From the NCBI RefSeq assembly GCF_008016535.1, contig NZ_SAXY01000040.1:1-64000 (forward strand): a DNA stretch of 64,000 nucleotides, given 5' to 3'. This document shows positions 1 through 64,000 of this stretch, in pieces. Below the pieces are notes generated by a model, which was not told where the DNA came from, searched no databases, and worked only from the letters and a program-made list of their open reading frames with translations. The DNA comes from Brachyspira pilosicoli (GTDB lineage: Bacteria > Spirochaetota > Brachyspiria > Brachyspirales > Brachyspiraceae). A program made the position numbers and the translations under genes. Each line of letters begins with the position of its first letter. Positions within the stretch are counted from its first letter, which is position 1.

Positions 1-4
1 TAAA

Positions 5-841
5 TCAATAATGTGTATATTCTTTTAATTTTTCTCTCAATAATTCTACTGTGATATTTTTATTTAATCGTGAATAAAATTCTCTTTCGTCTATGCCGTG
101 TACTCTTTCTACTACGCCATTGTATCTTGGTGTTGCTATAGGAATATATCTCCTCTCTAATTTATTTTTTAAGCAGTATTCATCAAAAATATTTATTTTA
201 GGAGTATTAATACAGCGATAAGTATATTCTATACCATTGTCCGTTTGTATAGCCTGTATCTTAAAAGGTGAAGTTTTTAAGACATATTTTAAGAAAGATA
301 AAGCACTATAAGGTGTTTTATCCTCATAGATTTGCCTCCAACTATAGCGTGTAGCTAAATCTACTGCAGTGAATTGATAAACTGTTTTTCTGCCTAATTT
401 GATATATTTAGTGTCTATTTGAACTATTTTGCCCTCTTTTTGTATTTTAGAGACAAATTTTCGTTTATCATATCGCTTCTTTTTCTTTTTTGTTTTATAT
501 CTCCAAAGATTATTTCTTTTTAGTACATTCTCTATAGCTGTAACACCTATCTTAATGCCTTCACGATTTAAATATGCTTTAATATAATGCTTACCTCGAT
601 ATTCTTTAGTATAGAGTTCAATAATTAAATTAATAGCTTTTTGATTATTAAAGATATTTGGAGAAGTTTTTGGCTTAGTACTAAAATTAGCGACAGTTCC
701 AGTGTCTTTATATTTTTTAAGCCAAGCATAAAAAGTGGATTTAGGTATTTCTTGTCTCTTTAAAAATCTTTTAATATTTTTAGTTTTTAATGCTTCATCC
801 ACTATAAATAATTTAAATTCTGTGCTATAATCTCTTTTCAT
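5..841 (-). CDS. DDE transposase, IS3/IS481-like, probably C-terminally truncated
   Basis: A 278-residue protein with an N-terminal helix-turn-helix of Hin/IS type (about residues 5-44), a second HTH-like region (70-113) and an integrase catalytic core (about 135-265). The probable catalytic triad is Asp143 (in QIDTKYI), Asp201 (in QTDNG) and Glu245 (in GVVERVH). It would cut and join the ends of its own element. Family members normally continue some 30-40 residues past this point, with a conserved tail around an N-x-x-R-P-H motif. Here the frame ends at TGA after EYTHY, so the copy is probably truncated or frameshifted; the window edge prevents a check. The ATG at 841 has an AAGGA ribosome-binding site six bases upstream that can be buried in a hairpin. 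Confidence 0.85.
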   Translation of the reverse strand: MKRDYSTEFKLFIVDEALKTKNIKRFLKRQEIPKSTFYAWLKKYKDTGTVANFSTKPKTSPNIFNNQKAINLIIELYTKEYRGKHYIKAYLNREGIKIGVTAIENVLKRNNLWRYKTKKKKKRYDKRKFVSKIQKEGKIVQIDTKYIKLGRKTVYQFTAVDLATRYSWRQIYEDKTPYSALSFLKYVLKTSPFKIQAIQTDNGIEYTYRCINTPKINIFDEYCLKNKLERRYIPIATPRYNGVVERVHGIDEREFYSRLNKNITVELLREKLKEYTHY

Positions 842-895
842 AGTAGTATCCTTTTATTTCTTTTTTGTTCAAAATATTATAACAAGGATACTGCT
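842..895 (-). promoter_or_regulatory. Stem-loop that can sequester the transposase ribosome-binding site
   Basis: The minus-strand sequence just before the transposase ATG (853-842, containing the AAGGA site) is complementary at 11 of 12 positions to 895-884, about 30 bases further upstream. A transcript that enters the element from outside would fold this stem and hide the ribosome-binding site. A transcript starting inside the loop would lack the upstream arm. In IS10 and IS50 this arrangement is known to limit transposase made by read-through transcription. Here the function is inferred from the sequence alone. Confidence 0.45.
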
Positions 896-918
896 TTTTT
901 TATACTAAAAAATGTCCA

Positions 919-1398
919 ATATCTCATACTCCTAAACACATTTTTTATAAATAGACTTGACATATAAATCACCCCTTTAATTTAAATAAGGCATAAAACT
1001 TATAGTCAATTATTTAGGTAATTGGTAGAAACATTCATCCGTATTATGAACTTATATAAGAATAAATATTTTGCCCATACATAAGTATAGTGCTTTTTTA
1101 CACTATGTCAATTAAATATAATGAATTTTATTTACACAACCCGCCCTATATATTTTTTACTCCATTTTCAAACAACAAACAAACTTTTTCTTATTATTTC
1201 ATTAAAAAATGCAAAACCCACCCAAGTTTTTATTAATTATTATAATTCCATTTAACGCACGGTTGATGCATTTATACCTATAAAAAAATTACCATTATTA
1301 ACTCACCTATATATTAAAAACATACTCTGCGTGCGGTAAATAATATATTTTTTCTTTTTCTATATTGAAATTTGTACTATTAAGTTTATTATATAATA
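919..1398. other. Gene-free stretch upstream of the secreted protein
   Basis: No convincing reading frame. A short stem-loop (ATAGTG at 1087-1092 with CACTAT at 1101-1106, T-rich loop) is the only clear structure. C-rich patches in otherwise A+T sequence (around 1138-1150 and 1209-1225) resemble one at the right window edge. TTGAAA at 1365-1370, 17 bases before ATTATA at 1388-1393, is a possible promoter that would start transcription essentially at the ATG of the next gene, which has no visible ribosome-binding site. Confidence 0.4.
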
Positions 1399-2154
1399 AT
1401 GAAAAGATTAATAATTATTTTTGCAGTATTTACATTTAATATTTTAAATGCACAATACTATTCATATACCAATATAAAAAATTTACCTCAAAATGAATAT
1501 TTTACCTACAAAGGAATATCTTCTAAAAAAGATAAAGCAATAATTATATACACAGAAACTTCTATCGATAAAAATTACTGGAATATAAAAGAAACTTATA
1601 TTAAAGGAAATGTAACGAACAATTTAAAAGACCCTTTCAAATTGAAAGAAACTTTTCTAACTAATGTAAGAAAATCAGAAAATTACTACACAATAGATTT
1701 AAAAAATATGAGAACAGTGTATGCAAAAAATATCGATTATTATGAGTTTGGAAATATTGAATATACATTTGATATAAGAAAAAAAGTAGACTATACAAAC
1801 GATGCAGGAAGTTTGGCAATATTTTCTATGTATGGAATATATCAAATTGCAAGAGCTTATCCAATAGGCTCTACTAACCAAATGAATATTATTATGCCAA
1901 CATCAAGCCCAGACAGTAAGCTTAGAGCTTATGTTATATATAATGGAATAAAAAAAATAGATATTAACACCAATCAAAAAAATGCTTATGAAATGGAAGT
2001 AAAAATTGAAGGCATACCTTTTTCTATATTTCTTCCAAAAATGGGAGCATATATAGAAGAGAATGATGAATCAAGAAAAATAATAAAATATAATTCTATT
2101 ACTGGAATATTTGATAATATAGATATATATTTAACTGATTATAAATCTAAATAA
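1399..2154 (+). CDS. Secreted protein of unknown function
   Basis: A 251-residue protein with a clear signal peptide (charged MKR, hydrophobic stretch 4-15, likely cleavage after Ala18 in ILNAQ), so it is exported to the periplasm or beyond. The mature part is rich in beta-strand-type sequence and has no catalytic motif I can name. The arrangement of its second half faintly resembles DUF3108-type periplasmic proteins, but this is weak. No Shine-Dalgarno sequence precedes the ATG. The MBL-fold gene follows after 18 bases and may be cotranscribed. Confidence 0.7.
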   Translation: MKRLIIIFAVFTFNILNAQYYSYTNIKNLPQNEYFTYKGISSKKDKAIIIYTETSIDKNYWNIKETYIKGNVTNNLKDPFKLKETFLTNVRKSENYYTIDLKNMRTVYAKNIDYYEFGNIEYTFDIRKKVDYTNDAGSLAIFSMYGIYQIARAYPIGSTNQMNIIMPTSSPDSKLRAYVIYNGIKKIDINTNQKNAYEMEVKIEGIPFSIFLPKMGAYIEENDESRKIIKYNSITGIFDNIDIYLTDYKSK

Positions 2155-2172
2155 AAATTATGGAGAAAAATA

Positions 2173-2799
2173 ATGAGTGAATTAAAAGTAAGCTGTATTA
2201 ACACAAATATGTATGGAATGAACTCTTATATAGTTTCTGTAGAAGATGAAGCTATTATAATAGATATTGCTAAATTGTCATTTGGATATGATGATTATAC
2301 AAAATTATTAGAAGGCAAAAAACTTGTTAATGTATTGTTTACGCATGGGCATTTTGACCATATGTCTGGTGCTGATGATATAAGAGAGATTTACAAAGAT
2401 ACAAAGCATGCTGTACACAAAGATGATTATGATTTCTTTCAAGATGCTAACTTAAATGCAAGCGGTTATTTTGGAAGAGGTATAACATGCCAAAGCCCAG
2501 AAATAAAGTTTAATGATGGGGATACTTTTAAGTTAAAAGACAAAGAGTTTAAGGTAATACATACTCCGGGGCACACAAGAGGAGGAGTTTGCTATTATAC
2601 AGAGGGACACTTATTTTGCGGAGATACTATATTTGCTTATGGTATAGGAAGAACAGATTTTGTTACTGGAAACTATGAGGAACTTGAAAACAGCATAACA
2701 AATATAATATACAAACTTCCAGATGATACATTGCTTTATCCAGGTCATGATGCTTACGGCTTTAAATTATCGCAAAGAAAGAAGATGGGCATAATGTGA
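2173..2799 (+). CDS. MBL-fold metallo-hydrolase (glyoxalase II-like)
   Basis: A 208-residue cytoplasmic protein of the metallo-beta-lactamase superfamily, the size of a stand-alone hydroxyacylglutathione-hydrolase-like enzyme. The zinc motif is THGHFDH (His58, His60, Asp62, His63), followed by His134 (TPGH), Asp151 (FCGD) and His192 (YPGHD), so the whole binuclear metal site is present. Substrate cannot be read from sequence; thioester or lactone hydrolysis is typical for this branch. A GGAG site sits eight bases before the ATG. It lies 18 bases after the secreted-protein gene. Confidence 0.88.
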   Translation: MSELKVSCINTNMYGMNSYIVSVEDEAIIIDIAKLSFGYDDYTKLLEGKKLVNVLFTHGHFDHMSGADDIREIYKDTKHAVHKDDYDFFQDANLNASGYFGRGITCQSPEIKFNDGDTFKLKDKEFKVIHTPGHTRGGVCYYTEGHLFCGDTIFAYGIGRTDFVTGNYEELENSITNIIYKLPDDTLLYPGHDAYGFKLSQRKKMGIM

Positions 2800-2908
2800 T
2801 TTAATAATAGCTGCAGTATATTTAAATCCTTATGGAATTAACAGAGTTTCAAATAATTATGCTTTAAAAAATAGCGATAATTATGCATTAGAAATAGAAA
2901 TATTTTAA
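2795..2908 (+). pseudogene. Possible gene remnant, C-terminal 37 codons only
   Basis: Directly after the MBL gene a frame stays open for 37 codons and ends at TAA (2906-2908). It has a protein-like composition (AAVYLNPYGI, then SNNYALKNSDNYALEIEIF), but no start codon and no ribosome-binding site; a stop lies immediately upstream. This looks like the tail of a lost gene, perhaps of an exported or surface protein, but I cannot name the family. It could be chance. Confidence 0.3.
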
Positions 2909-2975
2909 TATTTTTCTAAAATTAATATAAAAAAATGCTTGACAAAACATAAAAATATCTTAGACTTACGGTATT

Positions 2976-3116
2976 ATGAATATTATGTTTAGTTTAGAAA
3001 ATATAAACCGCACCGCACCGCACCGCACCGCACCGCACCGCACCGCACCGCACCGCACCGCACCGCACCGCACCGCACCGCACCGCACCGCACCGCACCG
3101 CACCGCACCGCACTAA
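2976..3116 (+). CDS. Short ORF built from an RTAPH pentapeptide repeat
   Basis: An ATG at 2976 opens a frame giving MNIMFSLENIN followed by exactly seven RTAPH repeats (3009-3113) and a TAA directly after the array: 46 residues. A five-base repeat unit read in triplets gives a five-residue repeat in every frame, so the array itself is always open. With the present 21 units the frame closes at once. With one unit more, or two fewer, it would run into an 80-codon open stretch that reaches into the next gene. No Shine-Dalgarno sequence is visible. Whether it is translated is unknown. Confidence 0.35.
   Translation: MNIMFSLENINRTAPHRTAPHRTAPHRTAPHRTAPHRTAPHRTAPH
3008..3113. repeat. Perfect pentanucleotide array, CCGCA x 21
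   Basis: Twenty-one uninterrupted copies of CCGCA plus one base, with no mismatch, in a region otherwise almost free of G and C. The lack of any substitution suggests recent expansion or ongoing copy-number change by slipped-strand mispairing. It lies inside the short ORF at 2976 and about 220 bases upstream of the Cys2CysHis repeat protein. Confidence 0.97.
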
Positions 3117-3334
3117 TTTAAACTTTTTATTTAAAATATTTTTTAAGGGCATTTATAATCTTTTTAACTGCCTGTCTTTGCTATTGCAGAAATTATTATA
3201 CATTAAAAAACTATCAGAATTATTTAATAACTTTATATATTTAAATTTCTTTTATAAAACAATTAAATCAATTGCAAAACTTTCAATATTTTTCAAAAAT
3301 TTAATAATAAAAATTTATTTTAAGGAGGCTTTTT

Positions 3335-3589
3335 ATGGCTCAAAATTTTTACTGTGAATATTGCGGTAGGAAATATAATTCTATATTTAGTTTAACATCT
3401 GGTTCTTGTTCTAGACATCCTGATGGAGCAAATAAGGGAAGGCATAAACTTTATGAAGGAAGTGAAAAAACTCAATATTTCTGCAAATACTGCGGTAGGA
3501 AATATAATTCCATATCTGATTTAACATCTAATTATTGTTCTAAACATCCAAATGGAGCAAATAAGGGAAGACATGCACCTGCTTTATAA
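3335..3589 (+). CDS. Small protein with two Cys2-Cys-His zinc-finger-like repeats
   Basis: An 84-residue protein made of two near-identical repeats of about 33 residues. Each has C-x2-C-GRKYNSI, then C-x2-H, then NGANKGRH or DGANKGRH. The putative metal ligands are Cys7, Cys10, Cys25, His28 and Cys50, Cys53, Cys68, His71, spaced like a compact zinc finger. No signal peptide or membrane segment. A strong AAGGAGG ribosome-binding site is at 3322-3328. I do not recognise the family; binding to nucleic acid or protein is a guess. An open frame from the CCGCA array runs into its start. Confidence 0.75.
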   Translation: MAQNFYCEYCGRKYNSIFSLTSGSCSRHPDGANKGRHKLYEGSEKTQYFCKYCGRKYNSISDLTSNYCSKHPNGANKGRHAPAL

Positions 3590-3603
3590 TTGGGGTTAAA
3601 TTT

Positions 3604-3636
3604 AAGCACTTGATAAGTTTGTTTTATCAGGTGCTT
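3604..3636 (+). terminator. Stem-loop after the zinc-finger-like gene
   Basis: Arms 3604-3616 and 3624-3636 pair over 13 positions (AAGCAC with GTGCTT, one G-T wobble, TGATAA with TTATCA), with a seven-base loop. The sequence after it is A/T-rich but not a pure T run, so termination is likely but not certain. Confidence 0.55.
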
Positions 3637-3665
3637 ATAAATATATTTAATTTAAGGAGATTATT

Positions 3666-4811
3666 ATGTCTTTTATAAATATAAATGAATTGTTTAATGA
3701 TAATAATAAAAAAGAAATAGAAATTCCAGATTATCAAAGGGCATATTCTTGGGAAGAAGATCAAATAAAAAGATTTCTTTCAGATATAGAAGAATATATT
3801 GGAAATAAAGAAATTGAGTATTATATGGGGCATTTTTTATTTGAGAAGCATGATAATTCTGATACCTATTATATTATAGACGGACAGCAAAGACTTACTA
3901 CTATAGTAATATTTATGGCTTCCATTATAAACATTATGAATAAAAATAATATATTGGATAACGATATAAAAGATATTTATGATTCTATAAAAAATAAATT
4001 TTCAACAGTTTCATTTGATAACAATAATTTTAGAAAAATAATCGAAAATAATATAAGTAAAAGAGATTTGATTACTTTATCTCAAAAACGAATGCATAAT
4101 GCATATAAAATTTTCACTAATGAATTAAAAAATAAAAAAGATAAACTTAAAGATATGTTTGATATTATTATGAAATCCCGCTGCAGCGAGTATGTCGTAA
4201 GCACAAAATCCCAAGCGGTGCAAATGTTTATATATGAAAATGACAGAGGCAAAAATCCTACCAATTTGGATATACTCAAATCTTTATTTATACATACCAT
4301 ATATATTAATTCAAATAAAAAAGAAGAAATTATAAATGATATTAGTTCAAAATTTGAGGAAATTTTTAAAAGTATTTCAAAGATAGAGGATATTTTAAGC
4401 GAGAATAATTTTTTAGAAATAGCTGTAAAAACATTTTTTAGCGATTTGAAAGAAAGAGGCATAGAACATATAAGAAAATATTTAAATTCCAAAAATGATG
4501 AAGAAGTTCCTAAAAAAATTAAAGATTATGGATATGATTTCAATACAAAAATAGACTTTATAAATGATTTTGTAAATACATTGGTTAAAAATGGAGAATA
4601 TTTAGTAAAATTTGTAAATGAAGATAAAAAATATTTTTATATACATTCTATAATATCATTAGGCATTAATGTTGATATATATCCTTTAATAATATTTCCG
4701 TATAAAAACAATGTAGATGAAAAGACAAAAAAAGATTTTATAGAAATGATAGAAAATATATTAATAAGAAGCAGAGTTATAAATACTAGAAAAAAATATC
4801 TTCCGAATTAA
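3666..4811 (+). CDS. GmrSD/DUF262-type protein, N-terminal part of a frameshifted gene
   Basis: A 381-residue DUF262 (GmrS-like, ParB-fold) domain with PDYQRAYSW (21-29) and the hallmark IDGQQRLTT (71-79). In type IV restriction systems of this family this half binds and hydrolyses nucleotide and directs cutting of modified phage DNA. The expected C-terminal DUF1524 nuclease half is present downstream in another frame. The frames overlap only at 4790-4811, which contains a run of seven A (4790-4796). One more A, or two fewer, would give one continuous protein of about 573 residues. The end RKKYLPN is therefore probably out of frame. The gene is either inactive in this genome or switched by slippage. 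Confidence 0.85.
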   Translation: MSFININELFNDNNKKEIEIPDYQRAYSWEEDQIKRFLSDIEEYIGNKEIEYYMGHFLFEKHDNSDTYYIIDGQQRLTTIVIFMASIINIMNKNNILDNDIKDIYDSIKNKFSTVSFDNNNFRKIIENNISKRDLITLSQKRMHNAYKIFTNELKNKKDKLKDMFDIIMKSRCSEYVVSTKSQAVQMFIYENDRGKNPTNLDILKSLFIHTIYINSNKKEEIINDISSKFEEIFKSISKIEDILSENNFLEIAVKTFFSDLKERGIEHIRKYLNSKNDEEVPKKIKDYGYDFNTKIDFINDFVNTLVKNGEYLVKFVNEDKKYFYIHSIISLGINVDIYPLIIFPYKNNVDEKTKKDFIEMIENILIRSRVINTRKKYLPN

Positions 4812-4831
4812 GATGGAAATACTACTATAGA

Positions 4832-5386
4832 TTGGCTGATGATAATGATGATTATAATATAAATGATTTTGTAAATGATATGTTAAAAGCATTTGAAGAT
4901 GAATATTTTGCTTGGAGCAACAAGAGATATGAAGAATATCTTAATTATGAAATATCTAATCATACTATAAAATTTATATTATGGAAATATGAAAATTATT
5001 TATTGGGAAAAGAATTAAGATACGATGATGATAAAAAAATGCATAATATTAGTATAGAGCATATAGCACCCATTGAGCATCCGAATAAAAAAGATCATGG
5101 ATTTGGTAGATATGACGGTAAATTTAAAAATTTAATAAATAGTTTGGGAAATTGTCTGCTTTTAGATAAAGATATTAATAATGCATTGAAAAATTCAATT
5201 TTTTGCAAAAAACTAAAAGGTTATAATGATCAAGAAGAATTTAAAAAGCTTAAACAGCAGGAAGAAATTATTAATAAATATCTCAATAAAAAAACGGGAA
5301 CTATTAAATCTAATTGGGATAAAAATGCCATAGAAATCAGAAAAGCTAAAATAATTAATACAATGAAAAATATATACATAAAATAG
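4832..5386 (+). pseudogene. DUF1524 HNH-type nuclease half of the same gene
   Basis: This frame is open from 4790; TTG at 4832 is only the first possible start and has no good ribosome-binding site. The 184 residues contain the DUF1524 motif IEHIAP (His77 region) followed by LGNCLLL, typical of the His-Asn-His nuclease half of GmrSD/DUF262-DUF1524 proteins. Residues encoded just upstream in this frame (ISSELRWKYYYR) extend the domain without a break, which shows it was joined to the DUF262 half. As it stands it would be translated only by frameshifting or weak internal initiation. Confidence 0.8.
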
Positions 5387-5814
5387 TTATTGTATATTTT
5401 TTAACGATATTTTGTTAAATTTTATATAAATTATACTTGTATTAGCTTATTGATAATTCTGTCAAACAAATCACAAAAAACGGCAAATATGCTTTTAAAA
5501 TTAATATTGTGCTATATACCTTTATAGCTACTTAAACTGTATATTATAATTTATTTAAAATTTTTATAAAAAAGTTTGCATTTTTTTTATATATAACTAG
5601 GCTTGTCAATATTATCAATATTAAATTAAAATTTTGCAGCAATTAATATTTTTAAGAACAGAATAAAAATGTTATAGCACTATTTCTATTATATTCATTT
5701 AATAGGTTGGTGCTACCGTTCGTTTCAAAAGAACTGTGGGGCTAGTAGCCGCAAATAATTAAAATAAAAACTTATATGACAAAATATAGTTATTTAAGTA
5801 TAAATAAATGCAAT
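5387..5814. repeat. Gene-free stretch with a short copy of the G+C-rich intergenic repeat
   Basis: Mostly featureless A/T sequence. At about 5705-5757 there is a G+C-richer patch (AGAACTGTGGGGCT, then GCCGCAAATAATTAAAA) whose end matches other copies of the R2 intergenic repeat in this window, notably the one ending near 36780 (GCAAATAATTAAAATAA). It appears to be a short or decayed copy. Confidence 0.5.
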
Positions 5815-5845
5815 AAAAAAGCATGTACGTAAAATACATGCTTTT
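5815..5845 (-). terminator. Intrinsic terminator after potD
   Basis: AAAAGCATGTA (5817-5827) and TACATGCTTTT (5835-5845) form an 11-bp stem with a seven-base loop. On the minus strand it is followed by six T residues and lies 20 bases past the potD stop, so it ends the potABCD transcript. It could also work for the opposite strand. Confidence 0.8.
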
Positions 5846-5865
5846 GTTTTCTATGAAAATAATTA

Positions 5866-7068
5866 TTAATTTTCTCTTCTCTTCTTCTTTCTCAAAACTA
5901 TTATAGCTACACATAAAGCTACAACTACCGCCAAAGATATAGGAACAACCCAACCGCCGTAAGTTGAATCATCTGATAATATCTCATTCCAAAGCTCTTC
6001 CATAAGCAAGTTTGTCTCATCTGGCAATGTTATATAAACTTCGCAATTATCAAGAACCTCAGCAGGCGGATATATTAAAGGATTATTTTTTACTTCTTCG
6101 CTCATAATTTCTATAGCAGCATTATTAGGAGAGCCGTAATTAATATACTCTATATTAGCTAAAGCAACTTCTGCCTCGCATAAGAAATTTATATAAAGCT
6201 CAGCAGCCTCAACATTTTGAGCATTTGAAGGTATACATATAGCATCTACAAATAAATTAGCTCCATTCTCTGGTATAACAAATTTTAAATCAGGATTATT
6301 GTCTATCATAGAAAGAGAATCTCCAGCATAATAAACACCAAGTGCCGCCTCACCTGCCTCCATTTTGTCATATATTTCGTCCATTACATAAGCCTGAACC
6401 AAAGGTTTTTGCTCTTTTAATATTCTTGCAGTCTCTCTTAATTCCATTTCATTAGTAGTGTTTAATGAATAGTTTAAATAAGCCTGTGCCACTCCAAAAG
6501 CATCTCTTAGGTTATAATACATAAGTATTTGGCCTTTATATTTATCATTAAAAAGTATATCCCAGTCTACTATATCTTCTGTTACTTTTTTTGTATTATA
6601 TATTATTCCATTGATTCCCCAAGTATATGCTACAGAATATTCGCCTGTTGGGTCATAAAGTTGTTTATAAAATCTCTTGTCTATATTTTTAGCAGCTGGT
6701 ATATTATTATAATTTATTTTTTGTATGAGGTTTTCTTTTATCAATTTTGCTATCATATAATCTGAAGGTATTATTATATCATAAGCAATGCCGCCAACTT
6801 TTAATTTTACATAAAGCTCTTCATTTGAAGCAAAAGTTGAGTAATTTACTTTTATACCTGTAAGCTCTTCAAACTCTTTATTAATATCCATAGATTCATC
6901 AGAACCATCAGATATATACTCGCCCCAGTTGTATACATTTAAAGACATATTCTTATCTTTAAACTTCTGATAGTAGTTTAAATCGAGCTTGCTAGTATCA
7001 AGTCTCTGAGCATTCAATGAATAAAAACACATAGAAACTAATGCAAAACTAAAAAATAATTTTTTCAT
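5866..7068 (-). CDS. potD: Spermidine/putrescine-binding protein PotD, membrane-anchored variant
   Basis: A 400-residue extracytoplasmic solute-binding protein of the polyamine ABC importer. It has a signal peptide (MKKLFFSF, likely cut after LNA at about residue 20), the PotD-type start LNVYNWGEYISDG and the lobe motif YDIIIPSDYM. Unlike typical PotD proteins of about 350 residues, it ends with a hydrophobic segment (about 373-392) and a basic KKKRREN tail, which predicts a C-terminal membrane anchor instead of a lipid anchor. AAAGGAG precedes the ATG. It is the last gene of potA-potB-potC-potD, 24 bases after potC. Confidence 0.9.
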   Translation of the reverse strand: MKKLFFSFALVSMCFYSLNAQRLDTSKLDLNYYQKFKDKNMSLNVYNWGEYISDGSDESMDINKEFEELTGIKVNYSTFASNEELYVKLKVGGIAYDIIIPSDYMIAKLIKENLIQKINYNNIPAAKNIDKRFYKQLYDPTGEYSVAYTWGINGIIYNTKKVTEDIVDWDILFNDKYKGQILMYYNLRDAFGVAQAYLNYSLNTTNEMELRETARILKEQKPLVQAYVMDEIYDKMEAGEAALGVYYAGDSLSMIDNNPDLKFVIPENGANLFVDAICIPSNAQNVEAAELYINFLCEAEVALANIEYINYGSPNNAAIEIMSEEVKNNPLIYPPAEVLDNCEVYITLPDETNLLMEELWNEILSDDSTYGGWVVPISLAVVVALCVAIIVLRKKKRREN

Positions 7069-7092
7069 TTTTTATTATTCTCCTTTTAACTA

Positions 7093-7905
7093 TTAATTAT
7101 TTTTATTGAATTTTCTTTTTAATTGTGTTAAATATTTTTCTTTTTTTATCTCTTTAATATTGATAATAACTAAAGTGATAAGAACTATAGTAAATATTAC
7201 AGTAGATATAGCATTAATTTCTGGGCTTACTCTTTTTCTAGTCATAGAATAAATTGTTATAGGAAGAGTTTGAGAAGTGATGCCAGAAGTAAAATAACTT
7301 ACAACAAAATCATCTAAAGAATAAGTAAGAGCCATTAAAAAACCAGCTATAATACCAGGAAATATATCAGGAATTACAACCTTCCAAAAAGCCAAAGTAG
7401 GAGTGCATCCCAAATCTAATGCTGCTTCATACAAACTATTATCCTGCTGTCTTAATTTTGGAAGAACATTCAATATTACATAAGGTATATTAAAAGTAAT
7501 ATGAGCAAGTATTAAAGTTGTAAAACCGAATTTCAATTTCATTATTACAAACAAAAGCATTAATGAAACACCTGTCACTATTTCAGGATTAATTATAGAT
7601 ATGTAGGTAACACCCATAATAGCACTTTTCATTTTTTTGTTGAAAGAACTTATTCCAATAGCAGCCATAGTTCCTATAATTGTAGCAAGTACAGATGAAA
7701 CAGCAGCTACTATGATTGTGTTAAAAAAAGAAGTTAATATCAAATCATTTGAAAAAAGTCTTTCATACCATTCAAAAGTAAACCCCGTAAAAACTCCGCG
7801 TCCTCTTGCTTTATTGAAAGAGAAAAATATTAGTATAGCTATAGGAGCATATAAAAATAAAAATATAAAAGCAATATATGTTCTAGAGAGTATTTTTTTT
7901 ATCAT
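7093..7905 (-). CDS. potC: Polyamine ABC transporter permease PotC
   Basis: A 270-residue inner-membrane permease with about six transmembrane segments. The cytoplasmic EAA loop that docks on the ATPase is EAALDLGCTPTLAFWKVVIP, about 60-100 residues from the C-terminus as usual. With PotB it forms the channel for spermidine/putrescine uptake. The start overlaps the potB stop by four bases (ATGA), indicating translational coupling. Confidence 0.92.
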   Translation of the reverse strand: MIKKILSRTYIAFIFLFLYAPIAILIFFSFNKARGRGVFTGFTFEWYERLFSNDLILTSFFNTIIVAAVSSVLATIIGTMAAIGISSFNKKMKSAIMGVTYISIINPEIVTGVSLMLLFVIMKLKFGFTTLILAHITFNIPYVILNVLPKLRQQDNSLYEAALDLGCTPTLAFWKVVIPDIFPGIIAGFLMALTYSLDDFVVSYFTSGITSQTLPITIYSMTRKRVSPEINAISTVIFTIVLITLVIINIKEIKKEKYLTQLKRKFNKNN

Positions 7906-8711
7906 AATAGCATACCCTCTACATCATCATCAATCTGCTGCATAAGAAGTATAGCACATAATGAAATTACTATTAAAACCAAACTAATAGCAGACCCCAA
8001 ATTAGGATTATAAGACATTCCTAAAAATTGCATCTCTATCAAATCACCTATAAGTATGTTGGAGCCTCCACCAAGCATACGGGAAATTACAAATGTACTA
8101 ACAGCTGCCACAAACACCATAGTAACACCAGAAGCCATACCCGGCAAACTTAAAGGAAAAACAACTTTTGTAAATACATTAAAAGAATTAGCACCCAAAT
8201 CTTGAGAAGCCTCTATTAAACTCTTATGTATCTTTGTCATTACAGAATATAGAGGAAGTATCATAAAAGGCAAATAGTTATATATCATTCCTATAAGCAC
8301 AGCCCATTGAGTGTTTATAAGTTTTACAGGTGAAAGCCCGAAAAAAATTAAAGTCTTATTAATTAAACCATTTTGCTCTAATATAGTCATCCAAGCATAT
8401 GTTCTTAATAAAAAGTTCATCCACATAGGAAGCATTACAAGCATTATAAGTGCATGCTGAACTGTTTTATTTTGTCTTGATATATAATAAGATAATGGAT
8501 AAGCAAGTATCAAACATACCAAAGTAGACACAAAAGCAAGCATCACAGAACGCATTATAACAGGGGCAAATGTAGAAACATCTGCAAAATTTTTTATAGT
8601 AAAATCACCCCTCTGATTAGTAAAAGCAAAATATATAACCAAAATTAAAGGCACCAATATAAAAACTAAAGTCCAAATAAGATAAGGTATAGCAGGTATT
8701 TTTGTTTTCAT
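7902..8711 (-). CDS. potB: Polyamine ABC transporter permease PotB
   Basis: A 269-residue permease with about six membrane segments and the EAA loop [20 protein letters not shown]. It pairs with PotC. Its ATG overlaps the potA stop by four bases and its own stop overlaps the potC start by four, so the three genes are translationally coupled. Length and topology are normal for the family. Confidence 0.92.
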
Positions 8712-9766
8712 AAAAGCACCTCCTCTTCCTCTCTTTTCATTATATGAATATTTTCTTTAGCTACATCAATGCCAATCTCAGTACCAGCTTCCCATTTCTC
8801 TGTAGAATGTATAATCCATTTATAACCATGAGCATCAAGTATCATCTCATAATGAACACCCTTAAATATAGCAGATTCCACAAGTCCAGATATATTAGCA
8901 TTATCAGCAGGCACTACTATTATATCTTCCGGACGAATAACAACATCAACTTTCTCTAACTTTTCAAAACCCTTATCAACACAATTAAATACATAACCCG
9001 CAAACTCAACTAAATAATCTTCATGCATAATACCATCTATAATATTGCTCTCTCCAATAAAATCTGCTATGAATGCATTCTTTGGTTCATTGTATATATC
9101 TTGAGGAGTGCCAATCTGAAGTATCTCTCCGTCTTTCATAACAGCAACCGTATCACTCATAGTTAAAGCTTCTTCTTGGTCATGAGTAACATATACAAAA
9201 GTAATCTCTAATGACTGCTGAATTTTTTTAAGCTCTATTTGCATCTCTTTTCTAAGTTTTAAATCTAATGCTCCTAAAGGCTCATCAAGAAGTAAAACCC
9301 TCGGCTTATTTATTAATGCCCTTGCAATAGCTACCCTCTGCTGCTGACCGCCTGATAAATTATTGATATTTCTATTTCCGTAATTTTCTAAGTTCACCAT
9401 CTTCAGCATTTGATGAACTCTATCTTTAATATCTGCTTTAGGAACCTTTTTGAGATTAAGACCAAAAGCAATATTTTCAAACACATTAAGATGCGGAAAC
9501 AAAGCATATCTTTGAAAAACAGTATTTACTTCCCTTTTGTAGGGCTGAGTATTATTTATCACCTTACCGTCAAATAATACCTCTCCATAATCTGGCTTAA
9601 CAAAACCTGCTATAGTTCTAAGTATAGTTGTTTTACCGCAGCCTGAAGGTCCTAAAAGAGTGAGAAACTCTTTGTCTTTGATGTCTAAATTAAGATTTTC
9701 AAGTATGGTATTTTCACCATAAGATACATTGATATTTTTTAAAGATACGATAATATTATCGCCCAT
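8708..9766 (-). CDS. potA: Polyamine ABC transporter ATP-binding protein PotA
   Basis: A 352-residue ABC ATPase with Walker [11 protein letters not shown]-loop region, signature LSGGQQQR, Walker B VLLLDEP and the switch His ([10 protein letters not shown]), followed by a TOBE-type C-terminal domain (VVIRPEDI). It energises polyamine import through PotB and PotC. I chose the ATG at 9766 (MGDNIIVSL): it has a textbook AGGGGG site seven bases upstream, and the alternative start at 9823 would translate through the structured leader. It is the first gene of the operon. Confidence 0.93.
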
Positions 9767-9880
9767 CACACGACCCCCTATGCGTATATTTACAATAGCC
9801 TCCGTAAAATTACGTATATACATGTTAACGTATAAAACGCAGTTTACTCGTCGCTTACCCGCATAGGGTTTTTTTCGTTC
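9767..9880 (-). promoter_or_regulatory. Structured potA leader, candidate riboswitch hiding the ribosome-binding site
   Basis: The 5' leader begins with CCCTATGCG (minus strand, 9868-9860) and ends with a perfectly complementary CGCATAGGG (9784-9776). The nine-base-pair helix encloses about 75 bases. Its 3' strand overlaps the AGGGGG ribosome-binding site of potA, so closing the helix would block translation. Inside are further inverted repeats that compete (TACGT with ACGTA; CGTAA with TTACG). This local sequence is richer in G and C than the surroundings. A small-molecule-sensing leader for a polyamine importer is a reasonable inference, but I do not recognise an Rfam family. Confidence 0.55.
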
Positions 9881-9886
9881 TAGCTA

Positions 9887-9919
9887 ATTATAGATTAATA
9901 ATAAGCCTTTCTTAGTCAA
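9887..9919 (-). promoter_or_regulatory. Promoter of the potABCD operon
   Basis: A perfect TATAAT lies at 9892-9887, which puts the transcript start near 9880, just before the structured leader. TTGACT at 9919-9914 is a good -35 hexamer, but the spacer is 21 bases, longer than the usual 16-18, so the -10 element may dominate or an activator may help. Confidence 0.5.
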
Positions 9920-10122
9920 CAGATACACCTGCAAAGAATATCCATTACTCGAGCTATTGCATTAATTTTTTAATGAAACTCAATATAATACAAATAAAAA
10001 TAATGTCAATACTATAAATAAAATTTTATTTAAGTTTTTTAATTCTAATGAAATATTTTTACTAAATGTTATTAACATATCATAAAAAATAATTTTAAAT
10101 ATGAAATCTTAATATACAAAAG
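9920..10122. other. Gene-free divergent region between potA and the LEA14-like gene
   Basis: A/T-rich sequence with no reading frame, repeat or strong structure that I can support. It separates the outward-facing potA and LEA14-like promoters. Confidence 0.5.
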
Positions 10123-10151
10123 TTGCAATACTATTATAAATTATATATAAT
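10123..10151 (+). promoter_or_regulatory. Sigma-70-type promoter for the LEA14-like lipoprotein gene
   Basis: TTGCAA (10123-10128), a 17-base spacer and a perfect TATAAT (10146-10151), about 58 bases before the ATG at 10209. Confidence 0.6.
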
Positions 10152-10208
10152 CCAATATAAATAGATTTTTAGTTCTATAACAAAATTAAAATCAAGGAAG
10201 CTCATTCT

Positions 10209-10700
10209 ATGAAAAATATCAAAAAATTATCTATTGTCTTAATATCTTTATTATTTATATTATCTTCATGCGAAACATTACAAAATACAGCAAGAGAAAT
10301 TACAAGAGAATATATAGAAGAAAATAAACCAGATATAAAAGTAAAAAAAGCTTCTATTGCAAGTATAACTTTTAAAGATATTACTTTAGATGTGCTTCTA
10401 AATATAAAAAATAATTTTCCTTTTGAATTGCCATTAGAAAGAATAGATATAGAATTAATTAATACAGATAATAAAGTTTTTACAAGTGCAAACACTATTC
10501 AAACTCTAAAAATACCTTCTAAACAATCAAAAGATGTTAATATGGAGTTTAATGCTAAATATATTGATGTATTTACTACAGCCTTTGGAAGTATAAAAAA
10601 TAAAAACTTCAAATGCTCTGCTAAAATTACTTTAACTTTTACAATACAAAATATGAAATTCCAAATACCTTATACTAAAGAATTAACTTTTATAGAATAA
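10209..10700 (+). CDS. LEA14/WHy-like lipoprotein
   Basis: A 163-residue lipoprotein: signal sequence followed by the lipobox LSSC with the modified Cys at residue 21. The mature part matches the pattern of LEA14-type (LEA_2/WHy) domains: a derivative of FKDITLDVLLNIKNNFPFELP followed by a beta-rich fold and a closing polar strand. Such proteins occur in bacterial envelopes; their role is not established. The AAGGAAG ribosome-binding site is well placed. It converges on the MATE gene with 24 bases between the stops. Confidence 0.65.
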   Translation: MKNIKKLSIVLISLLFILSSCETLQNTAREITREYIEENKPDIKVKKASIASITFKDITLDVLLNIKNNFPFELPLERIDIELINTDNKVFTSANTIQTLKIPSKQSKDVNMEFNAKYIDVFTTAFGSIKNKNFKCSAKITLTFTIQNMKFQIPYTKELTFIE

Positions 10701-10724
10701 ATAATTTTTAAATAAATTTTTTAT

Positions 10725-12089
10725 CTATTGTGTGATATTTGAGTTTTTTTGCCATTTATTAGATTTATAATAATATAAACTAAACAAAGTATTTATTATA
10801 TAACAAATACCCATAGATGCCCATATTCCAACAAGTGCAAATTTTCCTGATAATACATAAGCTAATATGGTTCTTAAAATAAGTGTAGTAGAAGTGCTAA
10901 AAATCATTATTACTATAGTTTTACCAGCACCATTAATTATACCATTGCATACAAACATAATTGAATAAAATATAAATATAGGCATTATAGTATAAATATA
11001 ACTCTTAGAATATTCAAAAACTTCTAAATCTTTCGTAAACATATTAACTAGTAAATGAGGATTAACTATAGAAAATATGCTCATCACAGAAGAGATAATT
11101 ATACCAATAACAATGCCGTTTTTAAAAATTTCTTTTACCCTATCAAATTTATTAGCTCCGATATTTTGTGCTGACATTGTCATAACAGCATTACCTAAAG
11201 CCCCTATAGGCATAATAAATAAAGATTCTACCCTATTTACTATAGCAACCGTAGCACTTGCAGCATCTCCAAAACTGCTTATAAGTCTTGTTATTATAAG
11301 CCAGCCGAAAGCCACTATAAATTGATTCGATGAAATTGGAATTGCTAATTTCATTATCTTTTTAGTTATTTTAATATCAAATGTAAATATAAAAGGATTA
11401 ATTTTTATAAAGCTATTTTTTATTTTTAAATATGATGTGCTTATTAACACAGAAATACATTGAGATATTACAGTAGCTATAGCAGCCCCCTTAAGCCCCA
11501 TTGCTGGAATTATAAAAAAGCCCTTTATTAATATTGGGTCTAATATAACATTAATAACAGATGATACTATCAAAAATATTAAAGGCCTCACAGTGTCCCC
11601 AATAGCCCTAAGTATAGAAGATATAAAAAAATAAGAATATGCAAACGGCAAACCTATTATAGATATTCTCAAATAAATAACGGCCATATCTAAAGCATCT
11701 TTTGGGGTGTTCATTATTATTAATATTTTTTTAGCAAATATAAACATTAATGAGCCAACAGTAAAAAGTATAATAACTCCCAAAGTGGTAGATACTTTTA
11801 TTACATAACTAACACTATCATAATCTTTAGCACCATAATATTGTGATACTATAACCCCATTAGCCATATTGACCCCAAAAGCAAAAGAACCCATCATAAG
11901 TGTTATTGGAAAACTCACGGCAACAGCAGAAAGTCCAAGAGGTCCTATAATATTTCCTATCCATATGCTATCTACTATGTTATAAACAACATTCAATGTG
12001 TTTGATAATAATATTGGTATCAAAAGTGTGATAAGTGTGGTAGATACCTTTGATTCTGTAAGATCTTTGCCTATGTGATTTGATGACAT
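10725..12089 (-). CDS. MATE family multidrug/metabolite efflux transporter
   Basis: A 454-residue membrane protein with about twelve transmembrane segments in two homologous halves, the usual length for NorM/DinF-type MATE proteins. Typical motifs are the N-terminal SNTLNVVYNIVDSIWIG and LGLSAVAVSFPI, and the matching second-half region around residues 250-300. It exports cationic compounds using a Na+ or H+ gradient; the substrate cannot be inferred. The small lipoprotein gene lies 25 bases upstream on the same strand. Confidence 0.88.
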   Translation of the reverse strand: MSSNHIGKDLTESKVSTTLITLLIPILLSNTLNVVYNIVDSIWIGNIIGPLGLSAVAVSFPITLMMGSFAFGVNMANGVIVSQYYGAKDYDSVSYVIKVSTTLGVIILFTVGSLMFIFAKKILIIMNTPKDALDMAVIYLRISIIGLPFAYSYFFISSILRAIGDTVRPLIFLIVSSVINVILDPILIKGFFIIPAMGLKGAAIATVISQCISVLISTSYLKIKNSFIKINPFIFTFDIKITKKIMKLAIPISSNQFIVAFGWLIITRLISSFGDAASATVAIVNRVESLFIMPIGALGNAVMTMSAQNIGANKFDRVKEIFKNGIVIGIIISSVMSIFSIVNPHLLVNMFTKDLEVFEYSKSYIYTIMPIFIFYSIMFVCNGIINGAGKTIVIMIFSTSTTLILRTILAYVLSGKFALVGIWASMGICYIINTLFSLYYYKSNKWQKNSNITQ

Positions 12090-12114
12090 ATATTATTATA
12101 ACCTTCAAAATTAA

Positions 12115-12558
12115 TTAATATCTATTAAAAATACCACTGTATATTTTATCATTCATTATATTTCTTTTCTCTACTAAACCAACATTAGCTATATAAATAC
12201 TTTCATTATAACTACTCTTTACAAATTCAATAGTTAAATAGTAAGTAACACTATCTCCCCTATCATATACATATTTAGTTGCATCATACACATCATTCCC
12301 AGAAACAGTTCTATATACAATATCATACTTATAAAAATCTATAGTAAGGTTATATTGATCTTTAAACTGCATAGTACCGTCAGAAGCAATTCTTATAATA
12401 GAATTACCATGTATATTATCAGCTCCATATAAATATCCAGCCCAAGCTCCTGTATATATGTTGCCTTTTGTAAAAATCGAAGAAGTGCTTAAATTAATAA
12501 TACAGGAAGATAAAACTATGTTTAAAAATATTATTAGTAGTATAATTTTTTTATTCAT
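12115..12558 (-). CDS. Small lipoprotein of unknown function
   Basis: A 147-residue lipoprotein: hydrophobic N-terminus with lipobox VLSSC and lipidated Cys19. The mature part contains aromatic- and glycine-rich beta-type sequence (GAWAGYLYGADN) and ends YSGIFNRY, suggesting a small beta-sandwich or barrel. No enzyme motif is visible and I do not recognise the family. It lies just upstream of the MATE gene and is probably cotranscribed with it. Confidence 0.65.
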   Translation of the reverse strand: MNKKIILLIIFLNIVLSSCIINLSTSSIFTKGNIYTGAWAGYLYGADNIHGNSIIRIASDGTMQFKDQYNLTIDFYKYDIVYRTVSGNDVYDATKYVYDRGDSVTYYLTIEFVKSSYNESIYIANVGLVEKRNIMNDKIYSGIFNRY

Positions 12559-12697
12559 AATTTAATTACCATTTTTTAAACATTATTTTTAAGATAATAT
12601 ATCATAAAAATATAAAGTCAAATATCAAAATTACAGCAATATATTATAAAAAATGACTTTATTATAAATAAATAATTATATATAACATAGTATCAAG

Positions 12698-12726
12698 TTG
12701 ATTTTTTATGAGTGTTATTATATAAT
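12698..12726 (+). promoter_or_regulatory. Promoter for lepB
   Basis: TTGATT (12698-12703), exactly 17 bases, then a perfect TATAAT (12721-12726). The predicted start near 12733 leaves a short leader with an AGAAGG site before the lepB ATG. Confidence 0.65.
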
Positions 12727-12760
12727 ACTACATTAATATTTAGAGAAGGTGCTTAATTTT

Positions 12761-13807
12761 ATGGAAAACCCTATAAAAAATATTACAGATATCATAATAG
12801 GCGAATGCAAAACTTTTAAACATACATTAAAAGAAATTTTATACGCAATAGTAATAGTGCTCATTATAAACACATTTTTAATACAAAACTATCAAATTCC
12901 AACAGGTTCTATGATACCAATTATCATGCCTGGAGATAGGTTATTTGCAAATAGATTCGTATATGGCGTAAAACTTCCATTTACAGACGGACTTTTAGGA
13001 TATAGACTTCCTAAAATCAAATCACCTCAAAGGGGAGATTTAGTTGTATTTAGAGCGCCTCCTTCTTCTACTTTTGGATGCGAATCTTCTATGCCATATT
13101 ATGAACCTTCACCTTTGGTACAGATGTTAAAATTGCCTGTAATGGTATTTTCACTTACTCCTTTTAATTGGGACCCGAGATTTTTAGTGGCAGACTTTAT
13201 AGGAGAAAAACTCACAGGAGGAAAGCATCTTGCTCCTGCTAAATTATTCTTTGGGCTTAAAGCTGTAGATTTAGACCCTAGAAAAGAGTTTGTTAAAAGA
13301 GTAATTGCTACTGCTGGAGAAACTGTTGAAATTAGAGAAAAAAAGATAATTATAAATGGAAATGAAATAGAAGATAAATGGGGTTATTTTTATTATGGGG
13401 AAAGAGACTTCGTACCTATTATAGATATATATGGACCTGTTTATGTACCAAAAAAAGGTGATATTATAATATTTAAAAAAATAGTTGATAGGGAAGATTA
13501 TTATAATGACCTTAAATCTTTTGAAGTATATATTAATGATAAAATAGTTAGCGATGATATTAAACTATTTTTTTGGATGAATATATATATACCTTATGCA
13601 AAAGACAGACCCGATGAATATATATACAATGTACCTGAAGATTATTTCTTTGTCATGGGAGATAATAGGGATCAAAGCTGCGACAGCAGAATGTGGGGAC
13701 TTGTACCTTACAGACTTATTAAGGGTCAGCCTATGATTGCTTGGATACAATCAAAAAGACCTGATGATGTGCCTCAAGGTTTCTTTAAATACTTTATTAT
13801 AAAATAA
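12761..13807 (+). CDS. lepB: Signal peptidase I
   Basis: A 348-residue inner-membrane serine protease that removes signal peptides from exported proteins. It has one N-terminal membrane segment (about 26-42), then the catalytic Ser50 in PTGSM, the catalytic Lys179 in FVKRVIA and the conserved box MGDNRDQSCDSR near the C-terminus. It is longer than the minimal family size because of insertions between the Ser and Lys boxes, as in other Gram-negative enzymes. I start at ATG 12761; the GTG at 12749 overlaps the AGAAGG ribosome-binding site. The next gene follows after 13 bases. Confidence 0.92.
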   Translation: MENPIKNITDIIIGECKTFKHTLKEILYAIVIVLIINTFLIQNYQIPTGSMIPIIMPGDRLFANRFVYGVKLPFTDGLLGYRLPKIKSPQRGDLVVFRAPPSSTFGCESSMPYYEPSPLVQMLKLPVMVFSLTPFNWDPRFLVADFIGEKLTGGKHLAPAKLFFGLKAVDLDPRKEFVKRVIATAGETVEIREKKIIINGNEIEDKWGYFYYGERDFVPIIDIYGPVYVPKKGDIIIFKKIVDREDYYNDLKSFEVYINDKIVSDDIKLFFWMNIYIPYAKDRPDEYIYNVPEDYFFVMGDNRDQSCDSRMWGLVPYRLIKGQPMIAWIQSKRPDDVPQGFFKYFIIK

Positions 13808-13820
13808 GTGAATATATATT

Positions 13821-15461
13821 ATGTATAGCCAAATATCAAAAGATACATTAAAAGAATTATTAAAAATTTGGAAAGCAAAAAATATAGAAGATTTGCAAAA
13901 TAAAACTGATAATATATCTTTAATTTCGTATAAGTTCTTTCTTTTAAATAAAGAAGAAAAAGAAATTGTTTATTTTATTATAAAAAATTATGATAAAGAA
14001 ATCAATTCTATAGATATTGCATATTCTCTTAAATATGGTCAAAAGCAATTACCTATGTTTTTTAATTATGTTGATGATATAAAAAAATCTGGGCTTTTAT
14101 ATTTAAAAATGAAAAGAAGAAAACTTAATGCTAATGATGATACATTAAACTTTTTACCAAACATAAGAGAATTATTAGAAACAATTATTCTAAAAGACAA
14201 TACTAAAAAAATAGAAAATTATATTGATGTTAAATATAATGCTACAACATACAAAAAATATCTTAAAAAAATAATATCCATATATGAAAATGGAGGAATA
14301 ATAGAAAATACAAAAATAAAAATTACTAATGATGAATTATTGGATTTATGCAAGGCTAATATTGTTACATTATATTTTACAAAAGAAAGTGAAAATGCAT
14401 TTATAGCTATTAATAATACAAATGTATTAAACACTATAGAAAAATCTCTTGAAGACAATGTGGCTTCTTCTGTTTTTATATATAATCACCTTAATATATT
14501 AAATGATATAGAAAACTTTATTTATGAAGTAGATATTCAAAAAATAAATATAGATAATATTAATTTAGAAGTTTTTAGCAGCAATATAGATTATAACACA
14601 ATCATAGATATTTGCTTAAAACTTGATTTAATAGTGATAGATAATAAAGGTTTTATTTCATTAGAAAGTGATAATGTAAAAAAATTCTTATCACTTAATA
14701 TAGAAAAAAGAAGAGATACCATATTAAAACAAATATTTAAAAATCATATGGAATATCAAAATAAAATACTTCAAATATTAGAAAATAATGAAAATATTTC
14801 TAAAACCAAATTGCTATTAGAACTCAAAGAAAAAAACACTATATCTCCAGAAACATACAATAATATATTATATACAATGTTTATTTTCGGACTTGTAGAA
14901 GCTTCTTTTTATGAAGGAGCTATTGTTGCATTAAAAAGTGTAAAAGATATAAAAAATAATGCAAAAAAATGTTTTATTAATGGCAATTTTGAAATAACCT
15001 TAATTAATCATAATGCTTTTGATGATGATTTTATTTATATGTGTAATTTATATTTTGAGCTTGAAAAAAATGAAAGCGTTTATACTTATAAAATCACAGA
15101 AGACAAAATATTAAAAGCAAAAACTATTATAAATGATACTGAGTCTGATTATAGTTTTAATAATTTTTTAAGCAAATTAAAATCTGTATTAAATGAATAT
15201 TCGCTTACAATACCAAAACATGTAGAAAGTAATATTAACAGATGGTATGAAAGAGGAATTATATCTTCAATATACGAAAACATTACTTTGATAAATATAA
15301 AAGATAAAGACAAACTTGAAGAGATAGTTTATGAAGCAAACAGAAAAGGCATGAACATAAAAAAAATTAATGATGAATATGCTATATTAAAATACAATTC
15401 TGTAAGCAAGAAGACTTTAACGAAATTTTTAAGACAAAGAAGAATAATAGTAACTTTTTAA
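13821..15461 (+). CDS. Protein of unknown function, C-terminus helicase-associated-like
   Basis: A 546-residue cytoplasmic protein, Lys/Ile/Asn-rich, without signal peptide or membrane segment. Several short helical blocks look like winged-helix repeats. The C-terminal 90 residues (INRWYERGII, a beta-hairpin, then KKTLTKFLRQRRI) recall the XPB/Ssl2-type helicase-associated domain found alone or next to helicases. No helicase motor motifs (Walker A or DEAD box) are present, so it is not itself a helicase. It lies between lepB and queA on the same strand, 38 bases before queA. The assignment is tentative. Confidence 0.5.
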   Translation: MYSQISKDTLKELLKIWKAKNIEDLQNKTDNISLISYKFFLLNKEEKEIVYFIIKNYDKEINSIDIAYSLKYGQKQLPMFFNYVDDIKKSGLLYLKMKRRKLNANDDTLNFLPNIRELLETIILKDNTKKIENYIDVKYNATTYKKYLKKIISIYENGGIIENTKIKITNDELLDLCKANIVTLYFTKESENAFIAINNTNVLNTIEKSLEDNVASSVFIYNHLNILNDIENFIYEVDIQKINIDNINLEVFSSNIDYNTIIDICLKLDLIVIDNKGFISLESDNVKKFLSLNIEKRRDTILKQIFKNHMEYQNKILQILENNENISKTKLLLELKEKNTISPETYNNILYTMFIFGLVEASFYEGAIVALKSVKDIKNNAKKCFINGNFEITLINHNAFDDDFIYMCNLYFELEKNESVYTYKITEDKILKAKTIINDTESDYSFNNFLSKLKSVLNEYSLTIPKHVESNINRWYERGIISSIYENITLINIKDKDKLEEIVYEANRKGMNIKKINDEYAILKYNSVSKKTLTKFLRQRRIIVTF

Positions 15462-15499
15462 TTTTTTAGATTTAATTTTTTACAAAAGAGAAATATTTT

Positions 15500-16576
15500 A
15501 TGATAGATTATTTAAATAGAGAAACTTATAATTTTTATTTACCAGACAATTTAATAGCAACAACTCCAAACTATGAAAGAGACCATTGCAAGTTAATGAC
15601 AATCAACAAAAATACAGGAGAAGTAGAACATAAAATTTTCTCAGATATTATTAATTATTTAAATAAAGATGATATATTAGTTCTCAATGACAGTAAAGTA
15701 ATCCCTGCAAGAATATACGCTAAAAAAAATACAGGAGGTAATTCTGAGATACTTCTTCTAAATAAATTCAATAACAGTGAAGATTTATGGGAATGCTTAA
15801 TAAAAGGAAAAAACATAAAAGAAAATGATGTATTATATTTAGATTATAGCCATATAGAAAATATTGGAATAATAGAAGCTTTTATAATAAAAGATAATAT
15901 ATCAACAAAATTAATAAAGTTCTCAAAACCGCTCACTTCAAATATATTAGATAGAATTGGTAAAATACCTCTTCCCCCCTACATAATACAAAGCAGAAAG
16001 AAAAGAGGTGAAGAAGAATATAACGATAAAGATAAAGAGTTCTATCAAAATGTATATGCTAAAAACGAGGGAAGTATTGCTTCTCCTACTTCAGGACTTC
16101 ATTTTACTAAAGAGCTTTTAGAAAAAATTAAATCTCTTGGCATTACAATTTGCTATGTTACTTTGCATGTTGTTTTTTCTACTTTTAACCCTATAAAAGA
16201 AGAAGATTTAAAAAAACATATTATGCATGAAGAGAGATTTTCTATACAAAAAGAAACCGCTAGTATAATAATAAATGCTAAAAAAGATGGAAAAAGAATA
16301 GTATCCTGCGGTACAACTGTGGCAAGGGTTTTGGAAAGCGAATATAATGATTTTAATTTTAATAGATTAGAAGGCTCTACAAATATTTTTATATATCCTC
16401 CATATAAGTTTAAATGCATAGATGCTCTCATTACAAACTTCCACACCCCGCACTCTACTCTTCTTGCTATGGTGAGTGCTTTTGCTGGTTATGATAATAT
16501 TATGAATGCATACAAAATTGCTTTAGAAAATAATTATCATTTCTTCTCGTATGGAGATGCTACTTTTTTATATTAA
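15500..16576 (+). CDS. queA: tRNA preQ1(34) S-adenosylmethionine ribosyltransferase-isomerase QueA
   Basis: A 358-residue enzyme that transfers and isomerises the ribosyl part of S-adenosylmethionine onto preQ1 in tRNA, forming epoxyqueuosine. Family motifs are the N-terminal YLPDNLIA, LNDSKVIPARI, PLPPYI, the signature EGSIASPTSGLHFT and the C-terminal NFHTPHSTLLAMVSAFAGY. Length is normal. It follows the helicase-associated-like gene by 38 bases and precedes the AddB-like gene by 71. No other queuosine gene is in the window. Confidence 0.95.
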   Translation: MIDYLNRETYNFYLPDNLIATTPNYERDHCKLMTINKNTGEVEHKIFSDIINYLNKDDILVLNDSKVIPARIYAKKNTGGNSEILLLNKFNNSEDLWECLIKGKNIKENDVLYLDYSHIENIGIIEAFIIKDNISTKLIKFSKPLTSNILDRIGKIPLPPYIIQSRKKRGEEEYNDKDKEFYQNVYAKNEGSIASPTSGLHFTKELLEKIKSLGITICYVTLHVVFSTFNPIKEEDLKKHIMHEERFSIQKETASIIINAKKDGKRIVSCGTTVARVLESEYNDFNFNRLEGSTNIFIYPPYKFKCIDALITNFHTPHSTLLAMVSAFAGYDNIMNAYKIALENNYHFFSYGDATFLY

Positions 16577-16647
16577 GTTAAATACTTGATTAAATGGTAT
16601 TTTAGTTTATTATAAAAAATAAATTAAAACTATGGATTTTTTATAGC

Positions 16648-19611
16648 ATGAATAAATTATTTTTGTTTCCAAACTCTAAAGCAAGAGATAATTATCTTAT
16701 AAAAGAAAATGGAAAATATTATAGCCTTGACATCACAAATTATAAAACAATATATGAATTCTATAAAAACAGTATAGATAATTTTTTAAAAAAATATTCT
16801 ATAGAAAATAATGTTTGTATGTTAGAAAAAGCTATTGCTATAGTAAATATGCATTCTGCTATAAATGAGTTCGCACAAAAAAATACAAAATCAATATTAT
16901 CTAAACAGGTTATTACTTATCAATTAGCTTCAAGTTTATATTCTTTTTTAGAAGAGATTAGTTTTGCTAAATTGATGTGTAATGAAAAGATAATTTTTGA
17001 TGATGAGCATTTAAAAGATATAAATAAAATCATAGAAATATATAAACTTAAAAATGCTTCAATTAATGCTATCGATGAGTTTGATGCATTTGAATATTTT
17101 ATTAATGCATTAAAAAATAAAAAGGTACAATATAATTATGATGAAATAAATATATATAACTTTGAAAGCCTACCTCATTTATATAGCATATTCTTAAATA
17201 CAATACGAACTTCATACAACATAAAAATAAACATATTTTTAGCAGAGGAATGCATAAAAAACTTTAAGAGTTATTTTAATGATTATAATATAAATACTTA
17301 TAATATATCAAATTTTGCAAAATCATTAATAAGTAAGAAAAATATAAAAAAAGATGATATAAAATTAATAACAGCATTTGGCACAAAACAAGAAGTTGAT
17401 ACTGTATTAGATGAAATAACAAAACTAATAGAATCAAATATTTCTTTAGAAGATATTAATATAATTTATTCTGATGCTGATAAATATCATGATATTCTAG
17501 TTGAAAGATTAAAAGAATGTAATATTGATTTTAATGAAAGAAGGGGGAATTTTATATGGAAAATGCCTCTTATACCTGTATTAATGTCTATATTTACTGT
17601 GCTTGAGAAAAAAGAGGAAATAAAAATTGATGTAGAGAACCTGATTAAAATATTATCATCTCCTTTTATAAGCAATAATGAAGAGATAAATAATTATAAC
17701 CTAAGAAATACATTGTATGCTAATGAAAAAATAGTAAGTATTATGCCATTAGATGATTTTGTAAAAAACGTAAAAGATAATAAGTTTATACTAAATTTTA
17801 TAGAATTATTAAAAAAACTAATATATGCCAACACTTATAAAACTATAGCAATAATATATATAGAAATATTAAAATTTTTAAAAGTAGATTTAATATTTGA
17901 TAATAAGTTAATTTATAAAGATGACAATATTATTAACATTCATCAAAATACATTAAGATTATTTATAGAACTAATACTAAAACTTGAAGCAACAGAAGAT
18001 GAAGATAAAATAGATTATTATGATTTTTATTCAGCATTAAGTACATTAATAGAAGACAGCTACATAAAAACAGATAAAAGCAAATATGACGCTATAACAT
18101 TAAGCAATCTATATGATGCAAGAGGAATAAAAGTAAAACATTTATTTATATTAGGTATGAATAATGATTTTTTAATGAGAAAGCCAAATACTTTTTTTAT
18201 GAGCAATAAACTCAGAGAAGAAATTAATAATAAATATAAAAAACATATATTTAATACTCAAAGTTTATTATCTGATATGTATTATAATTTATTTTTAAAT
18301 ATACTCTCTTCATTAGAAGATGATAGTAAGGTTTATTTTTCTTTTAGATTTAAAGATGATGAAGGAAATTTAGATATACCATTTTATTATTTGGAAGATA
18401 TAGCATCAGAAATTGGAATAAAAGATTTTAATGATATTAACTCTTTTATTTATAGAAAAAATTATATAACAGATAATATTCACACTTCAAAAGAAAATAT
18501 GATGAGCTTATTTTTTGAAAGGGAAAATTACAATTTAGAAGAAAAATATTTGAATAATAACAACAAACTTCCAATTAATATAAAAGAGATTACAAAAAGT
18601 GTTTATAATAAAATTAATAAAAATGAATATGATGATGCCAATAACAATGCAATAGAAATAATACAAAAAAAATTATTTAATAAAGATGGCATTAGTGTAA
18701 GTTACTTGCTTAATATAATGCAATGCCCTGCTAAAGTTTTATATAATGATGAATGTAAAATAGAAGCTGTATCATCTGCACTTGTTGATATAGATAAAAT
18801 ATTGAGAGGAAGTATTTATCATGATATATTTCATTATTTTTACAAAAATATAAAAAATAAATATGGTGATTTAAAACTAAAAACTTCAGAGTTTGATAAT
18901 TATAGCAATATAGCAAAAGAAGTTATAGAAGATACTTTAATAAAACATAAAGAAATTACTGATGAAAATGATAAAAAAATAATGACTTATGAAATAAATA
19001 ATATAATGAAGCATTTTATATCAAATGAAATAGAAAATATTGAAGAATATGGATTTATACCATTTGAATTTGAAAAGTCTTTTAGCGGTGTTAAAGTTTA
19101 TTCTTATAATGGACTTGATGTAAAAATTAAAGGCAGAATAGACAGAATAGATTTAAGTTATAGAAATGATAAAACAATAAATGGAATAAGAATTATAGAT
19201 TATAAAGGAAGCAGCTACAATATAAAAAAAATTGAAAAATCTGATAATTATGATGATATAATTAATAATTACTTACAGCCTTTACTATATTTAAAATATG
19301 CCATAGAAGAATATATAATTAAAGAAAATAAAAACATTGATGTATTTAATCAACTAGAAAAATGCGAATTAGGTTTTAGTATTTATAAAGAAGAAAATGT
19401 AGTAAATAGAAAAAATCACTATATAAAATTTGATGATAAAGAAACAATACTTACTATATTAGGATATAACGGAGAAAACATACTTTTTAATTATTTTGAT
19501 AAAGTATTAAAACATATTGCAGATGGAGAGTTAATTTTTATAGCGGGTGAAAATCAATGTAGAGATTGTATATATTATAATCTATGCAAAGAGCATTATG
19601 TTTATGAATAA
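16648..19611 (+). CDS. AddB/RexB-like PD-(D/E)XK nuclease with Fe-S cysteines
   Basis: A 987-residue protein with the layout of AddB-type subunits of double-strand-break exonucleases: a long degenerate helicase-like N-terminal part and a C-terminal RecB-type nuclease. Nuclease signs are KGRIDRID, then RIIDYKGSS (about residues 828-855), the PD-(D/E)XK core. A Cys in NIMQCPA and a C-terminal trio in QCRDCIYYNLC match the four-Cys iron-sulphur staple that locks this nuclease domain in AddB. I see no clear Walker A, so the helicase part is probably inactive. A motor partner (AddA) is not in the window. No ribosome-binding site precedes the ATG. Confidence 0.75.
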   Translation: MNKLFLFPNSKARDNYLIKENGKYYSLDITNYKTIYEFYKNSIDNFLKKYSIENNVCMLEKAIAIVNMHSAINEFAQKNTKSILSKQVITYQLASSLYSFLEEISFAKLMCNEKIIFDDEHLKDINKIIEIYKLKNASINAIDEFDAFEYFINALKNKKVQYNYDEINIYNFESLPHLYSIFLNTIRTSYNIKINIFLAEECIKNFKSYFNDYNINTYNISNFAKSLISKKNIKKDDIKLITAFGTKQEVDTVLDEITKLIESNISLEDINIIYSDADKYHDILVERLKECNIDFNERRGNFIWKMPLIPVLMSIFTVLEKKEEIKIDVENLIKILSSPFISNNEEINNYNLRNTLYANEKIVSIMPLDDFVKNVKDNKFILNFIELLKKLIYANTYKTIAIIYIEILKFLKVDLIFDNKLIYKDDNIINIHQNTLRLFIELILKLEATEDEDKIDYYDFYSALSTLIEDSYIKTDKSKYDAITLSNLYDARGIKVKHLFILGMNNDFLMRKPNTFFMSNKLREEINNKYKKHIFNTQSLLSDMYYNLFLNILSSLEDDSKVYFSFRFKDDEGNLDIPFYYLEDIASEIGIKDFNDINSFIYRKNYITDNIHTSKENMMSLFFERENYNLEEKYLNNNNKLPINIKEITKSVYNKINKNEYDDANNNAIEIIQKKLFNKDGISVSYLLNIMQCPAKVLYNDECKIEAVSSALVDIDKILRGSIYHDIFHYFYKNIKNKYGDLKLKTSEFDNYSNIAKEVIEDTLIKHKEITDENDKKIMTYEINNIMKHFISNEIENIEEYGFIPFEFEKSFSGVKVYSYNGLDVKIKGRIDRIDLSYRNDKTINGIRIIDYKGSSYNIKKIEKSDNYDDIINNYLQPLLYLKYAIEEYIIKENKNIDVFNQLEKCELGFSIYKEENVVNRKNHYIKFDDKETILTILGYNGENILFNYFDKVLKHIADGELIFIAGENQCRDCIYYNLCKEHYVYE

Positions 19612-20016
19612 TAATATATACCTAAACAACTATATTTTATCAAAAATAAGTTTTTTCTTCAACTTTTTCCCGCCTTCGCTCTGCGGACTTCGTCAAAGTT
19701 GCAAAAAGTGCATATATCATAATCAATATTTTATAAATATGTATAAAATATATCATAAAACCTAAATTTTAGCTACACGCTGTGGACTTCGTCAAATGCA
19801 GTCTTTTTGGTTCTTTTGGTCATACCACAAGGGCACTTCCTAAGGTCGCCCTGAAGGACTTCCTAAGGTCGCCCTGAAGGACTTCCTAAGGTCGCAAGAA
19901 GAACTGGGGGCGTGTACCCTAAGGGCACGCTTCGCAGGGGGAAAAGCCACAACAAATAAAAACTTAAAAACTATATTTTGACAAACTTAAAAATTCTCAG
20001 TATATATTTTTTTATT
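19612..20016. repeat. G+C-rich intergenic repeat region (R2-type, degenerate)
   Basis: Between the AddB-like gene and the convergent methyltransferase gene lie two patches with a shared CTGCGGACTTCGTCAAA / CTGTGGACTTCGTCAAA phrase (about 19680 and 19785). A longer block follows (19795-19945, AATGCAGTCTTTTTGG to GGGGGAAAAGCC) that resembles the repeats at 36.7 and 55.7 kb. Reading frames through it are short and not gene-like. Confidence 0.7.
19835..19895. repeat. Tandem repeat, 23-bp unit x 2.7
   Basis: Units at 19835-19857 and 19858-19880 are identical (ACTTCCTAAGGTCGCC then CTGAAGG). A partial third unit covers 19881-19895. It sits inside the G+C-rich intergenic repeat. Confidence 0.95.
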
Positions 20017-20913
20017 TTATATTTTTGCTATTAATCTAATGTTCTCTCCATAAGACCATTTATTAGCCTTACCTTTATAATCAATAAAAGTTGAATTTGG
20101 TATAATTAATGTTTTTAGAGCAAACAAAGAAAAGTTAAAATAATTACTAAAATTAGGTAAAGAGCCTTCTAATAGGCTTATTCTTAAATTTTTATTGTCT
20201 ATACTAATGTTATAATTATTATATTCACTTCTTACTATTTTTAAATTGACACTTTCTACAAATTTAAGCAAATTATCCATATTAAAATTAACAATATGCT
20301 CTGTATTAAGATACCTCATAAGCATATTGTAAGAGCATTCATTAGGCATAGGAGAATTAGGTACTTCTATATATATAAATCCATTTTCTTTGAGCATACT
20401 TTTTATTTTTATTAATATCTCTTTAGGCTCTCTAAAATGCTCTATTACATGTGAAAGTATTATAATGTCATATTTAGATTTACTCTCCAAAAAGTTTTCT
20501 TTCAAATCAATATCATATTTTTTTTTGGCATAAACTCTAGCATCATCATTAAGCTCATACCCAAAAACATTATTATTATTTTTCTTAAATAAACTTAATA
20601 ATAATCCGTCAAAAGCACCAATCTCGCATATATCTTTGTTTTTCAAATCTATAGTTTGTTTAATAAAATTAAATTGAGATAAACTTCTAGCATAACGCAT
20701 CTTGCTTTTAGCTATTTCAAATAATTTATTTTTTATATTATTATGATATTCATTTTTGTATAATGAGTTAATCTCTTCATCGGTTGGAGAATCTATAAAG
20801 TATAAAGAACATTCATCACATTGATAAACATCTTTATACTCTCTCCAAATATTTTTAATTTCTCCAATTTTTTTATAATGATTGGAAGAACAAACTTTGC
20901 AGCTGTTTGCCAT
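20017..20913 (-). CDS. Class I SAM-dependent methyltransferase with N-terminal zinc ribbon
   Basis: A 298-residue cytoplasmic protein. The N-terminus has a C-x2-C (Cys5, Cys8) and C-x2-C (Cys32, Cys35) zinc ribbon. The Rossmann core follows, with motif I ICEIGAFDG and the later IIILSHVIEHFREPKEIL, matching the Methyltransf_23 group. Such two-part proteins often modify sugars or other small molecules; the substrate is unknown. It starts five bases after the nusA stop and is therefore probably the third gene of the rimP-nusA operon. Confidence 0.82.
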   Translation of the reverse strand: MANSCKVCSSNHYKKIGEIKNIWREYKDVYQCDECSLYFIDSPTDEEINSLYKNEYHNNIKNKLFEIAKSKMRYARSLSQFNFIKQTIDLKNKDICEIGAFDGLLLSLFKKNNNNVFGYELNDDARVYAKKKYDIDLKENFLESKSKYDIIILSHVIEHFREPKEILIKIKSMLKENGFIYIEVPNSPMPNECSYNMLMRYLNTEHIVNFNMDNLLKFVESVNLKIVRSEYNNYNISIDNKNLRISLLEGSLPNFSNYFNFSLFALKTLIIPNSTFIDYKGKANKWSYGENIRLIAKI

Positions 20914-20918
20914 ATAAA

Positions 20919-22406
20919 TTATTCAAAAGAAAGCTCAATGCCGCATTTAGGACACTTAGTCATATCTTCAGTAATACTAGAACCGCAATTAGGACATTCA
21001 TAAACTTCTATCTCTTCAACAACCTCTTCTGCAATTCCTTCATAGTTCTCATCAGTCTCTTCTACAACACTTACAACTTCTTTAAGAATATTTATTATAT
21101 TATTAACAGTTTCTTCATCAAGATTAGTTTTTTCTATAATAGTATTAGCATCCATTCCATAAAGCTCTTCTATAGAATTAATGCCGCCGTCAATAAGTGT
21201 TTTTATTATATCTTTATCTATATCAGTTAATGAATATAAATTACTTACTGCTGCCTCTTGAGTATCTTCTGTATTAGCTATAGCCTCTTCATTTTCAACA
21301 TTCTCTTCAACATTTTCAGCAAATATTTGATTTAAAGGAACTATGTCTTTTAATAATTCAGGATTTTCTTTAATATCAGTTTCTGTTTTAAGGTCAAAAG
21401 TATAACCAGTAAGCTGAGAAGCCAATCTTACATTATATCCGCTTCTTCCCAAAGCAAGAGATAATTGATCATCAGGTATAATAATCATAGCCTCTTTTTT
21501 ATCAGGGTCTGTAATAATTATTCTAGTAGGTTTAGCAGGTGCAATAGCCTCTGCAATATACTCTCTAATATCTTTAGACCATTTTAGAACATCAATCTTT
21601 TCACCTTCAATCTCTTTTATAATAGCCTGTATTCTTATACCCTTCTGTCCAATACAAGCTCCTATTGGATCAACTTCAGGCTTGTTTGATACTACTGCTA
21701 TTTTTATTTTTAATCCCGGCTGTCTTACAACATTCTTTATCTCTATAGTTCCATCAGCAATCTCTGGAATCTCTAATTCAAATAATTTCTTAATAAAATC
21801 AGCTTTAGTTCTAGTTAAATATATAGTAGGATGTCCTGATCTATCATTTTCTACTTTATATATATATGCCCTTATTCTATCTCCTGCAGAATAATGCTCT
21901 CTTGGAGATAAATCTTTTTTTAGTAAAACACCTTCAGTCTTACCTAAATTCACATATATATTGCCTCTGTTTTCTCTTTGGAAATATCCATTTACTAATT
22001 GATTTTCTCTTCTTTTGAATTCATTATATATAATATTTTTTTCAAGCTCAGAAATCTTTTGAAAAAAAGTAGTTTTAGCAGCAGTGCTCTCTATTCTTCC
22101 AAAATCTCCAACATGATCAACCAATATTAAAACCTCATCACCCAAGTTAATATCGCTGTCAAGTTTCTTAGCCTCTTCTAAAGATATCTCTTTTCTGTCA
22201 TCTTTTACCTCTTCAACAACATTAACTCCTCTATATACTGTAGGATTATTATTATTATCAAAATTAATGTGAAAGTTTACATTATCTCCATATTTCTTTT
22301 TTAAAGCCAAAATCATAACAGATTCTACAACCTCTTTAAGCAAATCAATACTTATATCTTTTTCTTCAGATAGAATTTGCAAATAAGTACCAACATTTTC
22401 AAACAT
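20919..22406 (-). CDS. nusA: Transcription termination/antitermination factor NusA, with C-terminal zinc ribbon
   Basis: A 495-residue RNA-polymerase-associated factor: N-terminal domain, S1 domain (about 130-195), KH1 and KH2 (PIGACIGQKG and LALGRSGYNVRLASQLTGY), then a helix-hairpin-helix-like segment (about 415-450). In place of further acidic repeats it ends with a four-Cys zinc ribbon (CPNCGSS to CPKCG), which is unusual for NusA. I start at ATG 22406 (MFENVGTY), with GGAG eight bases upstream; the longer frame has no support. It lies 26 bases after rimP. Confidence 0.93.
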   Translation of the reverse strand: MFENVGTYLQILSEEKDISIDLLKEVVESVMILALKKKYGDNVNFHINFDNNNNPTVYRGVNVVEEVKDDRKEISLEEAKKLDSDINLGDEVLILVDHVGDFGRIESTAAKTTFFQKISELEKNIIYNEFKRRENQLVNGYFQRENRGNIYVNLGKTEGVLLKKDLSPREHYSAGDRIRAYIYKVENDRSGHPTIYLTRTKADFIKKLFELEIPEIADGTIEIKNVVRQPGLKIKIAVVSNKPEVDPIGACIGQKGIRIQAIIKEIEGEKIDVLKWSKDIREYIAEAIAPAKPTRIIITDPDKKEAMIIIPDDQLSLALGRSGYNVRLASQLTGYTFDLKTETDIKENPELLKDIVPLNQIFAENVEENVENEEAIANTEDTQEAAVSNLYSLTDIDKDIIKTLIDGGINSIEELYGMDANTIIEKTNLDEETVNNIINILKEVVSVVEETDENYEGIAEEVVEEIEVYECPNCGSSITEDMTKCPKCGIELSFE

Positions 22407-22432
22407 AATTAATTCTCCATTTTTGTTTTTTA

Positions 22433-22978
22433 CTAGCAATTTAATCTAGTTTTTATAATATTAGATTTTAATATCTTTATATCAACATTATCATCATTCT
22501 TTATAATAATATAATCATCTTTAGCTTCTTTTAATATAGCCGTAGTAGTAATATAATTGTCATCATCTATCTTGTATTTAATCTTTATAGGCATATCCTC
22601 AAAAAGCTCATAATTATCATCAAATTTCCATCTAAACCCAGCAGAAGATACAGTAATAGTATAATCACCCTCATCATAACCATTATTTTTTATTACTTCT
22701 TGAATTACTCTTGTTGCTTCAATACAATGATTATGTGAAACACTCTCTTTTTTCTTAAATATAACAGCATAAACTTTTTTATTATCTTTAACCGCAAGCA
22801 CTTTCAAATCTAATAAATAAATATTATGCTTTTCTATTAATTTTTTAGCATTCTCAAAAAGCAGCTCTTGGTCTATTACTTTAACTTCATCTTTTTTAAT
22901 GGGCTTAACTTTTTTCTTTTTAGCATCTCTGCCGTATTCTTTTTGCCTCTGCGGTCTTCTATTGTTTTTTTCGCTCAT
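22433..22978 (-). CDS. rimP: Ribosome maturation factor RimP
   Basis: A 181-residue protein. A basic N-terminal extension (about 1-35, KKKKVKPIKKD) precedes the RimP core: alpha-beta domain with VSHNHCIEATRVI and the TVSSAGFRW motif (family TVSSPGxxR), then a C-terminal SH3-like domain. RimP binds the 30S subunit during assembly. The RimP-NusA gene order is conserved in many bacteria. I choose ATG 22978 (MSEKNN); the frame continues upstream to a TTG, but no ribosome-binding site supports either start. The start lies 17 bases after the T run of an intrinsic terminator. Confidence 0.85.
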   Translation of the reverse strand: MSEKNNRRPQRQKEYGRDAKKKKVKPIKKDEVKVIDQELLFENAKKLIEKHNIYLLDLKVLAVKDNKKVYAVIFKKKESVSHNHCIEATRVIQEVIKNNGYDEGDYTITVSSAGFRWKFDDNYELFEDMPIKIKYKIDDDNYITTTAILKEAKDDYIIIKNDDNVDIKILKSNIIKTRLNC

Positions 22979-22994
22979 AATACTAAATGTTAAC

Positions 22995-23042
22995 AAAAAA
23001 AGAGAGTCAGTTTTTCCCTTGTGGGAGATAAAACCAACACTC
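22995..23042 (-). terminator. Intrinsic terminator in the rimP-nusA leader (candidate attenuator)
   Basis: Minus-strand arms 23042-23030 (GAGTGTTGGTTTT) and 23014-23002 (AAAACTGACTCTC) pair at 12 of 13 positions, two of them G-T. An inner CCC/GGG pair closes a four-base loop, and seven T residues (23001-22995) follow. It lies downstream of a near-consensus promoter and ends 17 bases before the rimP ATG. It may also end trxB transcription. Confidence 0.75.
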
Positions 23043-23073
23043 TTTTATTAAAGTCCTATTGATTATAAAATTA

Positions 23074-23101
23074 ATTCTATATCAATAAATATTTTTGTCA
23101 A
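23074..23101 (-). promoter_or_regulatory. Promoter of the rimP-nusA operon
   Basis: TTGACA (23101-23096), a 16-base spacer and TAGAAT (23079-23074), 11 of 12 consensus positions, in the gap after trxB. The predicted start near 23067 gives a leader of about 90 bases that contains the terminator hairpin. Confidence 0.7.
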
Positions 23102-23114
23102 GCATTTTTAAAAA

Positions 23115-24053
23115 TTAAAGATGAGATAAATACTCAGTAACTCTCACAGCTGCCACTGCACCCTCGCCCACAGCATTAGCAACCTGTCTTACAGGCTTAA
23201 ATACAGAATCTCCGCAAGCAAAAACTCCGTCTATATTAGCAGCCATAGTAGCCATATCAACTATAATATGTCCGCTTTCTTTCATAGCAAGACCAGTATC
23301 TTTTAATATGCCAGTAGCAGGCTCTTGTCCCACAAATACAAATACGCCGTCTACAGCTTGTTCATGTATAGAATTATCTAATACATTTTTTATTTTTATA
23401 TTAGTAACTTTTCCGTCTCCGCAAATCTCATCTATCACACTGTCTAAAACATATTCTACTTTGCCAGTATTAGTTAAATGTTCTATATTGATAGCATCAG
23501 CTCTAAACTCTTTTCTTCTATGAACTAAATATATTTTCTTAACGAATCTAGTAAGGAAATAAGCCTCATCAAAAGCACTGTTTCCTCCTCCAACTACAGC
23601 AACAGTTTTGTTTCTGTAAAAAGCTCCATCACAAGTAGCACAATATGAAACACCCCTTCCAGCAAACTCTTCTTCACCCTTAGTGCCTAATTTCTTGGAA
23701 AATCCACCCATAGCAAGTATTATCGTTTTGGTCTGATAAGTTTTTCCGTCTGCAGTATGTATTGTTTTTATTTTATCTTTAATATTTTCTATTTTTGTTA
23801 CATCATCATAAACTATAGGGTTCTTAGAAAATTTTTCAGCATGCCTTTGCATTCTGTCAACAAGTTCAAAAGAAGTCATCTCCTCTGGAAAACCTAAATA
23901 ATTTTCAACAGTATCAGTACTCATCATCTGTCCGCCAATACCTTTTTTCTCTATAAGCAAAGAATTAGTTAAAGCTCTTCCCAAATAAAGCAAAGCAGAA
24001 AGACCAGCAGGACCGCCTCCTATAACAATAGAATCATATATATTATTTGACAT
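23115..24053 (-). CDS. trxB: Thioredoxin reductase
   Basis: A 312-residue flavoprotein that passes electrons from NADPH to thioredoxin. FAD-binding GGGPAGLSA is at 12-20, the redox-active pair is CATC (Cys138, Cys141), and the NADPH-binding motif is GGGNSAFDEA. Length is normal for the low-molecular-weight bacterial enzyme. A GGGAG ribosome-binding site lies nine bases before the ATG. The partner trxA is in this window at 40.8 kb. Confidence 0.95.
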   Translation of the reverse strand: MSNNIYDSIVIGGGPAGLSALLYLGRALTNSLLIEKKGIGGQMMSTDTVENYLGFPEEMTSFELVDRMQRHAEKFSKNPIVYDDVTKIENIKDKIKTIHTADGKTYQTKTIILAMGGFSKKLGTKGEEEFAGRGVSYCATCDGAFYRNKTVAVVGGGNSAFDEAYFLTRFVKKIYLVHRRKEFRADAINIEHLTNTGKVEYVLDSVIDEICGDGKVTNIKIKNVLDNSIHEQAVDGVFVFVGQEPATGILKDTGLAMKESGHIIVDMATMAANIDGVFACGDSVFKPVRQVANAVGEGAVAAVRVTEYLSHL

Positions 24054-24083
24054 AATAGAACTCCCTTTTTATTAGTAATCATT

Positions 24084-24112
24084 ATTATATTGTATTTTTT
24101 TAAATTAGTCAA
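24084..24112 (-). promoter_or_regulatory. Promoter of trxB
   Basis: TTGACT (24112-24107), a 17-base spacer and a perfect TATAAT (24089-24084), about 30 bases before the trxB start. Confidence 0.7.
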
Positions 24113-24128
24113 ACATTTTGTTATAGTA

Positions 24129-25592
24129 TTATAACTTTTTGAAATGCTTGTTAATATAGGCTATGATTTCGCTAGCATTTGCTATTTCCCGAGATGAATT
24201 GCCAACTCTAATAAAGAATTTTTCCTCTTTAAGACCTTGTTTATTGGTAATCTTACTATATACAGGTTCTCTGCTTTTACTTATATAAACAATACATATG
24301 TCTTTTCCTTCTTCTTCAACAAAGTCTATTCTAATATTTTCAGCAGAAAAAGCATTGCCGTAATAGGTTTCAACTAAAGTTCTAAGATGAAGCTCAAAGA
24401 AATCTTTATTAGGCTGTTTTAAAGTGGAATAATCATGGTCAAGACCTATAATTTCTCCGTCATTAGTAATTCCTATAAAAAGTCTTCCTCCTTCTGTGTT
24501 AGCAAATGCCGCAATGGACTTCATTATCACTTCTTCTAAAGATTTATTTATCTTTTCTGTATTGCTGTCATATCTTAAAGTTGACTTAAACTCTATATTT
24601 GTACTTTCGCCCTCTTTTATAATGTTTTTAATATTCATATGATTGTTTCTCAAATCTTCTATTATCCTTACATAATGAGCAGAAAACATTACTATTAATC
24701 CTATTGTAAGAAGTATAAATATAACAAAGAAAAGTATAATAGGTACTTGTATTTTATTTATCAAAGATTTTTCTGGAATTATAATTCCTATTTCAACTTT
24801 ATTTTCTGATACACTAAAATTACCCTTATAACCCCAATAATGCTTATTATTATAAACTACTTTGGCTATATCTTCATTTTCATTTTTTTGAAATTCATAA
24901 TTAAGCATATCCGCTATTTCAACAAAATCCATAGTGTTTTCATTGGTATTAGACAAAGATATAGGGAAAATTATTCTGCTGTTTCCTGTAACTAAATAAG
25001 CATATATATTATTCATATTTTTTATGTCTAAATTATCAAACTTTACATTAAACTCTGAAATATATTCAAAAGCAACATTCTCACTTGCAATATAAATTAA
25101 ATGTATATAAGGCTTGCCGTCTTTTACATAAAAAGAGTCTATACTAAGCTGCTCCATTGGTATTGCAGAATATTTTTGCATATTATTCGCGGCAATAGTA
25201 CCCTGAACCTTATAACCATTACCTGATTTAGTAATAGACATATAACTGTCTCCAAACTGCATAGCTGCTTTTTCTATAAAAGTATGCTTTGGAAAAAAAT
25301 TAGTTATTAAAACCTTATAAACATCCGGAGCTTGATTGATTATATCAAATATAGGCGTCATTTGCATAGAAAAATAGTAGGTGGGGTAATATATTTTTGA
25401 ATATTCCTCTACTACGCTGTTTTTTACATCTTGAAAAAGAGACTTAAAAAGAAACTTTACAGGCACTGGGCTTCGCATTTGAAAATATACAAACCCTGAT
25501 ACAGATATAAACAGAAATACTAACAGCACATCCTTAAGTATCTTATTACGCAGCTCAGATTTTGAGATAAATCTCCCAGATATTATTTTCAT
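24129..25592 (-). CDS. Membrane-anchored protein with AlbA_2 (Schlafen-type) cytoplasmic domain
   Basis: A 487-residue protein of sensor-like design. One membrane segment near the N-terminus (about 23-41), an external region of about 240 residues without a recognised fold, a second membrane segment (about 283-308), and a cytoplasmic AlbA_2/Schlafen AlbA-like domain. The last has ESTNIEFKSTL, IAAFANTEGGRLFIGITNDGEI and a late EEKFFIRVGNSSREI strand. AlbA_2 domains bind nucleic acid or nucleotides in several regulators and defence proteins. Tethering one below an exported domain suggests signal reception, but the ligand and output are unknown. Confidence 0.75.
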   Translation of the reverse strand: MKIISGRFISKSELRNKILKDVLLVFLFISVSGFVYFQMRSPVPVKFLFKSLFQDVKNSVVEEYSKIYYPTYYFSMQMTPIFDIINQAPDVYKVLITNFFPKHTFIEKAAMQFGDSYMSITKSGNGYKVQGTIAANNMQKYSAIPMEQLSIDSFYVKDGKPYIHLIYIASENVAFEYISEFNVKFDNLDIKNMNNIYAYLVTGNSRIIFPISLSNTNENTMDFVEIADMLNYEFQKNENEDIAKVVYNNKHYWGYKGNFSVSENKVEIGIIIPEKSLINKIQVPIILFFVIFILLTIGLIVMFSAHYVRIIEDLRNNHMNIKNIIKEGESTNIEFKSTLRYDSNTEKINKSLEEVIMKSIAAFANTEGGRLFIGITNDGEIIGLDHDYSTLKQPNKDFFELHLRTLVETYYGNAFSAENIRIDFVEEEGKDICIVYISKSREPVYSKITNKQGLKEEKFFIRVGNSSREIANASEIIAYINKHFKKL

Positions 25593-25775
25593 GCCATATC
25601 CATAGTACCTATTTTTCTTATTATTACACTATAATAACATAATATAATTATAATATCAACATATAAAATATCAACATATAAAAAAATAATAAAAAGTCAA
25701 TACATAAATATTGGTAATTATATACTAAATACACCCAATTTGTTAATCTAATGAATATAAATTACACCATATCAT

Positions 25776-25799
25776 AACAAGGGGCTTAAGCCCCTTGTT
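25776..25799. terminator. Palindromic terminator after the 25.9 kb lipoprotein gene
   Basis: A perfect 24-base palindrome centred on GGGGCTTAAGCCCC, flanked by AACAA and TTGTT, with three T residues following on the plus strand. It lies between the stop of the lipoprotein gene and the start of the AlbA_2 gene. Both genes are on the minus strand, so it would end the lipoprotein transcript. Confidence 0.65.
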
Positions 25800-25857
25800 T
25801 AATATTTAGTAAATGGGTTTATTTTATATATAGATACCTAAATATTATAATATTTTT

Positions 25858-26646
25858 TTATGGTGTAGCTTTTACAAAGTTATAATTAGTATTTTGTTTT
25901 TCAAAAGTTCTATCAGGGTCGTAATTGTAGAAACTTATCCACTGAGCATCATTAAACAATATATCTGCTCTATAATTAGTATTTTTAGTGCTAGCATCAG
26001 TTGTCAGTTCATCGGGTCTTAATATAATAAGCTCATCAAATCCAGCGTTTTGGAAATTTTCAGATTTTGTCATAGCTCTGGTAACAGCACCCCCTGCGGT
26101 GCTGTTTTCTTCTTCTCTATAAATCCCTGCTATAGTATAATTTCCTAATAATGAAGAATTAGCAGTTTTTATAGCAGGTGCAGCATCTGTAGCATCAGGG
26201 TATATTATTACTAAACAAACACCTCTAAATTGCTTATTTCTAGCTGTTGTTGTTCCTGCATTTTTATTTGCTTCTTTTTTTATAAGATTCAAATCCTTAT
26301 CAAAAGTATAAGTTTCTTTATTGTCATTTTTAGATAATTCAAATCGAGCTTTTCCGCTTTGAGAATCTATTATCATATTAGAATAAGCTTCAAGCAATTT
26401 ATCAGTATCTGATATTTTATATTGGTTTGTTATAATAGTTCCATTATCTCCAAGTATCAAAACATCATAATAACCATAACCAGAATTTAAATCATTATTA
26501 CCCCCGCTGTTTGTATTGCTGCTGCCTGTATTATTATTTGTTATTCCTTCCTCAATTTTAGGGGGAGAAGATAACACACTTCTCGGATTTTGTTTGCAGG
26601 ACAAAGACGTAAATAAAAAGAACAAAACTAAAAATAATATTTTCAT
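25858..26646 (-). CDS. Lipoprotein of unknown function
   Basis: A 262-residue lipoprotein starting at ATG 26646 (MKILFLVLFF), with a GGGGG ribosome-binding site seven bases upstream; the longer frame to 26721 would disrupt the signal sequence. Lipobox TSLSC, lipidated Cys17. A low-complexity Asn/Gly/Ser linker (about 35-55) leads to a folded domain with GYYDVLILGDNGTIITNQYK and YRADILFNDAQWISFYNYD near the end. I do not recognise the family. It probably sits on the outer surface or in the periplasm. Confidence 0.7.
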   Translation of the reverse strand: MKILFLVLFFLFTSLSCKQNPRSVLSSPPKIEEGITNNNTGSSNTNSGGNNDLNSGYGYYDVLILGDNGTIITNQYKISDTDKLLEAYSNMIIDSQSGKARFELSKNDNKETYTFDKDLNLIKKEANKNAGTTTARNKQFRGVCLVIIYPDATDAAPAIKTANSSLLGNYTIAGIYREEENSTAGGAVTRAMTKSENFQNAGFDELIILRPDELTTDASTKNTNYRADILFNDAQWISFYNYDPDRTFEKQNTNYNFVKATP

Positions 26647-26755
26647 AATATGCCCCCAAAAAATTATTAGTATATATATTATTATAATCATATTAAAAAA
26701 TATTTCAATCAAAAATAACAATTTAATAGTAAAAAATTAATAAATATATTTATAA

Positions 26756-26784
26756 TTGCAAAAAAATATTTTTTATTTTATCAT
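26756..26784 (+). promoter_or_regulatory. Possible promoter of the DUF4026-like gene
   Basis: TTGCAA (26756-26761), a 17-base spacer and TATCAT (26779-26784), about 33 bases before the ATG at 26817. Confidence 0.45.
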
Positions 26785-26816
26785 ATAGTATTATTTTTTA
26801 AGAGGTTTAGCAAAAT

Positions 26817-28316
26817 ATGGATTATAATGAAAAACTATATAATGTATTTTCAAATAAGGAACATAGATTAGAATCTTGGATGGCGGCTGTATTTTCTAAA
26901 GAATATGACCATAATGTAACTATAGATGAGCTTAAAGATATTTTAGCAGAAGAAAACAGCTTTATAGTTACAGAATTAAAAGAAGTAGAAAAAGAAAATT
27001 ATATAAGAGAAAACTCTAAATGGGAAATTATATTAAAAGCAGAATATATAGAAGAATATGATGACTGCGATGACTGCAGTGATTGCAATAATAAAGAATG
27101 CGATAACGGCAGCGAAGAAAATGAATGCTCTTGCTCTCATAGCCACAGCGAAGAACATCAATGCTCATGCGGACATCACCATGAAGAAGAACATCAATGC
27201 TCTTGCGGCAGCCATGATGATAACATAAAACAAAACGATGAGCTTACATTCTACATAGCATTAATAGATGCAAAAACCGTAACTCAAAATGTACCTGAAA
27301 TATTCTCAGTTAATACAATAAAAGAAGAAAATTATAAAGAGGCTTTAGAAGTAAATTACGCCGTACATATATCAACAGTATTTCAAAATTATCCTCTTAC
27401 AGACTATCAAAGACAATTACAATTATTAAACAGCATAGTAGCAGATGCTTCATTATTTTTAGATATGTCTTGTTCTACAGCACGTTCTGGAGATTGGCTT
27501 GCATATACTGCTACATTCTCTCTTTTGCCTTCATTAGACTATCTCTATACTATTCATGCTATATATGATGATGATAAAGACCCTAACAAAGTAGAATATT
27601 GGTTTCATACGCATGGGTTATACAGAGCAGGTGTAATAGAATTAGAAATTGTTGGAGTTGAGGATTCTAATGCTCATTATGGAGAATTATTAAACACTGC
27701 AGCAAAACTATTTATAGAAAGAGGCGTTCCTGAAAAAGGTTTTAAATTTACTCCTGCTTATGGTGTTAGTGTTTGCTGGCTTCCTTGGCAGGAGGCTTTA
27801 GAAAAACTTAATATTGACAAAGATTTTTCTGGAAGCTATAAAGACAGAAATGATAATATACATAACACTCCTTCTGGTGTATTAGTAGCTGTAGATGAAA
27901 AAGGAAATTACCATACTATGGACTACTATAAAGATAAACTTACAGATAATCCTATTTTTATGCTTAGCAATTTTGAAACTGCTATAATGAGAGAAGCTGC
28001 TTTTGAAAAAATAGAATATTTTATAGAGCTATTAACAAAGAAAAAGAAAGATGAGGATATTTCGTTTTTAGTAAAATTAGGTTATGCCAGAGAAGACGAA
28101 GACCCTAATGATTTAGAGCATTTATGGTTTGAGGTTCATGATTTTACTGATGATGGATATTTTGATGCTACATTAATAAATGAGCCTTATAAAGATTTGA
28201 ATATGCATGAAGGCGACAGAGGAATGCATAGCATAGAAAATCTTACAGATTGGATAATATACTATAAATCTGTACATTATGACTCTAAAAATATATATTT
28301 ATTATTTGAAGATTAA
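26817..28316 (+). CDS. DUF4026-like protein with a Cys/His-rich metal-binding insert
   Basis: A 499-residue cytoplasmic protein. The overall sequence, with YWFHTHGLYRAGVIELEIVG and GVSVCWLPWQEAL in the middle, looks like the DUF4026 group, whose function is unknown; this naming is from memory and moderately certain. Residues about 80-140 are an insertion full of Cys, His and acidic residues, with repeats of the kind EEHQCSCG. It is predicted to bind Zn, Ni or Cu ions. An AAGAGG ribosome-binding site precedes the ATG. Confidence 0.65.
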   Translation: MDYNEKLYNVFSNKEHRLESWMAAVFSKEYDHNVTIDELKDILAEENSFIVTELKEVEKENYIRENSKWEIILKAEYIEEYDDCDDCSDCNNKECDNGSEENECSCSHSHSEEHQCSCGHHHEEEHQCSCGSHDDNIKQNDELTFYIALIDAKTVTQNVPEIFSVNTIKEENYKEALEVNYAVHISTVFQNYPLTDYQRQLQLLNSIVADASLFLDMSCSTARSGDWLAYTATFSLLPSLDYLYTIHAIYDDDKDPNKVEYWFHTHGLYRAGVIELEIVGVEDSNAHYGELLNTAAKLFIERGVPEKGFKFTPAYGVSVCWLPWQEALEKLNIDKDFSGSYKDRNDNIHNTPSGVLVAVDEKGNYHTMDYYKDKLTDNPIFMLSNFETAIMREAAFEKIEYFIELLTKKKKDEDISFLVKLGYAREDEDPNDLEHLWFEVHDFTDDGYFDATLINEPYKDLNMHEGDRGMHSIENLTDWIIYYKSVHYDSKNIYLLFED

Positions 28317-28397
28317 ATTTATAATTTCTTGACCTTATATAGAAATAATGATATCATTAATAGTATAAAGTATTATAATTTATTTTTATAAATAGAA

Positions 28398-28715
28398 ATG
28401 AAAGAAAAAATTATTTGTCTATCTTTTATTTTATTGGTTTTTTTATTTGGTATTATAATTAATACTTTTTATAATAATGATACCAATACTAAAAGATATA
28501 TAAAAGTAACTATGAATGGTGCTGTAAGACATTCAGGTGTATATTTTTGCGAATATGGTTCTTCTTTTGCTGAACTTATTGAATCAGCCGGCGGAATTAC
28601 AGAAAGAGGATATTTGCCTGAAGGATTAGATTACAATATGCCGATTACAAATGATATAATTATAAATATACCAACTAAGTATTACAGCATTAAAAAAAAT
28701 ACTGAAGGGAGATAA
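28398..28715 (+). CDS. Small membrane-anchored SLBB-domain protein
   Basis: A 105-residue protein with one N-terminal membrane segment (5-23) and an exported SLBB-type domain: VTMNGAVRHSGVY, then SFAELIESAGGITERGYLPE. This matches the soluble-ligand-binding beta-grasp fold of ComEA N-termini and polysaccharide export proteins. It ends two bases before the start of the giant acidic protein and carries that gene's ribosome-binding site in its last codons, so the two are coupled. Confidence 0.75.
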   Translation: MKEKIICLSFILLVFLFGIIINTFYNNDTNTKRYIKVTMNGAVRHSGVYFCEYGSSFAELIESAGGITERGYLPEGLDYNMPITNDIIINIPTKYYSIKKNTEGR

Positions 28716-28717
28716 AA

Positions 28718-31700
28718 TTGAAATTAAATAATTCAAATATTTTTGATGATAATAATGATATCTCTCTCGATGAATATGATATAGATTCTCTTATAGATAA
28801 AAATATAGAAATTAATGAAAACAATTTTCCTACTGTAGCTATAGGTATTGAATCGCCTACTATACACAGCTCTATAATAGATGATAATATAACTTCTACA
28901 GCAGATGAAAATATAGAAGCAGAAAATAATAATCAAGAAACTGTAGATGCTTATACAGAAGAAGAGAATCAGGCATATAATGAAATAGAAAGCAATGTTG
29001 GAATATCTGAAGATGATTTGAATGCTATAAGTGATGTTGATGATTTTAATTTGGAGAGTCATTTTCAAAGTGTAAATAATGATGAAACTATATCAGCATA
29101 TACGGAAGAAGAAAATAGAGCATACAATGAAATAGAGAGCAATATTGGAATATCTGAAGATGAGTTGAATGCGATAGGCAGTGTTGATGATTTTAATTTG
29201 GAGAGCTTTTTTGCTGATAGTGCATCTAATAGTATAGAAGAAAATAACATCACTGAAACAAATACTATCAATAGCGAAGAGAGTATTGATACAGATGAAA
29301 GTTTTGAAGAAAATAATATAACAGACAATGATATTAACAATGAAAGTATAGAGGCATACACAGAAGAAGAAAATAGAGCATATAATGAAATAGAAAGCAA
29401 TGTTGGAATATCTGAAGATGATTTGAATGCTATAAATGATGTTGATGATTTTAATTTAGAGAGTTTCTTTGCTAATAGTGAAATTAATACAGAAGAGGCA
29501 TCAAATAATAATACTGAAGAAAATATTATAAATAATGAAGATACTGCTGCAGATGAAAGTTCTGAAAATAATTCTTTAGAAAATGAAACAAGCGTAGTAG
29601 AAATTGTTGAAGAGAATAACAATATTAATGATGAAAGTACTGAAGACAACACTTACACAATTGAAGAAAATGATAATAACACTTTTGAAACCACTGTTAA
29701 TGATGAGATAAATAATGTTTTAAATAATTATTTAGAATCTGAAAGCTATGAAAGTAATATTGATTTAGAAAATACAGAAACTAAAGAAAATATTGATGAC
29801 TCTTCTGTAAATAATGAAATAGATAATGAAGTAATTGATGAGTTAGAAAAATTAGATGATTTAGTTGAAGACTTAGAAAACGCAGAAGATATAGAAAACA
29901 ATAATAATGATATAGCTGATATAGTATCTCAAGGTTTAGCTGAAATAGAGAATCTTGAATATGCTGAAAGTAATGCTTTAGAAAATGATAATGATGTAGT
30001 AGAAATTGTTGAAGAAGATAATAATATTAATGAAAATAATGAGAATATAGAAGATAATACTGATAACATTATTGAAGAAAATGACAATACTTTTGAAACC
30101 ACTGTTAATGATGAGATAAATAATGTTTTAAATAATTATTTAGAATCTGAAAGCTATGAAAGTAATATTGATTTAGAAAATACAGAAACTAAAGAAAATA
30201 TTGATGACTCTTCTGTAAATAATGAAATAGATAATGAAGTAATTGATGAATTAGAAAAATTAGATGATTTAGTTGAAAACTTAGAAAATACAGAAGATAT
30301 AGAAAACAATAATAATGATATAGCTGATATAGTATCGCAGGGTTTAGCTGAAATAGAGAATATTGAATATGCTGAAAATAATGTTTTAGAAAACGATGAT
30401 GATGTAGTAGAAATTGTTGAAGAAAATAATAATATTAATAATAATGATAATATAGAAGATAATACTGATAACATCATTGAAGAAAATATTCATAATATTG
30501 ATGTTCCTGATATTGATGATGTTGATTATATAGATGAGTCAAATTATATTAATGAAAATAATAATCAAGATGATATTATAGAATTGTCTGGAAACGAACT
30601 TGATTTAATAACTAAAGATGAAAATATTGAATATAAATATATAAATAATAATAATAAAGAGTATGATATGAATAAAATAAAAAAAGATATAGAAGAATTA
30701 GAAATATATGAATTATCTGATGAAGAAAATAATATATATAACAATCAGATATTAGATGAAAGTAATAATGAAGCATATGAACTTACAGATGAAGAAGTAA
30801 ATATGTATAAGGACTATATAGAAAATAATGAATTAGAAGATAATGAGCTTTCTAATGAAGAGATAGATATGTATAAAAGCTATATAGAAGGTAAAGAATA
30901 CATAAATACTTCAGAAAATATTGATAATTCAAAAGATATTAACAAAGAAGATATTAATGAACTTACAGATGAAGAAATAAATATGTACAAAAATTACATA
31001 GATAAAGATGAATCTGAAATAGATTATTTAACAGATGAAGAAGAATTAATGTATAAAGCTTATATAGAGAATAACAGTTCTGATAATTCTGCAGAAGAAA
31101 TTATAACAACTAATAATTTATCTAATACATCAGATACAGAAGAAATAAATAATAATGTAGAATTAGTTCAAGATATTCAAGAAAGAACTAAAATAATAAT
31201 AGAAGAGGCTAAAAAAGAAGAACAAGCTAAAGAAGAAGAAAAAGAAAGCAATGACTTTTTAGCTAAATTAAAGAAAATGAATGAGGAATATAAAAAGGAA
31301 GAAGAGGATAAAAAAGAAGAGCAAACTAAAGAAGAAGAAAAAGAAAGCAATGACTTTTTGGCTAAATTAAAGCAAATGAATGAGGAATATAAAAAGGAAG
31401 AAGAGGATAAAAAAGAAGAGCAAACTAAAGAAGAAGAAAAAGAAAGCAATGACTTTTTGGCTAAATTAAAGAAAATGAATGAGGAATATAAAAAGGAAGA
31501 AGAGGATAAAAAAGAAGAACAAGCTAAAGAAGAAGAAAAAGAAAGCAATGACTTTTTGGCTAAATTAAAGCAAATGAATGCAGAATACATAGAAGAAGAG
31601 GAAAAAAAAAACGAAAAACTAATTAAAAAAAAAGTTGAAAATATAGATGAATCTGCAATAGACGACAATACTCTAATAGGCGATGATGAAGCAGAAGAAC

Positions 31701-33076
31701 TAATAATAGATGACAACATTTTAATAGGTGATGACGAAACTGAAGAACTAACAATAGATGACAATACTCTAATAGGCGATGATGAAATAGAAGAAAATAT
31801 AGATGATAAAGAAGAAGTAGTAATAGATGATAATACTTTAATAGGCGATGACGAAACTGATACTAAAATAGACGACAACATTTTAATAGGCGATGATGAA
31901 ACTGATACTAAAATAGACGATAACATTTTAATAGGCGATGATGAAGCAGAAGAACTAATAATAGATGACAACATTTTAATAGGTGATGACGAGACAGAAG
32001 AAACTAAAATTGATGATAATACTCTAATAGGCGATGATGAAATAGAAGAAGCTAAAATAGATGACAACACTCTAATAGGCGATGATGAGACAGAACAAAA
32101 TAAAATTGATGATAATACTCTAATAGGCGATGACGAAACAGATACTAAAATAGAAGACAACATTTTAATAGGTGATGACGAGACAGAAGAAACTAAAATT
32201 GATGATAATACTCTAATAGGCGATGACGAAACTGATACTAAAATAGAAGACAACATTTTAATAGGTGATGATGAGACAGAAGAAACTAAAATTGATGATA
32301 ATACTCTAATAGGCGATGATGAAATAGAAGAAGCTAAAATAGATGACAACACTCTAATAGGCGATGATGAAATAGAAGAAAATATAGATGATAAAGAAGA
32401 AGTAGTAATAGATGATAATACTTTAATAGGCAATGATGAAGAATTAGAAGAAATTGTTGAAAATAATTTAGAAAAATTAAATGAAATTATGGAATTAAAT
32501 GCTGTTAACAAAATAAAAGATTCCGATTTAAGTATTATGGAACGTCTTATATCAGGACAAAGTGATGAAGATGGTCATGAACTTATACATATAGATAATA
32601 AAAAGAGTAATAATACTAATAAGAAATCTGTTGAAGAATATGATGAAACAGATAAACTTCTAACAAAGGAAAATATAATGGCTGAAGAAAAAGAATTATA
32701 TGAAACAGAAAAAAATAATATAGAAACAAATGTAAAAGTGGAAGATGAATTTAGCCTTAATGAAGATATAGATAAAAAAGAAAATACAGAATACAATCCA
32801 AATGAAGATTTTGACGGAGAAATAAGTCAATTAGATTTAGATTTTGCTATAAAGATGTTTGAAGCTGAAGAAAATAGCAATAATAATAATAATGAAATGA
32901 CATATTGCGGCAAAAATGATCTTTTACTTTCAGAAAGTGAAATGAATAAATTTAAAAAACTATTCTCATACTTCAAAAAAATACTAGAAAAGATGCCAGC
33001 TGAATATTTAAAAGATTTTTCTAAAACAGAGTTTTATGATCTTTACTCATCTTTAAGCAGAAAATTTGACGATTAA
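28718..33076 (+). CDS. Giant acidic repeat protein of unknown function
   Basis: A 1452-residue, extremely Glu/Asp/Asn-rich protein without signal peptide or membrane segment. The TTG start is supported by GAAGGGAG seven bases upstream. Repeats, in order: three AYTEEENRAYNEIESN modules (about 78-255), two 110-residue blocks around NNYLESESYESNID, about five LTDEEINMYKNYIE modules, four KEEEKESNDFLAKLK modules (about 830-965, predicted coiled coil) and 16 copies of DDNTLIGDDE. The last 80 residues (LDFAIKMFE, then MNKFKKLFSYFKKILEKMP) look like an ordinary folded helical domain. It could be a scaffold or polymer-like protein. Confidence 0.85.
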   Translation: MKLNNSNIFDDNNDISLDEYDIDSLIDKNIEINENNFPTVAIGIESPTIHSSIIDDNITSTADENIEAENNNQETVDAYTEEENQAYNEIESNVGISEDDLNAISDVDDFNLESHFQSVNNDETISAYTEEENRAYNEIESNIGISEDELNAIGSVDDFNLESFFADSASNSIEENNITETNTINSEESIDTDESFEENNITDNDINNESIEAYTEEENRAYNEIESNVGISEDDLNAINDVDDFNLESFFANSEINTEEASNNNTEENIINNEDTAADESSENNSLENETSVVEIVEENNNINDESTEDNTYTIEENDNNTFETTVNDEINNVLNNYLESESYESNIDLENTETKENIDDSSVNNEIDNEVIDELEKLDDLVEDLENAEDIENNNNDIADIVSQGLAEIENLEYAESNALENDNDVVEIVEEDNNINENNENIEDNTDNIIEENDNTFETTVNDEINNVLNNYLESESYESNIDLENTETKENIDDSSVNNEIDNEVIDELEKLDDLVENLENTEDIENNNNDIADIVSQGLAEIENIEYAENNVLENDDDVVEIVEENNNINNNDNIEDNTDNIIEENIHNIDVPDIDDVDYIDESNYINENNNQDDIIELSGNELDLITKDENIEYKYINNNNKEYDMNKIKKDIEELEIYELSDEENNIYNNQILDESNNEAYELTDEEVNMYKDYIENNELEDNELSNEEIDMYKSYIEGKEYINTSENIDNSKDINKEDINELTDEEINMYKNYIDKDESEIDYLTDEEELMYKAYIENNSSDNSAEEIITTNNLSNTSDTEEINNNVELVQDIQERTKIIIEEAKKEEQAKEEEKESNDFLAKLKKMNEEYKKEEEDKKEEQTKEEEKESNDFLAKLKQMNEEYKKEEEDKKEEQTKEEEKESNDFLAKLKKMNEEYKKEEEDKKEEQAKEEEKESNDFLAKLKQMNAEYIEEEEKKNEKLIKKKVENIDESAIDDNTLIGDDEAEELIIDDNILIGDDETEELTIDDNTLIGDDEIEENIDDKEEVVIDDNTLIGDDETDTKIDDNILIGDDETDTKIDDNILIGDDEAEELIIDDNILIGDDETEETKIDDNTLIGDDEIEEAKIDDNTLIGDDETEQNKIDDNTLIGDDETDTKIEDNILIGDDETEETKIDDNTLIGDDETDTKIEDNILIGDDETEETKIDDNTLIGDDEIEEAKIDDNTLIGDDEIEENIDDKEEVVIDDNTLIGNDEELEEIVENNLEKLNEIMELNAVNKIKDSDLSIMERLISGQSDEDGHELIHIDNKKSNNTNKKSVEEYDETDKLLTKENIMAEEKELYETEKNNIETNVKVEDEFSLNEDIDKKENTEYNPNEDFDGEISQLDLDFAIKMFEAEENSNNNNNEMTYCGKNDLLLSESEMNKFKKLFSYFKKILEKMPAEYLKDFSKTEFYDLYSSLSRKFDD
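31660..32440. repeat. In-gene tandem repeat coding for IDDNTLIGDDE units
   Basis: Sixteen copies of a unit of mostly 39-48 bases, all in frame, vary by small substitutions and by unit length (ATAGATGACAAC, TTTAATAGGTGATGAC and variants). Blocks of several units recur (for example the pair around 32150 and again around 32240), a sign of unequal recombination. Copy number probably differs between strains without breaking the frame. Confidence 0.9.
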
Positions 33077-33600
33077 GCCTTATCTTTAAGTAAAACTATA
33101 TCCTCGCCTTCTAATTCTTTCATTCTTACAGATATATACTGATCAGCAGGAACATTTAATGCAAGTCCAACATAATTTGCAGATATAGGAAGCTCTCTTC
33201 CAAATCTATCAACTAATACAAGTAAAACAACTCTTTGAGGTCTGCCATATTCAAATAAAGCATTTAAAGCAGCTCTAATAGTTCTGCCTGTATAAAGTAC
33301 ATCATCTACAAGAAGAACAGTTTTTCCTGTAATATCAAAAGGTATGTCAGTTTCTTTAATTTCAGGGAATTCTGATAAAGTAGATAAATCATCTCTATAG
33401 AGGTTAATATCAATAGCACCTATAGGTATATCTATATTTATTTTCTCTTCTATAAGTTTTTTAAGTCTTACAGCCAAATAATCGCCTCTTCTTCTTATAC
33501 CCACAATAGAAAGTTTATCCATATTTTCTTTCTCAATTACTTCAGCAGCAAGTCTTGGAAGTACTTTTTCATAATCTTCAGCTTTTAATAAAACTCTCAT
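33073..33600 (-). CDS. pyrR: PyrR, uracil phosphoribosyltransferase / pyrimidine regulator
   Basis: A 175-residue phosphoribosyltransferase-fold protein with the PRPP-binding motif VLLVDDVLYTGRT (95-107), the PyrR signature SIVGIRRRGDYLA and INLYRDDL. PyrR converts uracil and PRPP to UMP and, in many bacteria, binds pyr mRNA to control attenuation. I start at 33600 (MRVLLKAEDY), with AAGGGG nine bases upstream. No pyr biosynthetic gene and no pyr-type attenuator is visible here, so the target RNAs are elsewhere. Its stop overlaps the end of the giant acidic gene by four bases, tail to tail. Confidence 0.93.
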   Translation of the reverse strand: MRVLLKAEDYEKVLPRLAAEVIEKENMDKLSIVGIRRRGDYLAVRLKKLIEEKINIDIPIGAIDINLYRDDLSTLSEFPEIKETDIPFDITGKTVLLVDDVLYTGRTIRAALNALFEYGRPQRVVLLVLVDRFGRELPISANYVGLALNVPADQYISVRMKELEGEDIVLLKDKA

Positions 33601-33643
33601 CAATATAACCCCTTTATTTATCTTTGTTAAAAACACACTTTTG

Positions 33644-33671
33644 ATTATAATATTAAAGTAAAAAAAATCAA
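33644..33671 (-). promoter_or_regulatory. Promoter of pyrR
   Basis: TTGATT (33671-33666), a 16-base spacer and a perfect TATAAT (33649-33644), about 44 bases before the pyrR start. Confidence 0.6.
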
Positions 33672-33771
33672 TATAATAATTTTTACATTTTACAAAAAAA
33701 AATATGTTAAGTATTTTTTTAGTTTACCGATTTTTAATGTAGATACAGTAATAACAAAGTTAACATAAGAG

Positions 33772-33799
33772 TTGATTATTTATTTTACTGTTATATAAT
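33772..33799 (+). promoter_or_regulatory. Promoter of the fliL-fliM-fliY operon
   Basis: TTGATT (33772-33777), a 16-base spacer and a perfect TATAAT (33794-33799), with GAGG (33827-33830) eight bases before the fliL ATG. It is a sigma-70-type promoter; no sigma-28 pattern is evident. Confidence 0.6.
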
Positions 33800-33838
33800 A
33801 TTGAAAACAAACATATTAATTTAAGCGAGGAAATTTAT

Positions 33839-34384
33839 ATGGCAGAAGAAGAAAACTTAGAATTAGAAGAAGGCGAAGAAGAGGAACAAAACGAAGCTCC
33901 AGCAAAGAAAAAATTCACTTTAAGCCCGATGATAATAAAAATACTAATGATAGCAGCTGCCATTTTAGTAGTTGCTTTAATATCTGGACTTATAGCATTT
34001 TTTGTTTCTAAGAGCGTAGGAAGAGCAGCAGGAGTAAATGCTGGTGTGGTAGACGGAATGATTAAACAGCCGCCTCCAACATATTTCCCTATTACTCCAG
34101 AGTTTAATGTTAATACTGCTGATATGGATGTTGCAAGATTTGTAAGAGTAAGCATAGTATTGACTTACACTGCTAATGTTAAGCAATTAGCAGTAGAACT
34201 TCCAGAAAGAGGATATATGATAAGAGATAGAATATATTCTTTGATAAGTTCTTATACTTATGACCAATTAAGAACTAATGAAGGAAGAGAGCAACTAAAA
34301 GCTGATATTAAACGTGAAATAAACAGTATGTTAAAAAATGGACAAATAGATGATATATTATTTGATAGTTTCTTGTTGAGTTAA
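33839..34384 (+). CDS. fliL: Flagellar basal-body-associated protein FliL
   Basis: A 181-residue inner-membrane protein: acidic cytoplasmic N-terminus, one membrane segment (about 33-58) and a periplasmic FliL domain with TPEFNVNTAD, RFVRVSIVLTY and a C-terminal INSMLKNGQIDDILFDSFLL. FliL sits around the stator and supports motor torque. Its position directly before fliM and fliY is normal; in spirochaetes these genes serve the periplasmic flagella. Confidence 0.93.
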   Translation: MAEEENLELEEGEEEEQNEAPAKKKFTLSPMIIKILMIAAAILVVALISGLIAFFVSKSVGRAAGVNAGVVDGMIKQPPPTYFPITPEFNVNTADMDVARFVRVSIVLTYTANVKQLAVELPERGYMIRDRIYSLISSYTYDQLRTNEGREQLKADIKREINSMLKNGQIDDILFDSFLLS

Positions 34385-34414
34385 TGAGTTAAAATAAAGT
34401 ATAAGGATAATAGT

Positions 34415-35446
34415 ATGACAGAAGTATTGTCACAAAGTGAAATAGACGCATTATTAAGTGCTATATCATCTGGCGAAGTGTTAGATAATATTGATACCAA
34501 ACATGTAGAAGTAGAGCATAGAAAGATTAAGATTTATGACTTTAAGCGTCCTGACAAATTCTCTAAAGACCAGATAAGAACGCTTCAAATGATGCATGAA
34601 AACTTTGCACGTGTTACTACAACTTCATTATCAGCTCAATTAAGAACTTTAGTAGGTATACACGTAGCAAGTGTAGATCAGCTTACTTATGAAGAGTTTA
34701 TAAGAAGTGTAAGTAATCCATCTACTTTGGCCATTGTGAGTATGGACCCTTTGAAAGGAAGTTCTATTTTAGAGATTGACCCATCTATTACTTTTACTAT
34801 TATAGATAGGTTGTTTGGCGGAGCTGGAGAGAGTCCTAAAAACTTAAATAGAGAATTAACAGATATTGAGTTGTCTGTTATGGAAGGTATTATAGTAAGA
34901 ATATTAGGTAACTTAAGAGAGGCTTGGTCTCAGGTGATAGACTTAAGACCGCGTTTGGGTTCTATAGAAACTAACCCACAGTTTGCTCAAATGGTTAGCC
35001 CTAATGACATGGTTGTACTTATTACTTTAGAGACAAAGGTTGCTGATGTTGAAGGTATGATGAACTTTTGTATACCTTATATCACTATTGAGCCTATACT
35101 TTCTAAATTCTCTGCTCAATATTGGTATGCTTCTGTAAGAAGAGGAAGTACTAGTGAAAACTTAAAAATTATTAAAGAAAAATTACAAAATATATATGTT
35201 GAAACTTCGGCTGAACTTGGTTCTATACAATTACCATTATCAGACATTCTTAATTTGCAAAAGGGTGATGTTGTTAAGTTTACAGAAACTAAGATTACTG
35301 ACCCTGTGATATTCAAGATTGGCACTATGAAGAAATTCTTATGCCGTCCGGGTATATCTGGAAGCAGAATGGCTGTACAGCTTACTGGTGTTATGGATGG
35401 AGAAACTGATATCACCGAAGATGATTTATTAAAAGAGGAGGATTAA
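34415..35446 (+). CDS. fliM: Flagellar motor switch protein FliM
   Basis: A 343-residue C-ring protein. The N-terminal peptide LSQSEIDALLSA (5-16) is the CheY-P binding site. The CheC-like middle domain has ENFARVTTTSLSAQLR and IIDRLFGGAGE, and the C-terminal SpoA domain includes LSDILNLQKGDVVKF. It sets rotation direction together with FliG and FliY/FliN. It starts 30 bases after fliL and ends four bases before fliY. Confidence 0.95.
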   Translation: MTEVLSQSEIDALLSAISSGEVLDNIDTKHVEVEHRKIKIYDFKRPDKFSKDQIRTLQMMHENFARVTTTSLSAQLRTLVGIHVASVDQLTYEEFIRSVSNPSTLAIVSMDPLKGSSILEIDPSITFTIIDRLFGGAGESPKNLNRELTDIELSVMEGIIVRILGNLREAWSQVIDLRPRLGSIETNPQFAQMVSPNDMVVLITLETKVADVEGMMNFCIPYITIEPILSKFSAQYWYASVRRGSTSENLKIIKEKLQNIYVETSAELGSIQLPLSDILNLQKGDVVKFTETKITDPVIFKIGTMKKFLCRPGISGSRMAVQLTGVMDGETDITEDDLLKEED

Positions 35447-35450
35447 GGTT

Positions 35451-36497
35451 ATGATGAGTGACGGTGCATTATCTCAAGATGAAATAGAAGCTTTGCTTAA
35501 AGGAAGTGAAGAGGCTTTTGGCGGCACTGATAGTGCTTCAGCATCTGCTGGAAACGGCAATAATGTAGATAAGCAGCTTTTCAATGAAGCAGCGAAAATC
35601 ATAGCAGATAATCAAGCTTATTCATTATCTTCTATTTCTACAAAGACTGTGTCCATCACAAATATTACTACAACTGTTGGAGATGTAAGTAATTTGCATC
35701 AAATGCTTTCTGGTAAAGTAATAGAGGCAAAAGTATCATACACTGGCTCAGCTAATGGTAATGTTTATTATTTTATGGATGAAAAAGAGGCTTTAACTAT
35801 AGCTTCTCTTATGACTGGTCAGGCTGAAACAGATTTAAATGATATGGTAGCTCAAGTATTAAAAGAAGCTTTCTCTCAAATGATTGGTGTTTCTGATAGT
35901 GCTTTAACTTCTAAGTTTGGAGGAAACTTTACTAATGCTCCTGTAGAAACTAGCGTATTAGATGATGCTGCTTCTATAAATATTGCTGGACCTTTAGCTA
36001 TAGTAAATGCATCTCTAAGTATAGATGGAGAAATAGATAACGCTCCTTATATATTTGCTTTTGAATTGCCTGTTTTACAAGCTATTTTAGCAAATGCTTC
36101 AAAAACTGCTTCTAATGCAAATGCTTCGGCTGCAAACAGTAATAATAATGCTCAAGCTAATGATGCCACTAAACAACTTGGCGTACAACATGCTGAATTT
36201 AATTCTTTAATGCCTGCTTCTGATGTTCAAGGTACTGGTAACATCGGTCTGCTTATGGACGTTACTATGAATATGACTGTTGAACTTGGAAGAGCTACTA
36301 TGACTATTAAAGATATTTTAGGTCTTGGTGAAGGTTCTATAATTGAGCTTCAAAAGTTAGCTGGTGAGCCTGTGGATTTGCTTGTTAATGGAAAATTAAT
36401 CGCTAAGGGTGAGGTTGTAGTTATTGATGAAAACTTCGGTGTTCGTGTAACTGATATTATTAGCCCTATGGACAGATTAAGAAAAAAATCTAAATAA
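35451..36497 (+). CDS. fliY: Flagellar motor switch protein FliY/FliN (long form)
   Basis: A 348-residue protein. Like FliM it starts with an LSQDEIEALLKG CheY-P-docking-type peptide. It has a CheC-like middle domain (about 65-205, MDEKEALTIASLMTG) and, after an Asn/Ala-rich linker, a C-terminal SpoA/FliN domain with MTVELGRATMTIKDILGLGEG and GVRVTDIISP. This makes it the FliY type, not the short FliN. The middle domain suggests CheY-P phosphatase activity as in Bacillus FliY, which is an inference. A terminator follows about 40 bases after the stop. Confidence 0.9.
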   Translation: MMSDGALSQDEIEALLKGSEEAFGGTDSASASAGNGNNVDKQLFNEAAKIIADNQAYSLSSISTKTVSITNITTTVGDVSNLHQMLSGKVIEAKVSYTGSANGNVYYFMDEKEALTIASLMTGQAETDLNDMVAQVLKEAFSQMIGVSDSALTSKFGGNFTNAPVETSVLDDAASINIAGPLAIVNASLSIDGEIDNAPYIFAFELPVLQAILANASKTASNANASAANSNNNAQANDATKQLGVQHAEFNSLMPASDVQGTGNIGLLMDVTMNMTVELGRATMTIKDILGLGEGSIIELQKLAGEPVDLLVNGKLIAKGEVVVIDENFGVRVTDIISPMDRLRKKSK

Positions 36498-36534
36498 GAG
36501 ATAAGATTTAATTAAACATAAATACCTTTTTTAT

Positions 36535-36564
36535 AACGGAGTTTTTAAAGCTCCGTTTTTTATT
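36535..36564 (+). terminator. Intrinsic terminator after fliY
   Basis: AACGGAG (36535-36541) and CTCCGTT (36551-36557) form the stem, followed by a T-rich tail (TTTTTATTTTT). It ends the fliL-fliM-fliY transcript. Confidence 0.85.
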
Positions 36565-36579
36565 TTTAAAGTATATCTA

Positions 36580-36926
36580 AACGAGTATGTTTTGTTGTAT
36601 ATATTTTTAGCTTTGTATATTTGGAATATGTATTAATATAAAATAATACCAACATTTTAAGCTAAGAAATGCAGTCTTTTTGCTTCTTTGGGTCGCTACC
36701 ACAGGCACTTCCTTCGGTCGCAAAAGAAGTGGGGTGCTGCACGGTGTGTACTTCGTTAAGGGCAAAGCCCTGCAAATAATTAAAATAAGAAAGTTAATAA
36801 TTATTAGTGTATATTAAAACTATTATTTTCTATCAATTTTTTGTTGTTCTTTTTCCCGCAGCAAAAAGAACCAAAAAAAATATATATATTGAAAAATATA
36901 GTTGTTTAGGTGTGTACCAAAAATTG
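36580..36926. repeat. G+C-rich intergenic repeat (R2, inverted copy)
   Basis: About 36669-36780 is, in reverse complement, a copy of the block at 55706-55800: both contain GGGCTTTGCCCTTAACGAAG, TACACACCGTGCAGCACCCC and end near ACTGCATTT. The middle differs between copies. A flanking TTGTTCTTTTTCCCGCAG phrase near 36843 recurs near 48584. No gene is seen in this stretch. Confidence 0.8.
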
Positions 36927-37469
36927 CTATCTTCTTATTCTCACAAAATTGCTGTGTATGAAATTATCATCTATATTTAAAACTATCAACATTCTATCTG
37001 CTTTTTTCCAATAATTCTTATCAAAAGGCATTCTAAAACCAATACGCTGACCTACTGGAAACATTACATTATAAAACTTGTCATTGCCTGTAAAGATAAG
37101 CTCTTTATTATTATATAACGATACACTAGCTTTTAATTCTTCTATTGTATTTGAATTTGTATAATTAAAATTATTAACTTCTATGGTAGCTACTACAACT
37201 TCATTGTTATTAGAATCTATATTATTAATTTTAGTAGTGATAGGAGCTCTAAACTTTCTAAAAAACTCTATATTATCAAATAGCCCCGCCCTATTTGCAA
37301 AGAATAATACTACTACAATAGTGAGAAATCCTCCATAAAGAAGCATAAACCATCTTTTAGAAAATACATTTGAACTTCTTGGTATTTTAGGCATTTTTGG
37401 AGTGTGCGGAGGTTTAGTATTGTAAAACTCTAATTCTGGTTTTTTTGGGTCATATACCTCTCTTGCCAA
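36927..37469 (-). CDS. Single-pass membrane protein of unknown function
   Basis: A 180-residue protein: a Pro/Lys-rich cytoplasmic N-terminus (1-38), one membrane segment (about 40-59) and an external domain of about 120 residues with beta-type sequence (EVVVATIEVNNFNYTNSN, then MLIVLNIDDNFIHSNFVRI). There is no known motif. It begins one base after the nnr stop and is certainly cotranscribed with it. The fold may be an FxLYD-like or similar small beta-sandwich, but this is a guess. Confidence 0.65.
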   Translation of the reverse strand: MAREVYDPKKPELEFYNTKPPHTPKMPKIPRSSNVFSKRWFMLLYGGFLTIVVVLFFANRAGLFDNIEFFRKFRAPITTKINNIDSNNNEVVVATIEVNNFNYTNSNTIEELKASVSLYNNKELIFTGNDKFYNVMFPVGQRIGFRMPFDKNYWKKADRMLIVLNIDDNFIHSNFVRIRR

Positions 37470-37470
37470 T

Positions 37471-39009
37471 TTACATCATCCTCTTTAATATTTTTGATTG
37501 AAAATAAGCAACATCTTTTGCCTGAACAGAATCATTGCCTAATTTTTTGCTAGCCTCTAAAAAACTTTTTGATTGTAATATTAATGCTAACTTTGAAGCT
37601 TCAAGCATTTTTAATTTACGTGCTAAAAAGGCTCCAACAAAACCAGCTAATACATCTCCCATTCCAGCTTTGCCCATAGAAACTGTAGGATTATAATTTA
37701 TATATATATCATCATCATTCATCAAAAAACTAACAGCATCTTTTAATATTATATTAGCATTAGTGCTTTCTCTAAACTTTTTTAAAACATTATATGGATT
37801 AGTTAAGGTTTCTATATGATTAATGCCCATAAGTTTTTCAAACTCATAAATATGAGGAGTAAGTAAAAAGTTATTACCCAATTCTGATAAAGTACTTTGA
37901 AACATCAAATATAAAGCATCAGCATCAACAACTGTTGGAATATTTATTCTTTTTACTATAGAATTAATAAAAACTTCAGTTGACATATCTCTTCCAATAC
38001 CAGAGCCTATTATACAAGCATCACTTTTATTTATATCTTCTGCAATATGTAAATCATCTGCTGTAAAATATTTATTATCATATTCCCCAACACCTATAAC
38101 AACAATCTCAGGCATCTCTATCATTACAGCATTTCTAACAATTTCTAATATCGCCTTAGGAACATAAAGCCTAATGTATCCTACCCCACTCCTATAAGCG
38201 GCCTTTGCAGATAGTATGCAAGCTCCTGTGTATTCATAACTTCCGCATACTATGGCAAGTTTTCCCTGCTCTCTCTTAGAATAAAAAGCATTTCTTACTA
38301 TTTCTATATTCTCATCATAATCTATTAAATTAGCAATATAAGGAGTTTCATTTAATATACTCTCTGGAAATATTGATTTTATTATAAATAAATCCCCAAT
38401 ATATTCTCTAGTATTGTATAAAAACATAATGTCTTTAGCAAAACATACAGTATAAGTTTCATCAGCCTTAAAACAACTATTAGAACTATCATCAATCTTT
38501 GAATATAATCCAGAAGGTATGTCTATAGCTATTCTTATAATATTTAATTCATTTAACTTATCTACTAAAAGTTTTTGTATACCTCCTAATGGTCTTCTTC
38601 CCCCCGTACCAAATAATGAATCTAAAACTATATCATTTTCTTCTATCAAATCAATAGCTTCATAAACATTCTCTTCACTTCCCAAATACTTTATTTCAAC
38701 ATTCATAGATTTTAATATATTGAAATTAGCATAAGTGTCTTTATTAACTTTATCTAAATTACCAGTAATATAAACATTTACATTATATCCATTTTTTATT
38801 AAATACCTAGCAACAGCAAAACCATCTCCGCCATTGCCTCCAACAGATGAAAATATATGCACAAAATGATTATCAAGTGTTTCGGCATATCTCTCATATA
38901 ATAAATTAAATATATCTAAAGCTACATGCTCCATCAAAAGTATAGAAGGAATCTTTTCTATTGTTTTCTTATCTATATTTATTACTTCTTCTGTTGTTAC
39001 TACTTTCAT
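37471..39009 (-). CDS. nnr: Bifunctional NAD(P)H-hydrate repair enzyme Nnr (epimerase + dehydratase)
   Basis: A 512-residue fusion that repairs damaged NADH and NADPH. The N-terminal YjeF_N epimerase half has SVGGNGGDGFAVARYLIKNG. The C-terminal ribokinase-like dehydratase half has VCGSYEYTGACILSAKAAYR, VVDADALYL and GKAGMGDVLAGFVGA. The usual GSGD before VLAG reads GMGD here, with the catalytic Asp kept. It lies nine bases after the HU-like/LysM-like gene and one base before the small membrane-protein gene. Confidence 0.93.
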   Translation of the reverse strand: MKVVTTEEVINIDKKTIEKIPSILLMEHVALDIFNLLYERYAETLDNHFVHIFSSVGGNGGDGFAVARYLIKNGYNVNVYITGNLDKVNKDTYANFNILKSMNVEIKYLGSEENVYEAIDLIEENDIVLDSLFGTGGRRPLGGIQKLLVDKLNELNIIRIAIDIPSGLYSKIDDSSNSCFKADETYTVCFAKDIMFLYNTREYIGDLFIIKSIFPESILNETPYIANLIDYDENIEIVRNAFYSKREQGKLAIVCGSYEYTGACILSAKAAYRSGVGYIRLYVPKAILEIVRNAVMIEMPEIVVIGVGEYDNKYFTADDLHIAEDINKSDACIIGSGIGRDMSTEVFINSIVKRINIPTVVDADALYLMFQSTLSELGNNFLLTPHIYEFEKLMGINHIETLTNPYNVLKKFRESTNANIILKDAVSFLMNDDDIYINYNPTVSMGKAGMGDVLAGFVGAFLARKLKMLEASKLALILQSKSFLEASKKLGNDSVQAKDVAYFQSKILKRMM

Positions 39010-39018
39010 CTGCTATCC

Positions 39019-40641
39019 TTATTTTCTATATTTTACATTATCTTTAATTATCTCTATAAATGAAGATATAGGATTTTTAGTAATTTTATTATATCTATTC
39101 ATTTTATATAATAAATCATTAAATCCCGAATGTTCTGATAATATTTTTGTATATGTTTCATTAGGTATTGAATTAGTATTATCTTTAAAAACTCTTATAT
39201 CATAATAGGCAGCTAATTTTAATGACCACATAGCATGATTATATTTTTTGCCATTTTGTAAAACAGGATAAACTTTAATAAAAGATTTTGATAAACTATT
39301 TTCGAATGTTTTTAACTCATCTATATTAGAAAATTGAGGAAGTAATTTATAAGTTACTCTGCTGCCTTTTTTTATTGGAGTAATTATATCGTATTTATTA
39401 TAAGCAGATATAACAGGCCAATAGGTAGAATTTCCATATACCTCTTTAGCTATATCCCAATAATACATATTGTTTGATACAGTATAAGATAAATTAGCTG
39501 TTTTAACATTTGTGAAATATCCATTTACTATATCAGATAACTTTTCATTATCCACATTGTTACTTCCATTGTTATTAACATTCAAAAGAAACATAATTAT
39601 AACAGCAATAATAATAATTATCACTGCTGCTATTTTTAATATAAAAAAATTGTTCTTTGTTTTTTTTTTTTCATCAGTTGTTTCTTTATCAGAAATATTT
39701 GACATATCTAATAATTCATCTGTGCTGTAATCTTTCATTTCTAATTGCTTCTCACTAATCGCGGCTCTTTCATTAAAGAATTTATTATTAACCCTATTAA
39801 TAAAAACAACATCAGCAGTAAAAGCAACATATCCTTTATTGTAGAAAAAAGTACCAAAATTATCTATATAAACACTTTCATTATGATCAACTAAATGTCT
39901 AATAGTTTCAAATACTGCCTCAAAAAATTTTTTCTTTTCTAATCTATCATTAACATTATCAATCTTAGATATGATACTGTAAAGTGAAGCATCAAAACCC
40001 ATATCAGCACTTCTAAAAGCTATATTATAATTCTTGTCAATAAAAACATTTCCAACTTCATAAATAAAAAATATTTTCTTTTCTAATACCAAAGAAGTAA
40101 TATTTTCAAATAGATTATTAATTTCATCTTCAATAACATTCTTATCCAAATACTTTTTAGCAGAAGATAATCTATCTATTAGTTTATTATATCCCAAATA
40201 TTTATTTTTTATATCTTGAATCTTCATTTCAACTAAATAAACTAAAGCTCTATCTGCCTCAAAGTTTATATGACCATCGCTATGAAAAAAAGTGCCGAAA
40301 TTTTCTATATATACATTCTCTCCATTATCAACTAAATGTTTAATATTTTCAAAAATCATTTCATATATCTTTTTTTTTACAGCTCTATTTTTTACAGTAT
40401 CATATTTTTCTGTTATAGTATTCAAAGAAGCATCAAAAGATATATCAGCACTTCTAAATATAATATCATAATTTTTATCTAAATATATATATCCTAACTC
40501 GTACATATAAAAAACTTTATTGTTTAGAACATATGGAGTAATACTAGAAAATAATTCATTAATGAGTTTATTTACTTCTGTTTTTGTAGTTCTTAATCTT
40601 GAAAACAATCTATCAATTAATATACTATTTGTACTAAACAT
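39019..40641 (-). CDS. Double HU-like domain / membrane / LysM-like protein
   Basis: A 540-residue protein with an odd design. Two tandem repeats (about 20-141 and 168-285) each end in an HU/IHF-type hairpin (VYIENFGTFF at 110-119 and VYIDNFGTFF at 258-267), like the HU beta-arm motif G-x-F-G-x-F. A single membrane segment follows (about 332-354). The exported C-terminus has a LysM-like stretch (MYYWDIAKEVYGNSTYWPVI, then GSRVTYKLLP). The orientation would place HU-like domains in the cytoplasm and the LysM-like domain at the cell wall. AAGGGG precedes the ATG. Confidence 0.65.
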   Translation of the reverse strand: MFSTNSILIDRLFSRLRTTKTEVNKLINELFSSITPYVLNNKVFYMYELGYIYLDKNYDIIFRSADISFDASLNTITEKYDTVKNRAVKKKIYEMIFENIKHLVDNGENVYIENFGTFFHSDGHINFEADRALVYLVEMKIQDIKNKYLGYNKLIDRLSSAKKYLDKNVIEDEINNLFENITSLVLEKKIFFIYEVGNVFIDKNYNIAFRSADMGFDASLYSIISKIDNVNDRLEKKKFFEAVFETIRHLVDHNESVYIDNFGTFFYNKGYVAFTADVVFINRVNNKFFNERAAISEKQLEMKDYSTDELLDMSNISDKETTDEKKKTKNNFFILKIAAVIIIIIAVIIMFLLNVNNNGSNNVDNEKLSDIVNGYFTNVKTANLSYTVSNNMYYWDIAKEVYGNSTYWPVISAYNKYDIITPIKKGSRVTYKLLPQFSNIDELKTFENSLSKSFIKVYPVLQNGKKYNHAMWSLKLAAYYDIRVFKDNTNSIPNETYTKILSEHSGFNDLLYKMNRYNKITKNPISSFIEIIKDNVKYRK

Positions 40642-40688
40642 AACTACCCCTTAGATAAACATATACAGATTATATATTAATTTAAAAT

Positions 40689-40735
40689 AAAAAAAAAGCC
40701 TAATTCTTTAATTTTACAAAAAAATCAGGCTTTTT
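40689..40735 (-). terminator. Intrinsic terminator after trxA
   Basis: On the minus strand AAAAAGCCT and AGGCTTTTT (from 40735-40727 and 40701-40693) form the stem, extended by three more pairs, with a run of about nine T residues. It lies 20 bases past the trxA stop. Confidence 0.85.
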
Positions 40736-40755
40736 AATTTTTCTTTAATTTATTT

Positions 40756-41073
40756 TTATAGATATTCTTGAAGCCATTCTTTTAATTGAGCTTCATTTTT
40801 CATTCCTTCAGCTCTCTTAATAATTTCACCTTTTTTGAAAACCATAAGTGTAGGTATAGATTGAACTCCATATTTAGCTGCTATCTCTTCTGCTTCTTCA
40901 ACATTTACAGCAGCAAAATTCATCTTATCAGAATTAGCATCTGCAACCTTATGCAAAATAGGTGTCTGCATTTTGCATGGTCCGCACCATTCTGCAAAAA
41001 AATCTACCAAAGTTGCCTTATCTGATGATATTGCACTTTCAAAATTATCTGATTTTAATTCTTGTACTGACAT
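40756..41073 (-). CDS. trxA: Thioredoxin
   Basis: A 105-residue thioredoxin with the active site WCGPCK (Cys30, Cys33), the buried FAEWC context and the cis-Pro in QSIPTLMVFK. It reduces protein disulfides in the cytoplasm and is recharged by TrxB (23.1 kb). GAGGGGG lies nine bases before the ATG. It is a single-gene transcript between its own promoter and terminator. Confidence 0.96.
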   Translation of the reverse strand: MSVQELKSDNFESAISSDKATLVDFFAEWCGPCKMQTPILHKVADANSDKMNFAAVNVEEAEEIAAKYGVQSIPTLMVFKKGEIIKRAEGMKNEAQLKEWLQEYL

Positions 41074-41112
41074 ATTATAATCCCCCTCGTCAATGATATT
41101 TAATGTTTGTAT

Positions 41113-41141
41113 AATCTAAACATAATTTAAATAAATGTCAA
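41113..41141 (-). promoter_or_regulatory. Promoter of trxA
   Basis: TTGACA (41141-41136), a 17-base spacer and TAGATT (41118-41113), about 40 bases before the trxA start. Confidence 0.5.
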
Positions 41142-41398
41142 TAGAATTATGTTAATTTTAAAAACCAAATTAACATAACTATATATTTATATATAATTTC
41201 AAATATTTTTTTAATATCCTAATAAATTAAAAAAACATATACTACACATTATAACTAATATATAATAAATTAAATAAACTAAAAAATTTTATACCAAATA
41301 TAGTTATGTTTTGCTTAATAAATAAGTTAATATTTTTATATAATTAAAATAAATTCAATATAAAGTTTAATTTATCTTTAATATTGAGTTTTAAATAT
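41142..41398. other. A/T-rich gap between trxA and the hydroxyacid oxidase gene
   Basis: No reading frame. Two distant segments are imperfect inverted repeats (around 41168-41183, AACATAACTATATATT, and around 41297-41312, AAATATAGTTATGTTT). They could form a long-range stem, but neither a terminator tail nor a gene is visible. Confidence 0.35.
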
Positions 41399-42412
41399 TT
41401 AAAATCTTATAATATCTCTAGTTATTTCTTTTAAGCCATGAACCCCACACATAGTCATAGCATCTTCAAGTTCAGCCCCCAATTGAGCAACATAAGATTT
41501 CACTCCCTCTTCTGCCCCGCCATAAACAGCTATAACAAAAGTTCTCGCAATAACAACACCGTCAGCACCAATAGCAAGCGCCTTTAATATATCAGCACCG
41601 CTTCTAATACCGCCATCTACTAATATTTTAATCTTTCCTTTAACAGCATCAACTATCTCAGGCAGAACTTCAGCAGTAGAAGGACATTGGTCAAGTACTC
41701 TTCCACCATGATTTGATACTATTATAGCATCAGCACCAGCCTCAACTGCCTTTTTAGCTCCATTAACTGTCATTATTCCCTTTATTATAAATGGTCTGTT
41801 AGCAATCTCTTTTATTTGCCTTAATTCATCAACAGTTTTACTTCCTGCCTTTGGAGTGAGATTTTTTAAAAAAGGAAGTCCAGCAGCATCAACGTCCATA
41901 GCAACAGCAAAAGCATTAGAATCTGCAACTAGTTTCATTTTATCTTTTATCACATCTATATTCCAAGGCTTTACAGTAGGAATTCCTATACCATTTTGCT
42001 TTTTTATCATAGTAGTAGCAGCAATCATTACATTAGGGTTAGTTCCGTCCCCAGTGAAAGCTGCAATTCCAGCATCTGCACAAGATTTTACTAATATATC
42101 ATTATAATCTTCTTCCTCATATTTATTGCCATAATGAAGTTTAACAGCACCAACAGGTCCAGCAAATATAGGATATTTAAACTTTTTACCAAATAACTCA
42201 AAAGAAGTATCAACATCTTCATTTGATGTTATAGTATCCATATTAAGTCTTATCTCTCTCCATTTGTCATAATTTCTAATAGCAACATCTCCTATCCCCT
42301 TAGCACCAGGTCCAGGCATACAATCCCTGCATACTCTGCCATTACATATAGCACAAGCCTTACAAAACCCCATGCAATCTTTCGCAGCTTCTATTATTTC
42401 TTTATATGTCAT
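41399..42412 (-). CDS. FMN-dependent alpha-hydroxy-acid oxidase/dehydrogenase family protein
   Basis: A 337-residue TIM-barrel flavoenzyme of the lactate oxidase/glycolate oxidase family. FMN-site and active-site motifs are FAGPVGAV, FIIKGIMTV (barrel Lys), IVSNHGGR (catalytic His and Arg) and ILVDGGIRSGADILKALAIGADGV. The N-terminus carries an unusual Cys cluster (Cys13, 17, 20, 23, 28 and 31) that could hold a metal or Fe-S cluster. Oxidation of a 2-hydroxy acid is likely; the substrate is unknown. AAAGGAA precedes the ATG. It lies 85 bases after the PTS IIA gene on the same strand. Confidence 0.85.
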   Translation of the reverse strand: MTYKEIIEAAKDCMGFCKACAICNGRVCRDCMPGPGAKGIGDVAIRNYDKWREIRLNMDTITSNEDVDTSFELFGKKFKYPIFAGPVGAVKLHYGNKYEEEDYNDILVKSCADAGIAAFTGDGTNPNVMIAATTMIKKQNGIGIPTVKPWNIDVIKDKMKLVADSNAFAVAMDVDAAGLPFLKNLTPKAGSKTVDELRQIKEIANRPFIIKGIMTVNGAKKAVEAGADAIIVSNHGGRVLDQCPSTAEVLPEIVDAVKGKIKILVDGGIRSGADILKALAIGADGVVIARTFVIAVYGGAEEGVKSYVAQLGAELEDAMTMCGVHGLKEITRDIIRF

Positions 42413-42497
42413 AAAAAATTCCTTTAATTAAAACTGTATCTTATAGTTATATAATATTGAACAAAAAAATAAATAAAATAGTTTTAAATTAAAAAAA

Positions 42498-42818
42498 TTA
42501 TTTACGTTTTAATATATCTATCATCTCTTTTATAAGGTTTTTTTCACTCATAGCAGTCATTAAATGGTCCTGAGCATGCACAAATAGCATTGTAATGTCC
42601 ATTTTCTCACCATCCGCTTCCCTTGTTATTAAATTTGTTTGGAATTCATGGGATTTTAAAATGATAGCATCAGCCTCTTTCATCTTTTCTGCCGCCTCAT
42701 CGAACTTTTTTTCTTTAGCAAGTCTTAAAGCCTCATAAGCTAAACTTTTGCTTTCTCCCGCCAAACTAATAATAGGAAATACATTCTCTTCCATAAACTT
42801 TTCTTGTTCTTCTGTCAT
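42498..42818 (-). CDS. PTS lactose/cellobiose-family IIA component
   Basis: A 106-residue helical phosphocarrier. The phosphorylated His is His81 in FVHAQDHLM, and the preceding SLAGESKSLAYEALRLAKE matches the EIIA-Lac family. It passes phosphate from HPr to the IIB protein. It is the downstream partner of IIC and IIB at 44.5-46.1 kb. Length is normal. Confidence 0.93.
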   Translation of the reverse strand: MTEEQEKFMEENVFPIISLAGESKSLAYEALRLAKEKKFDEAAEKMKEADAIILKSHEFQTNLITREADGEKMDITMLFVHAQDHLMTAMSEKNLIKEMIDILKRK

Positions 42819-42840
42819 AATATTAAATCTCCTAATAAAA

Positions 42841-43026
42841 TTATTTATTTTTATAAAATTGCGGTAAATATTCTTTATTTTGTTTTATTATTTCATCAAG
42901 TAGAGTTTTAGCAACTCTCCCGCTTACTACTAATGGATTAACAGTTAATGCTTGAAGTGCTTTACCATAATCTCCATGAACTGCTGCTTCTACAGTTAAT
43001 TGTTCAAAGTTTTTATAAACTGCAAC
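42841..43026 (-). pseudogene. Remnant of a GH4 6-phospho-beta-glucosidase, C-terminus only
   Basis: Sixty-one codons without a start: VYKNFEQLTVEAAVHGD, KALQALTVNPLV and DEIIKQNKEYLPQFY end at TAA 42841-42843. This is the tail typical of family-4 6-phospho-beta-glucosidases (CelF/LicH type), enzymes usually encoded beside lactose/cellobiose PTS genes. Nothing recognisable precedes residue 1; the rest has been deleted. It lies between the MupG-like and IIA genes, so the locus once hydrolysed a phosphorylated beta-glucoside. Confidence 0.7.
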
Positions 43027-43352
43027 AATCCTCTCACTTCAATAAGGAAAGATTTTTGTTTATATAGTTTTAACTTATCCTTATAAACATTAATTGTAAT
43101 ATCAAAAGTACAGTCATTATAAAAACAATCATTATAGCATTTTATTTATTGTAGATATTATATGTTTTTATAACAAACTGAATAACTATAAATAAACCTA
43201 CAATAAAAATGGCATAGCAAAAACAATTTGTATATTATTTAAATACATGTTGCTTACTATTTTATTAGCTATAGGTAAAATTATATTCTATCTAAAAATT
43301 AATTAATTTATTATCATATAAACCCGCTCAAATTAATTTATAGAAAATAATT
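43027..43352. other. Gene-free stretch upstream of the GH4 remnant
   Basis: Where the body of the GH4 gene should be there is only A/T-rich sequence with many stops. A short minus-strand frame near 43200 gives a hydrophobic peptide, but it has no start or family match that I can support. Confidence 0.5.
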
Positions 43353-44435
43353 TTATTCTTTAATTCTAAATTTTTGTGCAGGTTTTATATAATCTAATAA
43401 ATATAAATATTCATCACATATATGACCAACAACATTTGTTCTTCCTGTGTTTTTCATATCTTTTAATGCTATTTGCATCTCCCCAGCATAACTTCCATAT
43501 TGAGAAGAATCAATTAAAATATCACCTTTTTTTATATTTTCTACAGGGTTAAATATATTAAATTTTTCTCCTTTATATTTTACTCTTGATGCTGAAGAAC
43601 GAATCATATAGTCATTTGTATCAATTCTTCTAGTATGAAGCTCCTCTGTAACTATTATCTTTTCTAATTTAGGAATATCTCTTACTAAATCTGCTTTTAA
43701 TATGAGCATATCTTTATTAATATTTGATAGCTTTTTAAATGTATCTTCATTAGCATAACAAGTAGATATAAAAACATTATCAATTCCTGACATAAATAAA
43801 TCTATAGCTTGAATTTCTATAGGTAAAAATCTATGCTCTTCTAAAGTAGGCATACCATCTATTACAGGCCAAGGTCCAAAAGTCGCTTCTTTGGCATTAA
43901 CAAATGCTGATGTTTCTATAGAATATTTTTTAAATTTTTCTGTACATTTAGTAAAGAAATCTCTAGATAAGCCTGTATAAATATGCGGATAAAAATTATG
44001 ACATCCCATTATTGTATTTTTATTAGAACAATAATCTATCACAGTATCTAAATATGATGTATAATCACTCATATTCACTTCTATTTTTAATTTATATTCA
44101 TTAAATGACATGAAAGATTCTTGATTTCCTCCAAACCCTGAATCTAACCTTATAGCCCAAGCTCCTAATTTGTGAAAAAAGTCTAGATTATCATAGGATA
44201 TGGATAATTTATTAAATACATTTGGGGAAATATCTAAAGTTGTTTTTATCCCTCTATCTTTAGCATAATTTATAATTTCTGAGAACTCTTTTATAATTTC
44301 TTCCTTCGAATGTTCTACAGATAATAAACACATAAAACATCTTGTAAATCCATATTTAGAAGCTAAATCTATATATTTTTTATTTTCACTCATATCTGAA
44401 TGAAATGGATAAATTGATATACCTAATTCTTTCAT
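43353..44435 (-). CDS. MupG-family (DUF871) TIM-barrel protein
   Basis: A 360-residue protein of the DUF871/MupG family: GISIYPFHS at the N-terminus, GFTRCFMCLLSVE, LDISPNVF, IRLDSGFGG, CHNFYPHIYTGL and a C-terminal cyclophilin-like domain with RSSASR and ILIDSSQYGSYAGEMQI. MupG of Staphylococcus is a 6-phospho-N-acetylmuramidase acting on PTS-imported MurNAc-disaccharides. Here the PTS is of the lactose/cellobiose type, so the natural substrate may differ. It lies 21 bases after the IIC gene and is cotranscribed with it. Confidence 0.85.
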   Translation of the reverse strand: MKELGISIYPFHSDMSENKKYIDLASKYGFTRCFMCLLSVEHSKEEIIKEFSEIINYAKDRGIKTTLDISPNVFNKLSISYDNLDFFHKLGAWAIRLDSGFGGNQESFMSFNEYKLKIEVNMSDYTSYLDTVIDYCSNKNTIMGCHNFYPHIYTGLSRDFFTKCTEKFKKYSIETSAFVNAKEATFGPWPVIDGMPTLEEHRFLPIEIQAIDLFMSGIDNVFISTCYANEDTFKKLSNINKDMLILKADLVRDIPKLEKIIVTEELHTRRIDTNDYMIRSSASRVKYKGEKFNIFNPVENIKKGDILIDSSQYGSYAGEMQIALKDMKNTGRTNVVGHICDEYLYLLDYIKPAQKFRIKE

Positions 44436-44456
44436 AAGTATTATATTCTCCTTTAA

Positions 44457-45776
44457 TTATTTATTTAAATCCAATGATTTTGCATATATTTTTACAAAAG
44501 GTGTGTATATTAAATAAGACATAAATATTAAAAATATATTTAATACAAACGCTGAAAAACTAAAATTCGTTGCTATAAATACACTAATAGGTGTAGGAGT
44601 TGTCCAAGGAACTAAAGTGACAATTCTACCTATTATATTTAATTTAGAAAAAGTATATGCTATTATAACACTAAGCATTGGAATACCTACAAAAGGTATT
44701 GCTATAACTGGATTCATTACTATAGGCAAACCAAACAATATAGGTTCATTTATATTAAATATACTAGGAACAAGAGCTAATTTTCCTATAGATTTTATAT
44801 GTTCATTTTTACTCATAATCATAGCTATAACTAATCCAAGTGTAGAACCTGCTCCTCCAATATGAGCAAATGAATTTAAAAAATCTCCTGCCCATATTTT
44901 AGGTATAGCTTCTCCTGCTTGTAAAGCTGCTTGATTTATAGCTAAATTAGAAAGAGCTATAGTTGAAGCTATAGGACCTAATACTGAAGCATGTATACCT
45001 GAAAACCATATTAAGTGAATTAATATAACGATTAATAATAAAGCAGGTAAACTATCAGAAACATGCAATATAGGTTCAAAAAATTTAGATATTAGCTCTG
45101 GTATTAATATAGACATTGAATGATTAATAATTATGTTAAAAGCTTGGAAAATTACTGTAACAGCTAATATAGGTGTTAAAGACTGAAAAGATTTAGAAAC
45201 TCCTTCAGGCACAGATTCAGGCAAAGAGATATATAATTTTTTATTAACCAAAAATCTATATATTTCTACAGATATAAATGCTGCTATAATTGCTATGAAT
45301 AATCCTTTTGCATTCAAAAATCTTGCATCAAGCATAGCTACTTTAGAATTTTCTTCTAGAAAGAATTTTTTAGATACATCTTCTAACAAAGGTACAACAC
45401 TATATTTAGCAGAAACAATAAGAAAAGCGTATAATGATAAAAGTCCTCCTCTTATAGCAGATAATGAATAGCTGTTAGATAAAGAATAACCTATACCATA
45501 AGCTACAAATAATGCCATAACACCACTTCCCACATAATAAGGCTGCATTAAAATACTGCCATATTTTGCTACAAAATTAGCATAAAACTCTAAATAAAAT
45601 GGTGTACTTTTATCAGTAAATGGAAGATTTAATATTAACAATAAAAATGAACTTATTATAATAAAAGGCATAACAAATACAAATCCATCTTTTACTGCAT
45701 TCAAATGTTTATTTACAGCCATTTTCTCAGCTATAGGTAATAATTTTGATTCTATAATAGGAAATATTTTATTCAT
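44457..45776 (-). CDS. PTS lactose/cellobiose-family IIC component
   Basis: A 439-residue membrane transporter of the PTS EIIC lactose/cellobiose family, with about ten membrane segments and the typical LVPSIFNINEPILFGLPIVMNP, the conserved NEP substrate-site motif, and VPWTTPTP. It imports and phosphorylates a disaccharide together with IIA and IIB. The gene sits between IIB and the MupG-like gene on the same strand. Confidence 0.93.
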   Translation of the reverse strand: MNKIFPIIESKLLPIAEKMAVNKHLNAVKDGFVFVMPFIIISSFLLLILNLPFTDKSTPFYLEFYANFVAKYGSILMQPYYVGSGVMALFVAYGIGYSLSNSYSLSAIRGGLLSLYAFLIVSAKYSVVPLLEDVSKKFFLEENSKVAMLDARFLNAKGLFIAIIAAFISVEIYRFLVNKKLYISLPESVPEGVSKSFQSLTPILAVTVIFQAFNIIINHSMSILIPELISKFFEPILHVSDSLPALLLIVILIHLIWFSGIHASVLGPIASTIALSNLAINQAALQAGEAIPKIWAGDFLNSFAHIGGAGSTLGLVIAMIMSKNEHIKSIGKLALVPSIFNINEPILFGLPIVMNPVIAIPFVGIPMLSVIIAYTFSKLNIIGRIVTLVPWTTPTPISVFIATNFSFSAFVLNIFLIFMSYLIYTPFVKIYAKSLDLNK

Positions 45777-45835
45777 TGTACTAATTCCAATAAATTATTT
45801 TTATTTTTTATATCTAAAAAAGATAATATAGCTAA

Positions 45836-46135
45836 TTATAAATTTAAAGCGAAATCTAATATCTTCTCTCCATTCATTGTACCATAATCTCTAAAATCTA
45901 TAACATCTAATGGTTTATTTTTCTCTTTAGCTTTTGCTTGGAATTCTTTAAGTTGGAGTTTAACTTGCGGTCCAAGTAAAAATACATCATAGCTGTCTAA
46001 AAGTTCATTAAATCTTGCAGTACTTACAGCATCTATTTCTACTTCAATATTCTTCTTTGCAGCTGCTTCTTTCATCTTTTTAACAACCATACTTGTAGAC
46101 ATTCCTGCTGAACATAATAATAAAATTTTTTTCAT
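45836..46135 (-). CDS. PTS lactose/cellobiose-family IIB component
   Basis: A 99-residue soluble domain that receives phosphate on Cys8 in LLLCSAGMSTS, the P-loop of EIIB-Lac/Cel. It has a normal C-terminal PQVKLQLKEF region. It is the first gene of the minus-strand PTS operon, with an AAAGAGG ribosome-binding site and a TATAAT at 46169-46164. It faces the regulator gene across a 150-base gap. Confidence 0.93.
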   Translation of the reverse strand: MKKILLLCSAGMSTSMVVKKMKEAAAKKNIEVEIDAVSTARFNELLDSYDVFLLGPQVKLQLKEFQAKAKEKNKPLDVIDFRDYGTMNGEKILDFALNL

Positions 46136-46285
46136 ATATTTACCTCTTTCTTTGATTTTTTATATTATAAAGATAACACTTTATTCTAATAACTCAAACA
46201 ATAAAATTTCTACTTTAATCTGGTAATTTTTTGTGTGTTATTTTTTTATAATGATATATAATATAATTATAAGTTTATATGCATT

Positions 46286-48157
46286 ATGAAAAGTAAATAT
46301 ATAAAAGAATTATTATCCATTATCTCTAATGAATCATATATCACCGCAGAAATGCTAGCAAAACAATTGCAAATAAGTGAAAAAACTGTTAGAACAAAAA
46401 TAGCAGAATTAAATAAAGAATTAGAAAATACAGGAATAAAAGTAGTATCTAGAGCAAGATATGGTTATATTTTAGAATGCGGCAATCATAAAGATATATC
46501 AAATATTGACATTAATGCACATATATTTAATGATTTTGAATATAGATTAAAATACATATTTGAACATCTTATAAATAATAATAACACCTATATAAAATCT
46601 GATAATCTTATAAATGCATTAGATATATCTAAAACAACTCTCACAAATACATTAAAAATTATAGAAGATAATATTAAATATTATAATTTAAAAATAGAAC
46701 GTAAACCAAATTATGGTATTAAATTAGTTGGTAAAGAATTTGATATTAGAAATTGTATAATAGATTATTATTTAAAACAGCAAATATACGATAAAAAATA
46801 TATAAATAAAACTATAGAAAATATAGTAATTAATTTTATAAAGAAAAATGATATAAAATTATCTGAAGTAAACTTGGAAAATTTTATATTATATATTTCT
46901 GTATCAATAGAGAGAATAAAAGAAAATAAAAATATAAACGATTATAATGATGATGTTTTATTAAAAGATGTAAAAAAAGAGGAATTAAAATTAGCAAAAA
47001 AGTTAGCAAATATTTTAGAAAAAGAATTAGATATAAAATTAAATGATATAGAAACAATTTTTATAGCAATTCATATAGCATCAAAGAGTTTATTAGTAAA
47101 TACTGAAAATTATATTATACAAAATAAATTAGATAATGTAGTGCAGGATATGCTTGATTTGATATACAACAATTTAAAAATAGATTTAAAAGATAATTTA
47201 AACTTAAGACTTTTGCTTAACCATCATATGATACCGCTCGATATAAGAATAAGATATAATGTTTTGCAAAAAAATCCAATGCTAAGTGATATAAAAACTA
47301 ATTATTCTTTAGCATATTTAATAGCATCAGAAGCTAATACCGTACTTAAAACATATTATAATAAAGAAATATCAGATGATGAAATTGGTTTTTTAGCATT
47401 ATTATTTCAAATAGCCTTAGAAGAAAATAGCGAAGAGAAAAAGAAAATCAATATACTAATAGTATGCGGAAGCGGAAAAACTACTTCAAAGCTTCTTATG
47501 CATAAATATAAAAAAGAGTTTGCTGACTATATAGAAAATATTTATACTACAGATTTGATAATGCTCAAAGATTTTGATTTTTCTAAAGTTGATTATATAT
47601 TTTCTACAGTCCCTATAGTTGTTCAAGTACCTGTTCCTATTGTGCATATAGGGCTGTTTTTAGAAACTAATGATATTATAAAAGTTAAAAATGTTTTAGA
47701 TTTATCTGAAAATGATTTTTTGAATAATTATTATGATAAAAAACTGTTTTCTACAAATATAGAGGGGAGTAACAGAGAAGAGATTATAAAAAATATATGT
47801 AAAAATATTAAAAAATATATTGATATACCAGATAATTTTTATGATTTGGTAATGAAAAGAGAAAGTTTATCAGAGACAGATTTTGGAAACTTGGTTGCAA
47901 TTCCTCATCCTTTTGAAATTGTAACTGATGAAACTTTTGTATTTGTTGCTATATTGGAAAAGCCTATTATATGGTATAAGAATAATGTTCAGGTTGTATT
48001 TTTAGTTTCTATATCAAATAAAGAAGATGAGAATTTGCAGAAGTTTTATCAATATACGGTTGATTTTTTGTTGAATGAAAAAAATGTTATAAAGTTAATA
48101 GAGAATAAAAGTTTTGATAACCTAATGTGTTTATTAAAAAATTCTTCAGGAGAATAG
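46286..48157 (+). CDS. PRD-domain transcriptional regulator (LicR/CelR/ManR type)
   Basis: A 623-residue multi-domain PTS-controlled activator. It has an N-terminal HTH (about 8-58, ITAEMLAKQLQISEKTVRTKI), a second HTH-like part, two PRD domains (about 180-380) with conserved His, an EIIB-like domain (ILIVCGSGKTTS, about 387-460) and a C-terminal EIIA-like domain with His in VAIPHPFEI. HPr and IIB phosphorylation would tune its activity. It is divergent from the PTS operon and most likely controls it. No ribosome-binding site precedes the ATG, as for several genes here. Confidence 0.9.
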   Translation: MKSKYIKELLSIISNESYITAEMLAKQLQISEKTVRTKIAELNKELENTGIKVVSRARYGYILECGNHKDISNIDINAHIFNDFEYRLKYIFEHLINNNNTYIKSDNLINALDISKTTLTNTLKIIEDNIKYYNLKIERKPNYGIKLVGKEFDIRNCIIDYYLKQQIYDKKYINKTIENIVINFIKKNDIKLSEVNLENFILYISVSIERIKENKNINDYNDDVLLKDVKKEELKLAKKLANILEKELDIKLNDIETIFIAIHIASKSLLVNTENYIIQNKLDNVVQDMLDLIYNNLKIDLKDNLNLRLLLNHHMIPLDIRIRYNVLQKNPMLSDIKTNYSLAYLIASEANTVLKTYYNKEISDDEIGFLALLFQIALEENSEEKKKINILIVCGSGKTTSKLLMHKYKKEFADYIENIYTTDLIMLKDFDFSKVDYIFSTVPIVVQVPVPIVHIGLFLETNDIIKVKNVLDLSENDFLNNYYDKKLFSTNIEGSNREEIIKNICKNIKKYIDIPDNFYDLVMKRESLSETDFGNLVAIPHPFEIVTDETFVFVAILEKPIIWYKNNVQVVFLVSISNKEDENLQKFYQYTVDFLLNEKNVIKLIENKSFDNLMCLLKNSSGE

Positions 48158-48424
48158 ATGGAAAGTTTTAAATATACTATTAACAATACAAATAATATAC
48201 ATGCAAGACCTTTGAGCGAACTTGCTAAAATAGCAAAAGACAGCGAATGCGATGTTACCATAATAAAAAATGATATATCAAAAGACATAAAAAAAATAAT
48301 AGGTATAATGCAATTAGGATTAAAAGTTGGAGATGAAGTTGTTGTAAATATAAAAGGAGAGAGTAAATCAAAAGAAAATAAAACCAAAAAAAACATATTA
48401 AATTTTTTTAAAACGAATTTTTAA
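48158..48424 (+). CDS. HPr-like phosphocarrier lacking the regulatory Ser46
   Basis: An 88-residue HPr-family protein. His15 in NNIHARPL is the site phosphorylated by enzyme I. At position 46 (numbering identical to Bacillus HPr) there is Lys instead of Ser, in the segment KKIIGIMQLG, so HPr kinase could not act on it. The C-terminus is basic (KENKTKKN). It starts directly after the regulator stop, with AGGAG inside the regulator gene, so it is coupled to that gene and probably specific to this PTS. Confidence 0.85.
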   Translation: MESFKYTINNTNNIHARPLSELAKIAKDSECDVTIIKNDISKDIKKIIGIMQLGLKVGDEVVVNIKGESKSKENKTKKNILNFFKTNF

Positions 48425-48663
48425 TATTTATTTAACTATATTTTGTATATAATTGTTTTATTCAACTTTTCCCGCGTACGAGCTGTACCACCTTGCCGCA
48501 CAACAATACTCTGGTTTAATCATAGCCCTTTAGTCGTGCGGGGGAGTGCTTTTTAATGTACAATTAAATTATAAAATTTATATTGTTCTTTTTCCCGCAG
48601 CTAAACAATGTCTACCTCGTTAATGGCAAAGCCCCAACAAATAAAAAACTTAAAAATTTTTAC
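48425..48663. repeat. G+C-rich intergenic repeat (R1, inverted copy, with R2 remnant)
   Basis: About 48464-48580 is the reverse complement of the R1 block at 55791-55918 and 58241-58367. Shared phrases are GTACGAGCTGTACCACCTTG, GTCGTGCGGGGGAGTGC and a closing AATGTACAATTAAATTATAA. It contains arms related to CCGCAC / GTGCGG. About 48605-48650 has an R2 remnant (TACCTCGTTAATGGCAAAGC). No gene seen. Confidence 0.8.
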
Positions 48664-48699
48664 TAAAAAAAAGAGGCTATTATTAAATAATAACCTCTT
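48664..48699 (-). terminator. Intrinsic terminator after pnp
   Basis: On the minus strand AAGAGGTTATTA and TAATAGCCTCTT pair with one bulge or mismatch, and a run of eight T residues follows. It lies 24 bases past the pnp stop. Confidence 0.85.
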
Positions 48700-48722
48700 A
48701 CTATATTCACAAATCTAAAAGA

Positions 48723-50861
48723 TTAAAATCTCTTTTTTCTGTCGTGTTTTCTTTTATTGTTATTTTCTTCTTCAACATAATCTGCAGGTTTTTCAAGCAA
48801 AGCTTTTCTGCTTAAAGAATATTTTCCGCCCTTAACATCTATGATTTTTACTTTTACTTCATCACCAATCTTTAAAACTTCTTCCACATTCATAACATGT
48901 TTATAAGCAAGCTCAGATATATGACAAAGCCCTTCTACACCCGGCAATATTTCAACAAAAGCACCAAAGTCTTTAATGTCTTTTACAACCCCATCATAAA
49001 CTTCACCAACCTTAGGGTCTTTAACATAAGAGTTTATAAGACTAATAGTTTTATCTAAAGTAGGAGTGTCTGGAGCAAATATATTAATTACACCGCTGTC
49101 TTGTATCTCAACATCGCTTCCAGTCTCTTCTATGATAGCCTTAATATTTTTTCCTCCAGGTCCAATCAATACTCTAATCTTTTCAGGATTAACATCCATA
49201 GTTTTATACTTAGGAGCAAAATCTGAAATCTCATTAGGGTTAGATATAGTAGCTTCAATTTTATCAAGTATAAAATATCTAGCCTTTTTAGCCTGATCTA
49301 ATGCCTCTTTTAATATTTGAGTAGATATACCAGTAAGTTTAATATCAAGTTGGAAAGCAGTGATGCCCTTACGTGTTCCAGCAACTTTAAAGTCCATATC
49401 ACCCAAATGGTCTTCAACACCCTGTATGTCTGTAAGCACTTTATATCCATCTTTATAAGTAGCAAGTCCCATAGCAATACCAGCAACACTAGCATTAAGA
49501 GGAACACCAGCTGAAAGAAGCGACATAGTAGAAGCACAAATTGTAGCCATTGATGAAGAACCGTTACTTTCTAATATTTCAGCAACTACTCTTATAGTGT
49601 ATGGGAATTTATCTTTTGGAGGAAGCACAGCATTAAAAGAACGCTCTGCTAAATTACCATGTCCAATTTCTCTTCTTCCGGGAGAGCCGTATCTTCCAAC
49701 CTCTCCAACAGAAAATGGAGGGAAATTATAATGAAGCATAAAAGTTTTGTTTTCTTTTCCGTATATATCGTCCATTAATTGAGCATCTTTCTCGCTTCCT
49801 AATGTAACTATAGATAAACACTGAGTTTGTCCTCTTGTAAATAAAGCAGAACCATGAACTCTAGGAATAAGATTAGTCATTGTGCTTATAGGACGAATCT
49901 CATCTAATGCTCTTCCGTCCGGACGCATTCCTTTTTCTACTATTGCCTCTCTTACTATTTCTTCTTCTATAGAATGACAAATGCCTTTAACTTGAGATAT
50001 TAATTTTTCATCTTCTATTTTTGTTTTAATATACTCTTCTACTTCATTAAAAGCATTATCCATACTTTCATTTCTTTTAGCTTTATCAGGATTATAGTTA
50101 GCAGCTTCTATTTTTTCTCTACCGTATTCAGTAACCATTTTTACTAATTCAGCATCATACTCAAATAATTCCTGTTCTATTTTTTGAGTTCCGCAAAGAG
50201 CAGCCATTTCATTTTGCATATCAATATATTTCTGCATTTCTCTATGAGCTAACTCTATAGCACCGATAAATACTTCTTCAGAAACCTCTCTAGCCTCACC
50301 TTCAATCATAAGTATAGCATCTTTACTTCCAGCAACGATTATATCTAATTCGCTTGATGCAAGTTCGCTGTTTTTAGGGTTGATGATATATTCGCCATTT
50401 TTATAACCTATTCTAACAGCTGCAACCGGTCCTCCGAAAGGTATCCAAGAAATAGTGAGTGCTGCAGATGAAGCTATTAAAGCTAAAGCATCTGTAGGCA
50501 TATCAGTATCTACAGAAAGTACTGTAGGAATAATTTGCACCTCGTTTCTAAAACCTTCAGGAAAAAGCGGTCTTAAAGGTCTATCTATTATGCGGGAAAT
50601 GAGTATTTCTTTATCTCTAGGTTTAGCTTCTCTTTTGAAGAAACCTCCAGGAATTTTACCGCCTGCATAATATTTTTCATTATAATTTACAGTAAGCGGG
50701 AAAAAGTCTGATTCTAAATTAGGCTCTTTTGCCGCAACAACTGTAGCTAAAATAGTAGTATTTCCTAATCTTAAAGTTACTGAACCATGTGCTTGTTTTG
50801 CTAAAAGCCCTGTCTCTAAAATTAATTCTTCTCCGCAAAATACACTCTTAACTGTTACCAT
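48723..50861 (-). CDS. pnp: Polyribonucleotide nucleotidyltransferase (PNPase)
   Basis: A 712-residue phosphorolytic 3'-5' exoribonuclease. Two RNase PH domains (MEGEAREVSEEV in the first half; RGQTQCLSIVTLGSEKDAQ and SSMATICASTMSLL in the second) are followed by KH (VLIGPGGKNIKAIIEETG) and S1 (DFGAFVEILPGVEGLCHISEL) RNA-binding domains. It forms a trimer that degrades mRNA. The length is normal. It follows rpsO after 64 bases, a conserved arrangement. GGAGAATAT precedes the ATG. Confidence 0.96.
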   Translation of the reverse strand: MVTVKSVFCGEELILETGLLAKQAHGSVTLRLGNTTILATVVAAKEPNLESDFFPLTVNYNEKYYAGGKIPGGFFKREAKPRDKEILISRIIDRPLRPLFPEGFRNEVQIIPTVLSVDTDMPTDALALIASSAALTISWIPFGGPVAAVRIGYKNGEYIINPKNSELASSELDIIVAGSKDAILMIEGEAREVSEEVFIGAIELAHREMQKYIDMQNEMAALCGTQKIEQELFEYDAELVKMVTEYGREKIEAANYNPDKAKRNESMDNAFNEVEEYIKTKIEDEKLISQVKGICHSIEEEIVREAIVEKGMRPDGRALDEIRPISTMTNLIPRVHGSALFTRGQTQCLSIVTLGSEKDAQLMDDIYGKENKTFMLHYNFPPFSVGEVGRYGSPGRREIGHGNLAERSFNAVLPPKDKFPYTIRVVAEILESNGSSSMATICASTMSLLSAGVPLNASVAGIAMGLATYKDGYKVLTDIQGVEDHLGDMDFKVAGTRKGITAFQLDIKLTGISTQILKEALDQAKKARYFILDKIEATISNPNEISDFAPKYKTMDVNPEKIRVLIGPGGKNIKAIIEETGSDVEIQDSGVINIFAPDTPTLDKTISLINSYVKDPKVGEVYDGVVKDIKDFGAFVEILPGVEGLCHISELAYKHVMNVEEVLKIGDEVKVKIIDVKGGKYSLSRKALLEKPADYVEEENNNKRKHDRKKRF

Positions 50862-50925
50862 ATATTCTCCTTATTACAAAATACCATAGACAGTATTAAC
50901 TATTCGTAATTATCAAGCAACTGTT

Positions 50926-51195
50926 TTATTTTCTTAATTTCAATTTCTGTATAAGATTTTTATAAGCTTCAAGATCAGTTCTTCTCAAATAATTAAGAAG
51001 TTTTCTTCTTTTAGCTACCATTTTAAGAAGTCCCATTCTTGAATGATTATCTTTTGTGTGCTCTTGGAAATGTCCTTTTAAATAAGTTATACGATTAGTT
51101 AAAAGAGCTATTTGTACTTCTGCTGAACCTGTGTCTTTTTCACTCTTTCCAAATTCTTTAATAATTTTTAGTTTTTCGTCTGCTGTAATAGACAT
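50926..51195 (-). CDS. rpsO: Ribosomal protein S15
   Basis: An 89-residue small-subunit protein with the family signature ([20 protein letters not shown], then [20 protein letters not shown] and YLRR). It binds 16S rRNA early in 30S assembly. AAAAGGAG lies just before the ATG. The start overlaps the ribF stop by 28 bases and pnp follows, as in many bacteria. Confidence 0.96.
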
Positions 51196-52097
51196 TTTTT
51201 TCTCCTTTTGAAATATTTTCTTACATTGTATTCATCTTTTTCTAATAATGATTTCACTTCTTCTATAGAGTTAACTTTAATATTATCTCTAATATATTTA
51301 AGAAATATAACTGTTATTTTTTTACCATATATCATTCTAGAAAAATCTAATATATGGCTCTCTACTCTAAGTTCTTTATTTATGTTGCTTATACCTATAA
51401 AAGTTAAAGCTTTATATAATTTAGTGCTATTTCCTATACTTACTAAAGAGCTATAAACTCCCATCTTAGGAACAAATATATTATCATCTAATTCTAAATT
51501 TGCAGTAGGATAACCAATCTTTCTTCCCAAAGCATTACCATGTATTATAATACCGCTCATACTATAATTTCTGCCAAGCATATTAGAAACACTTTCAACT
51601 TCGCCATTAGATAAACAATCTCTTATTTTACTGCTGGATACTCTATCTCCGCAATGATTAAGGAAATTAATTATATTAACATTAACCCCCTTTTCTGAAG
51701 CATATCTCTTCAAAAAATCAATATCGCCAACTCTATCCTTACCAAAAGCAAAGTCCTCTCCAATGACAATTCTCTTCATTTTGTAGTATTCTATTAATCT
51801 ATTAAAGAACTCTTTAGCTTCCATTGTATAAAATTCTGGTAAAAAGTCAATAACTATTATATAATTAACACCCAAAGCCTTAATAAAAGATATATTCTCT
51901 TCCATATGATAAATAGATACATTCTTCTTCCTTATCATCATAACAACAGATAATAAGTGATATTTCCTAGCCATATTAACAGTATATCTAATAAGCTTCT
52001 GATGCCCCTTATGAACACCATCAAATTTACCTATCGTAACTACACTATTCTTTTTTATATCTATCTTGCAAAAATCATTAATAACAACTTGATTCAT
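51168..52097 (-). CDS. ribF: Bifunctional riboflavin kinase / FAD synthetase
   Basis: A 309-residue enzyme that makes FMN and then FAD. The N-terminal nucleotidyltransferase has [14 protein letters not shown] and [15 protein letters not shown]. The C-terminal kinase has [19 protein letters not shown] and MGVYSS. No FMN riboswitch precedes it. Its last 28 bases overlap rpsO, and it follows the membrane-protein gene by four bases. Confidence 0.94.
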
Positions 52098-52101
52098 TCT
52101 A

Positions 52102-53049
52102 TCATTCTTCCATTCTCTTATTATTACGCATTAATATAATATTTATTATTAAAGATAATATTATAATTAATAAAGACAAAGCACATAAAAATATACCAAA
52201 ATTAATATAATTATCCATTAAAAAACTATATTTAAATCTAACAAAGAAAAATATCACTACAAACATTATATAAATAATAAAACCTAAAAGCATATTATGA
52301 TATTTAAAACTTGAAAATGATAAAGAACTGCTAATCATATAAACTGATAATAATAATAAAAATAAACTAATATACAAAATACATATAAAAAATACAGATA
52401 AATCATTAACACTAATATATTTTAATAATCTATTTAAATAAGATGACATATCAAATCCAAATACTATATCTTCTATAATACTAGATATATAACTATAAAT
52501 ATTTTTTCTACTTAAAGAAACTAAATCTTTATTTACAACATCATTGCTATTTATTTCTACAACATTATTCATAATAACTTCATTTTTTGTAACAATCATA
52601 TTATCAGCAAAATACATTTTATTAGAATATACATTATCTATTAATATTGAACTAGCATATGCATCATTAGTAGGATTAGCTTTTATTAAATAATTATCTA
52701 CCTTATATAAATAATTTGAATTTGTTATAATATATTTATCAGAATATTCTATATCATTAAAATTAGCATTAAAAAATATTATGTAAGACGGATATATTAA
52801 AGCTATTATAGTAAATACAATTATAGTAATAATATTTAATATATGACTTTTTTTATTAAATACACCTATAAATATAGAGCTGCATAAAAAAGATATAAGC
52901 AATATAGAAAAAATATTACTTACACAAAAATTTTTCAAAATATATATATTAAAACCATATGAAAAGTTTTCTAAATATCTAAATAAATAAATACAAAAAA
53001 ATATTATAAAAAATATTAATGCAGTAAGTAAATTCTTAGCAACTTTCAT
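52102..53049 (-). CDS. Multi-pass membrane protein of unknown function
   Basis: A 315-residue protein with two or three membrane segments at the N-terminus (about 8-25, 40-60 and 70-92), an external loop of about 100 residues (93-200) and three at the C-terminus (about 217-240, 250-270 and 282-305). The layout, with a beta-type external middle (YLYKVDNYLIKANPTNDAY), loosely recalls LptF/LptG permeases, but no motif supports that. It lies between the STAS gene and ribF on the same strand. Confidence 0.65.
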   Translation of the reverse strand: MKVAKNLLTALIFFIIFFCIYLFRYLENFSYGFNIYILKNFCVSNIFSILLISFLCSSIFIGVFNKKSHILNIITIIVFTIIALIYPSYIIFFNANFNDIEYSDKYIITNSNYLYKVDNYLIKANPTNDAYASSILIDNVYSNKMYFADNMIVTKNEVIMNNVVEINSNDVVNKDLVSLSRKNIYSYISSIIEDIVFGFDMSSYLNRLLKYISVNDLSVFFICILYISLFLLLLSVYMISSSLSFSSFKYHNMLLGFIIYIMFVVIFFFVRFKYSFLMDNYINFGIFLCALSLLIIILSLIINIILMRNNKRMEE

Positions 53050-53097
53050 AACATATATATTATACTATAAAGACAAAAATTCAAGCATAAAAAACAT

Positions 53098-53475
53098 TTA
53101 AGCGAATCTAGTTTGATTAAATATCCCAAAATTGTAAAGAGCATCATTTAAGCTCTCAAATGATTCTATTGTATTTGAAAGCTCCATCAAATCATAATCT
53201 AATTTAACATTACCATCTAAATTTGAAAGTACAATATCGCCGCAGCAATCATAGAGTTCTTTTTTTAAATCTATTAAATAATTCCATATATCTCTTTCAA
53301 TAAAAGAACATTCACAAAGATTAATTATTATATTATTAATGCCTTTAGATAGATATTCCAACATTATATCTTTTATTTTAGGGAGAGATTCTAAGCATAT
53401 ATTCTTTTTTAGATATAATACTATTACAGAATCTTCTTTGACAAGATAATTAATTTCAAATGAGCAATCAATCAT
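53098..53475 (-). CDS. STAS-domain protein, possible anti-sigma-factor antagonist lookalike
   Basis: A 125-residue single STAS domain: VIVLYLKKNICLESLPKIKD, then INNIIINLCECSFIERDIW and a closing amphipathic helix. In SpoIIAA-type antagonists the loop after the second strand has a phosphorylatable Ser (DSSG). Here that loop reads ERDIW, so a classic phosphoswitch is unlikely. No anti-sigma kinase lies nearby. It is the first gene of a minus-strand run to pnp and has no ribosome-binding site. Confidence 0.7.
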   Translation of the reverse strand: MIDCSFEINYLVKEDSVIVLYLKKNICLESLPKIKDIMLEYLSKGINNIIINLCECSFIERDIWNYLIDLKKELYDCCGDIVLSNLDGNVKLDYDLMELSNTIESFESLNDALYNFGIFNQTRFA

Positions 53476-53481
53476 ATTTAT

Positions 53482-53509
53482 ATGATAACAACTTTTTATC
53501 TTTTGTCAA
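53482..53509 (-). promoter_or_regulatory. Promoter of the STAS gene, predicting a leaderless mRNA
   Basis: TTGACA (53509-53504), a 16-base spacer and TATCAT (53487-53482), only six bases before the ATG at 53475. The transcript would start at or within one or two bases of the ATG. Confidence 0.55.
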
Positions 53510-53546
53510 CAAAAATTCATAAAATAATATTGCTATTAACATTTAA

Positions 53547-53574
53547 TTGACAAATAAGTATTATCCATTATACT
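53547..53574 (+). promoter_or_regulatory. Promoter of the CoA-disulfide reductase gene
   Basis: TTGACA (53547-53552), a 16-base spacer and TATACT (53569-53574), about 40 bases before the ATG. GGAG lies ten bases before the start. Confidence 0.65.
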
Positions 53575-53614
53575 TTAAAAGTAGATTTATTTTTATTAAC
53601 GGAGTTTTTTATTT

Positions 53615-54955
53615 ATGAAAAAAGTAATAATTATAGGAGGAGTTGCAGCTGGAATGAGTGCTGCTGCAAAGGCAAGAAGATTAGACAAAGATGCTGTTAT
53701 AACAGTTTATGAAAAAACTGAATATGTATCTTGGGGAGCTTGCGGTATGCCGTATTATGTTGGAGGTTTTTTTGATAATTCCAACACTATGATTGCAAGA
53801 ACTGCTGAAGCTACTATAAAATCTGGAATAGATTTAAAAGTTAAACATGAAGTATTAAAAATTGATGTTAATAACAAAAAAGTAGTAGTAAAAGATTTAG
53901 AAAATAATAAAGAGTTTGAAGACAGTTATGATACTTTGCTTATAGCTACTGGGGCAAAATCTATAATACCAAAAATAGAAAATATTAATATTGGAAATGT
54001 ATCTACACTTAAAGAGTTTACAGACGCTATTAATATGAAAGAAAAAATGAAAGATGATAATATAAAAAATGTAGTTGTGCTTGGGGCTGGTTTTATAGCT
54101 ATAGAGGCTGCACATACTATAAAGCATCTTGGTAAAAATGTAAGAATAATACAGCGTTCTGACAGAGTATTTGGAGCTAAATTTGACAAAGAGTTCTCTG
54201 ACTTAGCTATTGAGAATATAAAAACACATATTGAGTTAAATTTAAACGAAAAAGTTTTATCATTAGAAGCTGACAACAATAATAATGTTAAGGCAGTTGT
54301 TACAGACAAAGGAAGATATGATGCTGATTATGTGGTTGTTGCTATTGGAGTTACACCTAATAGTGATTTGGCTAAAGAGGCAGGAATTAAATTAATGGAA
54401 AATGGTGCTATACTTGTTGATAGAGAAGGAAAGACTAATATTGATTCTATATATGCTGCTGGTGACTGTGCAGGAATATACAACAGGGTATTAGATAATA
54501 CAAGTTATGCTGCTTTGGCTACTGGGGCTAATAAACTTGGAAGAATGGTTGCTTCTAATTTAGTTGGAGGAAATGAAAAGTTTATTGGAAGTTTGGGAAG
54601 TGCTTGTATACTTTGCTTTGATTTAGAAATGGCAAGAACTGGTATTACTGAAGAAGAGGCTAAAAATAACAATATTAATTACAAAACTGTTACAGTAAAA
54701 GATATTGACCATACACATTATTATCCAGACTATCAGGATTTGCATATAAAACTAGTATATTCTGCTGAAAACAGAAAAATATTAGGCGGGCAGATTGCTG
54801 GAAAAAGAGGTGCTGTACTTAGAAGCGATGTAATAGCTGCTTGTATACATGCTGGTCTTACTGTTGATGAATTGGGTATGCTTGATTTATGCTATGCTCC
54901 GCCTTTTGCACGTACTTGGGACTCTTTAAACGTTGTTGGTAATGCTGCTAAATAA
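53615..54955 (+). CDS. CoA-disulfide reductase / NADH oxidase family flavoprotein
   Basis: A 446-residue FAD enzyme of the single-Cys pyridine-nucleotide disulfide reductase group. FAD-binding IIGGVAAGMSAAAKARR is at 6-22, active-site Cys43 in SWGACGMPYYVGG, the NADH domain has VVLGAGFIAIEAA, and YAAGDCAG binds flavin. The group covers CoA-disulfide reductases, NADH oxidases and polysulfide reductases; one Cys at this place fits all three. In Brachyspira an NADH oxidase protects against oxygen, a likely role here. It has its own promoter. Confidence 0.88.
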   Translation: MKKVIIIGGVAAGMSAAAKARRLDKDAVITVYEKTEYVSWGACGMPYYVGGFFDNSNTMIARTAEATIKSGIDLKVKHEVLKIDVNNKKVVVKDLENNKEFEDSYDTLLIATGAKSIIPKIENINIGNVSTLKEFTDAINMKEKMKDDNIKNVVVLGAGFIAIEAAHTIKHLGKNVRIIQRSDRVFGAKFDKEFSDLAIENIKTHIELNLNEKVLSLEADNNNNVKAVVTDKGRYDADYVVVAIGVTPNSDLAKEAGIKLMENGAILVDREGKTNIDSIYAAGDCAGIYNRVLDNTSYAALATGANKLGRMVASNLVGGNEKFIGSLGSACILCFDLEMARTGITEEEAKNNNINYKTVTVKDIDHTHYYPDYQDLHIKLVYSAENRKILGGQIAGKRGAVLRSDVIAACIHAGLTVDELGMLDLCYAPPFARTWDSLNVVGNAAK

Positions 54956-55045
54956 TATAAAAAAATTAGATATTTACATTCAATTTTAAATATTATAATT
55001 CCGTTTTATTATATGGAGTTATAATATTTAAAATTGGAGTTTTGT

Positions 55046-55654
55046 ATGTATAGATATATATTTATTTTTATAGTGTTTAGCTCTCTAATGCTATCTGCTC
55101 AAAACAATATGGATACTAATAGTATAATGTATGATATTATAAAAAATAGAGCATACATCACAGAAAGAGATAAACTCACATCAAAAATAAATATATTTAC
55201 CTCTTGGAAAAACACTCAAAAATATATGCGTGAAAATAGTTTCAGATTTTTCAAAAGATATGGAAGAACTTTAACATTAGAGTTTAGATATAGATATCCG
55301 TACTATTTTCAAGTAGCAAGTTCAACTCCTATAATATTTATGTTTGATGATGGAAGCACTTTAGAATTAACAAACATACAAAAAACAGTATTCACTCCAT
55401 TTACAATGGGAAATTTACAATATTATGATATAGAAGTAAAATATAAATTTAATGATGATAATGAGTTTGATAACTTCACTACAAAAAGCATATCAAATAT
55501 AAGATTTAACTTTATTAATAATTTCAATGAAAACACCTACGAAGACATAGCAATATCCCCTACAGCAACAAGCAACTGGCAAAGTAATTTTACTCTGTTT
55601 AGAGATGCCATTAACAAGCTTGATGAAATTCAAGGTTCAGCAAATGCTTATTAA
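55046..55654 (+). CDS. Secreted protein of unknown function
   Basis: A 202-residue protein with a signal peptide (MYRYIFIFIVFSSLMLSAQ, cleavage after SA). The ATG at 55046 has TTGGAG six bases upstream; a longer frame from the TTG inside that site is not plausible. The mature part has aromatic beta-type strands (FRYRYPYYFQ) and ends with a helical RDAINKLDEIQG. No known family. It is similar in style, though not clearly in sequence, to the secreted protein at 1.4 kb. Confidence 0.7.
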   Translation: MYRYIFIFIVFSSLMLSAQNNMDTNSIMYDIIKNRAYITERDKLTSKINIFTSWKNTQKYMRENSFRFFKRYGRTLTLEFRYRYPYYFQVASSTPIIFMFDDGSTLELTNIQKTVFTPFTMGNLQYYDIEVKYKFNDDNEFDNFTTKSISNIRFNFINNFNENTYEDIAISPTATSNWQSNFTLFRDAINKLDEIQGSANAY

Positions 55655-56016
55655 TAGAATTATTATATAAAAGAATTAAAAATATTAACCGCACGGTGGA
55701 AGAATTTTTTTTATTTGCAGGGCTTTGCCCTTAACGAAGTACACACCGTGCAGCACCCCAGTTCTTTTATTGGTATAAAAGAACCAAAAAAACTGCATTT
55801 TTATTATAAATTTTATAATTTAATTGTACATTAAAATGCACTCCCCCGCACGACTAAGAAGTTATAATTAAACCATAGCATTACCGTGCGGCAAGGTGAT
55901 ACAGCTCGTACGAGGGGAAAAGAACAACAAAAACTAAAAAGATAAAAATTGAAAAATATAATCATTATAACTATATTATAACAATTTCTATCTTTAATAA
56001 AATCATAATCAATTAA
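55655..56016. repeat. Composite G+C-rich intergenic repeat (R2 then R1)
   Basis: R2 at about 55706-55800 (GGGCTTTGCCCTTAACGAAG to ACTGCATTT) is directly followed by R1 at 55791-55918 (TTAAAATGCACTCCCCCGCA to CAGCTCGTACGAGG). R1 carries inverted arms CCGCACG (about 55846-55852) and CGTGCGG. The R1 part matches 58241-58367 with only four differences. Confidence 0.85.
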
Positions 56017-57936
56017 TTATAATTTTAGCATTAATTTGCTCATTCTGCTTGCAAATAATTTAGGGTCTTCAAGTGGAAGTCCTTCTAGTATACAAGCCTC
56101 ATCATAAAGAAGTTCACTATACTCTTTAAACAAATCAGAAGTCTTATTAGCCTGATACTCTTTCTCTATAGCTTTAAATACATCATGTGAAGTATTAATT
56201 TCTAATACCCTCTCTGGCTTCATAGCAAACATAGGATTTCCGCTTTCAGCAAGTACCTTAGCCATATTAAAGCTTATAGAATCTTCTTTATTTGATAAAC
56301 AAACAACACTCTCTTTAAGCCTATTAGTCTCTCTCACCTCAGCAACCTTATCAGCACCCAACACCTCTTTTATGGCATTAAGCACATCTTTATTAGCAGA
56401 ATCTTTGTTTTCATCTTTATTTTCTGTATTATTATCAGCCTGAAGTATAGAATGAAGTTTAGTGCCGTCAAACTCCCTCATCATATTAACCATAAACTCA
56501 TCAACTCTGTCAGTGAAATAAAGAACTTCGTATCCTTTATCTTTCATACCCTCCATATGAGGAAGTTTTTCTATTGTAGCTTTATCTTTAGCAGCTGCAT
56601 AATATATAAACTCCTGACCTTCTTTCATTCTTGATTTATATTCTGCCAATGTTGTATATTCTTCTTCTTTCGTTTCTGATGACTGGAATAATAAAAGATT
56701 AGACAATTTATCTTTTTTACTAAAGTCTGAATATATTCCTATTTTTATAGACTCACCAAACTCTTTGAAAAACTCTTGGTATCTTTTTCTGTCATTTTTT
56801 AATATATTTTCTAAAGTTTCCAAAACCTTTTTTTCAACATTTGATGCTATTCTTTTTAATTGAGTGCTATGCTGTAAAATCTCTCTTGAAATATTTAAAG
56901 AAAAGTCAGGAGAATCAACCAAACCTCTAACAAATTTTAAATATTCAGGAAGCAAATCTTTACATTTACCCATTATAAATACGTTTCTTGAATAAAGCTC
57001 TAAACCTCTTTCAAAATCTGGGTGAAGGAAATTAAAAGGTGCTTTCGAAGGTATAAATAAAAGTGCAGTATATTCTATGGTACCTTCTGCCCTTGTATGT
57101 ATTACTTCAAATGGGTCAGCATAGTCGTGGAAATGCTCTTTATAAAACTCATTATACTCTTCTGCCTTAACATCGCTTTTTGATTTCTGCCATATACTCA
57201 CCATTGAGTTAATAGTTTTCTCTTCATACTGCTGAACTTCTTTTTCGTCTTTTTTTGGTATAGGCATATCCATAATTATAGGATAATGAACATAGTTTGA
57301 ATATTTATGAATGAGACTTTCTAAAGTGTATCTGTTGCAATAATCATCATCAACAAATCCGTCTTCTTCTAGCTTTTTATCTTTTGCTTTTAACTTAAGT
57401 ATTATTTTTGTACCTCTGTCTTGTTTGTCAATATCTTCTATAGAATAAGAACCGTCTCCATTACTCTCCCAGCGAACACCTTTTTCACTATCAACGTTTT
57501 TAGTTTCTATTATAATATCATCAGCAACCATAAATGCAGAATAAAAACCAACACCGAATTGTCCTATTAAATCTATTCCGCTTTCTTTTGATGCTTCTTT
57601 ATCTTTTTGTATTTTCTCCAAAAATGCTTTAGTACCGCTTCTTGCAATAGAGCCTATATTATTGATAACATCTTCTCTTGTCATACCTATTCCGTTATCT
57701 ATAATACTCAATGTTCTATTTTGTTCATCTATTTCTATTTTTATTCTCAAATTATCTATATCAGTATATTTATCGCTTTTAGTTATAGATTCAAATCTTG
57801 CTTTATCTAGAGCATCGCTTGCATTTGATATAAGCTCTCTTAAAAATATTTCTTTATGAGTGTATATAGAATGCACCATTAAATTTAATATCTGTTTTGT
57901 TTCGGCTTCAAAATTAAGTATTTGTTTTTCTGCCAT
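56017..57936 (-). CDS. htpG: Molecular chaperone HtpG (Hsp90)
   Basis: A 639-residue Hsp90: N-terminal ATPase (LRELISNASDALDK, IDNGIGMTREDVINNIG, GQFGVGFYSAFMVAD), middle domain (FIPSKAPFNFLHPDFE, VRGLVDSPDFSLNISREIL) and dimerising C-terminus. It is slightly longer than the E. coli protein because of an acidic insert (about 530-545). AAAGGAGAG precedes the ATG. I looked for a heat-shock CIRCE element upstream and saw none. Confidence 0.96.
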   Translation of the reverse strand: MAEKQILNFEAETKQILNLMVHSIYTHKEIFLRELISNASDALDKARFESITKSDKYTDIDNLRIKIEIDEQNRTLSIIDNGIGMTREDVINNIGSIARSGTKAFLEKIQKDKEASKESGIDLIGQFGVGFYSAFMVADDIIIETKNVDSEKGVRWESNGDGSYSIEDIDKQDRGTKIILKLKAKDKKLEEDGFVDDDYCNRYTLESLIHKYSNYVHYPIIMDMPIPKKDEKEVQQYEEKTINSMVSIWQKSKSDVKAEEYNEFYKEHFHDYADPFEVIHTRAEGTIEYTALLFIPSKAPFNFLHPDFERGLELYSRNVFIMGKCKDLLPEYLKFVRGLVDSPDFSLNISREILQHSTQLKRIASNVEKKVLETLENILKNDRKRYQEFFKEFGESIKIGIYSDFSKKDKLSNLLLFQSSETKEEEYTTLAEYKSRMKEGQEFIYYAAAKDKATIEKLPHMEGMKDKGYEVLYFTDRVDEFMVNMMREFDGTKLHSILQADNNTENKDENKDSANKDVLNAIKEVLGADKVAEVRETNRLKESVVCLSNKEDSISFNMAKVLAESGNPMFAMKPERVLEINTSHDVFKAIEKEYQANKTSDLFKEYSELLYDEACILEGLPLEDPKLFASRMSKLMLKL

Positions 57937-58431
57937 AATAAACTCTCCTTTATAGGTTTTTATAAATTAAAAAATTCTTTATACGGATTAAAGATCAAAT
58001 ATATAAAAAGTATTGAAGTGAATATATAAAGTCTAAAATAAAGTTTAATATATTATAAAAGAAAAATAAAAAAATTCAAATTTTTTAATAATAATTATTT
58101 TAAGTTTTTATTTTTTTGGGGACTAGTCCCCGAACCCCTACTTCTTTTGCGACTGAAAGGAGTCCTTCAGGGCGACAAAAGGAAGTGCCTTCGGTATTGG
58201 TATAAAAGAAACTTATATCCTTCGGATACGCTTCGCGAAGAACTGCATTTTTATTATAAATTTTATAATTTAATTGTACATTAAAATGCACTCCCCCGCA
58301 CGACTAAGAAGTTATAATTAAAGCATAGCATTATCGTGCGGCAAGGTGGTACAGCTCGTACGAGGGAAAAAGTTGAATAGAAAATTCAAATATTTTATGT
58401 CATTTTTATAAAATATAATATTTGACAAAAT
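57937..58431. repeat. Composite G+C-rich intergenic repeat (second R2 + R1 copy)
   Basis: A self-complementary GGGGACTAGTCCCC (about 58118-58131) opens a G+C-rich block with R2-like phrases (TACTTCTTTTGCGACTGAAA, CGACAAAAGGAAGTGCCTTC) up to about 58245, then R1 at 58241-58367. The block has the same order and orientation as at 55.7 kb. A 63-codon minus-strand frame across it (58100-58291) is judged spurious. Confidence 0.85.
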
Positions 58432-58459
58432 AAAATTTAAGTATAAACTAATATTAGTT
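58432..58459 (+). promoter_or_regulatory. Possible promoter of the NERD gene
   Basis: TTGACA (58432-58437), a 16-base spacer and TAAACT (58454-58459), about 30 bases before the ATG at 58488. Confidence 0.45.
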
Positions 58460-58487
58460 CAATCTGTAAAAATACATATTTATAATT

Positions 58488-59207
58488 ATGGGACTATTTA
58501 AATATATTGCAAAAAATATTTTCAATGCTTTTTTTGATTTCGATTCAATTAAAGGTCAAATCGGAGAGATTCAAGTTGATTCTGCTCTCAATCCTTATTT
58601 ATTTGGCAAAGTAAAACATAGGCAAATAAACAATTTAACAATAGTAGATAGTAATGGTCAAAGCCATCAAATAGACCATATAGAAATAAGAGAAAATGGA
58701 ATATTTTGTATAGAGACTAAAAACTATAGCGGACTTATATTTGGCAATGAAGATCAAAGAAAATGGACGCAATGTTTAAGAATAGGTGAAAGAAATTATT
58801 TTTATAGCCCTATAAAACAAAATAATACTCATATATATCATTTAAAAAAAATATTAGGAAATAAATATAATATTAATTCTGTAATAGTATTTACTCAAAA
58901 TAATGCTGATAATATCAATATAAGAAATGTTATTAATTTGTGCGACTTAAAAAATTATTTATATCAATTTAATGACGGCTCAAATTATACTGATGATGAT
59001 ATGAATTATATTTATAATAAATTAATTTCAAATAACAAAAATATATCTAAAGAAGAGCATATATCAAATATAAAAAATACAAACTATAAAATAAATAATG
59101 ATATATGTCCTAGGTGTAATGGAAAACTCATTTTAAGAAAAGGGAAATACGGAGAGTTTTACGGATGCTCCAATTATCCAAGATGTAGGTTTACTATAAA
59201 AAAATAA
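58488..59207 (+). CDS. NERD nuclease-related protein with topoisomerase-type zinc finger
   Basis: A 239-residue protein. The NERD domain (about 20-135) has GQIGEIQVDSAL, IDHIEIRENGIFCIETKNYSG, where the D-x(n)-ExK pattern fits a nuclease-like fold, and the GNEDQRKWTQ strand. The C-terminus is a four-Cys zinc finger of topoisomerase I type (CPRCNGKLILRKGKYGEF, then YGCSNYPRCRF). Such proteins are presumed DNA processing or defence enzymes. There is no ribosome-binding site worth noting before the ATG. Confidence 0.82.
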   Translation: MGLFKYIAKNIFNAFFDFDSIKGQIGEIQVDSALNPYLFGKVKHRQINNLTIVDSNGQSHQIDHIEIRENGIFCIETKNYSGLIFGNEDQRKWTQCLRIGERNYFYSPIKQNNTHIYHLKKILGNKYNINSVIVFTQNNADNINIRNVINLCDLKNYLYQFNDGSNYTDDDMNYIYNKLISNNKNISKEEHISNIKNTNYKINNDICPRCNGKLILRKGKYGEFYGCSNYPRCRFTIKK

Positions 59208-59235
59208 AAATTATTATATAATTTTAAATAAAAAA

Positions 59236-59251
59236 GTTAGAATACACTAAC
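59236..59251 (+). promoter_or_regulatory. Operator 1, GTTAG-N6-CTAAC
   Basis: A perfect inverted repeat just upstream of the -35 element of the DUF3793 promoter. Half-sites and spacing are like DtxR/IdeR-type metal regulator boxes, although identity with that family is inferred. Confidence 0.6.
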
Positions 59252-59258
59252 AAAGCTA

Positions 59259-59286
59259 TTGACATTTTTTAAATATATGTTAGACT
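59259..59286 (+). promoter_or_regulatory. DUF3793-flavodoxin promoter, predicting a leaderless mRNA
   Basis: TTGACA (59259-59264), a 16-base spacer and TAGACT (59281-59286), ten bases before the ATG at 59296. No ribosome-binding site is present, so transcription would start within a few bases of the ATG. Its -10 element lies inside operator 2. Confidence 0.6.
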
Positions 59287-59294
59287 ACTCTAAC
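59279..59294 (+). promoter_or_regulatory. Operator 2, GTTAG-N6-CTAAC, over the -10 element
   Basis: A second perfect copy of the same inverted repeat, ending one base before the ATG. A bound repressor would cover the -10 element and transcript start. The two copies are 43 bases apart, about four helix turns. Confidence 0.6.
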
Positions 59295-59295
59295 A

Positions 59296-59877
59296 ATGAA
59301 AGAGCATAACTTTGATACATTGATTATTAACCATTGTGCACCAACCCTATCTGGTATAAAAATAGCAAACATCTTTACATATCAATATAACTCTAAAAAA
59401 GATGTTTACAAAAAAATAGATTCATACAATAAAATATTAAACAGCCGCAATATAAATGTGTCTATCATAAAAGATTATGATAATAAAATGATAGTTTATG
59501 TTTATAACAAAAAAAGGCTTGAAGAATATATTTTTGATGATGAGATTTTTGATTTTTTAGATGATTATGGGTATAAAGATAAAAACCTATATAAGTGTAT
59601 AGAACTATTAAAAAAGAGAATGCAGTATAATAAAGATTTCCCTCATGAGATAGGTATATTTTTAGGCTATCCTCTTATGGACATATACGGCTTTATAAAC
59701 AATTATGGAAAAAATAGTTTATATACTGGATATTGGAAAGTATATCATAACAAAAAGGAAGCTATCAAAACTTTTGAAAGCTACAATAGATGCAGAGATT
59801 TTTATACAAGCACATTTTTAAATGGTAAGGGCATATTGGAAATAATGGATTATTACAAAAAATATGCTTATAGTTAA
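59296..59877 (+). CDS. DUF3793 family protein
   Basis: A 193-residue protein with the family pattern: CAPTLSGIKIANIF at the N-terminus, PHEIGIFLGYPLMDIYGFI in the middle and a YNRCRDFY near the end. The family occurs in anaerobes, often next to a flavodoxin, and is suspected to be iron-related; its biochemistry is unknown. The flavodoxin gene follows 25 bases later. Regulation by the two upstream inverted repeats is likely. Confidence 0.85.
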   Translation: MKEHNFDTLIINHCAPTLSGIKIANIFTYQYNSKKDVYKKIDSYNKILNSRNINVSIIKDYDNKMIVYVYNKKRLEEYIFDDEIFDFLDDYGYKDKNLYKCIELLKKRMQYNKDFPHEIGIFLGYPLMDIYGFINNYGKNSLYTGYWKVYHNKKEAIKTFESYNRCRDFYTSTFLNGKGILEIMDYYKKYAYS

Positions 59878-59902
59878 AATATTAAATTTATGGAGGATAA
59901 AA

Positions 59903-60334
59903 ATGAGTGATAAAATAGCTATAATATATTGGAGTGCTACAGGCAATACTGAGCTTATGGCACAAAGTGTGGAAAAAGGTATAAAAAATGCTGGAGGGGA
60001 AGCTGATATATTTAGTGTATCTGATTTCAACACTTCAGATATTAACAATTATTCAAAATTAGCATTAGGCTGTCCTGCTATGGGAGTGGAAGTTCTTGAA
60101 GAATCTGAGTTTCAGCCTTTTTATGATGAAATAAGAGATAAGATTTCTAATAAAAAGATAGCTTTATTTGGCTCTTATGATTGGGGCGATGGCGAATGGA
60201 TGAGAAATTGGGAGGAAGATGTAAAGAGTACTGGTGCTTCTTTAGTTAAAGACGGACTTATTACAAATCTCACTCCAGACGATAATGCTATTAGTGAATG
60301 TAAGGCTTTGGGAGAAGCTCTATTGAAAGCATAA
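59903..60334 (+). CDS. Flavodoxin
   Basis: A 143-residue electron carrier. The FMN phosphate loop is WSATGNTE (about 10-17), and later loops (LGCPAMGVE, GSYDWGDGEWM) surround the isoalloxazine ring. I start at ATG 59903, with GGAGG six bases upstream; the frame extends further upstream only through the end of the DUF3793 gene. Flavodoxins replace ferredoxin under iron shortage, which fits the presumed metal-type operators of this operon. Confidence 0.93.
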   Translation: MSDKIAIIYWSATGNTELMAQSVEKGIKNAGGEADIFSVSDFNTSDINNYSKLALGCPAMGVEVLEESEFQPFYDEIRDKISNKKIALFGSYDWGDGEWMRNWEEDVKSTGASLVKDGLITNLTPDDNAISECKALGEALLKA

Positions 60335-60356
60335 GTTTAAAATAAATCCTAAAATT

Positions 60357-60390
60357 AAAGGGCATTAATTTTTATAAATTGATGCTCTTT
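60357..60390. terminator. Bidirectional terminator between flavodoxin and lipoprotein genes
   Basis: AAAGGGCATTAATTT (60357-60371) and AAATTGATGCTCTTT (60376-60390) pair over 15 positions, two of them G-T. The stem lies between the convergent stops at 60334 and 60396. A/T-rich flanks would serve both strands. Confidence 0.75.
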
Positions 60391-60395
60391 AATAA

Positions 60396-61094
60396 TTAAT
60401 AGTCATAATTTTTATTAAGATTATTCATTATTATATTATCCTTATCAAATGAATATTCAGCTATTTTTGTTTCATCTGTTTTATCATCATATTCAGGAGT
60501 TTTTTCTGTAAAATTTGTAAGATAAAAATTAATTATATTATTAGTTTCTACTATAGCAAATTTATAATAATCAGTATATTCATATTTTCTTGCATATCTT
60601 AATATTTCAAATTCAAGCATATTATTGCTTATATATGGTTTTATATATTCAACATCATAAGAGTACATGGTAAAAGGATAAAAACCTGCAACAAAATTTG
60701 CATTATTATTATTTAATTTCCACAAACTAACATATATATAATGCTCATTTTCTAATTTTTCATAAAAACTTTCATCATCAATATTAATAGTATAAACACT
60801 TAAAATATAATATTTACTGCCATTTATATTAACTATATCATTTGTAAATGTTTTATATGCATTCAGTCCCTCTATTACTCTATTATCTATATTAATATAA
60901 TTATTTTTTTCAATATCAACTATATCAAAAGGAATGGCATTCACTTCAAATTCTATATCTGTATAATTTATTTCATTGGATATTTTTTCTTTTTTTGTAT
61001 TATACGATTCATTTTTATTATCCACACTATTATTTGAACATGATATAAACAATATGAAAAAAAATATTAATATTTTACTAATAAAGCTATTCAT
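60396..61094 (-). CDS. Lipoprotein of unknown function
   Basis: A 232-residue lipoprotein with lipobox LFISC, lipidated Cys19, followed by an Asn/Ser/Lys linker. The mature part is rich in Tyr, Asn and Asp with alternating beta-type strands (HYIYVSLWKLNNNNANFVAG). I do not recognise the family. Its start overlaps the aroB stop by eight bases, so it is translated from the aroB transcript; any functional link is unclear. Confidence 0.68.
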   Translation of the reverse strand: MNSFISKILIFFFILFISCSNNSVDNKNESYNTKKEKISNEINYTDIEFEVNAIPFDIVDIEKNNYINIDNRVIEGLNAYKTFTNDIVNINGSKYYILSVYTINIDDESFYEKLENEHYIYVSLWKLNNNNANFVAGFYPFTMYSYDVEYIKPYISNNMLEFEILRYARKYEYTDYYKFAIVETNNIINFYLTNFTEKTPEYDDKTDETKIAEYSFDKDNIIMNNLNKNYDY

Positions 61095-62136
61095 TTAAAA
61101 TATCCTTAATACTCACTTTTTCAACATAAGGTTTTCCAATAGATTCTAAAAATACGAAATTGATTTTATCATCACTTCTTTTTTTATCTAATTTAATTGC
61201 ATCTTTTAAGTTTATGTTACTTGGTACTGCAGTTGGGAGAGAGAATTTACAAAATATATTTTTAGCTCTCTCAAGTAAACTTTTATCTTTAGTGATGCCT
61301 TTTTTAATACCATACTCTATAGCAAAAATCACACCTATTGCAACAGCCTCACCATGAAGCAAAACTCCATAACCTGCAGCATTTTCCACACTATGCCCAA
61401 TAGTATGACCAAAGTTTAAAAACATTCTCTCTTTTTTCTCTTTATAATCAATCTCTACTATATGCCCTTTTAATTCGCAGTTTCTCTTAAGAATAAAATC
61501 CATATCAAAACTATTATTATTTTCTAAATATTCAAGAAGTTTTTTATCAAATAAAAATGCATGCTTAATAACTTCAGCCATACCAGCATTAAACTCTCTC
61601 TTTGGAAGCGTATTTAAAACATCACTATCCATTATAACAAGCCTAGGGCTATGAAAAGCACCCACTAAATTTTTACCTTCTTTAATGTTAATACCAGTCT
61701 TTCCGCCCACAGAAGAATCAACGCAAGCAAGAAGTGTTGTAGGCATCTGCACAAAATCAATTCCCCTCATCCAAGCGGCAGCAGCATAACCTGCCATATC
61801 ACCTATAACACCGCCTCCTAATGCTATTATTATATCCTTTCGGCTTAACTCATTTTTTGCAAGAGATGAATATATATTATAAATGCTCTCTATGTTTTTG
61901 TTAGTTTCTCCATTTTGAAGCACGCATACAGAAGTAATAATATTTTCTCTCTCTAAACTTTCTTTTACTATTTTAGTATAAAGTTTATCAACTATATCAT
62001 CAGTAACTATTAAAGCTCTTTTTCCTCTAAGAACTTCTTTTACCAATTTGCCGCTTTCTTTTATAAGTCCGCTGCTAACTAAAATATTATAATTAATTTT
62101 TACATCATTGTTTATATTTATATTAACCTTATTCAT
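61087..62136 (-). CDS. aroB: 3-dehydroquinate synthase
   Basis: A 349-residue enzyme of the shikimate pathway converting DAHP to 3-dehydroquinate with NAD+ and Zn2+ or Co2+. Motifs are GGGVIGDMAGYAAAAWMRG, PTTLLACVDSSVGGKTGIN, the metal-site NFGHTIGHSVE and HGEAVAIG. AAGG lies before the ATG. No other aro gene is in the window. It overlaps the downstream lipoprotein gene. Confidence 0.95.
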   Translation of the reverse strand: MNKVNININNDVKINYNILVSSGLIKESGKLVKEVLRGKRALIVTDDIVDKLYTKIVKESLERENIITSVCVLQNGETNKNIESIYNIYSSLAKNELSRKDIIIALGGGVIGDMAGYAAAAWMRGIDFVQMPTTLLACVDSSVGGKTGINIKEGKNLVGAFHSPRLVIMDSDVLNTLPKREFNAGMAEVIKHAFLFDKKLLEYLENNNSFDMDFILKRNCELKGHIVEIDYKEKKERMFLNFGHTIGHSVENAAGYGVLLHGEAVAIGVIFAIEYGIKKGITKDKSLLERAKNIFCKFSLPTAVPSNINLKDAIKLDKKRSDDKINFVFLESIGKPYVEKVSIKDILNE

Positions 62137-62189
62137 ATATAAGCCTTAATTTATTTGTTAGTATTATAAATTATTTTTTAAAAATATAT

Positions 62190-62220
62190 AATATCTTTAT
62201 TAAGAAATAATAAAGATATT
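62190..62220 (-). terminator. Stem-loop downstream of pepD
   Basis: A perfect 13-bp stem (62190-62202 with 62208-62220) and five-base loop, followed on the minus strand by ATATATATTTTT. It lies about 130 bases past the pepD stop and could end that transcript. Confidence 0.45.
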
Positions 62221-62292
62221 ACTAGCAGATATAAAAAGTACATAATCTTCTACCTTTATACCGCCATAAACATTTTCTGATAGTTTTCTAAT
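62200..62292 (-). pseudogene. Possible remnant of an M24-type peptidase tail
   Basis: Thirty codons without a start, closed by TAA, contain LSENVYGGIKVEDYVLF. This resembles the GIRIEDxVLV end of X-Pro aminopeptidases and other M24 peptidases. A TAG directly precedes it. The match is short and may be chance. Confidence 0.3.
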
Positions 62293-62352
62293 CTATTCTT
62301 TAATATAAATTTATATACCATTATTTAATATTTTTTATCTAACTCTTTTTCT

Positions 62353-63792
62353 TTAAGCAATACTTATAACAAGCTCTTTTAAAAATTTCCACATTCTATC
62401 TACAGAAGATATACTCAAATGTTCAGAAGGGGTATGTACATCTTTAATATCTGGCCCTATGCTTATCATATCAACATCAGGTAAAGGCTTTTTAAGTATT
62501 CCGCATTCTAATCCTGCATGTATGGCTTCTATTTTGGCATCTTTTCCTGTAACCTTCTTATAAACATTCAATGCTATATCTTTAACTTTTGAATTAGCAT
62601 CATATTCCCAAGCAGGATATCCATTAGACATTTGGAAAGAAGCTTTTGTCATATGAGCAGCTGATTCTATCTTTAAACCTATCTCTTTTGATGAACTTTC
62701 TACAGAACTTCTTACTGATATAGTAAATCTCAACTTACCATTCTCTTCTTTTAATACTCCGTTGTTACAGCTAGTTTGAACTAAGCCTTCTATATCTTTA
62801 CTCATATAAGCAACACCGTCTGGTACAAGCATCATAAAGTTAATAACATTATTGCTCAATTCTTTAGTAAAAGCCTCTTTAACATCTGAAACCTCTGAAA
62901 CATTTATAACCATATCAGGGTCTTCTACCCTATATTCATTTTTTATATTTTTAGCAACTTCTTCTAAAGTCTTTTTTACTTTATTAATGTCTTTAGAAAC
63001 TGCTAAAGCCTCTGCATGTTTTGCTATAGCATTATGTTTAGCTCCTCCTTCTATATGCGATATAACAATATACTCTCTCACAGCATACAATAATCTGCCA
63101 AGCAATTTTATAGCATTAGCTCTCTGTTTAATAATCTCTATACCAGAATGTCCGCCTTTAAGTCCTGATACTTCTACTTTTAAAGCATGTCCTTCTGCTT
63201 TTTCTTTTTTAATATCAAAATCTGTTAAAGTATTCATTCCACCTGCACAGCTTACTAAAAATATTCCCTCTTCTTCTCCATCTATATTAATCATAGTTTT
63301 ACCGTCTATATGCTCACCAGTAATAGCAATAGCTCCGTCCATGCCAGTTTCTTCTGCAGTAGTAGCTAATAATTCTATAGGAGGATGGGGCAAGTCTTTA
63401 GAATCTAGTAATGCCATACCTATAGCTATAGCGATACCGTCATCACCTCCAAGTGTTGTATTATTAGCTCTTAATATATCACCATCTAATATCATTTCTA
63501 TAGGGTCTTTTCTAAAATCATGCTTAGAGTCTTTAGTTTTCTCGCATACCATATCAACATGACCTTGTATTATTACTGCAGGTTTATTCTCATAACCGCT
63601 TGTACCTTTCTTCTTTATAATTACATTCATAGCATTATCTTGATATACTTCCAAATTTCTATCTTTAGCAAATTTAACCAAAAAATCACTAATCTCTTTT
63701 TCATGTCCTGATTCTCTAGGTATTTTATTTATTTCATTGAACCATTTGAATACTTCTTTTGATTCCATTGAATTAAAAGCATTTAAATCCAT
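62353..63792 (-). CDS. pepD: Aminoacyl-histidine dipeptidase (M20 family)
   Basis: A 479-residue cytosolic metallodipeptidase. The metal-site motifs are IIQGHVDMVCEK, LGGDDGIAIA, LATTAEETGMDGA and, near the end, the HAGLECGILKK and TPSEHLSI motifs; all five ligands appear present. It cleaves dipeptides such as Xaa-His. AAGGAG lies before the ATG. It is transcribed alone from a near-consensus promoter. Confidence 0.95.
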   Translation of the reverse strand: MDLNAFNSMESKEVFKWFNEINKIPRESGHEKEISDFLVKFAKDRNLEVYQDNAMNVIIKKKGTSGYENKPAVIIQGHVDMVCEKTKDSKHDFRKDPIEMILDGDILRANNTTLGGDDGIAIAIGMALLDSKDLPHPPIELLATTAEETGMDGAIAITGEHIDGKTMINIDGEEEGIFLVSCAGGMNTLTDFDIKKEKAEGHALKVEVSGLKGGHSGIEIIKQRANAIKLLGRLLYAVREYIVISHIEGGAKHNAIAKHAEALAVSKDINKVKKTLEEVAKNIKNEYRVEDPDMVINVSEVSDVKEAFTKELSNNVINFMMLVPDGVAYMSKDIEGLVQTSCNNGVLKEENGKLRFTISVRSSVESSSKEIGLKIESAAHMTKASFQMSNGYPAWEYDANSKVKDIALNVYKKVTGKDAKIEAIHAGLECGILKKPLPDVDMISIGPDIKDVHTPSEHLSISSVDRMWKFLKELVISIA

Positions 63793-63849
63793 AGTATATT
63801 ACACTCCTTAAAATAATATAAATCGTTTTTATTATTTTGTACTTTTATT

Positions 63850-63878
63850 AGTATAATAAATAATACAAAGATTGTCAA
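63850..63878 (-). promoter_or_regulatory. Promoter of pepD
   Basis: TTGACA (63878-63873), a 17-base spacer and TATACT (63855-63850), about 58 bases before the pepD start. Confidence 0.7.
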
Positions 63879-64000
63879 AACAAATTAATAACATATCAAA
63901 AAAATTAGTTTTATGTAACTTCAAGTAGTAATATATCTCACAAATATTTAATTAAAAAAATTACACTAACTCCCCACCCTATAGGCTTTTTGTTTTTTAC

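Follow-up and report, generated by a model that had tools for sequence, protein, structure and literature searches.

A perfect tandem array of a five-nucleotide unit inside a short open reading frame raises the question of whether it serves as a length switch and, if so, what it controls. The array in question consists of 21 CCGCA units without a mismatch at positions 3008–3112 on the forward strand of the window, by which we mean the whole 64,000-nucleotide stretch of Brachyspira pilosicoli contig NZ_SAXY01000040.1 that was analyzed and whose G+C content is 27.0%. TRF scores it as 21.4 copies of a rotated unit (3007–3113), and we propose it as a site of slippage. The surrounding leader ORF (2976–3116, forward strand) encodes 46 amino acids, eleven codons followed by seven copies of a five-residue repeat, MNIMFSLENIN(RTAPH)7, and closes at TAA 3114–3116 in what is presumably the OFF phase. 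A sequence-only reading had described the 21 units, the ATG at 2976, the 11 codons, the seven RTAPH repeats and the TAA, and all of these were found again in the sequence.

A second frame (3113–3357, forward strand) stays open from the array and runs over the next gene's ribosome site and start codon. It runs 244–245 nt (about 80 codons) past the array to TGA 3355–3357, which lies 23 nt inside that gene, and is joined to ATG 2976 by the gain of one unit or the loss of two, giving the putative ON phase; here, too, the earlier description proved accurate. The other two phases, the present 21 units among them, meet a stop 3–9 nt past the array; in the one of these that is not the present phase, the distance is 8–9 nt. 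Because 5 and 3 have no common factor, all frames of the array yield one and the same five-residue cycle and the number of units sets only the exit frame; because no frame of the unit contains a stop, a ribosome starting at ATG 2976 always crosses the array. Slipped-strand frame switching has long been known, and the window has what is expected of it, an uninterrupted non-triplet tandem repeat inside an ORF. The genome (G000, 2.76 Mb) is a draft in 113 contigs, and the count of 21 may therefore reflect a compromise made in assembly. When the 221-nt spacer is shuffled by dinucleotides, a frame reaches the gene start with a chance of 0.0035, and real intergenic DNA of the genus does so at this length in 2 of 88 cases. 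On the strength of these two controls and of the genus-wide count given below, we rejected chance or base composition as the source of the layout.

Upstream of the leader, a promoter-like TTGACA-16 nt-TAGACT element (−35/−10; 2939–2966, forward strand) agrees with the consensus at 10 of 12 positions. It is the best-scoring match, and its end lies 9 nt before the leader ATG. A scan of the 900-bp region gave 6 promoter-like matches compared with 5.2 in shuffles, so the promoter call leans on likeness to other leaders of the genus. No Shine-Dalgarno sequence was found at the window leader. With the −10 element only 9 nt from the ATG, the leader may begin at or near the 5′ end of the mRNA, that is, be leaderless. 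Other leaders without a Shine-Dalgarno sequence have similarly short distances from −10 to ATG (6–7 nt in L009, L318, L329 and the second array of L273), though L331 (20 nt) and L360 (32 nt) are counter-cases. This shared spacing makes leaderless initiation likely.

Downstream, a Shine-Dalgarno-like AAGGAGG (3322–3328, forward strand) precedes ATG 3335 of the gene that we propose to be controlled (3335–3589, forward strand). Its product is an 84-residue protein with two zinc-finger-like CxxC units, for which every Pfam zinc-finger match falls below the curated cut-off. Relatives are present in 25 of the 26 Brachyspira genomes, and only three of 30 homologue loci scanned have a 5- or 7-nt array, the window's being the only one known to lie in a leader; the homologues thus supplied no orthologous leaders. 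A GmrSD-type restriction gene follows (3666–5386, forward strand; GmrSD_N at 3666–4811 and GmrSD_C within 4820–5386) and is a possible second target. Its frame is broken at an A7 run (4790–4796), and longer, unbroken homologues exist in G010 and G018. A zinc-finger-like gene and a broken GmrSD-type gene are a less usual cargo for phase variation.

The ON-phase leader stop overlaps the downstream start by lying 23 nt inside the gene, as translational coupling would have it. No intrinsic terminator hairpin was found between the leader and the gene, and the ribosome site of the downstream gene appears to be accessible (unpaired at 0.60 compared with a control mean of 0.49), so the zinc-finger-like gene may be expressed without the leader. 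With neither a terminator nor a clearly hidden ribosome site, the effect of the leader on the downstream gene at the window is uncertain.

Similar arrays recur in the genus. Of 26 Brachyspira genomes, 13 carry CCGCA in runs of at least three units and 11 carry AGCAC in runs of at least four. The pattern GGAG..ATG..(YMRNA)5 has matches in 19 of the 26 genomes, compared with 0 of 172 genomes of other spirochaetes. One match (G017:C24) looks like chance; the pattern demands GGAG and a certain form of unit and thus misses other leaders, the window's included. A contig scan with bare repeats matched mainly G+C-rich genomes, and only L063, which is identical to G020:C216 letter for letter, was used from it. 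The window leader itself was found in no second genome among the 26, which confines any comparison of unit number to other loci. G000 carries two further CCGCA arrays, ahead of a TM2/zinc-ribbon gene (C38) and an MBOAT gene (C76). At all three CCGCA leaders of this genome one phase reaches the next start, ending at +23, +7 and +19 nt.

We surveyed perfect arrays of at least 20 nt (at least 28 nt for period 7) in about 1.1 Mb from three genomes, comprising 20 stretches each of G010 and G004 and 20 of G000 plus the window. Period 5 accounted for 15 arrays, the window's own included, and period 7 for four; the same samples held four period-12 arrays and four homopolymers of 10–12 nt, and none with periods 2, 3, 4, 6, 8–11 or 13–15. 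The arrays are clustered, with five from G000 in one 20-kb stretch and all four 5-nt arrays of G004 in another. A rough projection gives some tens of arrays per genome. Seven-nucleotide arrays with a like frame layout lie in leaders or gene starts at L318 13355–13448, L322 7894–8062 and L329 6437–6488 in G010 and at L360 486–622 in G004. The window contains other repeats as well, a perfect 23-nt unit in 2.7 copies at 19835–19895 and repeats of 48, 93, 99 and 408 nt throughout apparently coding DNA at 29562–32418.

The repeat peptides differ from locus to locus (RTAPH, QHSTA, RTEQN, QHNTT, HRIAS). Genes that follow arrays encode MBOAT proteins, glycosyltransferases (families 2, 29 and 61), NeuB, ATP-grasp and arylsulfotransferase proteins, an ankyrin lipoprotein, a restriction-modification (RM) enzyme and a radical SAM protein. 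Genes of these kinds are usual cargo in phase variation.

Orthologues of the MBOAT O-acyltransferase (at least 72% identity), present in 16 of the 26 genomes, offer the strongest test, and in 16 of 16 a period-5 array stands at the leader start. Nine of them use CCGCA as the unit and three AGCAC; TCGCA, CAATA and ACAGA occur once each, and G017 has a degenerate five-unit CCGAA. Period and place are conserved and the unit sequence is not. Between G004 (TCGCA) and G006 (CCGCA), the unit differs throughout the array while the flanks are identical at 142/153 and 148/152 positions. G002 and G020 have 10 and 9 units, respectively, between flanks identical at 143/151 and 148/150 positions. Such changes of unit and copy number at orthologous loci with nearly identical flanks support the slipped-strand frame switch that the sequence-only reading had proposed. 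Judged by exit frame, the 15 MBOAT leaders that have not decayed are in mixed states, nine predicted to be ON and six OFF.

The MBOAT leaders share a second feature. In 15 of the 16 orthologues a hairpin (−9.3 to −17.0 kcal/mol, folded in 60 nt) has the start codon of the gene in its loop and the Shine-Dalgarno sequence in its stem. The coupled frames of the leaders stop within or beside this hairpin, at −2 to +19 nt relative to the start; one extra G019 frame stops at +46. The sole exception is G017, where the hairpin is decayed, as is, alone among the 16, the array, and where all leader frames close at least 163 nt before the gene. Stem positions pair in 90.5% of cells compared with 34–45% when the stem is slid. 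Covariation was not above shuffles (190/500), and we thus limit our claims to pairing and the 15 of 16 folds. A U-run follows the G000 hairpin, which also scored as terminator-like. Among 17 downstream starts, one of them MBOAT, 8 have a fold below the 5th percentile set by 180 control genes. As judged by eye, a transposase-like gene at window positions 5–841 has a near twin at L010 5262–6197, just upstream of the G000 MBOAT leader.

At other loci the array is followed by a hairpin of another kind. Within 100 nt of 12 arrays in glycan-type clusters (L355, L358, L319, L275 and L308), a terminator-like hairpin of −13 kcal/mol or stronger begins; at 11 of the 12, at least one frame stops inside or beyond the hairpin and others before it. 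L355 (G000:C90:1-20000) has five CTGTT-type arrays in 10 kb of such a cluster (9069–18992), placed at gene ends, and four of them precede a terminator-like hairpin entered by at least one frame. L358 (G004:C1:80001-100000) has four arrays in 9 kb (1694–10431) close to NeuB and sialyltransferase-like genes, and a terminator-like hairpin comes after each array.

Arrays are also found within coding sequences. G012 has one inside a 554-residue membrane protein, in the open phase. An Eco57I-type RM gene contains in-frame AGCAC units numbering 14 in G004, 8 in G005, 10 in G010 and 7 in G017, and is predicted to be open in G004 and G005 and closed in G010 and G017 (L268, L269, L270 and L272). Repeat number thus differs between species at orthologous RM loci, as it does at MBOAT loci. 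An arylsulfotransferase-like lipoprotein of G010 has a separate leader whose long frame stops 25 nt before the gene start; by eye, it resembles a G019 lipoprotein to which an array is fused directly.

How often would a frame reach the next gene by accident? Among 34 leader loci with a separate downstream gene, whose starts were picked by hand, 29 have at least one frame that stops between −5 and +30 nt of the next start, as do 15 of the 20 unrelated loci that remain once orthologues are reduced. A stricter count, which drops G019 a (stop 3 nt before the start) because it is in frame with the gene, gives 14 of 20, compared with 2.64 expected from real intergenic DNA (P = 1.7e-11 for 14 or more). 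Where the spacer is at least 100 nt, 7 of 11 loci reach the start and 0.33 would be expected. The five unrelated loci that fall short have stops at −21, −25, −38, −49 and −143 nt. Intergenic DNA of three genomes reached the start in 56/199 cases at 64 nt, 14/178 at 98 nt, 4/140 at 160 nt, 2/88 at 221 nt and 0/64 at 275 nt. The P value is Poisson-binomial, with the control rate set by hand to 0.5 where the spacer is about 48 or 55 nt, the 0/64 at 275 nt entered as 1/64, and every other spacer given the rate of the nearest length.

The set of 34 excludes the decayed MBOAT leader of G017; arrays on contigs that end short of a gene (two in G018, two in G020 and one in G003); the in-frame fusions of G012, G023, the four RM genes, the G019 lipoprotein and the 7-nt array L360 of G004; and arrays at gene ends or ahead of terminators (five in L355, four in L358, two in L319, one of which is L276, and two in L275). 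That a layout with one frame open to the next start recurs so far above chance lends weight to the earlier suggestion that the switch also affects the zinc-finger-like gene.

Could the window instead hold a plain in-frame contingency gene, in which the switch makes or breaks a small protein of about 128 residues? The frame is indeed open for some 80 codons, and true in-frame fusions exist elsewhere in the genus (the G012 membrane protein, the RM genes of G004, G005, G010 and G017, and the G019 lipoprotein). Yet the tail peptide occurs in 1 of 26 genomes, and it ends just inside the next gene, as unrelated tails do at many unrelated loci. The sequence-only reading had favored a small protein and pointed to homologues of its tail as a test; the only tail found among the 26 genomes was the window's own, and with repeat peptides differing elsewhere the idea that the sequence of this protein matters found no support. 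We regard this alternative as unlikely. Still less probable is that these are neutral microsatellites, functionless slippage-prone arrays whose frames are open by chance, an account that fits the failure of the layout at five of 20 unrelated loci. It sits poorly with periods almost confined to 5 and 7 in the samples, with a fixed place at the ATG in 16/16 MBOAT orthologues despite different units, with the open-frame excess (P = 1.7e-11) and with the classic phase-variable character of the downstream genes.

Phase variation of the spacer type is known from other systems, and short G+C-rich tandem sites near promoters would look much like the present arrays if the repeats were DNA or RNA binding sites for a counting or titrating protein, or if they set promoter spacing. 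Unit sequence varies at one and the same locus, though, and the arrays lie past the ATG and not between promoter boxes. We rejected the binding-site reading since the unit changes at the MBOAT locus, and give this group of explanations as a whole very little credence. An assembly or sequencing artefact might be suspected in a draft of 113 contigs, the more so as draft contigs elsewhere in the genus break off at arrays; against it, arrays are present in near-complete chromosomes (contigs of 3.0–3.2 Mb in G007, G004 and G010) and recur at orthologous places, which makes an artefact scarcely credible.

We consider it quite probable, on sequence grounds, that slipped-strand changes in length make the array a switch within its short leader ORF and that arrival of the leader ribosome controls the downstream gene. 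Slippage would change the number of units, and that number modulo 3 would set the exit frame of the ribosome. In two phases, that of 21 units included, the leader ribosome would halt 3–9 nt past the array, so that the locus as assembled is predicted to be OFF. In the third it would continue for about 80 codons over the next ribosome site and start codon and stop 23 nt inside the gene. Its arrival may raise expression of the zinc-finger-like gene by translational coupling or re-initiation, by shielding otherwise untranslated mRNA, or by both. Elsewhere the leader ribosome would act on a hairpin that hides the Shine-Dalgarno sequence, as at MBOAT genes, or on an intrinsic terminator, as in glycan clusters; in certain genes the array would act through its in-frame fusion to the protein itself. 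From the observed layout, its recurrence, the turnover of unit and copy number at orthologous loci and the statistics, we infer that arrays slip in culture, that leaders are translated and that downstream genes respond.

The window locus is one of many such leaders in Brachyspira. It shares the leader and the frame logic with other loci. The genus-wide recurrence of the layout suggests an on/off gene-switching system in Brachyspira. It seems fairly probable that the genus has its own set of phase-variable genes, some tens in each genome, assembled from one recurring module of a promoter, a short leader ORF, a 5- or 7-nt array with an interchangeable unit, and a single frame that remains open as far as a start codon, a Shine-Dalgarno-hiding hairpin or a terminator. 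Under the same proposal, units would be replaced wholesale over time with frame logic and hairpins kept, decay of the array would be accompanied by decay of the hairpin (one case), and the controlled genes would be those of surface-glycan enzymes, lipoproteins and restriction enzymes.

If the proposed switch is real, gut spirochaetes, animal pathogens included, use many loci to vary their surface glycans, lipoproteins and restriction enzymes at random. This would bear on vaccine antigens and strain typing, and short-read assembly could mis-size the arrays. VNTR typing already exists for Brachyspira. No description of repeat-driven phase variation in Brachyspira came up in a literature search covering few subscription journals, and the examined passages of PMC2650404, PMC4267127, PMC5415613 and PMC8116685 contain no account of leader switching in the genus. 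A 2025 review of phase variation names neither Brachyspira nor Streptococcus gallolyticus in the text covered by a term search (PMC11868660).

Comparison with systems described in other bacteria places the Brachyspira loci in relation to three known arrangements. Simple-sequence-repeat contingency genes of Haemophilus carry tetranucleotide, pentanucleotide or heptanucleotide repeats and switch in frame (PMC2651432). The Brachyspira arrays are likewise non-triplet repeats near the 5′ ends of surface-glycan, lipoprotein and RM genes, and this classical in-frame class directly covers the G012 gene, the RM genes and the lipoprotein of G019. At the window and most other loci, in contrast, the array sits in a separate leader, out of frame with the controlled gene. 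An upstream stop near or overlapping a downstream start is also the arrangement of translational coupling (PMC3711429), but here coupling would be limited to some of the three array phases.

The closest parallel is provided by the pil1 and pil3 loci of S. gallolyticus, where GCAGA repeats in a leader ORF underlie phase variation; at pil1 an intrinsic terminator ahead of pilA serves as the control element, with an effect proven by mutants (PMC3894217). Like pil1, the window has a short leader ORF that contains a perfect pentanucleotide array and has a start and a promoter of its own, the latter called here by consensus only; the number of units sets, or at the window is predicted to set, how far the leader ribosome travels, to an early stop or as far as the control element. 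Unlike pil1, the window has no terminator, and its open frame crosses the next start codon. Lacking a pil1-type terminator, the locus is not classed as a member of that type, though it may work alike. Terminators in Brachyspira are found mainly in the glycan clusters, which reproduce the pil1 layout, whereas MBOAT leaders end in or beside a hairpin that hides the Shine-Dalgarno sequence. If our reading is correct, an attenuation-type switch of the streptococcal-pilus kind has been used many times in an unrelated phylum, where it is mostly aimed at the start codon.

Follow-up and report, generated by a model that had tools for sequence, protein, structure and literature searches.

A conserved leader RNA upstream of potABCD in Brachyspira, a candidate translational switch for polyamine uptake

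The potABCD operon and its promoter

In the window, which is the whole 64,000-nt stretch of Brachyspira pilosicoli DNA analyzed here, we identified a four-gene operon on the minus strand together with the following signals for its expression.

9982..10009, minus strand: potA promoter, TTGACA-16 nt-TATATT (11/12 matches in a promoter scan; near-invariant in 24 aligned leaders)
9774..9779, minus strand: potA Shine-Dalgarno (SD) sequence AGGGGG, 7 nt before the ATG at 9766
8708..9766, minus strand: potA, polyamine ABC transporter ATPase (TIGR01187, 368 bits, above cut-off)
7902..8711, minus strand: potB, its start overlapping the potA stop by 4 nt (ATGA)
7093..7905, minus strand: potC, its start overlapping the potB stop by 4 nt
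5866..7068, minus strand: potD, spermidine/putrescine-binding protein (E. coli PotD 1pot, E 1e-51; NCBIfam PotD, E 1e-56, below cut-off)

PotD is close to solved PotD/PotF structures, and by its gene assignments the operon is a clear polyamine importer. Owing to the 4-nt start/stop overlaps, a joint drop of potA, potB and potC is expected, in that blocked initiation at potA should lower all three together through coupling. AdoMet decarboxylase (PF02675) was not found in the window's own genome (G000), where spermidine synthase is represented by a borderline spermine-synthase-fold match only (24.6 bits), and uptake is therefore probably the main source of spermidine. Its gene content suggests possible spermidine auxotrophy in this Brachyspira. 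The divergent neighbor of the operon (10209-10700, plus strand) encodes a predicted lipoprotein-like protein of 163 aa with a LEA14-like look by eye.

The leader spans the promoter (10009-9982) to the potA ATG at 9766. Transcription is predicted to start at about position 9975, and since the near-invariant promoter sits at 10009-9982, the leader is about 200 nt long and not about 110 nt. The original prediction had taken a TATAAT (9892-9887) as the promoter and let the RNA begin just before a 9-bp helix. This TATAAT, however, lies in the variable loop of a hairpin (P3, see below), has no -35 element at a proper distance and is not conserved, being absent from L011, L017, L024, G067 and G075 in the leader alignment, and the structured element reaches upstream to about 9960. 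The SD is of the GGAG type in L023, L024 and G075. The potA frame is open upstream to an ATG at 9823, here and in many genomes (391 codons), and a coding extension to this codon was considered and rejected, as in other species this frame is disrupted by indels immediately preceding the ATG, with the RNA retained. The conserved start codon is the one at 9766, the position of which is kept across species, whereas the upstream frame is not. If potA is annotated automatically as 8708-9823 (minus strand), its start may fall within the RNA element.

Conservation and distribution of the leader

When the 196-nt leader of the window was compared with those of ten other species, identity over non-gap positions was 91-100% for nine of them and 86% for the tenth. 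The corresponding levels were 32-82% for fourfold sites of potA and 62-89% for the DNA upstream of the promoter. Gaps in the leader fall mostly in the variable loops of two hairpins, P3 and P5. By this comparison, the non-coding leader sequence is under strong purifying selection, and since none of its reading frames persists throughout the leader set, the leader acts as an RNA.

A covariance model (R1), built without potA sequence past the start codon, was searched over 393 spirochaete genomes. Exactly one copy was found in 25 of the 26 Brachyspira genomes and one in each of two sister-genus genomes (E 2.5e-13 and 9e-8), in both of which it directly precedes the potA gene (77-79% identity) of a full potABCD operon. 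Indeed, the element lies directly before potA at every site read. With a second covariance model that includes the sister-genus copies, these were matched at E 5e-23 and 8e-17, a gain that is expected because they are then part of the model, and no further copies appeared among the ~390 spirochaete genomes. The phylogenetic range of the element is thus narrow, comprising one family, and this genome set yielded no homologous leader beyond Brachyspiraceae. The four members of the order without the RNA (G006, G148, G025 and G026) are also without a close potA. Weak matches elsewhere in the phylum were rejected as chance-level, those in G091 and G143 (E 0.2-0.6) aligning without the conserved core and that in G103 having an E of 0.4. 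Searches of viral contigs for the core pattern and of plasmids for the leader gave none.

Architecture of the leader

The long-range helix P1 was found de novo by RNAalifold from 19 distinct leaders, and together with P2 to P5 it forms a domain of about 160 nt, closed by P1. From 5' to 3', the leader contains the following elements.

9951..9960, minus strand: P1 5' strand, GCAAUAGCUC (RNAalifold de novo; covaries in L023, L024 and the sister genus)
9914..9949, minus strand: P2 hairpin, 15 pairs with a conserved U.U mismatch and a bulged G (mostly invariant, one-sided changes)
9905..9917, minus strand: conserved core GACUAAGAAnGGC at the P2/P3 junction (invariant but for one position in 27 leaders of two genera)
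9882..9907, minus strand: P3 hairpin, GGCU...AGCU, with a loop of variable length (~5 to 30 nt) that contains the TATAAT
9866..9880, minus strand: single-stranded A-rich core GAWCGAAAAA(A)CCC (conserved in two genera)
9857..9869, minus strand: P4 local hairpin, ACCC-UAUGC-GGGU, its loop complementary to the SD region (CCC/GGG kept in 27/27 leaders)
9847..9854, minus strand: conserved core GCGACGAG (unchanged in the two sister-genus leaders and the majority of Brachyspira, with GCGA present in every leader)
9804..9847, minus strand: P5 stem
9792..9802, minus strand: P1 3' strand, GAG.G.CUAUUGY, pairing with 9960-9951

P1 is rebuilt with other bases in different lineages, reading CAAUAGC/GCUAUUG in Brachyspira and, in the sister-genus leaders, AUCGGCA/UGCUGAU (G067) and UCGGU/ACCGA (G075). 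The two strands of G067 pair with each other at -11.0 kcal/mol, compared with -3.2 to -5.3 kcal/mol when its 5' strand is combined with Brachyspira 3' strands. Likewise, L023 reaches -12.1 with its own strands and about -7 kcal/mol when its 3' strand is combined with most Brachyspira 5' strands. The P1 strands of Brachyspira and G067 pair far better within their lineage than crossed. In G075, P1 is short and the weakest, with 108 of 5000 shuffles as good, and a slightly better partner for its 5' strand is the 3' strand of G067. The P3 stem is preserved by changed pairs, as for instance in L024, L023 and G075, while P5 is swapped for a shorter hairpin in L011, L013, L020 and L047 and reads AAUAUAA/UUAUAUU in G067. 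In total, double changes were observed in 15 of the 55 pairs over 26 distinct leaders, where shuffles gave 2.0 and slid controls gave 1-5. The alignment behind this count (A2) was fitted to the structure and is so biased toward the model; an unfitted MAFFT alignment (A1) was likewise above its controls.

Pairing of the Shine-Dalgarno sequence

The helix on which the original prediction centered joins the inside of the P1 domain to the SD region.

9860..9868, minus strand: 5' arm of the SD-sequestering helix, CCCUAUGCG
9776..9784, minus strand: 3' arm of the SD-sequestering helix, CGCAUAGGG (kept in L023 and G067 despite diverged flanks; one mismatch in G075)

As predicted, CCCTATGCG (9868-9860) is perfectly complementary to CGCATAGGG (9784-9776) over 9 bp with 75 nt enclosed, and the 3' arm includes AGGG of the AGGGGG site. 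The stretch was also correctly described as unusually rich in G+C (39.8% compared with 27% for the window), a level that about 5% of 93-nt stretches match. Perfect 9-bp inverted repeats with at least five G/C number four in the window against 0.6 expected. Folded alone, the 121-nt stretch gains only modestly on dinucleotide shuffles (z -2.0; 7 of 200 shuffles), and the 9-bp helix is thus weak evidence by itself. Its arms, on the other hand, are identical in 25/25 Brachyspira leaders and nearly identical in the two from the sister genus.

The helix had been regarded as the closing stem of the element, a role that belongs to P1. Its 5' arm is made up of the loop and 5' strand of P4 and lies inside the P1 domain, and its 3' arm lies outside, 7 nt downstream of P1 (4-6 nt in the sister genus), so that the helix becomes a pseudoknot, or SD clamp, when formed together with P1. 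The original prediction had suggested looking in aligned relatives for covariation in this helix and for a conserved core. The core is there and covariation is seen in P1, P3 and P5, but the 9-bp helix is invariant in Brachyspira. The outcome named beforehand as speaking against a switch, namely relatives without a common core and with arms diverging uncompensated, was looked for, and the leaders instead have the core in common and display covariation. UAUGCG/CGCAUA is invariant in 27/27 leaders of both genera. Of the outer pairs, CCC/GGG, Brachyspira retains all, G067 forms them via a fourth G, having an inserted U and one additional G.U, and in G075 one is broken by a C.U mismatch. From these sequences we regard the kissing part UAUGCG/CGCAUA as firm and the outer three pairs as less so, since no double compensatory change in the 9-bp helix was found among the 26 distinct leaders and G075 has the C.U mismatch.

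P4 and the SD helix share the same CCC and are therefore mutually exclusive, as is characteristic of a riboswitch expression platform. With nested energies, in which the pseudoknot is unscored, the window leader reaches -38.2 kcal/mol with P1 and P4 and -36.5 kcal/mol with the SD helix and no P1; near-equal fold energies are what a switch would be expected to show. In thermodynamic models of nested folds, the SD is paired in most leaders unless P1 forms. No terminator was called in 9600-10220, and as the SD lies within the pairing, control of translation is the likelier mode.

Comparison with known RNA classes

Rfam 15, searched over the whole window at the gathering threshold, gave a single match, a purine riboswitch aptamer away from the leader (RF00167, 983-1079, minus strand, 55 bits), and searches with the leaders at E<=10 gave chance-level matches only. 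The view that the leader belongs to no Rfam class therefore holds in the covariance-model search. SAM families had no Rfam match at E<=10 in the window or in the sister-genus leaders, and SAM-I hallmark strings were absent. Signature boxes and model matches of T-box, cobalamin and TPP elements were likewise absent, and no tRNA or tmRNA gene was called in the window. SAM-II, preQ1-II and translational cobalamin riboswitches are translational riboswitches that sequester the SD through a pseudoknot. The potABCD leader resembles these in that a loop of the P1 domain pairs with or beside an SD located just 3' of the domain, but differs from them in size and stem order and has no sequence or Rfam match to them.

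Polyamine riboswitches have long been sought, and only one class is firmly supported, in which a variant of SAM-I is associated with synthesis genes (Salvail et al. 2023, PMC10853860). This spermidine class has the SAM-I four-stem fold, is found with polyamine-synthesis genes and acts by transcription termination (PMC10853860). The potABCD leader shares with it the position before polyamine genes and the expected feedback OFF logic, whereas the fold is different, the operon is for import and the platform would be translational. As there is neither a SAM-I match nor a terminator, the leader is not a member of this class. Among candidate structured RNAs, the potC motif (RF01751), known from marine sequences only (PMC2864571), is also near a polyamine-transporter gene, but has no Rfam match to the leader. 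The potE motif occurs only in Veillonella and environmental sequences, with a putrescine-ornithine antiporter gene, and the odc1 motif is an alphaproteobacterial single hairpin with a pseudoknot, a sequestered RBS and a conserved 11-aa uORF (PMC8632094). Both are, like the leader, candidate cis-elements of polyamine genes; potE as described differs in gene and host range, and odc1 in its conserved uORF, which the leader lacks. The leader of speFL in E. coli and relatives, a polyamine-responsive 5' leader that acts by ribosome stalling on a uORF as cited in PMC10319736, is comparable as a 5' leader of polyamine genes and differs in the same respect. In Borrelia burgdorferi, another spirochaete with a potABCD operon, spermidine (10 mM) down-regulates potABCD after initiation, with 5' fragments, and this event is located inside the potB ORF (PMC10319736). 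One characterized spirochaete riboswitch was named as of 2023, the TPP riboswitch of Treponema denticola (PMC10319736).

Proposed switch and alternative explanations

The element is almost certainly a structured cis-regulatory RNA, and control of translation through the SD is probable. A translation-controlling switch was what the original prediction had proposed, and the conserved structured leader of a polyamine-import operon, with the SD placed for sequestration, bears this out, although the start and extent given for the RNA were wrong. We also consider a small-molecule riboswitch fairly likely, in that the leader is, as is general for riboswitches, a conserved structured 5' UTR domain with covariation and is tied to one pathway.

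The mechanism we propose builds on what can be read from the sequence, namely the leader and its conservation, the covariation of P1, the complementarity between loop and SD, and the operon. The P1-closed domain of about 160 nt, with P1 to P5 and the single-stranded core segments, would sense the signal. In the open state, P4 would be formed and the SD free, so that potA is translated and potB and potC follow by coupling. In the closed state, the P4 loop and arm CCCUAUGCG would pair with CGCAUAGGG as a pseudoknot, AGGG would be hidden and uptake would stop. High intracellular polyamine (spermidine or putrescine) would favor the closed state. In this scheme we infer the two-state switching, the direction of control and the ligand. 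Under the riboswitch reading, ligand protection would be expected in GACUAAGAA, GCGACGAG and the P4 loop. As a whole, a riboswitch-like translational OFF switch that sequesters the SD in polyamine feedback is the explanation we favor, if by a little more than an even chance. For the ligand itself, spermidine or putrescine is suggested by gene context and is put forward tentatively, as somewhat less than an even chance; this context gives a single clue, because only one type of operon carries the leader.

The same RNA switch might instead respond to something other than a polyamine, for instance a different metabolite, Mg2+ or another ion, or a signaling nucleotide. Many riboswitches of transporter genes sense ions or signals, and gene context alone indicates polyamines here. 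However, the potABCD importer is the only associated operon in all leaders found, and with no AdoMet decarboxylase and a borderline spermidine synthase in the own genome, import should need control. We therefore regard a non-polyamine signal as unlikely, though the most serious of the alternatives. More improbable is a leader whose P1 domain is held by a protein, either a regulator or an RNA-binding protein, that thereby controls access to the SD. The conserved single-stranded segments could be protein contacts and the narrow distribution would suit a clade-specific protein, but size, multi-stem design, conserved joints and pseudoknotted platform are more like those of metabolite aptamers, and no candidate protein was identified. 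An RNA thermometer, or a constitutive structural leader that sets stability or translation without a specific ligand, would fit the pairing of the SD in surroundings that are rich in A+U and of marginal stability, and the two folds of near-equal energy; as neither a strictly conserved single-stranded core over 160 nt nor a distant covarying P1 is needed for this, we consider it very improbable. Attenuation through a uORF leader peptide, with ribosome stalling as in speFL, has hardly any chance and was rejected: a 9-codon frame, MDILCRCIC-stop, begins in P2 in most Brachyspira, but it is without a convincing SD, reads MDILK-stop in L011 and L047, lacks an ATG in G067 and encodes a different peptide in G075, and as MRVSDE-stop and LQIYA-stop are not kept either, no frame is kept across the 27 leaders. 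Finally, a chance inverted repeat or a plus-strand intrinsic terminator (CGCATAGGG followed by TTTTTTT), to which the T run after the plus-strand arm might point, is practically refuted by the 75-nt loop, the absence of a called terminator and the conservation and covariation of the minus-strand RNA.

If the polyamine-responsive switch is as proposed, the leader might represent a second class of natural polyamine riboswitches that has no relation to SAM-I and is restricted to Brachyspiraceae, the first on an import operon and the first to act translationally via an SD pseudoknot. We suggest this cautiously, as a claim with the balance against it. No published account of the element was found in the open literature (subscription papers and supplements lay outside the search). 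The potABCD leader is a testable candidate for a second, independent polyamine riboswitch solution and, if true, would be a rare spirochaete riboswitch, with the sister-genus leaders supplying the covariation needed to define the class.

Duplicated promoter segments

The potA promoter and the first ~45 nt of the leader are duplicated elsewhere in three Brachyspira genomes, in which the rest of the switch is absent from the duplicate (L044, ~3180-3400, minus strand; L045, ~2980-3200, minus strand; L046, ~2680-2900, plus strand). In two of the three genomes the duplicate lies 11-12 kb from potA. The duplicates in L044 and L046 precede a Cys-rich peptide of ~41 aa, which in L046 matches the streptolysin S family TOMM precursor (TIGR03602, 40.3 bits, cut-off 35) and is followed by ABC-transporter genes.
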